Shown here: in pieces, positions 1 through 64,000 of the stretch
How the letters are laid out: every line of letters begins with the position of its first letter
Position numbering within the stretch: position 1 is the stretch's first letter
Origin: Isoetes taiwanensis
Taxonomy: Eukaryota; Streptophyta; Lycopodiopsida; Isoetales; Isoetaceae
Reading direction: 5' to 3'
NCBI GenBank assembly: GCA_021234155.1
Contig: JAJEKV010000040.1
Location: forward strand, 2,333,799 to 2,397,798
DNA length: 64,000 bases
Translations under genes and position numbers: made by a program
Notes under the pieces: generated by a model
Seen by the model: the letters and a program-made list of their open reading frames with translations, nothing else
Told to the model about the DNA's origin: nothing
Database searches by the model: none

Positions 1-2501
1 ATTGGGCGCCTTGGTTCGTTAAAAATACTGGGGCTGGGAACCAACGAGCTGAGCGGAGGCATTCCGCCTGAGATTGGGGGCTTGGCAAATCTCCGGCAAC
101 TATTTGGATGGCAACCAACAACGGCTGTTCGTCCTCCATAGCCAATCTCACCAGTCTGCAAGAGCTTTCCTTGGCCACCAACAGTCTTACAGGTGCCATT
201 CCACTCCAAATTGGATCCCTGAAGAATCTCACCAAACTATGGCTCCATTCCAACCAGCTTTCCGGCCCCATCCCTCAATCCCTTTCTGATCTAACAAGCC
301 TGTCAGAGCTTATGCTGTCTTGCAATTCATTCTCAGGAAATATTTCCTTCCTTCAACCCTTGCCCGCCCTGCAGCGCCTCAGACTCAACCGGAATAATTT
401 TTCTGGTTCCATTCCAAGCATCAATCCCCCAAATCTTACCGAATGTGATCTGGGTTTTAACCAGTTCGATGGCAACATTCCGGCTAGCCTTGCAAGTTCT
501 GAGAATCTGGAAACTCTGTTTTTAGGGCACAACCGTTTGCAAGGATCAATTCCTGCGGCTTTTGGAAATCTGACAAGCCTAGTGAGGCTGGATGTCTCTC
601 ACAACTCTTTGACTGGATCTACCAGTCACACATCTTTCATAAATGAGAGGGATTTATCATTCAACTATTTTGAGGATCTGAAGGGCGTTTTAGATCTCAA
701 TTGTGATGCAGATGCATCTTCTTCTGCCAAACAAGATGTCTGTTTTCCATCTACAACAGGCTCTGGAGGGGCCTTTCGGCTGAATGCAGGAGGATCAGAG
801 ATAAGTTTTAATGGCGAGACTTTTGCAGCTGATTACAGCACAAATGCATCAACCGGACTGCATCAGATTGGTAAGACATCTTGGGTCCTTGAATTTTCTG
901 GCTTGCAAGGTGATATTACCTCTTCTACTATCAATACTGCATCTGGTGGTAGTCAACAAACAGAAAATCAAAATGGAGTTTATGCAACTTCCAAATGGTC
1001 GTCAAATTACCTTGCTTACCATGGCACAAAATTGTCTAATGGGAACTACACTGTGACCCTCTATTTTCTAGACACAGAAGCCCCCATAAATGGTAGAGTA
1101 TTTGACGTGCTTGTCCAACGGAAAAAGGTGCTCCAAGATTTTGATATCAGAGCTATAGCAGGCTCTTCTCCTTACTCACATACTCTAAATGCATCAGTCA
1201 CAAATGGAACCTTATCAATTGAATTTATAGGTAGTCGCTACAAATATTATTACACCATTGGATCTGGCCCTATGATAAATGCCATTTCTGTTATTCCCAC
1301 AAATCCAAGCAGAAAGAAATCCTCGAGACGGATTATTATTGGTGGAATAACAGTAGGATTAGTGGCATTTCTGCTGTTAGCGCTCGCAGCTTGTTTGATT
1401 TTAATCCGCAAGAGGAGGCGGTCTAGACGCTCTGCTGATACTAGAAGTTTATTAACAGAGCCTGCCACCACCAGCTCCATGGACATTAAAATTCCAAAAA
1501 TTGGACCAGCCATTTACACATACCAGCAGCTATTAGAAGCTACAGGTGGTTTTGATGAGAAATTTTTGCTTGGAAAGGGAGGATATGGTGCAGTGTACAA
1601 GGGCACTCTTCCTAATGGCAACCTTGTAGCAGTCAAGCAACTGACCAGAAATAATAGCAAGAATGCGCAAACTTTTAAGAAAGAAATTGCCATTCTGAGC
1701 ATGCTTCAACACAGAAATCTGGTCGGCATTAATGGGTACTGCTTAGAATCTGAAAATTCCCTGCTAGTTTGTGAGTATATGGAAAATGGAAGCCTAGATA
1801 ATGCTCTGTACAAAGGCCCTGGACTTGATTGGCAAACAAGAATGAGGATAGCCATTGGAGCTGCATCTGGGCTGCAGTATTTGCATGAAGATTCTAAGTA
1901 TCATGTGATCCATTGTGATGTGAAGCCTGCAAATATTTTACTGGACAAAGATATGAATGCATGTGTAGCAGATTTTGGGTTGGCTAAGTTCTTCAAAGAC
2001 AAAATTTCTAAAACAGTTGAGAACCTGGCTGGGACAATTGGGTATATGGCACCAGGTAAATCAATAGTTTCATAGGTTCTTTAAAACTTTCTTAATTCGT
2101 GTACTAAGTATTCCACACTTTTTGCAGAGTATATTTACGAGAACAAGTTATCTGAGAAGATAGATGTTTACAGTTTTGGGGTGGTCTTGTTGGAATTATT
2201 AAGTGGAAAACATCCGCTAATGCATGTTTCCAAAAGTTTGTATGAAACTGGTGACTCATCAACTTCATTGGTTGAACAAGCACAAGCATTGGCTTACTCA
2301 GATCCTTCAAAGCTTCTTGAACTTATTGATGAGAATTTAGGTGATCAATTTGACAAAAAAGAAGCTCTCGACATAAGCATGGTTGCGCTTCTATGCACAC
2401 AAGGAGACCCTAATGTTCGTCCAACAATGAGAGATGTATGGCTCATGTTGAGTAAAACGATCAAAATTCCTCCTCTTTCCAACCAATTGAAGACTGCATA
2501 A
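1..2501 (+). CDS. LRR / malectin-like receptor-like protein kinase, copy 1 (5'-partial, one apparent frameshift)
   Basis: Plasma-membrane receptor kinase of the plant LRR-plus-malectin class (compare LRR-RLK subfamily VIII). Plant LRRs of the GxIPxxxGxLxxL type run from base 1 to about 690. A malectin-like domain follows (about 770-1290), then one transmembrane helix with a basic stop-transfer (about 1331-1425) and a Ser/Thr kinase: Gly loop GKGGYGAVYKG (about 1571-1600), VAVK lysine (about 1626-1637), catalytic loop HCDVKPAN (1911-1934), DFG (1971-1979) and GTIGYMAPEY across the intron. The gene starts upstream of the window. Compared with copy 2 at 15.8 kb, bases 106-136 carry a net 7-bp loss, so the upstream LRR frame (base 1) stops at 139-141 and the downstream frame is open from 108. 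This may be a pseudogene, a sequence error, or expression from the later ATG, which would lack a signal peptide. The catalytic loop has Cys where RD kinases have Arg, so it is a non-RD kinase. Confidence 0.88.
2056..2127 (+). other. Intron in receptor kinase copy 1
   Basis: A 72-bp intron with donor CCAG|gtaaat and acceptor tttgcag|AGTA. Splicing joins ATGGCACCAG to AGTATATT and gives the kinase activation-segment motif YMAPEY without a gap. Unspliced, the frame stops at 2073-2075. Exon 2 runs from 2128 to the TAA at 2499-2501. Confidence 0.9.
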
Positions 2502-2906
2502 CCAGTGGCCATGCAACCAGTTAATAATGACACATTAGATTCTCCTGCAATGAAATTACATTGATTAGTTTCTAAGCAATGCATTTGTGTTTTTTTATAA
2601 TTGAATTCTCTTGCAACAAATAATTAATGTGCATGGATTTCTAAACAAGATAGCCGCTCCTAAAGAACGAGGATAAGCAAATTTTTATATCATGCACATT
2701 GGAAACATATGATTGGACCGTATTGAGGATAAGGGGGTGTGCCTACTGTAGCACCGCGTGTTAAGGTAAGCTTAGTATCGGCCGCCGAGGTTGATAGCGG
2801 GCCTATAACACCCATTGAGGTAATATGTAAATTTGAAACGCTCAGGAAGTCATAAATGTAGCATGATTGAGGCCCGGGACTCAATAGCCAATCTTTGTAC
2901 GTGTAT

Positions 2907-3032
2907 TGTCCCACTTCTAGCCCATAGACATTGAGTTTGTTTGACCAAAATTTTATATGCGATGTGACCACTAGTGCATAAAATGTGTCCCACTTCTAGC
3001 CCATAGACATTGAGTTTGTTTGACCAAAATTT
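2907..3032. repeat. Direct duplication, ~47 bp, 79 bp apart
   Basis: A 47-bp segment containing cccacttctagcccatag is present at 2907-2954 and again at 2986-3032 with nearly identical sequence. The 79-bp period suggests a local tandem duplication with a diverged remainder. Confidence 0.8.
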
Positions 3033-3395
3033 CCTAATGTGCAATCGCGTACAGTGTAAAAATACAAACCCTATCTTGCTTAAAAGATAACTAGTACGAT
3101 AACAACCTCGGATTATATTTTGCTTATCAAGAGGAAATAGGTTGCTTTTTAACTAGTTGTTCTTATACATTTTGAACCTTTGAACTTGTGTGCAAATATA
3201 ACATTATTCTTACAACAAAGCTCTCAACCGGATCTAGAAACCATAATGATATTTGTTAGATATCTTTGTTCTATAAAAGATTCCTATGCAACATGCATTT
3301 TAACAATGTTATCAAGCCTAAATACTTGTAGATCATATTAAGAGCTATGATGTATGGTAATTTAAAATTTGATGCCATGTGCACAGGATTAATGT

Positions 3396-3559
3396 TCCCA
3401 AGTTTTGAAAATATGGAACATGCTTGAGAAGTAGCATCTTGGAATAGCATTTAGTCACAATAAAAAATTAAACTAGCTCCCAAGTTTTGAAAATATGGAA
3501 CATGCTTGAGAAGTAGCATCTTGGAATAGTATTTAGTCACAATAAAAAATTAAACTAGC
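3396..3559. repeat. 82-bp tandem duplication, 2 copies
   Basis: The unit tcccaagttttgaaaat... at 3396-3477 is repeated at 3478-3559. The copies differ at one base (aatagcat versus aatagtat), so the duplication is recent. Confidence 0.9.
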
Positions 3560-6299
3560 AAAAAGGCACGCCAGAGGCCATAGAAAATAAAGGCGTAGGA
3601 AAATTAGGGCAAGGTAATTGGATAGCAAAAGATAATTGAATTATCTTTGTATTTGGGCAAAATTGTATTGAAATTTATTGTTTATGAAGTAGCATATGTT
3701 GTTTGGATACTTTAGATGATGCCCCTCCAAATACTTATATTGTATGTGGGTGTATGGTTACAAAACCTTGATGAAGCTTCATTAGCGGCTCTAAGCGCCT
3801 GCTTTATACAATTGATTTCTCACATGTGTGAGAGTGCTTACTTGAGACAAGATGGTGACTTTTGCATCCATATATATACATGGTTGGTAAGATGCCAATG
3901 CATTACCATAGTACATCACGGTCTAACATCTTACCACTATATAGAATATAATCGGTGTGCTTTGGATTGGATAGAAGTTGCAAAACGCATAAGGGATGAA
4001 GGATATTACTACCTTGCAAGTTTGAACAAGTTGCATGTTGCTAAGATAATTCAAAAGCAAGTTCATACCTTTTTCACCCATAGTCCGCGAGCTATTTGCA
4101 TCAGAGTGATCTCTCTATTTGGATGCATGAAATTTCGGTTCAAGTTACCTCCCCAAAACATATACTTAGTTTAACAAAGTATCTACCTGCCGAGTAGCCT
4201 CAAAAAAGAGGTCCCTAAGGTCAGGTGCCATATATAAAAAGGTTAGCACAAGAGAAATTAGCACTCATACCTATTTATGGATAAAACTTTAATCGGCGAT
4301 TGGACCAATATTAGAAATGGGGTGGAGGATATAAAGCGAGAAGAAGCTGTTCTTATTATGGATAGAGAGAATAAATGCGAAGAGAGGAAAATATGGGAAA
4401 TGGCTGGGGTTTATCACAGGAGAGACTTCACTAACTTACGGGTAGTAGAAGATCATCACGAATATTCATGCCCGTAAACTACTTTGCTCATTATGAACAA
4501 TCCAGTTGCGTGGGCTTCGATCGCTACTCATACTATTGTATCACGGTGCCAATAGACAATCGGGTTGCATAGGACTTGATGAGCTACTAGTATAATTAGA
4601 GATTGCCTTGATAAGGCTACGTAAAATGGTATGGTAGCCTCTTTTGATGATTAGATACATCCAAGCTCACTAGTTAATTCCAGAGCATTAGTCCAAGTTT
4701 GGCATTCAAATCTTGCAATACAATTACATGTCCACAATGGAGCAATGTAGTTAATTGTTTTGAGCATAGGTAAGGAGGACATAACGCAAAAGCAACCATA
4801 AAGTGCAAAGTTAGATGCGAAGCTAACAATGCACCTGTTAAATAATTCCCTTGCAAAGGGACTAAAAAGCTTGCTCGTGAAAAGCTTGCTCTCACACCTT
4901 AAATTTCTAAAGAAAGGATTGTATGATTCAACTATGAGCCACAAAGAAAACTAACAAAATGGAAAAAGCAATGTTGATGTGGCATAAAAAGGCATAAAAG
5001 AATGCATTCTATAATCCACATGAGAAATGGCGTTTTGCAATAGCAAGAAAAGATAAAACATCTTACAAGGCCTTAAGCTGCGAGTGTAGAAGAGATTTCA
5101 AATTTAGTGGATTTGAACCCCAAAAAACAAAACATGGTCAGAATGATCTTCATATTATTTGAAATCTCTGAAAGGTCAGATAACATAAAAGTAGATTTTA
5201 GAATCTGATAGATGCCTAAATGCATGGTAGGAACCCGAACATCACAGCGAGGCACATGGAAGCGAAAATCCATGTTGACACGAAGATTACAAGAGCCATA
5301 GTGACAACATGTTCATAGCATGTGTTCTCAAGGATCGACTGATCCATGCATGGTATTTCTTCAAAGCCGTTGATACCATTCTAAACAGACGAACTCAAAG
5401 CAAAAGGGTGGTAATGTAGGCCTCTCCACTTATGCTGCTGATGCCCATGCCAAAGAAAAATAACCAGGCTCCTAAAGAAAATTGCGCCACTCCAAGCTGC
5501 TCTTTAAGGCAAAACAGTAGCATGGGATCTTATGCTACAAGCATGCCTATTGAACATGTACTTTTCCTCTGTTTTCTTTAAAGGCGATAGATAAATGTTT
5601 TGTATGATAAATGATCTTGATCAACACATACTTTGGAACATGGACTAAAAGGATCCTTATAAATATTTCAGTATGGCTCCTAGAACATGGCAAAAATGTC
5701 AAACCCCAGCTCAAAATGACCAAAATTGCTCAAACCCTTGAATTATTTTTCCAAACTGTGGGTTGTTAAACAGAAACATACCCCATTAGTAGCTCGCAAG
5801 TATTGCTCTCGGCTCAAAGCTGATGCTTTACTCATAGATAGAAGTGCCCAAGAACACCCCGTTGTTATAGTCATCTAGACCTCAGCATAGCAACCCAAGT
5901 TCAACTGTTTGTACATCACCTCTGCTCATGCCAAAGGCATAAACCTTGACCTAATTCTGTGTCCTTCTAATAAAAGTTTGACATATAGCATACATTGACA
6001 CTTCCTATTGCGGGATACCTAGAAAGAGGCTGGGAATACCAAGTACGCTAAGTCACTCCATGCGTGAGATTGGACTCCCCAAACCAACTGCTGGGACAGC
6101 AGGTATGTCTCAAACACCATGGAGGTTTGCAAACAACCCTCATTTCATGCCATACCACCGTCCTGGCATCCATAGATTTGGAGATTATAGATATGTCTCT
6201 CGATGTCTTTGCTTTCGAGCCATCTTGCTTGCTTATAGAGCCCGAATGTTGTAGGAGAGCCCTTCAAGTAGACCCTTAGACTCTAGGATATCTGGCGTT

Positions 6300-9200
6300 G
6301 CTCTTGAAGTCTGATTGAGCCACTTGAGAAGAGAGCTAAAAGCGCCCAACTACTTGAAGACATATCAAGGTCGGCCGATGCTCTGGAGAGATAAGAAGAG
6401 GAGGCAGAAAGCTGACCCAAGAGAGGGAAGCACAACGACGAAACACACTCAGCGGAGCAAGCAGTGAGAGCGAGGACACCTACGGCCTATCATCAATCTT
6501 CATCAAATGGGAAGAATATTTGGTAACGGCATCAAAATTTTCTAGATGTCAACCTCCGGCTACCGTCCCACGAGCTCACGCCGAAGAGGATCGACACCTT
6601 CGCACCGGCTTTCGGCGCACATGAGTTTCAAATGGAAGAGCGCCGAAGGCGGCAAAATACGAGGTCGCGAGGGAAGACGCATTAGGCGGCAATGCCACGT
6701 TAGCATCACGAGCTAGGGCGAGAAGCATAATCTTAAGGTAGGAGAGAAGTCATGGCGGCACCGGGGCGTATAAAGCAGGAGGAAGACAACCCACGACCTT
6801 GCGGCCCGGCAACTCAAGCGAATGTCATACCAGCGTCAACAAAAGGAGCAACCAGCTATAGGCAACCTACAAAGCACCTAAAGAAGCGGACGGGGACAAG
6901 CTTCGGCTCCTTGCACCAGCCCGGAGAACTTTCATCGGTTCCAAAGTAGCCAAGGGCGAGGAGGAGAAGAGCTAGCGGCGGGTACAAATCACACAAAAGC
7001 GACGGAGAAGAAGCCATGGTGAGAACAATATAGAATGATGACACTTCCAGTACGGGAAAGCTTACCTGGAATGAAGCAAAGCCCAAGCAGCGGGAGAATT
7101 AGCACTTTCGGAAAATTCAACCTGCGGAGGAATGACAATTTTTGCCACCGACCATGATCTGAGCTTGAAGACATTCAAGAATGCCCATTTGCAATAGCTA
7201 GGTGATCCCTCAAGCGATCAATGGCACCGCGCCGGCAACCTTACAGCGACACACGCATGTAGGGGCGTTGGCGGTCCACCGCATTCCTCACGGCAATTAT
7301 ATACCACATTAAGGAGGAGCATCTTTTTCAACGCAGGGATCACATCGGCGAACACTCTTACTTGGCTGGGGTGTGAGCTCGGTCCAGAACATGAAGCTCA
7401 ACAATAGTAGCGGCATCTCAAAGGAATTAGGTCAGCGAGCGAGAAAGATGCAGCAAAGCAGAAGAATCAAGCGCTTTAGGAGGGAGAGGGAAAACCCTAA
7501 AGGAGTATAAACATTTAGTAGATCGCCGTAATTGTTTTGAAAAAAGTGGATGAATTAAAATCCCAATGTAAATGCGTATATGTCTATTGTATATCTCAGT
7601 GTTCCACGGATATAGTGGAAACATAAGTTTAGGAAGTCATGTTTCACAGTTGCGTAGATCCGGAAGCTCCTTCCTTGACTGCAAATGAGGAAGCAAGGAA
7701 AAGCACAACTATAAGCAAAGATCAAAATGGAAGAGCAAGTACGAGGAAGAAGCGAAGCGAGCCCAAGCAAACCCGACTCCAAACACTTAGGGAAGTGCCC
7801 TCAAGTGAACTACTTCGTCCGCAATGTCGAATAAGAAGAACAATACCCGGTCGTATCCAAGATCATGTTGTGCGAGGACATACGTCAGGATGCAACACTA
7901 CATCTTGTGGCGGCAACACTTGGCAGACTTATGACGCTGCAGTAGCCTCAGCAATAGAAGGAGGAAACGCCCAGAGCATCAGCAGGCCAACTAAGAAGGC
8001 AACATCTCGGCGACCATGAATTCCACCTTGTGGTAATATGGGGTGATGGCTATGACCGTGTATTAGATGGAGCGCGCACAAAGGCGGAATGAGAGATATG
8101 CCTTCAACAACTAGGTGATGGCCATTAAAGTGCTCCTACCTGATGAGTAAAGAAGAGAAGAAGCCCGATCATATCTCCAACATATGGGACATCAAGCGCC
8201 CAAGGTAGAAGCATTGACACCTTAGCGACAAGGATATATGAAGCACCTTGACAAAAAAGAGAGTTCAAGATAATAGCCGGGCTATCCAGCGACAAGAAGT
8301 ATATCTAAAAGCGGAATGCTTCTTCAACTCAAAAGTGTGCTTGTGAGATATAGGGATCACCGGAGCAACATAGCCAGCGGGAGGAGAGCCATGATGCTTT
8401 ACTTGCGGAAGGAACCGACATGCATAGGGGACAAGGTGGGGAATTGAAATTTGCGGAGGAGTGCCCCAGCAGCTGACTTCTTCCACTGAGCTCACTAGAG
8501 GCAGGGAGATCAAAGCCCGGCGAGCACAATCAAAGCCCTTAGGGTACCTCGAACCGAAGGCGGCATGGCCCGGTGGGCGTGACAACATCAAGCCATGTGT
8601 GCTGGGGATCAAACAAGGAAGTTTGGAAGCTCGGCGGAGAAGCAACTAGGCTGGCGGAGCCGATGACTTGCAGCGGACTTGCATGCAACGGTGAACAAGG
8701 GGATGGGCGATTCAAAAGAACAGCTGCGAGAACAACTCGAGAGGAGTATAGCCAAAAGGAATCGCGCCACGACCTCAAGAAGCGCCTTCAAAATGCTTCA
8801 AAAGTATCATGAAGGGGAACAATTACTGCCCGGAAGAAGCAGGGATCGAGACCAAAATGTCGAGCATCAACGACGGCCACACCTTTGGTTAGAATGTGAT
8901 GCAAAGCGTGTTGTCTTGTGTACGACAAACATCGGAGGGCCAAGTATATCAACAAGTTACCGGTCTGGTGGCGTACAAATAGGAGGATATGGATCATCAA
9001 CACCATTGCAGCTGGAGGAACACGATGACATACGCCAAGGAGTAGGTGTGCAGCTTCGAAGGGAAGGCACAAGGGACCTAATAGCTCTAGTAGTAGTTGT
9101 AATTATGTAAGCTATATATTTTGCATGTATATAGTTCATGTTATTCCTTCCCTCCCATAGCGTAGCAGTCAAAGGAAGAGATGTCGGGCAATTTCTGGGG

Positions 9201-9803
9201 GGTGGCAAATGTATCCCTCAACACTCTTAGGGCAACAAGAGGACTGCGGCGTCACGAGGCGTCGATGGGTCGAAAGAAACAATATCCCGGATCTGAGTCG
9301 TCCTTTGAAACGCCAAGACAAAAGAGTCCAAGATGGTCTTTCAGGCACCACCTTGGGGCTTTTGAAAAGTGGCATGGAAGATTTCAAGTGATCAACTCGC
9401 CATCAAGATCAACCTCTACATCAAGGAGAACACCGTCAAAGGCGGTAATAGATGCGACTTCGGAGAGCGTTACCCCTTCTTGGTGATTAGCAGTGGATGA
9501 GCTTCTAGCAAGCTCAAGGATCTAAGGCCATGGGGACTAGTAGGTTAAATGTATGGACGATAACATCCCATATTGGAGTCGAGAAGGCATTTCGGATATT
9601 CTCGTTGAAAGGATTGCTAAGGTTAGGCTAAGCGTCAGGAGTGGGAAGGAAATGCATAGGAGTGGAAACTAAAATTGCTCTTAGCGATTGAGGACATCCA
9701 ACATAGTGGGGGAAACCACTTGGTGAGATTGATCCGATACGCTTCCCGCGCTACTTGTACCGGTCTGCCGGCCATTTGCCGGCTTTGTTGCTAGATGGCC
9801 TAT
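6300..9803. other. Purine-rich, gene-like tract with broken frames (probable eroded mobile element)
   Basis: Base composition changes from AT-rich spacer to a G/A-rich plus strand. Many short frames rich in Arg, Lys, Glu and Gly are interrupted every 60-140 codons, for example around 7640-8019 and 8679-9110. This looks like an old coding retroelement, but I found no zinc knuckle, RT, integrase or TIR that would name it. The solo LTR at 9804 abuts its right edge. Confidence 0.3.
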
Positions 9804-11383
9804 TGTGGCGTTCGGCCGCGATTATCGGTCCGGGGCGGTATCTTTGTCTTTACTAAATCTTGGCGATACCGCCCTCCGGCCCGGCGTGTGCGCCGATGTG
9901 GCCAGCAGTGAGTAGCCCCTAGGGGCAACTTGCTGAGTATGTGTGCATTTAATATTAATGTGCACATTTGCCAATGTGCTGCACATTAGTATCAATGAAC
10001 TTTTACCTTTCCATGGGCACATTTTGCCACCTAACCATTAAAGGCAAGTGGGCCCATTCCCCGAAATTATCCCACATGCCTAAAGGGATAATTGGAAACC
10101 TAACTTACCCCCTTGTCTGTTATTGGGAGGAAACCCTAACTTGCCCATTTTTAGTTTCTAGGGTTTTAGAACTCTATTTTGTTTTGTATGCGAGAGAATT
10201 GCACCATTAGTTTCCCTTGATTCGAGCATTTCAGGTAGGATGGTCGAACTTCGAGGGTCGGGGAGGGAACAACTCCAAAGGATCGGTATTTAGGCAATTT
10301 AATAGCTTAAACCATGTTTAGGTCATAGAATCATTAGGTTTAGCCTGATAAATTGCCCATAGCGCTTTCTCTAGATCTCTGAATGCGGACTCTAACTAAA
10401 GAACCTAACTCTATGATATAGATTAGATATAGTTCTTTAGTTCTTCTGTGATGTATATGGATGATGTATCTCCTATGAACTCCTTGTATTGGGAAGGGGG
10501 TAGAGACCTAAAGCTTGGTAGTAGATGCTCTAGATTAGCCTCTCTAGCACACTATATAGATTACGGCTGTGTACAGAACCACACACAGTTTGGCGTGGGT
10601 GAAGGGGCAGGAGGCTGGCTAGAAAGGAGGTTCATGTGCGATATGTGAGCGATCCCTACGGTGTGCTTGGGACTACCCGGCGGGGATCGTGCGACTAGGT
10701 CTGATAACTTGCCGGGAGATGCGGGTAAGGCATGGTTTCGGCTGCCGTGAAGTGGTGTACACTTTCCGGTGGGTTGTCCGAATCTGAGCGGTGGCCCTCT
10801 AGTCACCTTGAGTGACATGTAGATCTGCAGAGAGAGGATCCCTTCACGCTTATGAATTTGGGAGGATGAAACCCAAGAATAGCCCCTTTGGCTATGCATC
10901 CCAGAACTCTGGTCGAATCTGGAAACACTTTCAGCCTACTACGCAAAGGGTATTACGCGGGAGAGGCGGATGGAGTGGACAACCCTATGCCATGTTCTTA
11001 TGCGGCCAAATCCGTACCGCGATTACATGCGCAATGAACTACGGAGACAAGCCTTCGGTCATCCCTTGATGCGAGCCTTGGGTAGGATTCCCCATATATG
11101 TGATGTCTTGATCTTTGTCTATGTAGATATGTGATGAGCATCGCCGAGATGGTCATGTGATGTTGATGTTGTGTATCTTACGACATGTATGTTTGCAGCT
11201 TCAGCGGCTTCGTGCGGAAGCCACGAGGAGAAGCCGGGGGTATCGTCCCTTCATTCTTCCCACTGGAACTCATCAAGGTTGCGGTGATAAGTGGAAGGGC
11301 CTATAGCCGATTATGGAGAGGTATGGGATGAACTCTGTTTGTATCACGGTCGACCTTAGTATATGAAAGTAAGAGGCGTCACA
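9804..11383 (+). mobile_element. Solo LTR, same family as retroelement C
   Basis: It starts TGTGGCGTTCGGC, the same 13 bases as the 3' LTR of element C read on the minus strand (from 44783 leftward), and ends GTCACA. Length is about 1580 bp against 1592 for that LTR. Several internal segments match it, such as gcgggagaggcggatggag near 10960 and aactacggagacaagcc near 11038. CCTAT sits immediately left, and CCTAT follows one base after the right end, a probable 5-bp target duplication. No internal region is attached, so this is a recombination remnant. It is in plus orientation, whereas C is minus. Confidence 0.82.
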
Positions 11384-11547
11384 CCCTATTGCACCCTGGC
11401 GCCCGGCCTTTCTTTTGCTAGATGGCCTAGCGCCTTTGTTTTCATCACTCTAGACACTAAAGATACCGGGAATCATGAAGGCAAGTCTCCAAGGCAAAGA
11501 TAGGTCTTCTTTTACTTGATTTTTGAGTTTTCCTAGTCAAATAGCAC

Positions 11548-12087
11548 CAGTTTCTTGAATATATGTTTGTCTGATGCATATTGAGGATGCAAATGGCATG
11601 CATCCTTAGCATGGTCTGCGTTACCAAATGCATGCTAAGGATGCGATGGCGTCATTTGCATTCACAAGCACGTATTTGGTCTACTGTATCAAATGCATGT
11701 TGAGGATGCAAATGGCGCCATGGCGTCATTGCATCATCAGCATGCTTAGAAATGGCATTGAGGGTGCAATTGGCGCCATGGTGCCCAAAATTTAAAAAAT
11801 AAAAATAAAGAAAAAATAAAAAACAAATTGGAGCGCTGCTTGGTGCATCATGTACTCCCATGGCCTTATGATACAACTTTTTCTTTCTTTTTGGGTCTTT
11901 GCGGGTGCAAAATGGTGCCTTAACCTCAATGCCATTTCCTCAGCATGCATTTGATATAGCAGACCAAATGCATCTTTAATGAATCAAATAGTGCCAAGAT
12001 GCGGATTTGCATCCTCATTTGCTCATATACTAAGGATGCTGCATTGCATCCTCAATATGCATCAAACATAATTTTTATTGGAAACTG
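11548..12087. mobile_element. MITE-like inverted-repeat element (~540 bp)
   Basis: The left end CAGTTTCTTGAATATATG...TGATGCATATTGAGGATG is answered by its reverse complement at the right end (CATCCTCAATATGCATCA...GAAACTG, 12040-12087). The arms differ by small indels. The interior repeats GGATGCAAATGGC-like motifs in both orientations. No coding capacity. The target duplication is unclear. Confidence 0.65.
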
Positions 12088-12883
12088 ATGTTTGGAGCTA
12101 GATCACGATGCTTGCGGGTTGAGGGCTAGCGGTGATTACTGTGAGCCCGACTTAGGAATTCGTCACGGGGAGAGCACTCGCTCACTTAAGCGCCATGGAT
12201 TCTTGCGAGGAAATAGTGGCCCGAGTCTCGATCGCCACCACTCCTCCTTACTTTCCATTATTCAAGGCCCGACCTTATGGAATTTGACGATAAAAAGTTA
12301 AAAAATAATAATTAAATATTAGATGTTTAATGTATATTAAATTCGAAATTATGAAAAATATATAGTAGCCATTATGGTGAAGGTCTTTATTTTTGTCATT
12401 GATTTCGATTTGAATAACCATTCTTCTATCTTATTGTTCTTTTGGATGCCTACAAAATGTGTAGTTCTCTCCATGGCTAGAGGGCTTAAGAATGTTATCG
12501 TAACGTCCAAATTTGACTTTTGCCTCATGTGGGTTCCCTAGCACCTTCACCCTGGTTTTTCTTGTCCAACTCACGTGCTTGTGCCAAGTCTATTAACATC
12601 GTTCGAAAAACTCTAAGGTAAATAATGTTTTTCCGATTGGAAAGAGAAAATTTCTAGTTGCGTTAGTGCATGGCAAGAACTTTTGTGGAAGATTTTCATG
12701 TGTTTTTTTTTTTTTTAAGAGACAAAGATAAGATGAATTTTCACGTCCACAAGAACCCAATAGATTATGGGACGATGCAAGTGTCCGGTAAGAAGTTTGA
12801 AATATCGAATTGTTTTGAGAATAACCTACTAGGATATTTTTCCGTAGACTCTAAAAGTTTCCAACACTAATCCCTACTCCTAG
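12088..12883. other. Spacer without recognisable feature
   Basis: AT-rich spacer between two inverted-repeat elements. A 66-codon frame at 12670-12870 passes through a poly-T/poly-A tract and has no domain. I see nothing else. Confidence 0.5.
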
Positions 12884-13702
12884 CAGGGTTCAAGTTTGAC
12901 GGCTTTCATGCCTGTTTTTTGCTTTTTTACCTGTCAAAACAGGCAGCAAAAAAAATTGCCCTACATATGAAGGGTAACAAATATCAATTTGCGTGTCATA
13001 TAGGAAGGCAAAAAAGAATGTGTATGTCATTTGAAAGGTCGCGAATATAAAGTTGCCTTTCATTTTTGTATAAGTACTAGGGTTATTCTATAGGCATATC
13101 GAGTTAATAATATGCCTTACCTCTAATAGAATAATGAATTAGGTAACGTTAATTTTTATTTTATCTATTTTATTATTTTTTTTTTTTTAACTTCTACATT
13201 CCTAATTCCTCCTACATTCTCCCATTTCCCAACAAATCCACCAATTTGGAAAATCCGAGTCATTTCTGCTCTGCCAACTGCCCGCTAGGCTCTTTGCAGT
13301 AAGCCGGTAATGCTCAGAATTTTCTTTCCTCCCTTTTTCACAAAACGGCGTCTATGTGTGGAGTCTGTGATTTGGTTTTTTTACCACGTTTTAATCAGAG
13401 CGAGCACTGTCGAGCAAAGAGGCCGTCATTGTCTATGTCATCGAGATTCACCAATGTATATTAACCAAAGCCCCACATCTGCTACTCTTAACTTTTTAAC
13501 TGTATGTTTATATTAGTAGTTACTACTATATAACTTACCTTTTTGTTTTAAGTTTATAATTGAAAAACGGTCTTCCGTCAATTAAAATTTTTGTATGTCA
13601 GTTGAAAGGTTCAAATTATCAACACTCTGTCATATGAAAGACAAAAAAAAAAAAGTGCCTATCGTTGAAAAATTAGGGGGTGCCCGTCAAACTTGAACCC
13701 TG
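12884..13702. mobile_element. Non-autonomous hAT-like element (819 bp)
   Basis: Terminal inverted repeats of 19 bp, CAGGGTTCAAGTTTGACGG, are perfect at both ends (12884-12902 and the complement at 13684-13702). The CAGGG start is typical of hAT termini. The 8-bp flanks actcctag and gtgtctag agree only in their last four bases, a degenerate match to the 8-bp hAT duplication. The interior is AT-rich with no transposase. Confidence 0.75.
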
Positions 13703-14627
13703 GTGTCTAGTCTACGTGTGTATGTACTGTGTACAATGAAGTGATATTTATTGTGGGAATCATAAATATATTGGGCTATATGTTTAAGATAAGGTGCAAT
13801 CCAAGTCCCAGACGGCGCCGTAGTTGGCGGACTTTGTTAATTAATGTGGTCCCAACGACACCGTCGTGAGGAAATCAAACCTTTCTAATTCAAATCCTAT
13901 TGTGCCGGGGAATAAGGTAGATGCCCCGTCACTGGTGCAAAACTCCACGATGGCGCGGTCCACGTCATCTCCAAATCTGCGAAGTGAAACTCCAGATTAG
14001 TTTAGGGCTTTTCCAGCAACGGTGCTGTCGGATAACGAGTTAGGGCTGTCCGAGAGATGCATGGCGCCCATAAACAAGCAGTTAGCTCTCTTCAAGATTA
14101 GAATGGCGCCATTTAGGGAGGTCGATGGCGGCAAGATTGGAACCTAATGGTATACTGAAATGGTGCACGTTTGGCGCCATTTGGTAAACTCTTCCTAATT
14201 TCCTTGTTTTGTCTCAGATTAGGAGATTAGGATCGATGATTTGGCATCACCAGCACCCTTGATGAGCCACGAGTTGTGCTTTCCTCTCAGATCTGCTATA
14301 ATCCTTCTATTTCATGGTTGAGATCAGTTTTGAGGTCGGATTGCTGATGTGTATTCATCTCAGGCCATTGGTAAGAGTTCTTGAGCTCTGTTTCATTATT
14401 TTGAGCGGAACTAACACCCTAGCTTTGCCATGCAGGTATAAATAGAGCTGCAGAAACGAGATATGATGCATTGAGTCTTCTCTTCAATTTTATAGAGAGG
14501 TGAGTTGAGTCCTTTCTTCCATTCTTATTGGTTTTTCATTTGCTGCTCTTCCATTCTTGTTGCTTTTTTCATTTGCTGTTCTTTCACTTTTTGCTAAATC
14601 ATTTGCTCCTTCCTGCTTTAAACTGCC
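13703..14627. other. Spacer upstream of the HTH gene
   Basis: No coding segment recognised. It contains several ggcgccat motifs and, nearer the HTH gene, a tgccatgcag|gtataa stretch that could be a 5'-UTR intron acceptor. No promoter element can be called with confidence. Confidence 0.35.
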
Positions 14628-15131
14628 ATGAATCTTAGAAATAGTAGGAACTATGCCTTCCCACCTGATACCTCTGCTGAAGAGGTCATTCTTGAGGAAA
14701 TTCCCCCATCTTTCTCCAGAAAAAAGAGGTCTGCTAATCCTCGGATTATTGGGCAGCAGTCCCAAAAAGCCCAAAAAAAATTCGTTAGGGGAGCTGCCAG
14801 GGGTTCTTGGACTTTAGAACAATTAGAATCTACTTTAGAGTGTATTGATGATGGTGTTTATTCTATAAGAAAGGCTGCATTGCATTATGGTATACCCCAG
14901 ACCACTTTGAGAAACCATTTGTATGGTATCTCAAAGGAGAAATTTGGCAGTAGGATTAAATGCTTACTGATTTTGTGTTTATGCTTAATGTTGTCATGAA
15001 TTAATGGTACTATTTGTTTTGCAGGTAATTTGAATGGTTATTGGACAAATTGGGTCAATAGAGGTTCAATTCCTCACAAACATTGCTTGATTAATGCATG
15101 TCTATTTCAGCAGGAACAGGTGGCCATTTAG
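14628..15131 (+). CDS. Small protein with Pipsqueak-type helix-turn-helix, two exons
   Basis: Exon 1 (14628-14949) encodes a basic N-terminus followed by a psq-type HTH at about residues 61-105. Visible features are W-T-x-E-x-L-E, a DDGVYSIRKAALHYGIP helix-turn and TLRNHLYG, the pattern seen in Pipsqueak/CENP-B-like DNA-binding domains. The intron 14950-15024 (gtagga...ttgcag) restores the frame (GGC A|GT AAT). Exon 2 adds about 35 residues to the TAG at 15129-15131. The protein is short (about 142 aa), with no catalytic domain. It may be a DNA-binding protein, or the N-terminus of a domesticated or truncated transposase. It lies between the two receptor kinase copies and shares nothing with them. 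Confidence 0.55.
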
Positions 15132-15528
15132 GTGTCTTCGGCTTCCCATTGAGGAACTGCTGCTCACCATTTAGGAGTTTCAGGTTCCCATTCAAGTAGA
15201 AGGTCTGCACCATCAGGTACCACTAGCTCACCATTTGATTATCACCATTGTGATCAGGAATATCACCATTGGGATCAAGGACATCACCAAGTGCTTACCC
15301 TGACCCCCTTTAGTTTGTTGATTTATATCTTGATGTAATTGCTTCAATCAATGAAATTTAGAACTTATTATGATGCAGCAGGTGCTAGAGCATATGTAGA
15401 TGGAAAAAAAAATTATCATTTATGCATTTTTAGTGTCTTTACAGGTGACTTTTCTGTTAAGTTCACCATTGCAGGGAAGGTCACCTTAGCAATTCGTAAG
15501 CGAAAAGTGTTTTTTGATGGTCCTAAGT
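15132..15528. other. Spacer between HTH gene and receptor kinase copy 2
   Basis: It contains a short run of repeated catcaccattgggatcaagg-like motifs (about 15225-15290). The remainder is AT-rich and presumably includes the promoter and leader of the former receptor kinase copy 2. Confidence 0.4.
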
Positions 15529-16567
15529 ATGGCGTTTCCGCTTATTCTCTTGATTTGCTTGGCGAATGCAGAGGCACTTAGTTAGCAAAGCAGAGTCGAA
15601 TGCAATCCAAGACCTTGCAAAAGCACTGAGCAATCCGGAATGGGATGCAAATTCCAACGCATGCAGGCGGGAATTACGTGCAACAGCAACGGGAGCATCA
15701 CGAGGATTTCTGTGACAAACAAAGACTACGAAGGAAGCATCCCTGCTTCTATAGGTAATCTCTCTGGCCTTACTGATCTGGAGCTGTATCACAACAAACT
15801 GACAGGCACCATACCGGCCTCAATTGGGCGCCTTGTGTCGTTAAAAATACTGGGGCTGGGAACCAACGAGCTGAGCGGAGGCATTCCGCCTGAGATTGGG
15901 GGCTTGGCAAATCTCCGGCAACTATATTTGGATGGCAACCAGCTTAACGGCACAATTCCGTCCTCCATAGCCAATCTCAGCAGTCTGCAAGAGCTTTCCT
16001 TGGCTACCAACAGTCTTACAGGTGCCATTCCACTCCAAATTGGATCGCTGAAGAACCTCACCAAACTGTGGCTCCATTCCAACCAGCTTTCCGGCCCCAT
16101 CCCTCAATCCCTTTTTGATTTAACAAGCCTGTCAGAGCTTATGCTTTCTTGCAATTCATTCTCAGGAAATATTTCCTTCCTCCAACCCATGCCCGCTCTG
16201 CAGCGCCTCAGACTCAATCGGAATAATTTTTCTGGTTCCATTCCAAGCATAAGTTTTAATGGCGAGACTTTTGCAGCTGATTATAGCACAGATGCATCAA
16301 CCGGACTGCATCAGATTGGTAAGACATCTTGGGTCCTTGAATTTTCTGGCTTGCAAGGCGATACTACCTCTTCTACTACCAATACTCCATCTGGCGGTAG
16401 CCAACAAACAAATAATCAAAATGGAGTGTATGCAACTTCCAAATGGTCGTCAAATTACCTTGCTTACCATGGCACAGAATTGTCTAATGGGAACTACACT
16501 GTGACCCTCTATTTTCAAGACACAGTAGCCCCCATAAATGGTAGAGTATTTGACGTGCTTGTCCAAC
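15529..16567 (+). pseudogene. LRR / malectin-like receptor kinase, copy 2 (pseudogene, cut by a retroelement)
   Basis: It starts with ATG at 15529 and a signal-peptide-like hydrophobic stretch (MAFPLILLICLANAEALS). A one-base insertion gives a stop at 15583. The LRR N-cap in the next frame (about 15592-15660: DLAKALSNPEWDANS) is followed by a second frameshift near 15665. From there an open LRR and malectin frame runs to 16567. Against copy 1 it is nearly identical but lacks the equivalent of bases 421-801 (381 bp, 127 codons, in frame), which holds the last LRRs and the start of the malectin domain. Homology ends exactly at 16567, equivalent to copy 1 base 1119, where a Ty3 LTR begins. Transmembrane and kinase parts, if they survive, lie beyond the window. 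Confidence 0.9.
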
Positions 16568-16790
16568 TGCTATATGCTAAGGACGTGGAGTCCAAAGATG
16601 GCTTTTAGTCCAAAGAGGGCCTTTAGTCCAAAAGGGGGCCTATGGTCCAAAGAGGGCTTTGGTCCAAAGATGGACCAAAGGGGCGTGCATGCTATATAGT
16701 AGCTCGGGGGAGAGCTCTGGGGCAGCGGTGTGATAGCTGAGGGCTCGTGGTTGGGTGGTGAGATAGCGTGCCACGTCAAGAGTCTGTTTT
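16568..16790 (+). repeat. 5' LTR of the host Ty3 element (right edge approximate)
   Basis: It begins TGCTATATGC exactly where receptor kinase homology stops and lies just before the primer-binding site. It includes a TATATAG motif (about 16691) and four short repeats of tttagtccaaagaggg (about 16604-16675). No clean CA terminus is visible before the PBS, so the right edge is uncertain. The 3' partner is outside the window. Confidence 0.6.
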
Positions 16791-16792
16791 AG

Positions 16793-16804
16793 TGGTATCA
16801 GAGC
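16793..16804 (+). other. Primer-binding site, initiator tRNA-Met type
   Basis: TGGTATCAGAGC is the standard PBS complementary to the 3' end of plant initiator tRNA-Met. It lies 12 bases before the gag ATG. Confidence 0.9.
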
Positions 16805-16815
16805 AACAAGTTTCG

Positions 16816-17593
16816 ATGGCCGGTTCCCCTGCCAATGTTAACTTGGAAGATGAAGAGCTCAAGGAAAAACTTTTTGAGTTAGAGCAAGATAATTCGCTCA
16901 TGAGAGAAAAACTTGCAGCTGCCGAAGCTCGAATTGCGGAGCTGCAAGAACTGGATTCTCTGCGAGCGCAGGTGGCGCAGTTGCAGCAAGCTGCAGGGCG
17001 TCCACGTAGTGGCATCAAAACGGGTGCCAACGTCAAAATTGAATTCAAAAAGTATTCCGCTGCCACAAATGATGCGAATGAACTTTTCGCGTGGCTCCGG
17101 GATTTGAATTCATATTTTGCTAAGACTAAAGATGACGAAGACACTCAGTTATATTTTGCTGAGCGTCATCTGGATGGGGTTGCAAAGGACTGGTGGCTGG
17201 ATATCCAGAAGAACCAGCCAGTCGATCAACCTATTGTTACCTTTGCGGAATTTGAAAAGCAAATCAAAAATTGTTTTTTGGGTCATAATTGGGAGTGCGA
17301 TCTTATCGCTGAATGGAATAAGTTGACCCAACAAAACACGGAAACTGTTAGAGCTTTTGCCGCACGAGTTTTAAAGAAAGGACTTCAGCTTAGTAAAAAT
17401 GATACTGAGAAGTCTGAAAAACTCATGGGTGGGGTGCATCGTTGGGTACGGGCAAAGCTCGACCTGCAAGTTGCCAATCTTTCTTTTGGTGAGCTCTGTA
17501 AGATGGCAGAGAAAGTAGAGGAGGAAGGTTTGGCCCTCACGGAAGCCATTAATGTTCAACGTGGTCTCAAAGTTTCTATGAAAGAGGCGAGTG
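16816..17593 (+). pseudogene. gag: gag N-terminal part of the host Ty3 element
   Basis: ATG at 16816 follows the PBS. The frame encodes a Leu/Glu-rich coiled coil (about residues 10-60) and then a Ty3 capsid-type domain with WLRDLNSYF, AKDWW and VTFAEFEKQI motifs, typical of plant Ty3 gag. The frame is intact up to the junction at 17593, where transposon A cuts it. The frame that continues to 17676 belongs to A. The zinc-knuckle part resumes at 29206. Confidence 0.9.
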
Positions 17594-17619
17594 GGGTGAA
17601 AGCATGTTGTAATGGAACA
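17594..17619 (+). repeat. Left TIR of transposon A
   Basis: The 26 bp start GGGTGAAAGC and end GGAACA. The reverse complement is at 29180-29205 with one A/G difference. Confidence 0.92.
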
Positions 17620-17847
17620 CCCTGGGTGTCCCCCCTGTCCCCCCTAAAAATGTGGTGGGAGATATCAAATTTATGATGCGATTTTAAATGTTTGTTTGGC
17701 GCCTAGTGCATTTCTTGAACTGCAACAACCCGATTCTTACGCCACCCGTCCCATTCCAATTTTCTACGCCACCCGTCCCATTCCAATCTCCACCGAACCG
17801 ATTTCTAAACCCATGACCCATCCCCGCCTTTCCTGAAGTACACGGCT

Positions 17848-18690
17848 ATGGCGCTTAATCCGGTTGTGGATCAATCCGGTTCATACCTTCAATCATTTAA
17901 TTTGGAAGCAAATCTGCCTAAAATCTCAAACCGGAGCACAGGTAAGAGAAAGAGAACTCCAGAACAAGAACGGGATCATAAAAGACGCCAAAGGAAAAGA
18001 CAAAGGGAAGCTAAAGAAGAATTAGCAAAAATTGCATCAGCAGAGGGAGGATCCACCAGAACGGCCTCTACTAGGCGTCGGATGGTATTAAAATTGTTAT
18101 CTTCATTTCATAGCACCACTAAAGGCTTGTCTAACAACGATAAGAAAGAGGTTTTACTAGATTATCTGCAGGATGACACAATGGACAACGACTTGGCTTA
18201 AGAGCTGAAAGATTTGCAAGCCAAGAGCATTGTGGTCAGCAACCTCGTGGCTTCCATTCAACTTGTGAAGAAGTCTAACAAGCAATGACGGTTTAGCGAC
18301 CAAGAGTAGTTGCCTTGCTATGGCCGGGTAAGAGGAAGCATTAATACCGAAAGTGCTAATCCTGTCAGTGCTCGGGGTTTTGGTAAACTGCTGGGTGTTC
18401 ATCCTAGGAATCTTACCAAAGCAAAATTGAAGAGGGAAGAGATAGATTGCAAAGGGGGGAAATGGGTTTTGTACAAAAGAGTTAGAAGAGCGGATGCAAT
18501 TCCCAACCCTCATCATAGAACTTGTGCAAAGCAATTTTGGACCCGAAAAAAAGTAGGGTCTCTCCAAATGCAAAGGATGTTAAGTTCGAGGAAGATTGGA
18601 ACGAAATGTAAGAGAGGATCATGCCACTCACTATCCGGAAGAATCACGGGTTATTTCATCTCTTCATCTTCACCACATTTTTATTGTTAA
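17848..18690 (+). pseudogene. Transposon A transposase, N-terminal part
   Basis: One reading frame runs from ATG 17848 to 18690, interrupted by three stops (TAA at 18199-18201, then TGA and TAG between about 18286 and 18309). It has a very basic Lys/Arg segment (KRKRTPEQERDHKRRQRKR, about residues 32-50), suggestive of nuclear localisation or DNA binding. A conserved-looking stretch (GFGKLLGVHPRNLTKAK) lies past the stops. Each stop is one C-to-T change from a sense codon (CAA, CGA, CAG). The function is inferred from position within the element, not from a recognised domain. Confidence 0.55.
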
Positions 18691-18699
18691 TGTGATATG

Positions 18700-19250
18700 T
18701 GGTATGTGGTTAGTGATTGCTTGTGATATGTGGTTCTTTGTGGTGAGGCACGTGGTGTGAAATAAATCTTTGTCAATATATGCTTTGTGGTGCCTAGTGT
18801 GGTGAATAAGAAGGTGTAAAATACATCTTTGTAATATATGCTATGTGGTGCCTAGTGTGGTGAATAACATGGTGTAAAATAAATGCTGTAATATATGCTA
18901 TGTGATCCCTAGTGTGGTGAATAACATGGTGTGGTGCCTAGTGTGGTGCCAAAGTGTGGTGCCTAGTGTGGTGCCTAATGTGGTGAAAAATATGGTGTAA
19001 AATAAATCTTTGTAATATATTCTATGTGGTGCCTAGTATGGTGAATAACGAGGTGTAAGATGAATGTCCATAATATATGCTATGTGGTGCCTAGTGTGGT
19101 GAAAAATATGGTGTACAATAAATTATGTAATATATGCTTTGTGGTGCCTAGTGTGGTGAATAAGGAGGTGTAAGATGAATGTCCTGTAATATATGCTATG
19201 TGGTGCCTAGTGTGGTGGAAAATGTAGTGTGCAATAAATATCTTTGATCA
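18700..19250 (+). repeat. ~57-bp minisatellite, about 8 units (tgtggtgcctagtgtggtg)
   Basis: Units of the form tatgctatgtggtgcctag...gtaa recur at about 18778, 18837, 18894, 19018, 19075, 19134 and 19191. One unit is expanded by extra gtgtggtgccta copies. The array lies inside the transposase gene region of A, possibly in an intron, and is dense in GTGGTG. Confidence 0.85.
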
Positions 19251-19259
19251 CCTTGTTAT

Positions 19260-21068
19260 CTTCCTTGCAGTTGCAATTGTTCAGGAAATTCAAGACGGAA
19301 CATCCTAGTGTTACATGATCAAACAGAGGATGTTTGAAAAGCTGAAACCATGGTTTGTTGTAAAATTAAAGGAGATGCTAATAGATGGCTTCAATAGTAT
19401 GAGAACTAAGCACCCAAAAAGTCAACATGACTTGTCACTTCTTTTGCAGGTCGACATATATGGTGAATGCATGCCCCCGAATACAAAATAAGTAGCACAA
19501 GAAGTCCGTGGCAGGGGAATTTTATGTGAGAAAACTAGCTTCCAACCTTACCATAAGAGGGAATGCATTCTGGGTGAGTGTAAAGAGTGTGGGATTAAGA
19601 AGTTCCCTATCTGCCCACATGAACAATCTAGTGATAGTGGCATGGTGAAGTGGGAATATCTAGACTATGAAAAACCGTATTCAGAGATGGCGACAAGAAG
19701 TCTAAGCTCGTTCACCAACACAATGAAACCGCAAGTCTTCCCACGGGTGAACAAAATGTTGGAGAAGCTTCCAAAATTTCCTTTACACAACTTCAGATAT
19801 AAGTGGTAGGCAGGCCAGTACAAAGAACTCCTTGATAACTTGCCTGGAGATGCTTACCTATCCGTGGTTGACTTCGCAGAGAATTATACTTTTAAGGAGC
19901 AGAATGAAGTTCAGTCCATGCTATTTGGGTCAACAACCGGATAACTATATTTGTTCAAATAACCTATCAGGTTGATCCACGATGCAGAACACCATTGAGA
20001 AGGAAACACACTACTATGTGTCGGATGATAGGGAACATGATACACTTTTTGTTCAACATTGTTTTATGAAACATTTTGAGTACTTAAAGCGAAAAGGCAA
20101 TGTCCCCAAACAGCACTATGTATTTTTTCGGATGGTCTTTGCATCACAATTCAAAGCAGCCGGATCATTTTATTTTGTTGGAAGGTACGGTTGTGATCTG
20201 AGAGGTCAACATGATGTGGAACTTCTTTGGATCAAACCATGGAAAAGGTGAACATGATGGGAAGGCGTGAGAATTGAAAAGATGGGCACGAGGTCTACAA
20301 CTTAAACATCCCCGACATTAAACTAGATAATGCCCATGATGTGGTGAAAATTGCAGAGAAACAATTTCAATGTGGTACATCCGAGTGGACCTGAAAATGG
20401 AAGAAAAGTTCGGAGATACTTTCGGGAAATAAAACCCGAGGATATCAACAGAAAAAGGCTTGGGGTGCGAGACAATTCAAAAACCGGGCAAATTCATTCA
20501 AATCCATGGATTCAAAGGGAAATCCAACACTGACTACATACCGAGAAAAGCTATCATGTTTTTTGCGGCAATTGTTTGGATGGAAAATGGGACATGTGTG
20601 AGAACGAATTGTATGTAGATGAATGGGGGCCTTGTAGTCGTTGAACCATCCTCCAATGTTCATGCGGATGTGGAAAGAGACCCCAAGTCTACCGTGCCAC
20701 TATACTCAACCTTGGCAAATGTACTTGCAGAAGCACTTAGAGAAGGAGATAGCTTTGCAGTTGCTGCACCTAAAGGGAACGAGGAGGATTCTGTATTTTG
20801 GATGTTGCTATGCACCAAGCCAAAATTTGAAGTTGAAAATGACTTCAAGCAGAACGGAAACTTGTTTATGAGAGGTGAAACCGTTGTGGAGGGCATTTAC
20901 TATAGAAAGAAGCCTCGGTCAAAGGTGATGTATGAGTTGTTGACAAACGAGCCAAAGTCACTTGTATTCTCTACTCAAATTTGTGCTATTCGAGTTCCCA
21001 TGCAGCAGATCAAGAAAGGTGCTCGAATCGCTTCTGTGCTAGACCAGCAGATGAGGAAAAGATTCTAG
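19260..21068 (+). pseudogene. Transposon A transposase, DDE-type core (decayed)
   Basis: The fragments lie in the expected order on the plus strand but in shifting frames. A Cys/His-rich segment occurs near 19560-19640 (ECILGECKECGIKKFPICPH). VVDFAENYTFKEQNEV follows near 19866-19910, then FSDG and SQFKAAGSFYFVGRY near 20129-20190, then WNFFGSNHGKGEHDG near 20220-20260. The carboxylates in VVDFAE, FSDG and HGKGEHDG have the order and spacing of a DDE/D triad. The C-terminal frame 20619-21068 (149 codons) is open. Several frameshifts and stops make this inactive. I cannot name the superfamily from the sequence. Confidence 0.6.
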
Positions 21069-21528
21069 AAAAACTTGCCCGAGGTTTTATCTCGATGAAG
21101 ATAGCATGTCGATGAAGAATAATTTGAACACATTCTTACAAAGTTAGGAAATGATTCAGAAATTTTGAATATGTTGTTGTGTCTTGCCTTGTTTGGGAAT
21201 AATATAAGAAACTCAATTCCATGCTCAATTGTATTTTGATGTCCCTTGTTTCAATGTAATATGTTTGCTTCCTCGATGTAATATGTAATTGTATTTTGAT
21301 GTCCCCGATGTAACATGCCCTGGGTTCACCACATGTTTCACCACATGTGTTTCACCACATGTGGTGACACATGTGTTTCACAACATGTTTCACCACGTGT
21401 TTCACTTTCTGTCTCTTCTCCCGACACAGATAGATCCTTCCGAACGCTTTTTCTCTTGAAATGCTTTCCTTTTCCTTAAATTCTCTCGGTCCCATCAATT
21501 CCTCTCATCATCCTTTTTCGGTCGACCC
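21069..21528. other. Transposase 3' region with CACCACA repeats
   Basis: AT-rich 3' flank of the transposase relic. From 21320 to 21405 it holds a cluster of caccacatg/catgtggtg motifs in both orientations, the same motif family found elsewhere in A. Confidence 0.6.
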
Positions 21529-23287
21529 GTGCATTCGAAAAATCATTATGGGATGGCGAAAATTAATGACCTCGGGCAACCCAAAAGGCCCGAGATGCCA
21601 TTCTTCTTGCTCCCGAACCGAAGTTTGATTTATTACAATAGATTCAGAGCGTACGGTTTACAAAGATCGAGGTCCTTGGGAAGCGGTTTTACGATTTATA
21701 GTTTACATACTGGGTGGGAAGCGGTTTTTACATTTTCTGACTTAGCCGGCGGCTACTACAGCAGATATGGCCAACTTCACCTCTTGGATGCTGCAAAATG
21801 ATAAAGTGCCGGAATGGGACAATGTGACCAGAGAAGAAGAGCCCATAATACCTAGGCGTGCTGTCCCATTTTTCAGCCATGCAGAATGGATGGACATGCT
21901 CAGGCAACAGAAATTACTCTATTCACCGGATGAGAATATGACCACAGAAATGCTGAAAACTCTCACCGGGAGGTTGAATTGTACACCACAACTCCCGGAC
22001 CTCTCAACTTGCTCGCCTCCACCGAAATTTTTACACACCCGGCATCTTTGGCCCATTCCTCATACTATTGACCGGGGATCCGCAAAGGTTGAGACCTTTT
22101 CGCTTAATGGCTACCAAGCCTTTACGCTAGACGGTGTTCCTCTTTTGTTATGATAGGTTGTTTACAGAGGACCAATTCCTTCACTTCGGGGATATGTACT
22201 ATCATCACAAGGCCTTGCGGGGATGGACATGGAGAAGCTGCTATTCTGTTTGGTAACACTCCACCATTATGGTTTTTTGCTTTCCCTCCAGAATGGGAGC
22301 AAATAGGCTGGGAAGCTGACCCGGTGAGCCACCGATCCGGGTGATCATAGAAGATGACGAGGAGGTTTGGACCCAGATCTCTTTTGATAGACCCCGGGGA
22401 ATGAAAACAAGTGTATATAATCTGAAATGTAACCTTATGTAATCATTTTATATGTTTAATATAAATCTTCACTCTTCAATCTTTACTGTTTAATTGACAG
22501 GGTGAAAGTGACACACAGAAAAATTACATTAAGGATGAACGGAAATGGGACAGAGAAACACATGATGAAACCCACCACTGGAAATCTGTCACATCAAATG
22601 CAAGTTCAATCATTCAAAAGTTGGCTGTGCAGGAAAGATTGGAGGGAAACCCTAAATCTAGTTTTGCATGCAGACATTGGCTTATCCCGATCCAGCTATG
22701 GCGGAAGAAAACAGAAGGAGAACACGGGCACAAACAATTTCGCCAGTTCAAATGCAGTCGCATCTGGTAAGACCTATACTGGAGCAAATAAACCAGGAAC
22801 AGAGGCGGATATTAGAGGAGCGGAGGACCCATGAATTCCGAGGTATTCTAGGCTTAAAACATAGGTTAATTTCTGATGGGCTTAAAGAATTAGAAGCCAA
22901 GGCAGTGATAGGTGGTTGCCTTTCTTATTACTAATGATGTTGTTTTACACAGATGCAGTCAGGAGACTTAACAGAGCTGGTGCAGCCGACAGGGTTCTGG
23001 GGGTGGCATATGATTCTGAGGATGAGTTCGCAGCTCTCCCCATGCTTGAGGAAGAGGATATGTTCATCGAACTAAAGCAGGAAATGATCCATGCTTCAGC
23101 CATTAAAAAAGTGCTCAACAGGCCAGCTGCATGGAGACACAACAACCTGAGACAATACTTTGTGAATCTGTATCATAAGTGGGAGGTAAAACGAAGCTCA
23201 TGTTTTAGTGTTCTTTGGATTTCACCAACTATTCGCCAGAAAAACTTGATGAAATCTTGGACATACTTGGAAGAAGAAGAGTTCTGA
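21529..23287 (+). pseudogene. Unknown gene fragments in transposon A
   Basis: Adjoining plus-strand frames (21529-21801, 21767-22153, 22150-22344, 22502-22834, 22668-22934, 22916-23287) have protein-like composition, with acidic and hydrophobic alternation, LPMLEEEDMFIELKQEM near 23035-23085 and a Trp-rich FFAFPPEWEQIGWEADP near 22275-22325. They shift frame repeatedly. No domain is recognised. They probably represent one intron-containing, decayed accessory gene of A. Confidence 0.4.
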
Positions 23288-24590
23288 GATCTCACAATGC
23301 GAGGGATCCGATTGAGGCCCCGATGGCGTATGTCATCATTAACCTCTTCAAAAGCAGCTATTATTATATCTCTAATGCATTTTGATAATACTAGAAGCTC
23401 GGGGTTATAGTTTTCCCCGATTTTTTCTGCATACTTCATTTCATAAGAAGTATGAACTATTCTAGGGTGTGGTAGATTTCCATATGTATTTTTTTTCTCC
23501 CTTTGAAATATAAAAACAACGTTTGCATCACCACAGCTTCACCCGAGAGTTTTCACCACGACTTTCACCACGATTTCACCATAATCGGCCGGGGGCATTG
23601 ACCATTTTTGACCGGTCAGGAAAATAGAATGGCTCTCGATTCTCGATAGTATCTTGGTGATTTTGGTGACAAAGACAATATATGGATCCCAAATTAGGTC
23701 CCCGAATTGATATGAGGCCAAAATTCATTGAGCTCGCTTTGTGCAAAGATTCTTGCAAGGGAATTACGTTTTTTTTTTTTCAGGTTTCTTTTTGAACTCT
23801 ATTTCTTTTGAACCCGAGCCACCCATCTCATATTTTCCTATTTCTCGAGCTGGTTACCATATTTTGTTAGTGTGCAGATCATAGATTACGCACCTTCAAA
23901 TTCCTTGTTTGCATTTTATAATTAATGACAAAAGCTAGGCGAAAGAACAATTGGAAACTCGAGAGAGCACGGTTAAAGCAAAACAAGTTCTATTGCAAAA
24001 CAAGGACTATTGCAAAACATGTTCGTCATTAATGAAAAGCCTTTACAAAGAATAGTCACAAGGACTATTGCCAAAAAAATTGAAACCGGGGATTACAATA
24101 TAAATCTAAACTAATCAAAGGGGGCCATCTTGAGCTCTATATGGAGATCGTCCTCATGAGGGCATACATCTTCATTTCGAGGAGTCTCCCTCGTCATCAT
24201 AACCCTGCATGCACCCACTTTCGAGCACCCGCAACGGCGACAGCCTTGATGATCCATGATGAGCTTCTCCACCTCTCGGGTGGAGAGGAACTTGGCCACC
24301 ATCAGAATCGGGCGGCCTCCTCCGGGTGGAGGAAAGACGGATCCTCCGCATGAGAAGCCCTGATTCTGACCGTCTTTGGGTCATGAAGGAGCAGCACAAT
24401 GGTAGGGATAGTGTTCTAGGAGTGTAGTCTTGAACTTGGCCATGGCGGAAGTGAAGGAGATGGACGGAATGGGGAAGGAGTGAAGGAGATGGCGGAATAG
24501 ACGGTGGGGGACGGAATGAAGTCTGCAGGCAGAATTTTGGGAATAAAGGGATGCAAATCGTAGGCATCCATACGATTTTGGGAATGAGGC
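23288..24590. other. Spacer inside transposon A
   Basis: AT-rich to mixed sequence. A cluster of tttcaccacga motifs lies at 23525-23582. Frames around 24110-24700 read on both strands across a CT-rich patch and are not supported as genes. Confidence 0.4.
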
Positions 24591-24599
24591 GTAAGAGGA

Positions 24600-25300
24600 A
24601 AGGGACGTTTGCATGCATGCCACCTAGGCTCCAACATGCCACAGTAAAGGGTCAAGCTTGCCACATAGACCCGAAAAGCATGCCACCTAGGTCTCCAACA
24701 TGCCAAGGTGGCTCAAACATGCCACCTAGGCTCCAACATGCCACGAAGCCCCAACATGCCACCTATGATTCACCACATGATTCACCAAATGCACCACATG
24801 ATCCATCACATGCACCATTTGCATCACCAAACATGTTGGTCAATGGAAGTCAAACATGTAACAAAGGTCATGTAAAGGCTCAAGCATGCCAAGGTGGCTC
24901 AAATATGCCACCTAGGCTCAAACATGCCAAGGTGGCTCAAACATGCCACCTAGGCTCCAACATGCCACGTAAGCCCCAACATGCCACCTATGATTCACCA
25001 CATGATTCACCAAATGCACCACATGATCCACCACATGCACCATTTGCATCACCAAACATGTTGGTCAATGGAAGTCAAACATATAACAAAGGTCATGTAA
25101 AGGCTCAAGCATGCCAAGGTGGCTCAAATATGCCACCTAGGCTCAAACATGCCAAGGTGGCTCAAACATCCCACCTAGGCTCCAACATGCCACGTAAGCT
25201 CCAGCATGCCACCTATGATTCACCACATGATTCCCCACATGGTACCACATGATTCACCACATGCACCATTTGCATCACCACATCTATCACGACATGTAAC
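24600..25300 (+). repeat. 19-bp minisatellite within a ~238-bp tandem repeat (transposon A)
   Basis: 19-bp units of two kinds alternate: acatgccacctaggctcca and acatgccaaggtggctcaa. They are embedded in a larger repeat of about 238 bp, with gattcaccacatgattcacc starting near 24769 and 25007 and a truncated third copy near 25216. The same 19-bp units build the large arrays in transposon B. Open frames through the array are products of the repeat, since three units equal 57 bp. Confidence 0.9.
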
Positions 25301-25499
25301 ACCACATTGTCATGAATCTTTGAATACATCAATTTCTTCTGGAGATTTGAACTCCACCAGAGTGTTGCTCTGGTCAGCCAGAAAAGTCTATTGTATACAA
25401 TAGTATACAACAATGTACATTAGAGTGTCAATGAAAGAATAGGTTACAAGAATAACCTCTTTGGTTACAATAATACAAATATGTGATTACAAGTAAAGA

Positions 25500-26420
25500 T
25501 CTATTGATCTGTCAACCTCAGCTTCATTACTACAGCAACTGTGCTTCACAACATCAATCATCATTCTGCGCGTGTCCAACAGCTCACAACTAGAAATTGG
25601 TACACCCTGCAACAAACATATCAGGCCTCACATTGGATGAGTAATACCTTCAAATTCTGAACTCACCTTGCATTGGGATAGTATGTCCAAGTCTCGCATT
25701 ACTGCAGCCACAACATGCTTTACAAAGACACATATAGCAGGACCACACGACCAGCTGGCAGAATGGTACATTCCGAAATTGCAAGTTGAGGGTTCAACAG
25801 TTTGTCCTTTGAAGCAAGCTCGTTCGACAGTAATGTGTAAATGAGCGGATCCATGAAATGGAACCTCTGTTCCATGTCATGCTTGATGCAGAATTGGTGC
25901 ATACACCTGCCAAAGTCCAAGGTCTGGTAAAACAAGATGATTTAAGAAACAACAGAAGACTTCAAATCTGAGTTGTTTATATTAAATTACTAACCTCATG
26001 AAGAAATGGACTATCCTGTCACTGAACCAATCCCTACTTTTCTCCAATATTCTGATTGCCTCTTGATCAAGCACAAGAGGCTCAAGAGTATGGACTCACT
26101 CTTGTCATAGCTTCTACCCAGAACTCCATTGTAGTAAAAAACAAGCAGGATTGGGCTTAACCTTGTAGTCTTCTGCATGGACAGAGTTGGTGTAGGGCTG
26201 GAAACTTCTGCTTCAGCGGATGAAGAAGTAAGCTACATATCCCAATTGCATCAAACAAGACTTGGTTACCTTTGAGGGTAGAAAATAATTCCCTTTTTGG
26301 TGTGCTAGATGGACTCACATAGTCATTGCCACCAGTATGAACAGTTAGACCTGAATTAGTAAACGGCACCATGCTCTGCAAACCTGGAATTGAATCACAA
26401 TTGATTGTAACTATGCTTTG
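25500..26420 (-). pseudogene. Antisense gene relic in transposon A, possible ULP1-like (C48) peptidase N-part
   Basis: Read leftward, a segment near 26075-25996 encodes QEAIRILEKSRDWFSDRIVHFF, which resembles the WLxDxxIxxF entry helix of ULP1/SENP peptidases. The next open block (25935-25720, HFMDPLIYTLLSNEL) could continue it. A further exon (about 25607-25500) follows a tgttgcag acceptor. I do not see the His-Asp-Cys catalytic residues. Many plant transposons carry ULP1-like accessory genes, which fits, but the call is tentative. Confidence 0.3.
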
Positions 26421-26439
26421 GTTTTTTTAACTAAGCTCC

Positions 26440-26835
26440 AGACTTTTTTACTCTCTTTACGATGTTCCTGTTTTTATATATCTAAAGTGTCCCCTAAAAT
26501 GAGCGAGCGATCTCATCCCAGGGGGCACGTTAGATACACAAAACAGGAGAAGCAAAAGAGACTAAGCCAGCCAGGATCTTGTTTTATGTCGGGCTTACTC
26601 CCTTTTCGAGTTTCTGCTTGAGGTATCTAATTCGCCACCGAGTGGCGATGTCATCCTAGGGGCAAATTAGATCACGATAAACAGAAACGAAGGAGATTAA
26701 GTTGAGCTTACTCTCTTTTCGAGTTTCCTGCTTGATGTATCTAATTCGCCACCTAAAATGAGTGAGCGACCTCATCCTAGGGGGCAAATTAGACACGTCC
26801 AAACAGGACAAACGAAAGAGACTAAGCCGGTGAAA
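26440..26835. repeat. Three tandem hairpin-forming repeats (~125-140 bp)
   Basis: Units start near 26448, 26588 and 26710 (ttactctcttttcgag). Each contains tatctaattcgccac...gggggcaaattagaca, whose arms are reverse complements, and outer arms that also pair (ctctttt/aaagaga). Each unit could therefore fold into a long hairpin. Confidence 0.7.
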
Positions 26836-27229
26836 GATTGCAATGTTGATTACAAATCCCGCAAAGTGAGCATAAAATTTGTCAATGAGAATACAATTAT
26901 ACTAAACACTTCAGGAATTTTGTTATGAAGTACCTCAAGAGGTCGAAAGCGGACATGGAAGATGGTATTGGTGATTTGCATTCAAGAATCAAAGTTGGTA
27001 GTGGTTTCCCCATCCCTTTGGAGGATCTTGCCCACGAGAATGGACAGCCACTACCATAATCTTCAGCCTTTATCAAGGTGCGGAAGTAGTGGATCCAAGA
27101 CAAATAAAGGAAGGCTTTGATCACAAGTTTGCAACCTTGCCTTTTAATCGAATCACTTCTCGATCTTGTAGAGTTGATCCATTCTCCCAAAGTGTCCTGT
27201 TGAATTCAACCGAAAGTAATCCAAGGTTA

Positions 27230-27690
27230 GTACCACATGACACAACAGGCACCACTTTACACACCACAAATTCCATCATGACAAACTTTGCACCACAAAT
27301 GGCGTCATATTCACCACATGTGGTGTGGCATGTGGGCCATAAACCATGTGGTGGTGCCACATGACACACCACCTATGGCACCACAATGCACCCAAGGCAC
27401 CACATATGGCAATCCATTGGTGGCGTCAAAGACACCACATGTGGTGCAAAATGTGGATCCATAGTGGTGCCACATTAGACACCACATGTGGCACCACAAT
27501 GCAAAGAAGGCACCACATCCGGCAGGCATCCACCACCCCATATGTGGCAGATAGCGTGGTGCGATATTTAGCGCAGCAATTGGCACCACATATGGCGGCA
27601 CAATCCACCATTCACAAGTATCACCATATCTAACATCACATATGACACTAAGTATAGAAACATATGGAAGCCAATTCACTATTCAGATAA
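27230..27690. repeat. CACCACA/TGTGGTG-rich cluster in transposon A
   Basis: About 20 copies of ccacatgtggtg, ggcaccaca and related motifs in both orientations. Frames on both strands (for example 27311-27679 minus) are by-products of the repeat. Confidence 0.75.
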
Positions 27691-27850
27691 GGTACCACGT
27701 TTGGTACTATATGTGACACTACATATGCTACAAACTACATTATTAACATATAATTGGCACTATATGACTGTCCTGTAACACATTTGGAGTACTGTGAACT
27801 GAAATTATCCACCACAACTCGAAACTAGCAGCACAAATTTCCTACACATA

Positions 27851-28203
27851 ACTTACAACACACCCAAGCCTTGCATCTGTGTGTGGCTTGGTTGGTGTGG
27901 TTGATTTGGAAGCGGCGGCGGTTGTGGATCTTTCAGGGGATTCAACGACTGCGACCTCTCCTACAAGCTATTTCAAAGCTTTTTGGTGTTCCCGGGATTA
28001 GTAGAGCGGAAGTTTTCCATTTGGCGGGACTTCTTGGGTGTGGTAGATGGTGATGGTCAGTTTGTACAGCAGTAGAGTTGTAGTTGTTGTGGAGTGTCGA
28101 GGTATCACTGTCTCTTTGGGGCAGTTCTCCTTCCTCCTCACTTGCTTTGTAACATTACCATTCTTTTAATATATTGCTGACACAGTTCTTCAAAAAAAAA
28201 AAG
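27851..28203 (+). mobile_element. 5'-truncated LINE (non-LTR) fragment with poly(A)
   Basis: A frame at 27871-28053 ends in a segment (VWLIWKRRRLWIFQG) resembling the C-terminus of plant L1-type RT proteins (W-x-x-W-K-R-R-x-x-x-F). About 140 bp of untranslated sequence follows, with tttgtaacattaccattcttttaatatattgc and then a run of 11 A (28193-28203). This is the usual architecture of a truncated plant LINE. No target duplication was established. The open frame on the opposite strand appears interrupted here. Confidence 0.55.
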
Positions 28204-28914
28204 AAGTAAGTGGTGCACCTGATTGTTCAAGCTTGCTAGACCTTGCTGGAAAATAACAGTTCCAATATTAAATTGCATCGTATGGTGGTTCCAGAAGAAG
28301 AGGGTTGCCAAAGTACCTATTTTTTCAGTGATTTTCCCCGAGATTCTTCTTACAGCTTGAGGAGGCTTGAATTGTGGCCTAGTCATTTCAAGAGAGGAAG
28401 CATCATCTGTGGCAGGTTGCTCTGCTTCCTCACTATTTGAAATGCTTGCATGCTTCCTCTTCACGTTGGGGACGGAGAGTCTTGAGACCCTTTTTTCTCT
28501 TAATTGTTGCGAAACTCAACCGGTTTATTTCTTTTCCTTTTGTGTGAAGGTAACACGCAATGACCATAGTGCGTGAGGCCATGCCTCCCGAGCGTGCGAT
28601 TCACACTGTGATTTTTTTGTAATATTCATTATACCTCTCCTTGCTCAGATTCTTCAACCTGCATGATGAAACAAAACAATATTCTAAACAACAGAGAATC
28701 ATGGGCATCCCCGAATCTAGAATGCAACCCACCTGTAAGTGGATTTTCCTAATACTTTCGGTCCCCAAACAGACTCGATTTCTTCTTGTGTGGCGTAATG
28801 CTTTTCTTGCCTGTACATTTCCTTGTAGGTGTATCCCGTGGCATTCAAGTCCGGTATGATCAGAGCCATTTCGTGATCGATCTTCTTGCCAGAAATCAGA
28901 AATGGTCTTGGCGG
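28204..28914 (-). pseudogene. Antisense gene exons near the right end of transposon A
   Basis: Read leftward, an exon-like block (about 28914-28734, PRPFLISGKKIDHEMALIIP ... ATQEEIESVWGPKVLG) ends before ag|gtgggt, a donor-like site. A second block (28464 to about 28215) contains a nuclear-type Lys/Ser/Glu stretch and FKPPQAVRRISGKITEKIG. They are collinear with the possible ULP1-like relic further left. Together they suggest a second gene of A, antisense to the transposase. Function unknown. Confidence 0.4.
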
Positions 28915-29018
28915 ATTAAGGGAGCGTGATCAGAGTTTTTGAGGGAAAATGAAAATTCAGAATCAGAAATGGTCTTGCCGGATTAAGGGAGCGTGATCAG
29001 AGTTTTTGAGGGAAAATG
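28894..29018. repeat. 67-bp tandem duplication
   Basis: aatcagaaatggtcttg...agggaaaatga occurs at 28894 and again at 28961 with one or two differences. Confidence 0.85.
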
Positions 29019-29179
29019 ATCGTGTACGTTGCTGAGTAAGCCTGAATAAGACTGAAAGGACAAAATTTTGAATAAGTAATCATGTGTATTTTTGAAAAAA
29101 TAACTCCCTCTCCCACTACAAATTCGGTAGTTCCCACCACACTTAGCACCCAAAAATGTGGTGCTAAAATGCACGTTTT

Positions 29180-29205
29180 TGTTCCACTACAACATGCTTT
29201 CACCC
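29180..29205 (-). repeat. Right TIR of transposon A
   Basis: Reverse complement of the left TIR, ending GCTTTCACCC and followed by the AGTG target duplication at 29206-29209. Confidence 0.92.
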
Positions 29206-29626
29206 AGTGGTTTTCGTGATAAATCAATGGGATCTGCTCCAGGGTCTGGGCCATTCAAACGGCCGCACATAGACGTTGCAGATACTGAACCCGTTGGGGC
29301 CAAAGAGCCAAAGGAGTCTTATCAAGCGCGTAAAAAGCGGTTGATGAGGGAGAATAAGTGTTTTGTTTGTTATTCAACTGACCATAAGTTTTATGAATGC
29401 CCTACTTATTTGGACAAGAAGAAAGGGGAAAGAAAGGAAGCTACACCTATTCTTAAGTCTGGGACTAAGAAAGAGGATAAAAGTAAGAAAGTAGCTTCTG
29501 TTCGCGGAGATGGAAAAGGGAAGAAGGTGGCTACGGTCCGGGAAAACTCGGATATGGATTCTGTTGAGAATAGTAGTCTCTTACGATTTTGGGCTACTAT
29601 TCAAGATCAAAAAGTACATGTCCTAT
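29206..29626 (+). pseudogene. gag-pol: gag zinc knuckle and protease start of the host Ty3 element
   Basis: The frame continues from the gag part at 17593. It encodes a Lys-rich region with a CCHC zinc knuckle (CFVCYSTDHKFYEC, C-x2-C-x4-H-x4-C, about 29359-29400), then the start of the aspartic protease (LLRFWATIQDQKVHVL, about 29578-29625). The knuckle contributes to genomic RNA binding. Transposon B cuts the protease at 29626, and the rest is at 40935. Confidence 0.9.
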
Positions 29627-30700
29627 CACACTGACCCCAATTTTTGGTCCACAGTTGTTTTTAGTTATACGGAAGTGTTGTTTTATGCCAAAAACAACAC
29701 CAAAATGACCCCAAAAGTCCACGTGGCCCGTTTATCCGGATTTGCACAAAGAGACAGTGGTTTTTTGGCAAAAAATTCCACTGTGGTTTTTCTGGCAGTT
29801 TTTTGTTTTTGATCAACGTGTCCTTTTTTTCACTATTGTTTTTCACTAACTTTTGTCAACGTGTGGTTTTTTCTTGACTGTTGTTTTTTGGAGGAGCCAC
29901 GCGTTGTTTGTATTCCAAAAAACACATGTAGGTTTGAATATTAATACGTGGAAAATTGAAAAAGAATAGTTTTTTTTTTCCTTTTCAATGTGTGTTGTTT
30001 TGTTTTCTCCACTTGTAGTTCTTTAAGTTAACATTGTTTTCACAAAAGAAAATACATAATATCTAAGAAATCCACATGTATTATTTTAGAATAATTGTTG
30101 TTTTCAAATGTTGTTTTACTACGACAATATGTAGTTATTAGATATACCTTTTTTTTCTATATGTATTATGTTTTTTCTTTACATGTTGGTTTTAAAAGTT
30201 ATTATTGTTTTCTTAAAAAACAATACGTAGTTTTAAAGAAACCCACATATAGGGAACATTGTTTTCCTTGATTTGATATGTAGCTATTAAGAAGTAGACA
30301 CGTTGTTTCTTAATATAGCTGTTGTTTCAATGAAATAAAATATATGTGGCTTTTATTTAAATTTAGAGAAACAACCTGTTTGGTCCGCTCTGGAACATCT
30401 GTCTAACCAATCAAATATTGACACGTGGCACTCAATTTTTCAAAAAAAAAAACAATTATATATTAGCTATTGATAATTTCAATCTACTAAAAGGAAAAAG
30501 ACATCATGGAGCAAGCATCATTTGAATGTCTACTAAACTCAAGTTTGCCTTTAAGTTTTGATCTTAATTGATTCCATATTTAAACTCAAGCTTGCCTTGA
30601 AACACAGATTATATTTTCACAAATTTATATATTGTATAAACTCAATTTTGCTTTATTCAAATTCTTGCCATGGAGCTGATTTGATACATAGTAAATGATA
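29627..30700. other. Left sub-terminal region of transposon B
   Basis: T-rich, with many ttgttttt and acacatgta motifs. No gene. Counterpart motifs (ccacatgtagg, aaaacaacaaag) recur in the last 200 bp of B. Such sub-terminal repeats are usual transposase-binding sites in CACTA elements. Confidence 0.5.
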
Positions 30701-30739
30701 TGCATATTCTTCTTTTCATGGCACTGCCGCCTTGCAAAC

Positions 30740-31324
30740 TTGTCTGTTTCCTTTCATTATGCCAAAATATTCTGAAGAAAAGAAAGATCCCTTTAACAAC
30801 CTTTGACAAGTTCGTGATGTTTCTTTACAAATGGAGGGCTGCCAAATGCATTTTCTGCAGTTTCTAATCCTCTCTTCTCGCATAATAAAAACACCGTGGA
30901 TACCACCCCCTTCATAGAAAAAGCCAGTGCCAATGCTCTTCCTGCAAAACAAACACAATAGAATATTGAGTGCTCAATTGATCTTATTTTGAAGTAGACA
31001 GAACAATCGTATGCTCATTGCCAAATTTTGGACGGAACCTTTTATTCAAAAATTGGTTTAAAAAGACAACAATGTTCAAAAATTGGTTTAGAAAGACAAC
31101 AATGTTGGTCCTTTTCCAGTTTCAAAGGCATATCAAAAACAATTAGCTTGCAGTATTCTTACTACGTTCTAGTTTCATATTCATAGAAACAGACCGTCTA
31201 TGTAGTTTCTAGAAATACATCATGGGCATATGCAATCAGGGGAGGAAATAGAGAGTAGAATAAGATTTACCGATCCACGAGCCCCTCCCGTGACAAGAGC
31301 CGCCAAGCCTTCTTCGATCCTCAT
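30740..31324 (-). pseudogene. Captured short-chain dehydrogenase/reductase (SDR) fragment
   Basis: Read leftward, exon 1 begins with ATG at 31324 and encodes MRIEEGLAALVTGGARG up to 31271, followed by a GT donor. The next exon starts at 30941 after a tttgcag acceptor and encodes RALALAFSMKGVVSTVF. Together they give the N-terminal Rossmann motif TGxxxGxG and following helix of an SDR. One base is missing at the junction (GGATCG where GGAATCGG is expected), and stops follow. Only the NAD(P)-binding start is present, which is typical of gene capture by a transposon. Confidence 0.6.
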
Positions 31325-31783
31325 TCCAGTCTACTCGTTGGATTAAGTCATCTTTAAGGATCTGCAACGGAAGCTCCGTGATGGGCGGACTAGGTCATCT
31401 CGTGATTGAAAGAACAGATTAGATTTTTACAAGATCAAGAGAGCAGACTGAATATGCTTTTTGCTGGAGTTACCTTGGAGTCCAAGCCACATCTTCTGCA
31501 GTCCTCTACCGCCATAGCCAGACCTCCAAACTCAGAACAATTAATTATTCAGAATCTAGGCTGTCCAGCATTGTCTTGTCCGGATTTATTGCAGCTCATG
31601 TCCATTTGACTACCCTTCGCATCCGTGGCGCGCCAGAGCCATTTTCGGGGCCCCATCGATGGATCTATGTAATGACCTTGATGTTCTTGATATCTTCCCC
31701 GGCCTTTTTTACGTGCCATTTTATACCAGTTGATGCAAATGACAGAGCACCCACATCAAGAAGAAGCTTTGCCATCGCTAAGC

Positions 31784-32070
31784 AAAGGAGCTCACGGATT
31801 CGCCAACGCCAAGGGGATAGCCATTGCCAAGGGGGGAGAGAGGAAAAAAACAGGAGGAAAGCAGAGGGAGAGAGGAAAACACAGGAGGAGCTCACGGATT
31901 CACCATCGCCAAGGGGGCTATAGCCAAGGGGTAGAGAGGAAAAAAACAGGGAGGAAAGCATGTGGAGAGAGGAAAAACATAGGAAGGAGCTCACGGATTC
32001 GCCATCGCCAAGCGGGCGCCATAGTCAAGGGGAGAGAGGAAAACACAGAGAGGAAAGCACAGTATGGAGG
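31784..32070 (+). repeat. 100-bp tandem repeat, about 3 copies
   Basis: ctcacggatt recurs at 31791, 31891 and 31990, within units holding gccaaggggagagaggaaaa. The frames through it (Arg/Lys/Glu-rich) are repeat by-products. Confidence 0.85.
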
Positions 32071-33056
32071 GAAACACATGGCGCAAGGCCAATCACATTA
32101 GAGGACTTGGATCAACATCTTAGCCGCTCATCGTGGTCTTTGCCAATCTCGACCATCAATTTCAAGGGCCAATATCTAACATAATAAAATGGGGATGAAG
32201 ATCTCAACCGCCCATCTTGACGGTTTAATAAAATACTACTTGCATTTGCATGCATATTTTTAAATATATATAATAAATTTTATCCCCTTTTTTTTTTTTC
32301 CTACTACTGGGGCTATTGTTTCTCCTATTGTGCCCCACTCTTTTTCTCTCCATTTTTTTTTATATACAACTCCCTACCCCTACCCTTGAGGTATGGCCAA
32401 GTGCCCATATATTTCTTGGGATGTCGAGTAGCGATTGCCCTTGAAAACTATTTCTAGTCGATCCTTTAGGTGGATCTGGCTGCAATTGCTCGCAATCGGC
32501 TGCTTGGCAATGCACACGAAGTTGGTTTAGCTTGATCCGCTTACCAAATGGGTTTTCCTGTGTTCTTAAGAAAGCAAAAACATTCTCGAAATTTTAAATG
32601 ATAAAAGGAAAAGGTTATATGCACACCAAATAAAACCCGCGAATAGCAAAGGTCGAGATTGTAAGAGCTTCAACAACTCTCAAAAGATGTTTTTATATCG
32701 AGAGGCCCCGATGGTAGCATGTACCCCAGATAGCATAGGCAAGTACAAAAATCAGAAGTTGCCGAAAGTGTTTAGAACTATTTCCATCCTAAAGTAATGT
32801 AAATGTAATAGATGCGTAACAAAAATTCGGAGAAGATTATATGGTTCAAAATAATAGCTTATGGAAAGAATTACTCCTCCTCACATTGGAAGCCCGACCT
32901 AATCATAGCCGGATCCGCCAATCCTATGAAAACTAGCATTAAAACGGAGATAATATCGAAGTTCCGTAACCCGCAGTTTTAACATAAGTAGAAGCAAAAA
33001 AAAAAACATCTCAGATCTCAAAAATAGAACCAAGGCAGGCAAGCACCGCTCTATAG
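32071..33056. other. Spacer inside transposon B
   Basis: AT-rich with homopolymer runs. No coding region or further repeat recognised. Confidence 0.4.
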
Positions 33057-33970
33057 GCACATGCCCACGTGGCATGTTGGAGCCCACATGGCATGTTTGA
33101 GCCACGTTGGCATGTTTGAGCCTAGGGTGGCATGTTAAAGCCAAGGTGGCATGTTGGAGTCTAGATGACATGTTTGAGCCATCTTGGCATGTTGGAGCCT
33201 AGGTGGGCGTTTTTGAGCCATCTTGGCATGTTTGAGCCTAGGTGGCATGTTGGAGCCCCGTGATGATGGCATGTTTGAGCCACCTTGGCATGTTGGAGCC
33301 TAGGTGGCATGTTGGATAAGTGGCATGTTGGAGCCAAGGTGGCATGTTTTGAGCCTAGGTGGCTTGTTTGAGCCATCTTGGCATGTTTGAGCCACCTTGG
33401 CATGTTTGAGACTATGTGGCATGTTGGAGCACATGTGGCATGTTTGAGCCTAAGTGGCATGTTGGAGCCCCGGGTGTATGCGTGTTTGAGCCATCTTGGC
33501 ATGTTTGAGCCACATTGGCATGTTAGAGCCTAGTGGCATGTTTGGGCCCATGTGGCATGTTTGAGCCACCTTGGCATATTTGAACCTAGGTGGTAAGTTG
33601 GAGCCTAGGTGGCATGTTGGAGTCTAGGTGGCATGTTGGAGCCTAGGTGTCATGTTTGAGCCACCTTGGCATGTTGGAGCCTAGGTGGCATGCTTGAGCC
33701 ACCTTGGCATGTTGGAGCCTAGGTGGCATGTTGGTGCCTGCGTGTCATGTTTGAGCCACCTTGGCATGTTTGAGCCTAGGTGGCATGTTGGAGCCCTTGT
33801 GGTATACTTGAGCCACCTCGACATGTTTGAACCACCTTGGCATGTTGGAGTCTATTTGGCATGTTGGAGCCCATGTGGCATGTTTGAGCCACCTTGGCAT
33901 GTTTGAGCCTAGGTGGCATGTCGGAATCTAGGTGGCATGTTTGAGACTAGGTGTTTGAGACTAGGTGGCA
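33057..33970 (-). repeat. 19-bp minisatellite array, minus orientation
   Basis: About 45 units of tgttggagcctaggtggca alternating with tgtttgagccaccttggca, the reverse complement of the units at 24600. The units alternate in type, giving a 38-bp dimer. The orientation flips near 33970. Confidence 0.92.
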
Positions 33971-34505
33971 CCACGCAGGCTCCAACATGCAACCTAGGCT
34001 CCAACATGCCAAGGTGGCTCGAACATGCCACCTAGGCACCAACATGCCACCTAGGGCTCAAACATGCCACTGGCTCAAACATGCCAAGGTGGCTCAAACA
34101 TGCAACGCGGGCTCCAACATGCCAAGTTGGCTCAAACATGCTATGTGGGCTCCAACATGCCAAGGTGGCTCGTGCATGCCAAGGTGGCTCGACATGCCAT
34201 GCCACCTAGACATGACAAGGTGGCTCAAACATGCCACGTGGGCTCCAACATGCCACCTAGGTTCCAACATGCCAAGGTGGCTCAAACATGCCACGTGGAC
34301 TCCAACATGCCACGTGGGCTCTAACATGCCACGTGGGCTCTAACATGCCAAGGTGGCTCAAACATGCCACCTAAGCTCTAACATGCCACCTAGGCTCAAA
34401 CATGTCAATGTGGCTCCATATGCCACGTAGGCTCCAACATGCCACCTAGGTTCCAACATGCAAAGGTGGCTCAGGCATGCCACCTAGGCTCAAGCATGCC
34501 ACCTA
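33971..34505 (+). repeat. 19-bp minisatellite array, plus orientation
   Basis: The same units as the adjoining array but inverted (acatgccacctaggctcca / acatgccaaggtggctcaa). The two arrays together form a large imperfect palindrome centred near 33970. Confidence 0.92.
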
Positions 34506-34660
34506 GGCACTCCAAGTGGTGACATGGCATGTCAAGTAAGCAAGGCCAAGTTTTGACTAGGCCAAAAATGAAAAGATGTCCATCTTTGGTCTTTTCATTG
34601 GGTGATGTTGGCAAATTTTGGGTGACATATGGCTAGATGGTGGTGACGTGACTAGGACTT
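34506..34660 (+). repeat. Left arm of an internal inverted repeat in B
   Basis: ggcactccaagtggtgacatggcatg...gacatatggctagatggtggtgac is the reverse complement, with small indels, of 38505-38640. Both arms adjoin 19-bp arrays, so arm plus array is inverted on either side of a 3.8-kb core. Confidence 0.85.
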
Positions 34661-34738
34661 TATGCAAGAAATATGATAACCTTTGAAATTTTTGTAGAGG
34701 AGTTTGGCAAGGGATAGAATAGAAGGATCTTGAGAACT

Positions 34739-35565
34739 CACAAGCCCCTTTCCAAAGGAAGGGGAGTCCGGATCAGCATGTTGTTGCAGGGGGATTCGAC
34801 CCCATCTCGCAGGGCATGGTCCCCAAAGCATACATAGAGAACTCCATGCAAAGTTTTCGGATGTGTGAGTCTCCGCCTTGACGCTGAGATGTAAACCCTA
34901 GCAAACCCTAGGGTTTGATAGGGTTTACATTCCGGGATGTCCCGATGACCCGTGAGGGCCCGTGGATCCGACGCGGAATACCCGCGGCCGGATTACCCTC
35001 ATGGCACCGGGAGACAGAGCCAAATTTCCTGGCAAAGATACCTTTTGGAGACTCCCTTCACAAGCCCCTTTCCAAGTGAAGGGGAGTTCTGAAAAGCATG
35101 TCGCAGCAGGGGATTCGACCCCATCTCCGGGCATGGTCCCCGTGAGCATACACGAGAACTCCATGCAAAGTTTTGGATGTGTGAGTCTCCGCCTTGACGC
35201 TTGAGATGTAAACCCTAGCACAAACCCTAGGGTTTGATAGGGTTTACATTCTCGGGATGTCCCATGACCCGCAGGGCCCCGGATCCGACGTGGAATACCC
35301 GCGGCCGGATTACCCTCATGGCACCGGGAGACAGAGCCAAATTTTTGCAAAGATACCTTTTCGGAGACTCCCCTTCACAAGCCCCTTTCCAAAGTGAAGG
35401 GGGAGTTCGAAAAGCATGTCGCAAGGCAGGGGGATTTGACCCCATCTCCGGCATGGTCCCCGTGAGCATACACACAGAGAACTCCATGCAAAGTTTCGGA
35501 TGTGTTAGTCTCCGGCCTTGACGCCGAGAGATAAACCCTACCAAACCCTAGGGTTTGGTAGGATT
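34739..35565 (+). repeat. ~318-bp tandem repeat, about 2.6 copies
   Basis: caagcccctttcc recurs at 34741, 35061 and about 35378. Each unit ends with aaaccctagggtttg and gcatggtccccgtgagcata. The copies differ mainly by small indels. Confidence 0.9.
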
Positions 35566-35594
35566 TACATTCGGGATGCTCCTCCCGATCAAGA

Positions 35595-38420
35595 GGGCCG
35601 TGGAACTTGTCCCCTAGGGTAATTTCGCATTCCAGATGACATGGAGAGGTCGGATCGCCAATCCGGGGCCTCCTCCATGCCCCAAAATCAAAAACGTGGT
35701 CTAAACCCCCCGCCGTGGCCAACGGTGGCCATCCCAATCAAAAATCGAGGGTCTAAAGCTCGCCCCGAAATACCGGGATTTTCCCTCAGACACCGGGCCA
35801 CTTGGCAAGCCAGCTGGTTGAAAACCATGATTTTTCCCCCCCCCATGCATTAATCATGAATTTCCGGATCATAAACACAAAGAAAAGCATGTATAAAAAT
35901 CCGGTCTCAAAAAAGGTGAAATTGGCAGGATAAAAGCATGACGCTGCACACGCAAGAGAAAATGCACCGGGCAATAGAAGCACAAGCAGGAGGCATGAGA
36001 CGAAGCTTCCGAGCCAACCCCTTCCCGGGAGGCCACCGGCCGGTAACGCCCCACTGGGCAAAGGGAGCTAGCTTTGCTTCTCCGTGGTCACATGTATACC
36101 ACCCTAGCAGTCCTAGTGCTGCTATTCTCACTGATCTTCTACTGTGGCCTCGTGGTGACCCCAAGTATCTTGTTCTCGCAGCTAGTCCAAGCCGGGGCCG
36201 AGGACCCGGCCGACCCCACTCCGGAATCGGTGAGAAACGGCTCGCCAATGGACCCGGAACATCCCCATTACCTAGGAGACCAAGTTTCGTAAGAAGACCA
36301 CCCCCCCTCCAAGAAACGCCAAAGTAGGTCGTTTACTACACACTTGTAGTCAATTGGCATGGAGGTGGATGCCTAATACCTCCTAGTGGGGGGGGTAAGT
36401 GATTGATCCCCGGGAAAACCGGTAGTGGAACTTGTCCTCTAGGGTAATTTCTGGCGCCTGACGATGTGGAGAGGTCGGATCGCCAATCGGGGGCCTCCAT
36501 GCCCCAAAATCGAAAACGTGGTCTAAACCTCGCTGGCCAACGGGCCATCCCAATCAAAAATCGAGGGTCTAAAGCTCGCCAAAAATACCGGGATTTTCCT
36601 CAGATGCTCAGGGCCACTTGGCAAGCCAGCTGGCTGAAAATCAGGATTTTCCCCCCGCCCCATGCATTAATTATGAATTTCCTGAGCATAAACAAAAAAA
36701 ACACGTATAAAAAATCGGGTCTCGAAAAAGGTGAAATCTTGGCAGGATATGCAACATGACGCCGCACACGCAAGAGAAAATGCACCGACAATAGAAGCAC
36801 AAGCGCAGGCATGAGACGAAGCTTCCGAGCCAACCCCTTTCGGAGGCCACCGGCCCAGAACGCCCACCGAAAGAAAGTGGAGCTAGCTTTTCTTCTCCGC
36901 GGGTCACATGTATACCACCTAGCAGTCCTAGTGCTCCTATTGTCACTTCAATCTTCTACTGTGGCCTCGTGGTGAACCCCAAGTATCTTGTTCTTGCAGC
37001 TAATCCAAGTCGGGCCGAGGACTGGCGGACCCCACTCCGAATCAGAACCGGCTCCCGCCAATGGACCCGAACATCCCCATTACCTAGGGGACCAAGTTTC
37101 ATGGGCGTAAGACCACCCCTCCAAGAAACGCCAAAGTAGGTCGCTTACTACACACTTGTAGTCAATTGGCATGGAGGTGGATGATGAATACCTCCTAGTG
37201 AGGGGTAAGTGATTGATCCCCGGGAAAACTCGGCGCCGTGGAAGTTGTCCCCTAGGGTAATTTCGCCGCCCGGACGACGCCGGGCGAGGTCGGATTGCAA
37301 ACCGGGCCTCCTCCATGCCCCAAAATCAAAAAACGTGGTCTAAACCCCCTCGGCCAAGGCCAACGGTGGCCATCCCAATCAAAAATCGAGGGTCTAAAAC
37401 TCATCCGAAATACCGGGATTTTCCCTATACTCGGGCCACTTGGCAAGCCAGCTGGCTGAAAACCAGGATTTTTCCCCGCCCCATGCATTAATTATGAATT
37501 TCCGAGCATAAACACAAAGAAAAGCATGATAAAAAATTGGTCTCAAAAAAAGGTGAAAATTATGTGATGTGCAGCATGACGCAGACACGCAAGAGAAAAT
37601 GCACCGCAATAGAAGCACAAGCAGAGGCATGAGACGAAGCCCGAGCCAACCCCTTCCTGAGACCACCGGGCCGGTAACGCCCTACTAGGTAGTGGAGCTA
37701 GCTTTGCTTCTCCCGTGGTCACATGTATACCACCTAGCAGTCCTAGTGCTGCTATTCTCACTTCAATCTTCTACTGTGGCCTCGTGGTGAACCCCAAGTA
37801 TCTTGTTCTCGCAGCTAGTCCAAGTCGGGGAGGAGGACGGGCCGGACCCCACTCCCGAATCAAGAACTGGCCCGCCTAATGGACCCGAACATCCCCATTA
37901 CCTAGGGACCAAGTTTCGGGGCGTAAGACCACCCCCTCCAAGAAACGCCAAAGTAGGTCGCTTACTACACACTTGTAGTCAATTGGCATGGAGGTGGATG
38001 CCAATACCTCCTAGTGAGGGGTAAGTGATTGATCCCCGGGAAAACTCGCCGCGGAACTTGTCCCCTAGGGTAATTTCGCCGCTCCTGACGACGCGGGCGA
38101 GGTCGGATCGCCAACCGGCCTCCTCCATGCCCCAAAATCGAAAAACGTGGTCTAAACCTTGTCGTGGCCAAATACGCCATCCCAATAAAAAATCGAGGGT
38201 CTAAAACTCATCCGAAATACCGGGATTTTCCTATACTCGGGGGCCACTTGGCAAGCCAGCTGGTTGAAAACCAGGATTTTTCCCCGCCCCATGCATTAAT
38301 TATGAATTTCCGGAGCATAAACACAAAGAAAAGCATGATAAAAATCCGGTCTCAAAAAGGTGAAATCTTAGGATGTGCAAAGATGACGCTGCAGACATAA
38401 GAGAAAATGCACCAGCATAT
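35595..38420 (+). repeat. ~815-bp tandem repeat, about 3.4 copies
   Basis: ggaacttgtcccctagggtaattt recurs at about 35601, 36426, 37239 and 38052 (spacings 825, 813, 813). Each unit includes catgccccaaaatc, ccaggatttttcccc, a gcacaagcag...catgagacgaagc block and cacatgtataccacc. In unit 1 a 72-codon frame (36074-36292) has a hydrophobic segment, but indels break it in the other units. Confidence 0.9.
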
Positions 38421-38504
38421 ATACCTTTGAGACTCCCCTTCACAAGAAAGGGGTCACCGCCGAGGTGCCGCCTTGTTTGCAAAGACATCCAAGGTCCATG
38501 TCAC

Positions 38505-38640
38505 CATCATCTAGCCATGTCACCTAAAATTTGCCAACATCACCCACGAAAAGACCAAAGATGGACATCTTTGGTTTTTGGCCTAGTCAAAACTTGACCT
38601 TGCTTACTTTGGCATGCCATGTCACCACTTGGGGTGCCTA
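38505..38640 (-). repeat. Right arm of the internal inverted repeat in B
   Basis: Reverse complement of 34506-34660, including ctagccatgtcacc, gaccaaagatggacatctttgg and cctagtcaaaacttg. The array of minus-orientation 19-bp units follows directly. Confidence 0.85.
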
Positions 38641-40165
38641 GGTGGCATGCTTGAGACTAGGTGGCATGCCCCGAGCCACCTTGACATGTTGGAGCCGCAT
38701 GGCATGTTGGAGCCCTGCATGGCATGTTGGAGCCACCTTGGCATGTTTGAGCCTAGGTGGCATGTTTGAGCCACCTTGGCATGTTGGAGCCCACGTGGCA
38801 TTATGGAGTCCACGTGGCATGTTTGAGCCACCTTGGCATGTTGGAGCCTAGGTGGCATGTTTGAGCCCACCTTGAGATGTTTGAGCCACCGGGCATGTTT
38901 GAGCCCTGGGTGGCATGTTGGAGCCTAGATGGCATATGTTTGAGCCACCTAGGAATGTTTGAGCCTAGGTGGCATGTTGGAGCCAACGTGGCATATTTGA
39001 GCCACCTTGGCAAGTTGGAGCATAGGTGGTATGTTGGAGCCCGCAGGTGGCATGTTTGGAGCACGTTGGAGCCTAGGTGGCATGTTTGAGCCATTTTGTC
39101 ATGTTGAGCCCTAGGTGGCATGTTTGAGCCACCTTGGCATGTTTGAGCCTAGGTGGCATGTTGGAGCCACCTTGGCATGTGGGAACCACCTTTGGCATGT
39201 TTGAGCCTAGGTGGCATGTTTGAGCCACCTCCAGATGTTGGAGCCACCTTGGCATGTTCGAGCCTAGGTGGCATGTTGGAGACCACGGCATGTTTGAGCC
39301 ACCTTGCCATGTTAGAGCCTAGGTGGCATGTTGGAGCCCCGTGGTGGCATGCTTGAGCCACCTTGGCATGTTGGAGCCCACGGGCATATTTGAGCTACCT
39401 TGGCAAGTTGGAGCATAGGTGGCATGTTAGAGCCCGCGGGCATGTTTGAGCATGTTGGAGCCTAGGGGTGGCATGTTGGAGCCACCTTGGCACGTGGCAT
39501 GTTGGAGCCCACGTGGCATGTTTGAGCCTAGGTGGCATGTTAGAGCCACTGTGGCATGTTGGAGCCTAGGTGGCATGTTTGGAGCCAACTTGGCATATTT
39601 AAGCCTAGGTGGTATGTTGTGAGCCACCTTGGCATGTTGGAGGCTAGGGTGGCATGGTGGAGCCCACGCAGACAGTTTGAGCCACCTTGGCATGTTTGAG
39701 CCTAGGTGGCATGTTGGAGCCTAGGTGGCATGTTTGAGCCCACTCAGCATGTTTGAGCCTAGGTGGCATGTTTGGAGCCTAGGTGGCATGTTGGGAGCCT
39801 AGGTGGCATGTTTGAGCCTTGAGCCCAGGTGGCATGTTGGAGCCACCTTGGCATGTTGGAGCCCAAGTGAGCCCCCAGATGGCATGTTTGAGCCTATGTG
39901 GTAGTGTTTGAGCCACCTAGGAATGTTGGAGCCTAGGTGGCATGTTGGAGCCCACGTGGAGATATTTGAGCCACCTTGGCAAGTTGGAGCATAGGTGGCA
40001 TGTTGGAGCTCGGCAGGTGGCATGTTTGAGCACGCTGGAGCCTAGGTGGCATGTTTGAGCCATTTTGTCATGTTGGAGCCTAGGTGGCATGTTGGAGCCA
40101 CCTTGGCATGTTTGAGCCTAGGTGGCATGTTAGAGCCACCTTGGCATGTTGGTGCCCAATGCTAT
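38640..40165 (-). repeat. 19-bp minisatellite array, minus orientation (1.5 kb)
   Basis: About 75 units of the tgttggagcctaggtggca / tgtttgagccaccttggca pair, with occasional 2-6 base losses. It mirrors the plus array at 33971-34505 across the 3.8-kb core. Confidence 0.92.
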
Positions 40166-40224
40166 GCAAAAAATAGGTGTTAAGTAATTGAAGTAGTTGA
40201 AGTAACTTGTGTTACATGGAATAC

Positions 40225-40760
40225 TAGTATAAGAACATGTGATCGCACGAATAGAAGCATCACATGTAGCAAATCAAGTACTGGGTCCTACCACTATAAA
40301 GACCCGCGGATATGGAAGGATAGGACATGTAGAGAATCAAGTACTCTTTCCTACTTCTATAAAGACATGTGAGAATAGAAGTATTACACATGTCGTGAAT
40401 TCATGTATTCTTTCCTACAATGCCTTAGCAACAAAGTACTGGTCCTACTACTATAAAGACATGTGACATGGAAGATATGACATGTAGAGAATCAAGTATT
40501 CTTTTCCCGACTTTCTATAAAGACATGTGACAATAGAAGTATTACACATGTCGTAATTCATGTATTCTTTCCTACAATGCCTTAGCAAATAAAGTACTGC
40601 CCTACTACTATAAAGACATGTGAATGGAAGTATAGGACATGTAGAGAATCAAATATTCTTTTCCTACATCTATAAAGACATGTGACAATAGAATTATTAG
40701 ACATGTAGAAATTCAAGTACTCTTTCCTACAAAGTTGGATTGTATTATAAAATGACATGT
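40225..40760 (+). repeat. Tandem repeat with tataaagacatgtgac units (~65-90 bp)
   Basis: tataaagac recurs at about 40296, 40360, 40452, 40526, 40610 and 40673, each followed by gaatagaagtat...acatgtagagaatcaagtattctttcctac. It lies in the right sub-terminal part of B. Confidence 0.85.
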
Positions 40761-40934
40761 CACAATAGAAGAAACTACAAAACAACAAAGGGATGTTTTA
40801 GTCCACCAAAAAAAGAACACCATTATCGAACAAAACCATACCTTCACAAATCCACATGTAGGATTCTTTTGAAAACAGACATGTAGACCTACCAAAACTG
40901 ATGTTTTCAACAAGGACCAAAACCGGTGAGTGTG

Positions 40935-43191
40935 TATTCGATCCCGCAAAGTTGAGTTTGATTTTATTTCTGCCGCTTGGTCAAAAAACTAAAATTACCT
41001 TCTATTCCTTTATCAAGTGATGTAGAATTATCTTCGCTCTTGAATGTGGCCCCTCCTCCGCCTTTCTTCATTTATGGTCAAGGATGTTGAATTTCAATTG
41101 CGTGGATATATCTCAGAACGTTCTTTCATGGTTTCTAATCTTGGAGGTATGGATATTATTCTAGGCATGCCATGGCATAAGGCTATTAATCCTCTTATAG
41201 ATTGGAAAGTGTATTGTTATGTTATCCTTTGAAGGGGGTAAAAGACCTTCAAGTTTGTGAAGGATGATATTGTGTCCCTATTCCAACATTCGCTGTTATA
41301 CGCTTTTAAACGCTTGGCAATGAAAACTCATTTTGTGTATTTGGTGGTTTTAAGGCCCTAAGTCCGATGTATCTCCATTAAATGAGCGCCAAACCATCTT
41401 TTTGCATTATTTTGATGATGTCTTTTTCAATGAAATTCCACAAACTTTGCCATCCCAATGTTTGAGGACTACGTGATTGATCTTCTTCCCGGAAAGAACC
41501 TCCTAATCAAGCTCCTTATTGAGAATGCATGGCCAACAAGTTGAGATTAGGCGCGCCTTGATGAGTTACTTCAAGTCGGATTGATCCGGCCATAGTACTT
41601 CACCTTTTGGTGTCCCTGCCTTGTTGGTTAAGAAAAAAGATAATTCTTGGCGATGTGTATAGATTATCGCGCTTTGAATAAGATAAATCAGAAAAGAATA
41701 GGTTTCCTATCCCAAGGGCGGATGATTTGTTTGATCAACTCCAAGGTGCTACAGCTTTTAGCCGCCTTTGATCTTAAGTCGTGGTATTGGCAACTTAAGG
41801 TTGCGCCTCAAAGATGTTCACAAGATCGCATTTAGGACAACCTTTGACATTATGAGTTTTTAGTCATGCCATTTGGACTTATAAACGCGCCTACCTTCTT
41901 TTATGAGGCTAATGGGGCTTAATATTTGAAGATGTGCATGGTGTTTATGTTGTCGTGTTCTTTTGATGACATATTAGTTTTTAGTAAGTCCGAGGAAGAT
42001 CATTACTTGCATTTATGGAGGTTTTTTTTTTGGGTTGAGGAAGAGTCTATTACTCTTAATCCTAAGAAAAGTATATTTTTTTCAATCGGAAATTGAATAT
42101 TTGGGTCATATTGTTTTTTGCGAGGGTCTTAAAGTTGATCCCGAAGAAGGTACAAGCAATTGTGGATTGGCCTATACCTACCTTCTTTGTCGTGATTATG
42201 CCTTTTTGGGTTTATGCAAGGTTATTATAGGAAGTTTGTACAGAATTTTTGCTCGTTTAGCTTCAGATTTATATTTGTTGCTACTTAAAAGATGTTCCTT
42301 TTTTCCAATGGAATCATAATCATCAGTTTGCTTTCCAAGTTTTAAAGGATGCCATGGTTAATCCTCTTGTTCTACGCTTACAAAGTTTGGTCTACCTTTC
42401 TTTGTTATGTGTTGATGCAAGTGGTATGGCTTTTGGGCGGTTTTTGATGCGTGATGGTCATCCTATTGCTTATGAAAGTCGGAAATTTTCTCGGACAATG
42501 TGAAAGTAGATATAGTGTTTATGATAAGGAATTTCTGGCTGTCATTCATGCTTTGAAAGTGTGGCATACACTATCTTATAGGGTCACAGTTCATATTTTG
42601 ATGACCACCAAAGCATTAGGCACATTGTTTCACGAAAACATTGCTCTGAAAAGGTTAATTGAAATGGGTTGCTTTTTATGCAGCAATATGATTTCTCGAT
42701 GGATTATTGTCCCCGGTAAAGAGAATGTTGTAGCTGATGCTTTAAGTAGACGTTACGCTAGATTTGTTCTCTTTCTATAACACAATCCAACCATTTGGAG
42801 GAAATGAAACCATTGTATGCCACTTGACCTCGATTATAAGAATATTTGGTTGTTAGCTCAAAGTGGCAATGCATATGGATATAAGATCGCTAATGGGTTC
42901 TTGTATAAAGGTCCAAAGCTATGCATTGCAGCGGAACTTTAGGGTCACTTATTCTTAAAGAAGTCCATGATGCACCTATTATGGGTCATCGCGGGCGTAG
43001 GGGCAACTTTGGCAAAGCTTGAACCATACTTTATTTGGCCTCGATTGCGGAGAGATGTTTTGGTTCATATTCGCATTGTGTACTTGTCAACGGATAAAGA
43101 AAAGTTTAACAAGAAACCTCATGGTGTTCCTTTATCCTGCCTATTCGAGGGGCAAAGTGGGGAACATATCACTATGGATTTTATTGTTGGT
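40935..43191 (+). pseudogene. pol: Host Ty3 pol: protease end, reverse transcriptase, RNase H, integrase start
   Basis: Protease remnant 40938-41230 (FDFIS; NLGGMDIILGMPWHKAINP). RT about 41600-42130: MCIDYRALNKI near 41646, DLKSWYWQLKVAP near 41770 and the active-site FDDILVFSKSEEDH near 41965-42005. RNase H about 42350-42780 (YDKEFLAVIHALKVW near 42520; GKENVVADALSRR near 42716). Integrase zinc-binding region and the start of the core, MDFIVG (about 43174-43191). Frameshifts are frequent. Retroelement C interrupts the integrase core at 43191, and it resumes at 63299. Confidence 0.9.
43187..43191. other. Target-site duplication of retroelement C, left copy
   Basis: TTGGT, immediately before the LTR start. 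The right copy TTAGT (63294-63298) differs at one base. Confidence 0.8.
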
Positions 43192-44783
43192 TGTGATGTC
43201 CCTCATTTCCTTTATCGATGCCCGAATTCTAAGGAGGAGCATTCCTCCCATGCCCGCGAATGGGGCCATCCACCGACTCACCCCATGGGGCGAGCCGCTA
43301 GGGGAGTGGATGTGTCATTAATCTGCCTTCCCTCATCTATCTCAAGGAAGCGTGAACAAACAAATGTGAGCACAACTAACAATATACAAATACAATCACC
43401 ATAGAGATAGTAACATCAATTAGAGATAACAATACCTTCATAGCAACAATACAAAGGGGAGATCCTACCCCGGCTCATGGACTCAAGGGGATGACCGACG
43501 GGCTAGGTCTCCGTAGAGTTCATTGCACAGCATAATTCATGGCAATGGATTTGGTCGCATAGAACATGGCTTAGGTAGTCCACTCCATCCGCCTTCTCCC
43601 GCGTACACTTTGGGTGCAGTAGGGCAAAGTGTTGGGACTTGACCGTAGCCTGCCGGGTGAATAGCCGAGGGGCTACTACCGCTGGGTTGCATCTCCCAGC
43701 CCCCGATGAGGCAGGAGGCGAAGTTGCCTCTCCTCCGTGAGGCATCATCCATGCTCATCGCAGCGCTAGAGGGCCACCGCCCTTATTCGACTTGAACTCA
43801 CCGGAAGGTCATTTCCACCACCCCATGAGTGTCGAAGCTCATGCCTTGCCCACACGCCAGCGACAAGCCATTAAGCCTAGCCGGCCAGAGACCCCGATAG
43901 GTTTTACTACCGTGAGGGGTCAATCTGCGATGAGACAAGTTCCTCCTTATCAACCTGCCTTGCCCCTTCACCCACAAAGCCGTGGGCTCCCTCGCGGCAC
44001 GGGCCGCATTTATGTGGGAACTAAGGTGCTATGCTAGGAGCATCTACTACACAGCCTTTTAGGTCTCTACCCCCTTCCCAAAACAAGGAGATCACAGAGT
44101 GGAATACATGCAATATCACGTAACGTAAATAGAGAATCACATCAATCTATCTACTTAACATCCAATGTTAGGTTCATTCGTTAGAGTCTCGATCTAGGGA
44201 TCTACAAGGCTTCCAAGAGATGATCTAACATACTAAACTTCGGTATATTGCCACGCCCAAAGACGGTTTTGTACCAACGTAACAACTAGATACCTGCTCC
44301 CTTGGCTTGCTCCCCGATCCCTCTGAAGGCGCCCATGCTCCTCGATCTTGCCAAGACGGTTGCTACTCAACAACCTACTAGCAAACCGACTTTCTGAGAC
44401 CCGGCAATGCGATTTTGAGTCTTACCTTGGCCGAATTGGCCCAGGGAACCCTAAATCAAAGAGGAAAGGAAGCTCTAGAAAACCCTAATTGGCAATGAAA
44501 GGAGAGCTAGGGTCTAGGGTTTTAGCCCTTATATAGACCCTATCTAGGTTAGGGCATCCATATGGGCAAATGGCTTTAAGCCATTTGGAAATGGATGAAC
44601 AAGGAACCTTTTTGTTGTGTATGTTTAATTACATACCCAACATCCAAGGTTGCCCCCTAGGTGCAGCCTTTAGCTCCTAGGTGCAACGCTATCCTGTTCT
44701 CAAGTACATGTCAATTGTGACATGTAATGCGGGACGGGCAGTATAATATAATATTGGGAGCATATATTATGCCGAACGCCACA
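43192..44783 (-). repeat. 3' LTR of retroelement C
   Basis: 1592 bp. On the minus strand it starts TGTGGCGTTCGGC and ends GACATCACA. It matches 61688-63293 almost throughout, with many small indels. Confidence 0.93.
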
Positions 44784-44796
44784 TTCTCCCCACCTT
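44784..44796 (-). other. Polypurine tract of retroelement C
   Basis: AAGGTGGGGAGAA on the minus strand directly precedes the TG of the 3' LTR, as expected for the plus-strand primer of reverse transcription. Confidence 0.8.
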
Positions 44797-45900
44797 GACT
44801 TGATGTCGCCCTCAAGATCACTGCCTCCCCACCTTGGGTACCGTGATATCCCCGCAATTACAACAACTTATATATCCATGTTATATTAGTCACCTCGTGT
44901 AATATTTATAGTTTATCAGAATTGTACTATGGTGAGAGGCTCTTCCGTCCTCTACTTCATAATCTACTATTAACAAAATTAACATCAATTATAGTTTTAA
45001 GGTTTCAAACTAAAAACTTCTCATCGCCTCCTCACAACACATTATGGCAAAATTATGTGTTGTGAGTCCTCAGAAGGCCTCCCTCCTGCCGCCGGTCCCT
45101 TCTAATTGCCTCAAGCAGGATGCACGCCACGCTAGTACATATTTAATTATTATTATAAGGGTTGGTTGTAAGGGAACCACCCATTAATACAATTATATGG
45201 ATGCAAGGCATATCTCTCGGCATAGGAAGATTATGTTTCTCCCATCCTGGCCGAGGAGACAGCGCCCTATCATGCCTATATGCCGCCATGCCTACACAGT
45301 AGTTGCCTACTGGGACTTGGGTCCTTCCCAGATATGGGGCTGAAGGGCCCCTCCCGCAGGCATTGACTAGGAGGTGCTTTTCCTATCAATGCATTCCCTA
45401 ATGACCTCCTTTCTTTCGGGAGGTCGCGTCTATACGTGGAACGCAGTAGACTTCAAATCTACCTTCCACTCAATCAAGTTTTAAACGCCATCATGCCCTA
45501 CATTGACATTACACCACGCCTAGAGAGCATCGTAGTGGTCTCATCATCGGGTAGCAACGCGATGCAACCCATGCCTAGCATAGGCTGCATCGCGTAGATT
45601 ATCCTTAGCTACACATGCTTCAATCTAAACCCAAATCGACATGCCCTCAGCCCATTTCTTGGTTGTTGATGTCGACTACTTTTGATGTGAGCCGACCCTT
45701 TGCATTGCTCCATAAACTCGGGTAACGCTTCTTAAGATCTCGATTCCAGTATTCCACGTAAGGCCTTCCCACCGTAAGTGCTTCCCACTTCACAAGATAT
45801 TGGAGAAATTTTGACCTTCTTGTCTTCTTATAAGATCTATCAAGAAGGACTTCCTGGACGATTTCAATGTGCTCGTCCGGCCATTTCTAAAAACTCATTT
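44797..45900. other. 3' non-coding region of retroelement C
   Basis: Between the integrase end and the PPT no coding segment is recognised. The sequence is mixed composition with no clear repeat. Confidence 0.5.
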
Positions 45901-45904
45901 GTCT

Positions 45905-48470
45905 CTAATACTTCCTGGGGTTTGGGGTGTGCCTCTTTAGCAAACTTATGTGGAAAAACTTTATGGATTTTAAGATGTGCCGGGCAGGTCCAACTTGTAG
46001 GATTGGGTACCCTACTCTCTTCTCTATCCCGAAAGGTCCAGCCCATCTTGGAGCAAGCTTCTTGCAATTGCCGATGCGAGCTTGGCCTGCTTGACTTTGA
46101 TCTTCAACCACACTTTGTCTCCCCACTTCAAATTCTCTTCTTGTCCTATGCTTGTCTACGATGCTTTTCTGCCTCTTCTTTTTTGCAAGAAGATATCCTC
46201 TCTTCCTCCACCAAGTCTTGCATTTCAAAGCATCTGGCTGGGAGACTTCCACCTTGGACATTGTGGTTGTGCCAAGTATCCCGGTAAGACATCGATACAC
46301 CGTGAAGTTAATCATAAAAGGACTCATCCGCGATGACTCTCGCTTGGTGCCAAGTTGTATGCAAACTCTACTAGGTGGATGAAATCATCCCACTTGGATT
46401 GCTTGTTCCATACATAGCTTCTTAACATATCTTCGATGATCCCGCTTTGTCCTCTCCGTCGACCATCCGTTTGGGGATGATATGCCGCGGCTCATCGAAA
46501 AGCTTTGTCCGGATGGTGGTGAATAGGTCCCGCCAAAAGGCACTCATAAACTTGGAGTCTCTATCCGAGATTATCTCCCTTGCATGCCATGGAGCCTAAA
46601 AATCTCCTTAACAAATAGGTTGGCCGTGGTCTAACGTCGTATCTGTCCCGCGACTCGCACAAAGTGTGCCATCTTTGACAACTTATCTACTACCACCATC
46701 AAGGCATCTTTGCCCCTTGCTATTCTTGGGAGTCCTCGTAATAAAAATCCATACTTATTACCTCCCACTTAGCGCTTGGCACGGCAATGGTTCTAAGGCA
46801 CATGGAATCCGAGCTGTTCCGCCTTTGTCTGCCGGGCATATCCGCACTCTCTAATATATCTTGCTATTTCCTTCTTCATGCCGGGCCAATAATAATCGCT
46901 TCTAATCTTGATGTCTTCATGAACCCCCGTGATGCCCCGCTATGGGACTATTGTGTGTATCATTCAAGATAAGCTTTCTAACTTGAGAAGATTTTGGTAC
47001 ACACAATTTATTTTATAATATAGCAAGTTTTCTTCCTTCTTGTAGTGCCTGAACATCTCCCTTTCCTTGTCGGTCCCTGGCCTCTTTTGAAAGGCTGGCC
47101 CAAACTTCCTTTGAAGTCGGAGGTCCGCCGGCAATGTTTCCTCAATCTTCTTTCCAAACTCACTTTACGAAAGTGTTGATATGGTGTTACAATGAATTCT
47201 CGTTGCCAATGGCTTCCTCGAAAGGGCATCCGCGAACCACATTGAGCTTCCCCGGCTTATAACTTATCTCAAAGTCATATTCTTCAAAGAATTCCATCCA
47301 TCTCCTTTGCCTCAAATTGAGGAGAGCTGCCGTAAATATGTATTGAGGCTTTGATGATCTGCGGTCTAGCTGGAATTTTCTTCCAAATAGATAATGCCTC
47401 CAAATTCTTAAAGCCCTTACTATAGCCGTGGAGCTCTTGATCGTCGTTGGGTATGCTGCTCGGCTGCCGCTCAACTTCTTGGAATCATAGGCCACTACTC
47501 TTTTCCTCGCATGAGGATCGCTTTGTTGCTATCCCCGCTAGCATCTGTTGCTACGAAGCTTATCTTTGGTCGGATCCGGGCAAGACCAATACCGGGCCCT
47601 TGCGTCGTCAAAGCTTCTTTTAGTGTCTCAAATGCTTTTCGGGCCTTGTTTTGCCAATGAGTTGCCCAATCTTTTTATCTTCCCACCTTTGTGAGATCCG
47701 TTAATAGCCGCCACCTTGGCAAAATTCTTCACAAATCTTCTATAATAGCCTGCTAGTCCTAGGAAGCTCCCCGACTTCATGCGTATTCTTTGGGCCGCCG
47801 GCCGATCACGGGCTTCTATCTTCGCAGGTTCGTGGAAATGCCTTCTTTGCGGATCACGCGTGCCCCAAGTACTCCACTTTTTCCGCGCGGCGGCACTTCG
47901 ATAACCGCGAAAGAGTTGATGCCTTCTTAACTTTTCAAGCACCTTCCTCAAATGTTGGGCGGTTCCTCCACGTAGACTTTTGCAGACACCAAGATATCGT
48001 CGAAGAAGACTATGATGAAGGAATCTAGAAATTGGCGGAAGACGCCGCTCATTAACCTCATGAATGTGGTCGGGCGATTAGACAATCCAAAGGGCCTAAC
48101 CGCGGAACTCATAGTGCCCATATCTTGTCCCTGACGCCGCCTTATGGATGTCTTCTTCTTTGATCCTAACTGTGATATCCTCATCCGAGATCTATTTTGG
48201 AGAAAAATCTTCGGCTCCCTCGCAAATCGATCCATTAAGTCATTCCACCTAGGCAAGGCATACTTATTTTGATGGTGTGCTTATTTAACCGGGCGGTAAT
48301 CAATGCACATCCTAAGGCTCCCATCCTTCTTCTTCACAAAGAGAATAGGGGCTCTAACGGGGAGACACTAGGTCTTATGAACCCTAGGTCTAGCAATTCT
48401 TGCAATTGCTTTTTAACTCCGCCAACTCCTCGGTTGACATCCTATAAGGTGCCTTGCTTGTAGGTTGGCC
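45905..48470 (-). pseudogene. pol: pol of retroelement C: RT, RNase H, integrase (frameshifted)
   Basis: Read leftward: RT around 48350-47950 (SLRMCIDYRPVK; RPFGLSNRPTTFMRLM; active site IIVFFDDILVSA near 48020-47980), RNase H near 47640-47187 (FEEYDFEISYKPGKLNVV near 47300-47240), integrase core near 46600-46540 (ISDRDSKFMSAFWRDLF), and the integrase C-terminus 46327-45905 (KKLAPRWAGPF; IKFFHISLLKRHTPNP). The many frameshifts mean no single protein is made from this sequence as written. Indels at CGG-type sites suggest that part of this could be sequence error. Confidence 0.88.
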
Positions 48471-50514
48471 CTGTGTTCAAGTGCTATTTCACACTCGACT
48501 CCTCTATAGGGGGAAGTCGCTTAATCTCATCAGAAACAAATCGCGAAATTCCTCGATCAACTTTGCTATTGGCCCCGGAAGCTTGCTAGATTCTTTGATC
48601 TCTTTATTTCTCGGGCTCCCCGATCTTGGAGCTCAAGCTTAAGGAGATAGGCCACCGCCGCTTTTCTTATGCACTTAAGCAATTTTTCACTACTCATGCA
48701 TTGCATGATTGGGGTTACTTTTTACCTCGTGGATCTCGATGACCTTGCCCTCGAGTTGTTAAGGTCACCTTTACGCTTCCCACAATCGGCGATTGCTCCT
48801 ACCGGGTCCAAGATATTCCATTCCAATAATCAGATCATACTTGCCTATATTCATGACTTCCGCCTCCCAATGCAACATTAACACCTGGCAAGTCTACATT
48901 GAAGTTTATTCTCTTCCCTGCTGTATGCCTAACTGCTCCATTGGCTAAGACGACTGGGCCTGGCTTGACTTTAACGGCTTTAACTTCAACATGCTTACCA
49001 TCCTAGGGGATGCAAAATTATGACTCGCTCCCCGAAGTCTATCAATACTATAAAGGATTTCTCTTTGGCTTTTCCGGCCGTTGAGATCACCTTATACCGA
49101 TATTACGCATTTCAGATCAATAGCCGCAAAATGTGACACTCACCATGGATGTAATCCGCGTTTCGCCGTCGCCCTCAGGTCCGGATGGTGTCTCCCATCC
49201 CAGCCCGCCAATGCCGCGATTCATTATCGGGGCAATTGTTGGTTCTATGCCCCGGGCCGGAAGCATATCGAAACATAGCTGCTTCTCTATACACTCCTCG
49301 CTTCTTCTCCTTGGGAATGGATCGCAGAAATTGCCTCACCGCTTTGGAGTAGTTAGACCCGCCTCCTTGCTCCTTGAAGCTTACCTCGCTTTCTTTTCCC
49401 TCGCTTGCCACCACTTGTGTTGCCTTGCTTCCCATAATTTGAATTGTAATCGCCTTGCTAGCTAATCACCGGGCTTGCCGCCTTTGGGCCCCGTCCTCCG
49501 TAGGCTCTTCCCTTATCCCCGAAATATTGCTGCCTTGGTGCCCGCTTGCTCTTGCGGTCCCCATTCCTTTGCAAGCTTATGGCCTTTGCTTCCGCCTCTC
49601 GACATTAAGACTCGGGTTTATTGCCCTACAAGCTTAAGCGGATCTCCCCTCGCTCAAGCCTTCAATATAGCCTTCCACCGCATGCTTTTCACTCAACTTT
49701 GGCACATAAAGCCTTAGTCTCATGAATTCCCTCCGTGTATTTCTCGACTGATTTGTTGCCTTGTTGCGCCTCTATAGAACCGCCGCATCATGTTGCACCT
49801 ATGTTCTCTTGGCACGTAATGATGTTTGAACGCCTTGGCAAACTTCCCCAATTTGCAACCGCCCCTCGCCAGCCCATGAGCTTTAGCATACCCCTTCCAC
49901 CAAATTCCGGGCCGCCCTTGAGATTTGCCGCTGCTACCCCGGCCTTTGTCTTTATCTTTTCATGCCATAGGCATTGCCATACTCGCCATCATCTCGCCCA
50001 AACCCACGCCTCTGCTTCCATTCGACTGTTTTCTCCAAAATCGCTCTAACTTCGGCTTTCCACACATTACTAAAGGGCGGAGTCAACTTTCTTCTGGTAA
50101 TCGGGATCGTGGATCCGCCCCTCATCATGGTTTGATCCCCGCCGACCGAGGCATGCCTCTTCTTCCTCGCTCTTGATGCCGAATCAGACCGAAGCCGGAG
50201 CTCGAGGATCCCTAACTAGGGGAGATCTTCTCCTTCCGCTTCTTCCTTCGTAATAATCGTTCTCGGCCACCGGGCGTTTAAGAAGGGCACATTCTCGTCC
50301 GTCCTCCTATTGTCTGCGGGCCTGCTAGCAATGCCCTTATGTCGTGGATGTCGATCCGACTGGGATAGCTCCTCCTGGGTTTACCGCTTGAGATTACGGG
50401 CAGATTCCTACCGAGGCGCCTTTGTGGGGTATGTTCTTGTTCTCGCTGCCCTTCGTGTTCATCAAGGTTTCTAGGTACTCTAGCCGCATGCACATTAGAG
50501 TACATTCCGATCAT
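48471..50514 (-). pseudogene. gag: gag and protease region of retroelement C (frameshifted)
   Basis: Leftward frames begin near 50514 (MIGMYSNVHAARVPRNLDEH). A capsid-like region near 50000-49700 includes KFAKAFKHHYVPREHR. A zinc-knuckle relic occurs near 49280-49235 (RYASGPGHRTNNCPDNE), where the Gly-His and last Cys are seen but the first Cys pair is damaged. The region to 48471 should hold the protease (FIVLIDFGERVI near 49050, with Gly where the Ser-Gly of DSG is expected nearby). Assignment rests on position and these remnants. Confidence 0.65.
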
Positions 50515-50606
50515 TAGTTCTTGTTTTGTGTGTCACGTTGTTTTACTTGTTTATACAATTTGAGGAACAATTATATACAAAAAAGAGACATATATTATAT
50601 TCATCT

Positions 50607-52079
50607 ATCTATTGCCTCTATTTTTGTGATCTAATTTCAGTATATTTAGTAATCTTACATGTAGGTTTTGTTTGAAGACAATCTGGAGGTAGACGAGTTG
50701 ATTTATATCCATTTATGCAGGTAGATTTAGGCATTTTAGTTTGGTAAATGATATCCCTTTGCTATTTCAGATATTGACTAGCTAGAAGCGAAGATCGATG
50801 GCAGTGACCTGGATGCACACTTTACGGAGAGATTTTTAGAATATGTGAAGATCTATGGCAATAAACTGGATGCTCCTAATGATCATTGATTGTGGTATGT
50901 TAACAACTGCCAAAGTTTTCTGCCGGTTCAATATCTGTATTTCTAGAATTAAAGGAACTCTGGTTATTTCTCTTGGAAACCATAAATTTTTAGCGTACGA
51001 GGGCACGATTCTAGCGGTGGTAGGAAAACCACAAAAGCTCATGTTATAGCACCACGATTCTAGCGGCGGTATGAGAAAGAAAATTACGAGAAGCCCACTG
51101 TGTCCGTTGGTTTCCGTGGCGCTCTTCGTTTTTGGTTCGTTGCGACCATATTTCTTCATTTTCGTTCATGTATCGCGTCCTTCAGGCAGGCCCATCGTTC
51201 TGACAGGCTCTGATGAACTGCTGTGCATCGCCTCAGGTAACTCTACATTTTTTATTCATGCAAATTTTGATGATTTTAACATTATATTTCCCATATTAGT
51301 TCATCTTAGCATCAGATTTTTGCGTGCAAAAAACACATTCCATTTAGTGTCAGCAAGACATTCCTTATGCATTGTACCTGGTATTCTCAAGCCAATACCA
51401 TTGTTTACCAGATTTTCCCCAGATTATTAAATTGACTACATTGCAGATGTATTGTTGGAAATAACGCGGAGGTTTTGCTTGAAAGTCCAACATTCAGTCA
51501 CAGAAAGCCAGTTTAACACTAATTAACACAATTCAGTGGGAAGAAATTTACTAATGTCACGCCAGCATAACCATGCTCTCAAAGCTGGTAGGTGGTAAAA
51601 AAAATTGCAAGAAAGCTCATCACCAGAAATGTGATCAGTCTGTTGCTTTATAAGCTTTAACATAACTGCAATCTATCCCTCCATCATGCATGAGTTTTGA
51701 AAGCCAGTGGAGCACAATGGGCATTCAAGAATGAAGTGCTTCCCCCTTAAGGAAAACTATTTCCCAGGGTCTTTATGCCTCAGTCCTGGCTTCTCCATGA
51801 TGCCCGATGCCTGACAATAGTCTTCAAAAATCCTTTTCTGTGCACGGAAGATTAACTGGCTGCCCTTCTCTGCTATAAGACACATAACATCAGATGGCCA
51901 AAGAAAGTAACAATGTCATCAAATCAAATATGGCAGGATCATCCAGATGTTCAATTATATGCTTGAATTAGCCATCAATAACACATGAAGAGATGGTAGC
52001 TTCAGTATAAGTATATGCACTTTGATTAGTGTTTCCTTAAAAAGTTATTGAAAATTTCACCCTTTTCTTCTCTCTATAG
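50607..52079. other. Helitron interior without recognised gene
   Basis: AT-rich. Short frames at 50855-51049 (GTLVISLGNHKFLAYEG) and 51071-51430 may be exon remnants, since a tcgcctcag|gtaactc boundary near 51236 looks like splice sites. I cannot name the source gene. Confidence 0.35.
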
Positions 52080-52284
52080 GATGGAGCGAATCTCCTGCAT
52101 TATGCCACACAGAGCGCAAATATAAACTCTGTGAAATTTGTGTGGATGCAAGGCATTGACATCAATTCTGCTGACAATGTATGTTGCAATTTGTCTTAGA
52201 TGAGTTTTGCAGTGGAGAGTCAAAGAATTGACATCATTCAGATGCTGCTTAAACGGGTTGCCGACATAAATGCTAGAAATAAGG
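52080..52284 (+). pseudogene. Ankyrin-repeat gene fragment (captured)
   Basis: After a ctctatag acceptor the sequence encodes GANLLHYATQSANINSVKFV and INSADN, then, past a stop and shift, FAVESQRIDIIQMLLKRVADINARNK. This fits the ankyrin consensus (LHxAxxxGxxxxVxxLLxxGADINxxxx) twice. The fragment ends at a gtgcttag donor-like site. Plus strand, no start or end. Confidence 0.7.
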
Positions 52285-53773
52285 TGCTTAGCTATGTTGT
52301 GTCCTCACTTGGGATAGAAATTTGTTTCTGCCTTCTCTATTCCTAAATACAAAGTTTAATGGCAACCTGCCAACTACTATTAATCGAAGGATTCCCTGCA
52401 GTTAGTATACGATCGAAGAATAATAGTGTAGCAAGTTCAAATGATTTTGACTTCACCTTACATTATTTTTCAATGTATGTGAGCAATGAAAAATACTGCA
52501 TGTGATTCCTAATTCTATGACGTTTTTTAATAATCAGTACCAGGCATGAAGTTATGACTTCTAAAGTGGGCATTACATAAATGAACATTCCATGAATCAT
52601 TGCATCTCCAGTGTAAACTGACTTGTGTTTCTATATGATAGCAATAATGTGGTTTATGAAGCTCATGCTGATATTATTCTTTTCCTGCAGGAAATAAATT
52701 TAAAAGGAGGACAATTTGGCAGTTACTTGTATCTTCTCTTTCACCTCAGCCTCATTGCAGGTATTATTCCATTCTATGCCTTTCAACTCTATTTTTTTTT
52801 TATCAAAGACTGCTGGTACTTTCTATATAATTCAATTTTCCCTTGCCTGAAAAAGAAAAATGGACAATGGATGTCAAAAGCTTCTGAACATGCTGATGTT
52901 CTGTGATACAGTGATTTAGTTTTATGATCTTTGGGGAATCTTTCAAGTCGCTTCAAAGAGCTTGATGTAACAACTATTCTACAATTGCTGCAATGTAAGC
53001 ATTGCTTTCTCCCTTTCAATCTTTAGTTTACATGTTTGAGCATTACTTTTAAGCCTGTAGAATGGATTCAAGCGGCAATCCTCTAGAGATGAAGTATTTT
53101 ATTCCTAAGGTGCAACAATGCATATGTGACTTAGACTACTCGCTCGTAAATAATGAAGGCGGCATGAGTAAAACGGTTTGAGAGAACTAACTTTGTTAAA
53201 TTGTCAGTAGGAAAATTCTGTTGGTCAAGGAAGTAGTCAATATGCAATGTTTTTAGAATAGCAGAGATTAGGTTCATGTTTAAGAGGAAAAGTACAAAAT
53301 GAGCAGTGGCACCACTGGTTGGATGCTCCTGTACAAATGGTCTTATTTGATCCATTTTCTTAGACACAGTATTATTTACTTAAGATCTCACCTAGAAGAA
53401 GGGTATTCATATAACAGGATGCCAACAATTAAATTTATTGTCTCAAGCAAAAGCATTGAATTGCTGGGAAAGAAGGGGGAGTCATTGTTGCACCCTCGAG
53501 TGATTAGTAATTGGGAGAAAGGGGCCAATTTTTCAATTAGTAGCAAAATTGACTAAGAGAAAGAAGAGTGTAATAACAGTTCTGGAATTAGATGAATGTC
53601 AGACCCATATACAACTAGCTGTTGGTAGATTAATTAACATTTTCATAAAATTATAGCTATCCAATCAACCCGAAAAAAGACCATGCACATTTTACATAAG
53701 GAATAATAGGCATGAAATGGTCCTTCAAGCAGAACTATATTGTGATTTTAAGTGTGCTTTTTGTACCTGACAG

Positions 53774-54776
53774 GAGGTGGTAGAACCTGCTCTTAAAGGG
53801 GTAGATAATGTAATTAGAGCATCTGCAGAGGCAAAGGTCAGGCGTGTTGTCATGGCGCCGTCAAAGCGCGAGCTGTAATTGCAGATCCTAGCAGACCAAT
53901 TGCAAGATTAGATGATGAGTGCTGGAGTGACGCAGATTATTGTTTGCATAACAAGGTAAGCTCCATTTATTTTCGTAATCCCATCATTAATACAAGCGAT
54001 GTACTGTTATTCAAAACGTCCATTGCATGTTCTGTGTTCATAACAATGTCTCTACAAAAAATACTATATGCTGTTGCCTTGCATATTTAACCCATTCTCA
54101 AATTGTCAAATATGCAGACCTTTGTGGTTATGGTAAAATTGCCTATTTCGGACGTAATATATGAATGTCAAGGATATGTAATAGGGATCATTAAAGCAAT
54201 AGCTAGAAGCTTCTCATCTTTGCATTCCACAAATGGTTACACCAGCAACCTGAAGAGAACCATTCCCATTGACTACCCCAGGATGGAATATTGAAGTTTT
54301 GCACTTAAAGCCTATCTGAAAACCATCATTTTACATCCAGGATTACTATTTTTTTATGCAAAAACGGTGTCAGAAAAATTAGCTTGGAAGCTTTCTAAGG
54401 ATCTTCGATCTTGTCGTAATATTGCCAACACTCGTGGTGGGACCTTCTCTTTCACCGACCCTGAGTGCAAGCAATGGAGTTCTCAAACGACTCCTAGATG
54501 GTAAAATTTGTGGTCCAAAAAATTGTAAATACCATTAGAATTGCAGTTAGGTTCTATTAAATAAGTTCTTTGTTGGCTGCAGGTTCGTGTGATACATATG
54601 CAAATATGTACCGAGCATTGGTGCATGTGAAGGATGTAGCTGATGCTCATTTGCTAGGATATGAAAAGCCTGAAGCTTCTGGTCGCTATATTTGCTGTGC
54701 AGAAATAATCCACACGAAAGATATCATTGGGTTTTTAAAGGAACGATTTACACAGTACACTTTGCCATACAAGTAC
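53774..54776 (+). pseudogene. Cinnamoyl-CoA reductase-like gene fragment (captured, three exons)
   Basis: Exon 53774-53955 (after cag, before gtaagc) encodes VEPALKGVDNVIRASAEAKVRRVV and, after a shift, DPSRPIARLDDECWSD, which is the NADP-binding middle of CCR/DFR-family reductases. The next exon begins near 54118 with a damaged YGK catalytic region (CGYGKIA in one frame). The exon near 54583-54771 encodes YRALVHVKDVADAHLLGYEKP and ASGRYICCAEIIH, matching the HVxDVAxAHxL and GRYxC motifs of the family. Introns are kept, so the capture was of genomic DNA. Frameshifts make it non-functional. Confidence 0.75.
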
Positions 54777-54799
54777 GTCCTAAAGTTGATATATCATTG

Positions 54800-57300
54800 A
54801 TGTATGGGTTTTCAATTTGAAATGAGTAGAAAAGATATTCAGTAAAGATATATGCAGATTAAATGATAATATAGCCTAGCAATCTCACGCATAAAGAGCT
54901 AGCTATTGGACCAGTGCACAACAAACTCAAGCATCTTGCTTCTTAGCTCCTGTTCTTCCTTGACAATCTGGAAAGAAACAATAGTCCATTAAACTGTAGT
55001 CCATCTATGTTTGTTCTCAAAAGAAAAATAATTTATCTCGATAAGCCTGATATTTATGTATTTACAAGCAGGTTCCCTGATGAGCTTAGTGGATCTTCGT
55101 CCATGATGTTATATTAGTATGGGAGAGTTATCTGCCTCATAGTAATAAGCAAGCTTTCTAGCACCAAGTAATAAGCAAGTTTTTCTAGCACCAAAGGCAG
55201 GCAGTTGACCACGGAGCCAGATTATGATTATGTTCAAGATTGGGCCAGTTGAACATGTATGTAAACATTGACAGTTCCTACTATCCACGATTATTATATC
55301 CTGACTTTAATAAGATCAATGTCTTTAAAACAAAAACCGTAACAATGGACATAACGAGATATAAGTTTATTTTTATCTGTACATTGAATCTTCTTTAGAA
55401 TAGAGTGGTGCACTACATCATACAATGCACTACACCATACAACAAGATTTTACTGAAAATGACATCATCTTCTATGCATGTATTACACATGTTTATTTCT
55501 CTTCCATGAAGAAAGAAAAGTTAGGACAAATCTTTAGTTATTAGCCACCAAAGAGCATTTTGACTTAACACAACAAATTTGTAAGTGAAAGTCCCTAATC
55601 GACAAAAGATCCTATTGACAATATGGCTGAGTATCACACCTAGATCGGATGGCAACCTAAAAAAAAACACTTTACATTTTTGCCATTGAAGCCAATTGTT
55701 TGTTGGCACATCTTGATTCTTCCAAAGTATTATAGTTATGCAACATTTTGTCCATTCCATGGTGTCGCACAAATTGAGTACAAGAATAGCAAAAGAAATC
55801 TCTTACACATATAAGCACGTACTAAGAAGAACGGACTAGCGGGTACGATGTCGCCATGACAAATTCTTGTATTTATGTTCTTATATTTATTCAAAGATTT
55901 ATGATGGGTCGAATAGAGATATGTTGTTTTGTTAACAAGTGTCCATGGTTTCTTTCCTTATATTTATGCAAGAATTGATGATGAGATCTTGCACGCCATG
56001 TCGTCTAGGGTTCATGATGAAAATAAATGATGTTTTGCTATCAAATATCCATGGTTCTTTTTCCTTAACTTCATGCAGCATGATGAGAAGTATGTTATGG
56101 TCATCTAGGGATATGAGAATATATGCTAGGTATAGACATTTGGTAACACCACTTTTGTAAGGAGAATGCAGCATTTGTGTTTGACATTTTCATAAATATT
56201 AACATAGTCTATTAATTGCATATGCGAAACATTTATAAGTAAATATCCTAGCCCATATCGAGGTACACAAATATGCAGTGTTGTTATAGATCTATAATAA
56301 TCATCCACACTCCCAACTTTCTCTGGTGCAGAGAAGCGACAATCCTTCAGATATTCATACGGTGACAAGATTGCATATTTTTTTTTTTTGCCTTCCATCC
56401 TTTACATTGTTTGAAACATCACCTTGAAGCAAGTACTTGAAGCAAGTTGCAAATCTGTCAGGAACTTTGACTAATCTTATCTTAGCTTAAGGAACTAAAT
56501 AGAGCGGACATTTGCTTAGATGTAGTTTGCGGTGGGCTTTTACTGCATTTTTAAATTAGTTATTCAAATAAACTTATTAATTGGTGATAGGTTAACCAAA
56601 TTGCTATGGACCATATTGTAGCTTTTTTATTTTAACGTTCTATTTTGGCCACGATGCAGATGTAAAAACTATTACATGCATTATGTGAATTGCAAAGCAG
56701 AAGTTGTGGTCATGCTTAACCCCTGCATAATCAATGCTCTTTATGACCCATGGGCACTTATTGTTTTTAGGTTTTCAATAAGACCAAGCATCAACAATAT
56801 AATGTTGGCCATGGAGATCCTATGAATTTGTTACAAAATTTGAACTTATAAACAATGCTTTATACATGTAATGAACTTTAGAATGTTTGAATAAACACTA
56901 GGATTGCTCGCTCGAATGATCGAATTGAGCTCAAGTTCTGCTCAGGAATAGAGATGCAAGATTACATCATCAATATAAATAATCACCTTTAGAGTGTTTG
57001 AATAAACATTAGGATTGCTCGGGTGATCAAATTTAGCTAACTTTTGCTCAGGAATTGAGATGCACAATTGCATGCAAGAGCTTTTTTTGGTCAAACATGA
57101 ACTGATATGTTTGTTGGCATACTTCCAACCTGTTATTTTCAAACCTTTTTGTTGTTTGTCAGCCTGTTCACAACAATCAAGATCATCCTATTCTTAAATA
57201 TATCTACTATACTCAAAATAACCCTGACCATCAAAAGCAAAGGAGGAAAAACCCAATGTTGTCAACCTTCTCTTTATATTAATTTTTTAATTTAATCCCA
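54800..57300. other. Helitron interior, 3' part
   Basis: AT-rich sequence with no supported gene. A segment near 56885-56945 (tttgaataaacactaggattgctcg) is repeated near 56996-57058, an imperfect duplication of about 60 bp with 111-bp spacing. Confidence 0.45.
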
Positions 57301-57306
57301 GCAAAA

Positions 57307-57334
57307 GCCCAGCAACGCTGGGCACTTTTTCTAG
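57307..57334 (+). other. Helitron 3' terminus (hairpin plus CTAG)
   Basis: A seven-base-pair stem with a 3-base loop, then actttttCTAG, then T, matching the CTRR terminus rule with insertion before T. Confidence 0.75.
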
Positions 57335-57375
57335 TATATATATACTAACACTTTTACATGCAAATTAATAAACTT

Positions 57376-58935
57376 TTACTCTTGAAATTTCTTGAGGTAG
57401 TCAGGGTGGTCCTCCAAAAATTTCTTCACTTGGGCCGTACCTAATGACCCTCTTAAGTTCCTGAGGATATTTGTTGTCGTTCCTCCTTGGAGTGCTGCCT
57501 CCATGTCTTCAATTCTCCTATCTGATGTATATGCGGCTGTCACTGCCAATCTGCCCTGCCGCCTATAAGGGATTGCAAAGTCGAAGATGGTCAATGCAAT
57601 CGCTCTCTTGATCAGGACAACATGATCGATGTTTGGTGCTAATCGAGCATGGTGTCCAAACCCTGAGAGGGCGATAAGCATAAAGACTCCTTCTTCGCCT
57701 CGTGGGCTAAATTGGCGGTGGATAACCGCTATTCTTCCGATCCCAAAGAAGAACGGGGGTAGTATCCGGGAGTGCTTTATCGCGGCCCCTCGCCGGGCAG
57801 ACGAGGAAGTTGCCCCTGCGGCTCCCCCGCTAAGTCGCCCACTTGTACCTCCTCTAGCTCTCGAAATCACGTGCACTGAGCCTCCTTAGGTTGATCTGCC
57901 TCCATGCCGCTTGGTTGGTGGGGCGGCGCACAGAATAAAGCCAGTCGATGTGGACTTGCCCTTGATGCCCATTTGTTCCCGGGATCGCCATGAACTCCTC
58001 CGAGGGCAATTCCCCTTCGGCCATCATCTCACCGGATGCCCGCGATAAGCTTCTATATCCGATGATGTCTCAAGGTGAAGGTGCCGGCTTCTCTTATGCC
58101 GGGATAGGGAAGTCCCGAGCCGGGACATGAAGTCGTCGAGGTCCACTTTCTTGCCGTGAGAAGATGCAAAATCTCATCTACCCTAAGACCCTCCAAGTCG
58201 CATCGGGGGAGATTCTTAATGTCATGGAGGGTTAGATATGCCTCACTTTGCTATGAATACGGTGTCAAACTTGTGATTCCTCAGTGGTGGGGCTCTTCTT
58301 GTTGCTCTTAGTCCCTCTTGAAGCTTTGAATCTCTTTATTACACTGCTTTGCCTCTCTTGCTCCAGATCCGGTCTTGAGGGTGGCTCGTATTCCTCCTCC
58401 TCTTCTTCTTCTTCTTCTTGCTCATTACAGAAAGTCGCATCCGTTCCTCCTCCTTCTTTATGACCATGGCTATGGGTTCAACTTCTAAAGGTTGAATCAG
58501 GGTTCCCTATCCGGGTTTGACCCGAAAGAGATAGAAAGATGGCTACTGATGCTGTATAGGAGAAGTACTTCCTCCTATTGACAGAGATGGACATGTAGTT
58601 GGGAAGGCGGACTGCTTTATTCTCTAAATACTTATCTACATTTGGGATATCTTGCGTGGCTTGACTTGAGGGGCGTGTTAGGTGCAAAAATATCCTATAC
58701 AAGGTGGGAGTTCTACCAAAGATGGTCCTATCTTGGCGTGGAACTCGACATGATGATGCTCGGTAGAAGGGAGTGGCGTTGATAGTAGCTTCAATGTCGA
58801 AGTTCCCTTCGGAAGACATCGAAGACGATTCGATGTCAAAACCACATGAGCCGTGGGCATTGTACCATCGCTTGAATGAAGAAGTGGCCATGAGCACCCG
58901 AGGAGCTGGGGGATGACAAGATGATGTTGAAGCAC
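57376..58935 (-). pseudogene. ORF2 of retroelement C, unknown protein (~500 codons, frameshifted)
   Basis: The leftward coding region starts near 58897 (MLMATSSFKRWYNAHGSCGF) and runs to a stop at 57376-57378. Blocks in order: FGRTPTLYRIFLHLTRPSS and NYMSISVNRRKYFSYTASV (58740-58540); a run of about nine Glu (58420-58390); a basic linker; HQGQVHIDWLYSV near 57950; GIGRIAVIHRQFSPRGEEGVFML (57745-57670); and LGTAQVKKFLEDHPDYLKKF at the end. At least three frameshifts. No domain recognised. The position between the H3-like ORF and gag, and the same strand, suggest a third gene of C rather than gag itself. Confidence 0.5.
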
Positions 58936-59177
58936 CCTAAGGATCAGGAGAAATCGGCTTGGAGCAGAGTTTTAGGGTGTAAGGCTTAAAATGACACTTG
59001 GGGGTCCCATTTATAGGCAAAACCCTAATTTTGGGAAAATTTTAGGTTTGCAGTTCTCTGAATTTCTAGGGTCTAGAGGTATAATTCATAGGCAAACTGA
59101 GCTTGGGAATTAATTCTAAGGGTCTCTAGGTAATAGTTTTGGTTCGTCTAAGGGCAATTTGGGTCACTTTGGGCGTG

Positions 59178-59658
59178 ACCACTCACACAGTGCGCCATGG
59201 TGGGATCGGTTTGCAAACCGAATGGGTCTGGGCGCACTCTGTGAGGGGTGAGCCCCTATTTAGGTCAATATTGATACTAAACTGGAGAACTAAGAGTATA
59301 ATCCTGGATATCTCATTGAGATAACCTGGATTGAGCCTTTACTCGCCTTATTTGGGCAAGTTTTGATCTAGATTGGGGGTCGACCACCCACACAGTGCGC
59401 CAGGGTAGGTTTGGATCTCAAACCAAATGGGTCTGGGCGCACTCTGTGAGGGGTGGAACTCCATTTGGCTGATAGTTGGCCAGTTTTGACAAACTATGGG
59501 TCAAATCCTACTAATTAAGGTGAGCTGGGTCGAATGGTATACCTACTTTCTGCATTTAGGCAAGATTGGGCACCAAACTATGCTCGACCACTCACACAGT
59601 GCGCCAGGGCAGAGTCGGTTTACAAACCGAACTGGTTGGGGCGCACTCTGTGAGGGGT
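59178..59658. repeat. Three palindromic repeats (~73 bp each, 204-bp period) downstream of the H3-like ORF
   Basis: Units at 59178-59250, 59382-59455 and 59586-59658. Each reads accactcacacagtgcgcc...ggtttgcaaacc...gggcgcactctgtgaggggt, with arms that are reverse complements and a palindromic centre. Intervals are exactly 204 bases start to start. In transcript direction they lie after the H3-like ORF. Confidence 0.9.
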
Positions 59659-59791
59659 AGGACCAAAATGCTTGGTTTTTGTTCCAAATTTACTATTTTC
59701 TAAATACAGAATTCGGTAATGCATCCTACTTACACTCGATTAATTTACCAAACTACAAGCTTATACTAGAGAAAAGGTTATTTACAACAGT

Positions 59792-60973
59792 TCAAAAGGG
59801 TTCCTTCTTAATAGACCGCGCTAGCCTCATATCTTTAGGCATACAAGTTACTCTCTTGGCGTGCTGGGCACACGCAACAGAGTCTTCGAAGTGGTGTACG
59901 ATGTGCTGCTCCGACGCCTCCTGCAGTGCAAGCAGCATGTCGTCCGTGACCCATTTGGACGGGTCGAACTCCTGCAAAATCTCCCTTGTTAGACGTGCAA
60001 AGGAAGCTCTGGGGATGAGAAAGCCATAGCTCTGCTGGAAGTGCTTGATTTCCTGGGCCGCCCTCGCGAATTTTGAGTCCGCCGACCTCTTCATCGGCTT
60101 CTTCGGAGGGGTTGGCTGTTCCGGTGGGGGCTTCAACGTGTTTTTCTTCGTCGGCCGACCTCCTTCAATGGCCCTCACCCTGTGTTCTTCATAATATTTG
60201 GAGTATTCTTCGTACATTTTCATGTACGAAGTGTACTCCTTCAACTTCTTCCGGTACTTCAAGTCCCGTTTCAGCACATAAGACTCCCTTTGCGGCCTCG
60301 GTTTCTTGGTGTTATCGCTGGGGTGCTTCGGCGACGGCCACCTTGGGTAGGGCGGTGCATTAGCCACAGGGTCTTCATCCTCCGGTGCTGGGTTTGAAGG
60401 CCCCGAACCCTCTCCCGGTTCGTGTCCTCCCGCTCCCTCCTCGGATTCGGAGTCGGACGAAGATGGAGGCTTCTCAGGATCCGGCTCCTGTATGGTCACT
60501 CCTATGGCCGGCGTCTTCTTCTTCTTCGGCTTCTTCGCCGGCTCCTCCGAGTCCTTGCCTTTTTCTGCTCTTACCCTCTCCCGCTCCTCTTTGCGCTTCC
60601 TCCTTTCTTCCCTTCTCTATTCCTTCTCCTCCCTCCTCTTTCTCAGCTCTTCTTTTTCCTTTCGGCGCAGCTCCGCCTTTGATTTCTTGGCTGGCCTTCC
60701 TCTCTTTTCCTCTTAAGCCTTTCGGTTCCGGCTCACGGTTCCTCGCCGTCTCCGAAGATCTCCCTCTCGACTCCTTCTCAATCGCCAGGGTCCTCCCGAT
60801 TGCTGCTCGATACATTCCTCGCTCTTGGGGTTAGGGTTAGGTGGCTCCTGTGTGCCTCCCCGTTTCTTCGATGTGCGCTTGTGCAGAAACCGCCTTCTCG
60901 TCGGACGGCTCCCTGGCGCCGACATAACCGGGTGGCATAACCTTGCGGCGGTTTGTTTCGTCTGCGGTGCCAT
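59792..60973 (-). CDS. Histone H3-like protein encoded by retroelement C (two in-frame stops)
   Basis: Read leftward, one frame of 394 codons runs from ATG 60973 to the stop at 59792, with internal stops at 60713-60715 (TAA) and 60617-60619 (TAG). Residues 1-11 are MAPQTKQTAAR, matching the H3 tail around Lys4. A long Lys/Arg/Glu-rich, then Pro/Ser/acidic linker follows. The last 95 residues (60079-59795) are a histone fold: EIKHFQQS, LIPRASFARLTREILQEF, LLALQEASEQHIVHHFED, CAQHAKRVTCMPKDMRLARSI. By hand it aligns to canonical H3 without gaps from the alpha-N helix to alpha-3, with about half the residues identical. The H3 tail marks around K9/K27 (ARKS) are absent. A neighbouring frame (60815-60474) is open over the first stop, so a compensated frameshift is possible. 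Nucleosome incorporation is inferred. Confidence 0.85.
60079..60973 (-). other. Extended N-terminal tail of the H3-like protein
   Basis: About 300 residues precede the histone fold, where canonical H3 has about 45. Segments: TKQTA start; Arg-rich RPTRRRFLHKRTSKKRGG; Lys/Glu coil (about 60712-60560) including AELRRKEKEELRKRREEK; PKKKK basic patch (about 60533-60515); acidic/Ser DSESEEGAGG (about 60448-60420); and YKKYYEEH-like Tyr-rich stretches near 60230-60180. Low complexity, probably disordered. Confidence 0.7.
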
Positions 60974-61055
60974 GCTTTTGTTTGACGAGTTTAGAGCTCA
61001 CGTCGAAGATCGCCCCTGGGCGAAATGTGTTCTCCTCGGAAAGGTGGGGATACAA

Positions 61056-61187
61056 TAGAAACCCTAATTTTCTATTTATAGGAGGTGGAATTTAGGGTTG
61101 GGACCCGCAATTCATATGGGGAAAAGAAACTAGGGCATTAGCAAAGATAATGAGGTGTTCATTTGTTGACTATACCCTAAAACATCC
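61056..61187. other. Leader between upstream palindrome and H3-like ORF
   Basis: Short AT-rich segment directly 5' (in transcript sense) of the H3-like ORF. No TATA or splice site can be assigned with confidence. Confidence 0.3.
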
Positions 61188-61476
61188 ACCACTCACCAAG
61201 TCTTTGGGCGCATTGGATTGCCAATCTAATGAGTCCGGGCGCACTGTGAGGGGTCGGCATTGCTTTTGAGGTTACTTTATAATTCACGCAGGTTTTCTTA
61301 ACGATATAAAATACAAACCCTGTCTAGAACTAAGGGAATAAGCCGAATTACACTATTAGTTCACTTAATTTGTACACCTAATTAGGTCAATCTGAGGTCA
61401 ACCACTCACACACAGTCTTTGGTTCAGCCTTTGGATTGCAAACCAGAATGGGCCCGGGCGCACTCGTGGAGGGGTG
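61188..61476. repeat. Two palindromic repeats (212-bp spacing) upstream of the H3-like ORF
   Basis: Units at 61188-61252 and 61400-61476 have the same form as those at 59178-59658 (accactcac...ttggattgccaatct...gggcgcactgtgaggggt) but are more diverged. They lie between the PBS and the H3-like ORF. Confidence 0.85.
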
Positions 61477-61675
61477 GCCTGTTCTTTGGCAAATTAGATT
61501 GGGGATGCTACACTTCACTAGCAATCTAGCATGGAGCTATGTTCTACCCCAAAATTGGAAAAATTTTCCAATTTTTTCGGGCTCTCTCTCGCAGGGTGGC
61601 TATACCCCAAGACTCGAATCCACCGTTAGTCCTAAGGAAAAATGGCGGTCTTTCGATCTTGGATGCCAAGATCAT

Positions 61676-61687
61676 GCTCGATACCAC
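61676..61687 (-). other. Primer-binding site of retroelement C
   Basis: On the minus strand GTGGTATCGAGC directly follows the LTR end CCGCA. It matches the tRNA-Met PBS TGGTATCAGAGC except for one missing base. It fixes the minus orientation of C. Confidence 0.8.
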
Positions 61688-63293
61688 TGCGGACGCCCCC
61701 TACTCTTATAATCGATGCCAAAGATCGTGATTCGGCAAGGAGGAGCATTCCCCCCAGCGCCGGCACCGACAGGGCCATCCACTGACTCTACTCCCATGGG
61801 GCGAGCCAAGAAGGGAAGAGTGGATGTGTCATTCACCCGCCTTCTCCTTGGTCGACCCTATCTCAAGGAAGCGTGAACAAACAAACGTGAGCACAACTAA
61901 CAATATACAAATACAATCACCATAGAGATAGTAACATCGCAGAGATAACAATACCTTCATAGCAACAATACAAAGGGGAGATCCTACCCCGGGCTCGGAC
62001 TCAAGGGGGATGACTGACGGCTAGGTCTCCAGAGTTCATTGCAGACAGAATTCATGGCAATGGATTTGGCTGGCATAGAACATGGCTTAGGGTAGTCCAC
62101 TCCATCCGCCCCTCCCGTGCACACTTTGCAGAGTAGGCTGAAAAGTGTTGGGACTTGACCGTAGCCTGCCGGGTGAATAGCCAGAGGGGCTACTACTGCT
62201 GGGTTGCATCTCCCCAGCCCCGATGAGGCAGGAGGCGAGTTGCCTCTCCTCCAGAGGCATCCATGCTCATCGCAGGCGGCTAGAGGGCCACTGCCCTTAT
62301 TCGACTTGAACTCACTGGAAGGTCATTTCCACCACCCCACGAGTGTCGAGCTCATGCCTTGCCCACACGCAGTGACAAGCCATTAAGCCTAGCCAGCAGA
62401 GACCCCCGATAGGCTTTACTACCAGAGGGGTCAGTCTGCGATGAGACAAGTTCCTCCTTATCAACTGGCCTTGCCCCTTCACCCACAGCCAGGTGGGCTC
62501 CTGTGCACGGGCCGCATTTATGTGGGAACTAAGGTGCTATGCTAGGAGCATCTACTACACAGCCTTTAGGTCTCTACCCCCCTTCCCAAAACAAGGAGAT
62601 CACAGAGTGGAATACATGCAATATCACAGAACAGAAATAGAGAATCACATCAATCTATCTACTTAACATCCAATGTTAGGTTCATTCGTTAGAGTCTCAG
62701 ATCTAGGGATCTACAAGGCTTCCAGAGATGATCTAACATACTAAACCGGCATATTGCCACGCCCAAAGACGGTTTTGCACAACAGAACAACTAGATACCT
62801 GCTCCTTGGCTTGCTCCTGATCCTCGGAAGGCGTCCATGCTCCTGATCTTGCCGAAGACGGCTGCTACTCAACAACCTGTTGTGCAAATCCGACTTTTCG
62901 GAGCCTGGCAATGCGATTTTGAGTCTTACCTTGGCCGAATTGGCCCAGGGGAACCCTAAATGCGAAAGAGGAAAGGAAGCTCTAGAAAACCCTAATTGGC
63001 AAAATGAAAGGAGAGCTAGGGTCTAGGGTTTTAGCCCTTATATAGACCCTATCTAGGTTAGGGCATCCACATGGGCAAATGGCTTTAAGCCATTTGGAAA
63101 TGGATGAACAAGGAACCTTTTGTTGTGTATGTTTAATTACATACCCAACATCCAAGGTTGCCCCCTAGGTGCAGCCTTTAGCTCCTAGGTGCAACGTTAT
63201 CCTGCTCTCAAGTACATGTCAATTGTGACATGTACGTGTGACGTGGTAGTATAATATACGTATTGGGAGCGTATATTATGCTGGAACGTCACA
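61688..63293 (-). repeat. 5' LTR of retroelement C
   Basis: 1606 bp, partner of 43192-44783. Minus-strand start TGTGACGTTCC, end CCGCA. A TATATAAGGGC-type promoter motif is seen on the minus strand near 63038-63048 (also near 44528-44538 in the other LTR) and is the likely TATA box. Confidence 0.92.
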
Positions 63294-64000
63294 TTAGTCT
63301 TCCTCCCAGTTCTCGCAAGAACACTGTCATTTGGACAATTGTTGATTGTTTAACTAAGCACGCTCATTTTATTCCTTGTTCGGATAAATTGACGGCTTAT
63401 AGTGCGGCTACGCTCTTTATCAAAGAGGTATTTAGGCTACATGGGTTGCCAAAGCTTATTATATCTGATCGTGATACAAAGTTTACTAGTAAATTCTGGA
63501 AGGCATTGTTTATGCAATTTGTGTATAATAATACCTATCAGTCTACCATAAAGATGACCCCTTTTCAGGCGGTCTATGGTCAGCCTGTGCGGGAGCCACT
63601 CTTTCGAGTGTGTGAGGATGTTCCAGCTGCTGATGATTTGGTTATTGAGCATAAGGATCTCATAGACTTGCTTCAAGCTCGTATTCGAGATGCTCAAGCA
63701 TCTTTTGCAAATAAATCATCTAAGTTGCGGCAACCAATGGTTTTTAAGGAAGGAGATTGGGTATGGATGAGGATCCATAAAGGCCACTTTAAGAAAGATG
63801 CGGGCAAGAAGGATCTTAAGTTGGCACCCCGTTTCCATGGACCATTTCAAGTTATTAAAGTGGTCAATGAGAATGCATATCAATTAAGATTGCCTCAAGG
63901 TTGGAAAATGCATGATGTAGTGAATGTTTCATTCCTAAAGGCTTATCATGGTAAGGAGTTACCTCAACTTGGGAGGTTAACTGAGCCAGAATTGATTGAT
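63294..64000 (+). pseudogene. pol: Host Ty3 integrase, second part (window end)
   Basis: It resumes the integrase core after C: LPPSSRKNTVIWTIVDCLTKHAHF, then HGLPKLIISDRDTKFTSKFWKALF (about 63440-63510), then an abrupt jump to YNNTYQSTIKMTPFQAVYG (about 63523-63580). The stretch normally between these, with the catalytic Glu of the DDE triad and the HPQTDGQ region, is missing without a frame change. The C-terminal GPFQVIKV and VNVSFLKAYHG motifs follow (63835-63955). The frame is open to the window end. Confidence 0.9.

Follow-up and report, generated by a model that had tools for sequence, protein, structure and literature searches.

A histone H3-like gene before gag in two chromovirus families of Isoetes taiwanensis

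Introduction

In Dothideomycetes, hAT DNA transposons have captured histone H3; according to the papers describing them, these elements occur in tens to hundreds of copies and are inactivated by RIP in P. fijiensis and related genomes (PMC6710886, PMC3538342). They are the nearest precedent found, as a literature search for a retroelement-encoded histone, whose coverage mostly excludes subscription journals, gave nothing beyond these fungal papers. Like them, the elements described here are mobile and multiply an H3-like gene. The fungal carriers are DNA transposons with TIRs and a transposase, whereas those of Isoetes are LTR retroelements of two divergent families, in which the H3 also differs by its long-term purifying selection and its fusion to long N-terminal parts. 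Assignment to the hAT-captured class was rejected, the Isoetes gene being part of an LTR-bounded unit with gag-pol.

The Selaginella chromoviruses SM-Galahad, SM-Diluvium and SM-Cranky are 4.9–7.5 kb long and have no histone gene in section 2.1 of their account, which gives SM1-Galahad two short extra ORFs downstream (PMC3350952). On that account, the Isoetes elements share with them a Ty3/Gypsy gag-pol with chromodomain, a Met-tRNA-type primer binding site (PBS), a 5-bp target-site duplication (TSD) and TG..CA LTR ends; unlike them, family 1 of Isoetes reaches about 13 kb and has ORF1 (H3) and ORF2 before gag.

Viral histones, such as bracovirus H4 and those of giant viruses, are found in DNA viruses. 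Here too a core histone comes from a selfish element, in this case an H3 in a retroelement, with H4 not amplified. CENH3 and other eukaryote H3 variants have a divergent H3 fold and a long N-terminal part, and loop 1 of CENH3 is lengthened. The Isoetes element H3 likewise combines a divergent fold with a long N-terminal part; unlike CENH3, it does not have a lengthened loop 1, it is encoded by a retroelement, and in family-1 copies chosen by their start it keeps a canonical tail start. Membership of CENH3 was not supported, as no loop 1 insertion was found in the one representative aligned per family.

The assembly of I. taiwanensis comprises 1658.30 Mb in 204 scaffolds and 909 contigs and used Nanopore reads (PMC8566536). 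The word "histone" is absent from the main text of the I. taiwanensis (PMC8566536) and I. sinensis (PMC10541799) genome papers. Here we describe two related chromovirus families that carry a pre-gag gene ending in an H3 fold and under purifying selection, a finding that we regard as nearly certain.

Element C in the window

The window, as used here, is the whole stretch of 64,000 nucleotides that was analysed. Its minus strand holds element C, which is a degraded chromovirus forming a single unit (Table 1). A sequence-only reading of this DNA had claimed that a Ty3-type element carries an H3-like gene, located between PBS and gag on the coding strand. Both claims were upheld: the fold gave a significant histone profile match (Pfam PF00125, E 2.3e-22, 80 bits, cut-off 26.4), the best PDB matches of the window protein are H3 (histone H3, E 4.3e-19), and within the element the LTR and PBS were located on one side of ORF1 and gag on the other. 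The same reading described a 394-codon frame, which does not stand, as the window copy has, ahead of its final stop, two in-frame stops at residues 87 and 119; its open part is 274 aa long (59795–60616) and its tail is altered to MAPQTKQTAA. The H3 alignment, described as gap-free, is nearly so, with one residue absent at the start of the fold, as also in the family representative. Thus the window copy of ORF1 is broken; intact copies exist elsewhere in the genome, and to the intact ORF1 of L006/L039 it is 71% identical over 399 columns.

Table 1. Features of element C in the window
Feature	Position	Strand	Basis or remark
5' LTR	61688..63293	-	starts TGTGACG, ends CCGCA; edges from sequence and homologous L039
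Primer binding site TGGTATCGAGC	61676..61686	-	
Two leader hairpins, ~75-nt family	61185..61480	-	alignment; weaker in window copy
ORF1: H3-tail start, charged spacer, H3 fold	59792..60973	-	two in-frame stops break window copy
Histone H3 fold of ORF1	59795..60079	-	95 codons, stop-free
Three ~75-nt hairpins, ~205-base spacing, ORF1-ORF2 interval	59165..59675	-	homologues folded in L039
ORF2-like frame, part one	58478..58936	-	homologue is L039 6069-6563, inside 6-kb alignment
ORF2-like frame, part two	57376..57885	-	alignment to L039
6.7-kb insertion relative to L039	50611..57336	.	
gag, degraded	49282..50209	-	tblastn 36%, E 1.6e-26
Protease, reverse transcriptase and RNase H, degraded	47226..49035	-	tblastn; queries family-2 gag-pol and family-1 RNase H
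Integrase, degraded	46172..47012	-	tblastn
Integrase C-terminal SH3_Tf2-1-like domain and chromodomain	45644..46168	-	tblastn 59% to L040 2047-2580
Polypurine tract AAGGTGGGGAGAA	44784..44796	-	sequence reading; identical in L040
3' LTR	43191..44783	-	outer edge degraded

The two LTRs of the window copy are 90.3% identical, and no TSD was recognised around it. The counterpart of its PBS in L039 is TGGTATCAGAGC, which we take to be of the initiator-Met-tRNA type. In the frame at 45905–46384 the SH3_Tf2-1 domain scores under the curated Pfam cut-off of 30 (E 2.6e-05, 24.7 bits); in the L040 counterpart both SH3_Tf2-1 and Chromo clear theirs. A Pfam search with the two ORF2-like frames of the window returned zero matches.

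Two alignments to L039 abut at L039 7718–7726, yet lie 6.7 kb apart in the window, marking the insertion. Long terminal repeats were not found in it when its two ends were compared. One frame within it (56945–57187, minus strand) has a YIDDVI motif, presumably Copia-RT-like.

In family-1 elements a hairpin of about 75 nt recurs in five near-copies on either side of ORF1: two stand in the leader, the other three before ORF2. In L039 they lie at 3570–3890 and 5405–5920 with RNA fold z scores of -3.6 to -5.9, the homologues of the leader pair having -5.7 and -5.9. The leader inverted repeats of family 2 (L028 165–341) are unrelated to them.

The window has other contents. The end of another Ty3-type integrase with SH3_Tf2-1 (63242–64000, plus strand) adjoins the 5' LTR of element C. 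Two LRR receptor-kinase gene copies (1–2075 and 15586–16608), which we assume to be malectin-like, are about 94–96% identical over shared stretches, and the second stops close to a Ty3 gag frame at 16762–17676. Repeats of one large family, in direct and inverted orientation (24616–25280, 33063–34515 and 38633–40157), are about 75–97% identical and yield repeat-coded open frames, for example 24455–25252, and similar frames occur in L062.

Family 1 and its ORF1 product

We read 27 family-1 copies, consisting of the 8 best H3 matches and 19 picked for open frames of at least 368 aa. Sixteen of the 27 run without interruption from a MAR[TAI] start to the stop codon. The MAR[TAI] filter defines these 16 as full ORF1s, and such a start-based choice favours the tail count; L050, open from MACTKQTTRIT, was left out by it, and in L058 TKQTARIV directly follows a stop.

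The 16 intact products are 379–421 aa long; they begin like an H3 tail, continue with a charged spacer of about 290 aa and finish with the H3 fold. Among these MAR[TAI]-picked ORF1s, ARTKQT and R8 are unchanged in all 16 and A7 is kept in 14; residue 9 is K in 13, I in two and V in one, and position 10 is V in every copy, after which the tail diverges. In H3, K9 and S10 serve silencing and mitotic marking, and the tail start that family 1 keeps is the part used by host H3K4 readers and writers. The fold matches PF00125 in L006 with E 4e-23, and in one representative 47 of 100 positions match host H3.

L039/L040 holds a family-1 element that is anatomically complete and about 13 kb long, with ORF1 (H3) and ORF2 before gag. 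It has LTRs that are 94.2% identical, the 5-bp TSD AAGTA, a PBS and a polypurine tract (PPT), and it encodes gag, RT, RNase H, integrase and chromodomain in the standard gag-to-integrase order (Chromo of L040: Pfam E 5.3e-11, over the cut-off). Downstream of the H3, the deep family-1 copy L064 has ORF2, gag and RT, L063 has ORF2 alone in the stretch read, and L062 has an ORF2-like frame followed by sequence without assigned identity. The frames at L040 8727–9829 (minus strand) lie outside the family-1 element and are presumably of a Helitron-type PIF1 helicase.

A second family with H3

Fifteen family-2 copies were read, drawn from the 135 non-host matches to canonical H3 described below. ORF1 is open over its whole length in 8 of the 15, and the two ORF1s measured have 409 and 421 aa. 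It consists of an unrelated, orphan N-terminal part joined to the H3 fold; the H3 tail is absent. The fold is closer to host H3 than that of family 1, with 86 of 104 positions matching in one representative and a PF00125 match of E 3.3e-41 in L035. The fold tree places family 2 beside the host H3.3-like gene L023 with support of 96/72, short of firm, and family 1 on a long branch of its own.

Downstream of the H3, L041, L061 and L065 have ORF2, gag-pol, integrase and chromodomain. The Pfam domains of L041 follow in the order Ty3_capsid, RVP_2, RVT_1, RT_RNaseH, H2C2 and rve, and its Chromo match is over the cut-off (E 2e-08). Gene order is alike in the two families, whose gag is 52% and integrase 79% identical. 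The H3 gene precedes gag in both, its place in family 1 being between PBS and gag, and the Ty3/Gypsy chromovirus features found are an LTR pair, TSD, PBS, PPT (family 1), domain order and an integrase C-terminal chromodomain.

The N-terminal part of family 2 (residues 1–290) has no relative among 5.8 billion proteins in a search that reaches proteins sharing exact words, and a PDB search gave one match (E 0.85), nothing meaningful. With the full ORF1 as query, the best 120 of 5,821 matches (8,000 candidates scored) cover 23–41% of its length. The same kind of search with window ORF1 gave 11 matches, all H3-type and each spanning at most 44% of the query; these searches, which reach proteins sharing exact words, gave no relatives in other species. 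One protein, P0007 of the nematode Ditylenchus dipsaci (362 aa), has an H3 part at its start and then a PF27039 domain; the rest looks, on our assumption, hAT-transposase-like, and it may be a further H3 associated with a mobile element.

ORF2 lies between ORF1 and gag (L041 1000–2157, 386 aa; L061 reverse complement 188–1510). Pfam and PDB searches with ORF2 of L041 gave no match, and its omega is 0.07 over 272 codons in one family-2 pair. By these comparisons, ORF2 is a second orphan gene of the element.

Genome-wide expansion and linkage

The genome searched comprised 1,658,258,908 bases in 1,110 contigs. With the H3 part of the window copy as query, 7,935 loose first-look candidates were obtained; the best 150, namely the window and 149 others, were scored and all match, with 74–100% identity and E 2.7e-40 or better, an in-match stop being listed for 23 of them (counted by eye); agreement on this scale lies well outside chance. 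Canonical H3 as query gave 9,022 such candidates, and the best 150 scored comprise 15 host H3 genes (96–98% identical) and 135 others at 71–86%. The same method with H4, the sole other histone compared, gave 69 candidates; scoring every one of them left 43 matches, namely 16 full-length genes at 99–100% and others that are partial or weaker. The expansion therefore concerns H3 and not H4. Judging by these loose candidates, of which 150 per query were scored, element H3 copies perhaps number thousands.

The high copy number could reflect the expansion of a host H3 gene family whose members lie near retroelements by chance, and the grouping of family 2 with the H3.3-like L023 (96/72, below the firm mark) fits that explanation. 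It is contradicted by linkage: the ORF1–ORF2 region of the elements lies downstream of the H3 in 8/8 family-1 and 15/15 family-2 loci and in 0/15 host H3 loci, the 23 element loci including the two query elements themselves and one weak match (L031, 248 bases). It is also contradicted by L039/L040, where the gene belongs to a unit that is bounded by LTRs and has a target-site duplication. We consider the chance that the host family alone explains these loci to be negligible.

Selection and age

By NG86, pooled pN/pS of H3-ranked copies was 0.049 in family 1 (8 copies) and 0.044 in family 2 (15 copies), and the pair L003–L007 has a dS of 0.471 and a dN of 0.013. Codon models gave a fold omega of 0.106 for family 1 (27 copies; lnL -2594.2 vs -2844.4 at omega 1) and 0.027 for family 2 (15 copies; lnL -1160.1 vs -1346.1 at omega 1), and across the models likelihood at omega 1 was down by 18 to 252 units. 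For the rest of ORF1, omega was 0.137 in the family-1 tail (20 codons, 16 copies), 0.256 and 0.093 in the first and second parts of the spacer (16 copies), and 0.126 in the family-2 N-terminal part (8 copies). Within one family-2 element pair, H3 (0.03), the N-terminal part (0.07) and ORF2 (0.07) can be set beside gag (0.05), PR+RT (0.07), integrase (0.02) and integrase C-end with chromodomain (0.13).

The copies in these estimates were picked by H3 similarity or long open frames, which favours low dN, and we therefore recounted on copies picked by their leader. A 185-base leader query gave 268 candidates, of which 40 were scored; 19 coincide with H3 matches (by eye), and 20 of the other 21 were read, C907:24803238 being excluded. 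The sequence-only reading had named absence of the ORF from other copies as contrary to its claim; 38 of these 39 hold the fold or a part of it. Among the 20 outside the H3 list, 19 hold at least part of the fold, with L067, L069 and L073 keeping about half, and L070 lacks it. In our own reading every one of the 20 is broken, whether by a frameshift, a stop, a truncation or a deletion; the assembly being Nanopore-based, some frameshifts may be sequencing errors.

Pooled pN/pS for 32 leader-picked copies (the 20 and 12 of the 19) was 0.11 in the tail, 0.29 in the spacer and 0.19 in the fold; for the 20 broken copies the values were 0.16, 0.34 and 0.26, and for the 12 shared with the H3 list the fold gave 0.08. 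This ascertainment check thus raises the family-1 fold value from 0.05 in H3-ranked copies to 0.19 or 0.26, still far under 1. The leader-sample pN/pS together with the broken copies suggests a lineage under purifying selection whose inserted copies decay.

The broken state of those 20 copies, and of the window copy, is what a captured H3 fragment carried along without function would show. Such a passenger is contradicted by the fold omega of 0.03–0.11 and by the low leader-sample pN/pS, whether for all 32 copies or for the 20 broken ones; the excess of dS over dN in L003–L007 and the retention of the gene across subfamilies, down to 76–78% identity, also speak against it, and we consider it very improbable. 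Evolution is non-neutral by both pN/pS and codon-model omega, which agrees with the proposal of selection on the fold, as opposed to a random captured scrap; none of the three outcomes named beforehand as contrary to the H3 gene (no profile match, ORF absent elsewhere, neutrality) came true. Judged from these substitution patterns, the H3 is a long-kept gene of the element.

Over 3.3 kb, identity in the closest pairs among the 23 loci reaches 97.1% and 95.5%, and in the two LTR pairs measured it is 94.2% and 90.3%, so nothing in the sample is very recent.

Proposed function of the element H3

The positions taken to be those of the four-helix bundle and of the basic DNA contacts were scored in one representative of each family. 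The H3–H3 four-helix-bundle positions are kept in 7/8 cases in family 1 and 8/8 in family 2, and the basic DNA-contact residues in 10/10 in family 2 and 6/10 in family 1, where R40, R49, K53 and R63 are lost. Because of the latter losses, family 1 may bind DNA poorly. Two of the three HP1-type cage aromatics, at the positions taken for them, are missing from the element chromodomains, which disfavours methyl-lysine reading by the integrase of the element.

As conceivable roles of the H3, the sequence-only reading had offered packaging or marking of element DNA, targeting or alteration of chromatin at insertion sites, and interference with silencing. The kept bundle positions and the kept tail start of family 1 favour the reading of ORF1 as an H3 variant, and the element probably uses its H3 to act on chromatin. 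The ORF1 product would be a nucleosome-competent H3 variant, made alongside the other element proteins and pairing with host H4, the host partner being suggested by the finding of no amplified H4. The ORF1–H4 pair may be deposited on new copies, on the element's own loci or at target sites, where the H3 would bias the local state towards expression or mark the sites. The ARTKQT-R tail of family 1 could be readable by host H3-tail machinery, with K9 variable and S10 replaced, and the long N-terminal parts (the charged spacer of family 1 and the orphan part of family 2) may tether or modulate. Counting against this reading are the DNA-contact losses of family 1, the lack of an H3 tail in family 2, the dependence of the family-1 tail count on start-picked copies, and the broken state of the 20 leader-picked copies outside the H3 list, L070 among them having no fold. 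We hold this explanation in full, a selected element H3 deposited with host H4 as a chromatin variant, to be evenly balanced between true and false, and the chromatin-deposition step taken by itself to fall slightly short of even.

The main rival, which we find rather unlikely, is that the tail (in family 1) and fold of ORF1 act as a mimic or decoy, occupying the readers, writers or chaperones of host H3 and thereby weakening silencing of the element, for which entry into nucleosomes would be unneeded. The presence of ARTKQT-R in 16/16 MAR[TAI]-picked ORF1s, the lower omega of the tail (0.14) than of the first part of the spacer (0.26) and the loss of DNA-contact residues from the family-1 fold are consistent with it. 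A pure tail decoy has no need of a conserved fold, however, and family 2 has no H3 tail, yet its fold is the more conserved (omega 0.027).

The third explanation, that ORF1 is a particle protein coating or condensing element RNA or cDNA in Gag particles or in the preintegration complex, appears quite improbable to us. Histones do have such a role in some large DNA viruses, and the location of ORF1 upstream of gag, its long basic stretches and the resemblance of its selection to that on gag and pol fit it. Against it, the H3–H3 bundle surface is conserved, which a simple coat would not need, and no amplified H4 partner accompanies the H3 (69 H4 candidates, 16 full-length genes).

A more far-reaching form of the preferred reading, deposition as a chromatin variant, is an element-built chromatin identity, where new copies or preferred target sites would carry the element's own H3 in place of that of the host, together with host H4, and other element proteins would recognise this special nucleosome. 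Candidate recognisers may be the integrase with its atypical chromodomain, ORF2 or the orphan part of ORF1. We think this form unlikely; if true, expression or targeting would be self-marked and heritable, which would make it a selfish counterpart of centromeres defined by CENH3.

Implications

Ordinary host H3 genes make up 15 of the best 150 H3 matches scored, which is a warning for annotation. Host control of retroelements usually operates via histone marks, and an element lineage with its own selected and multiplied H3 would act on the material through which this control works. Such a lineage would provide a natural system for selfish DNA shaping nucleosome make-up, with an H3 that has an insert of about 290 residues between tail and fold, and for its acceptance by host readers.
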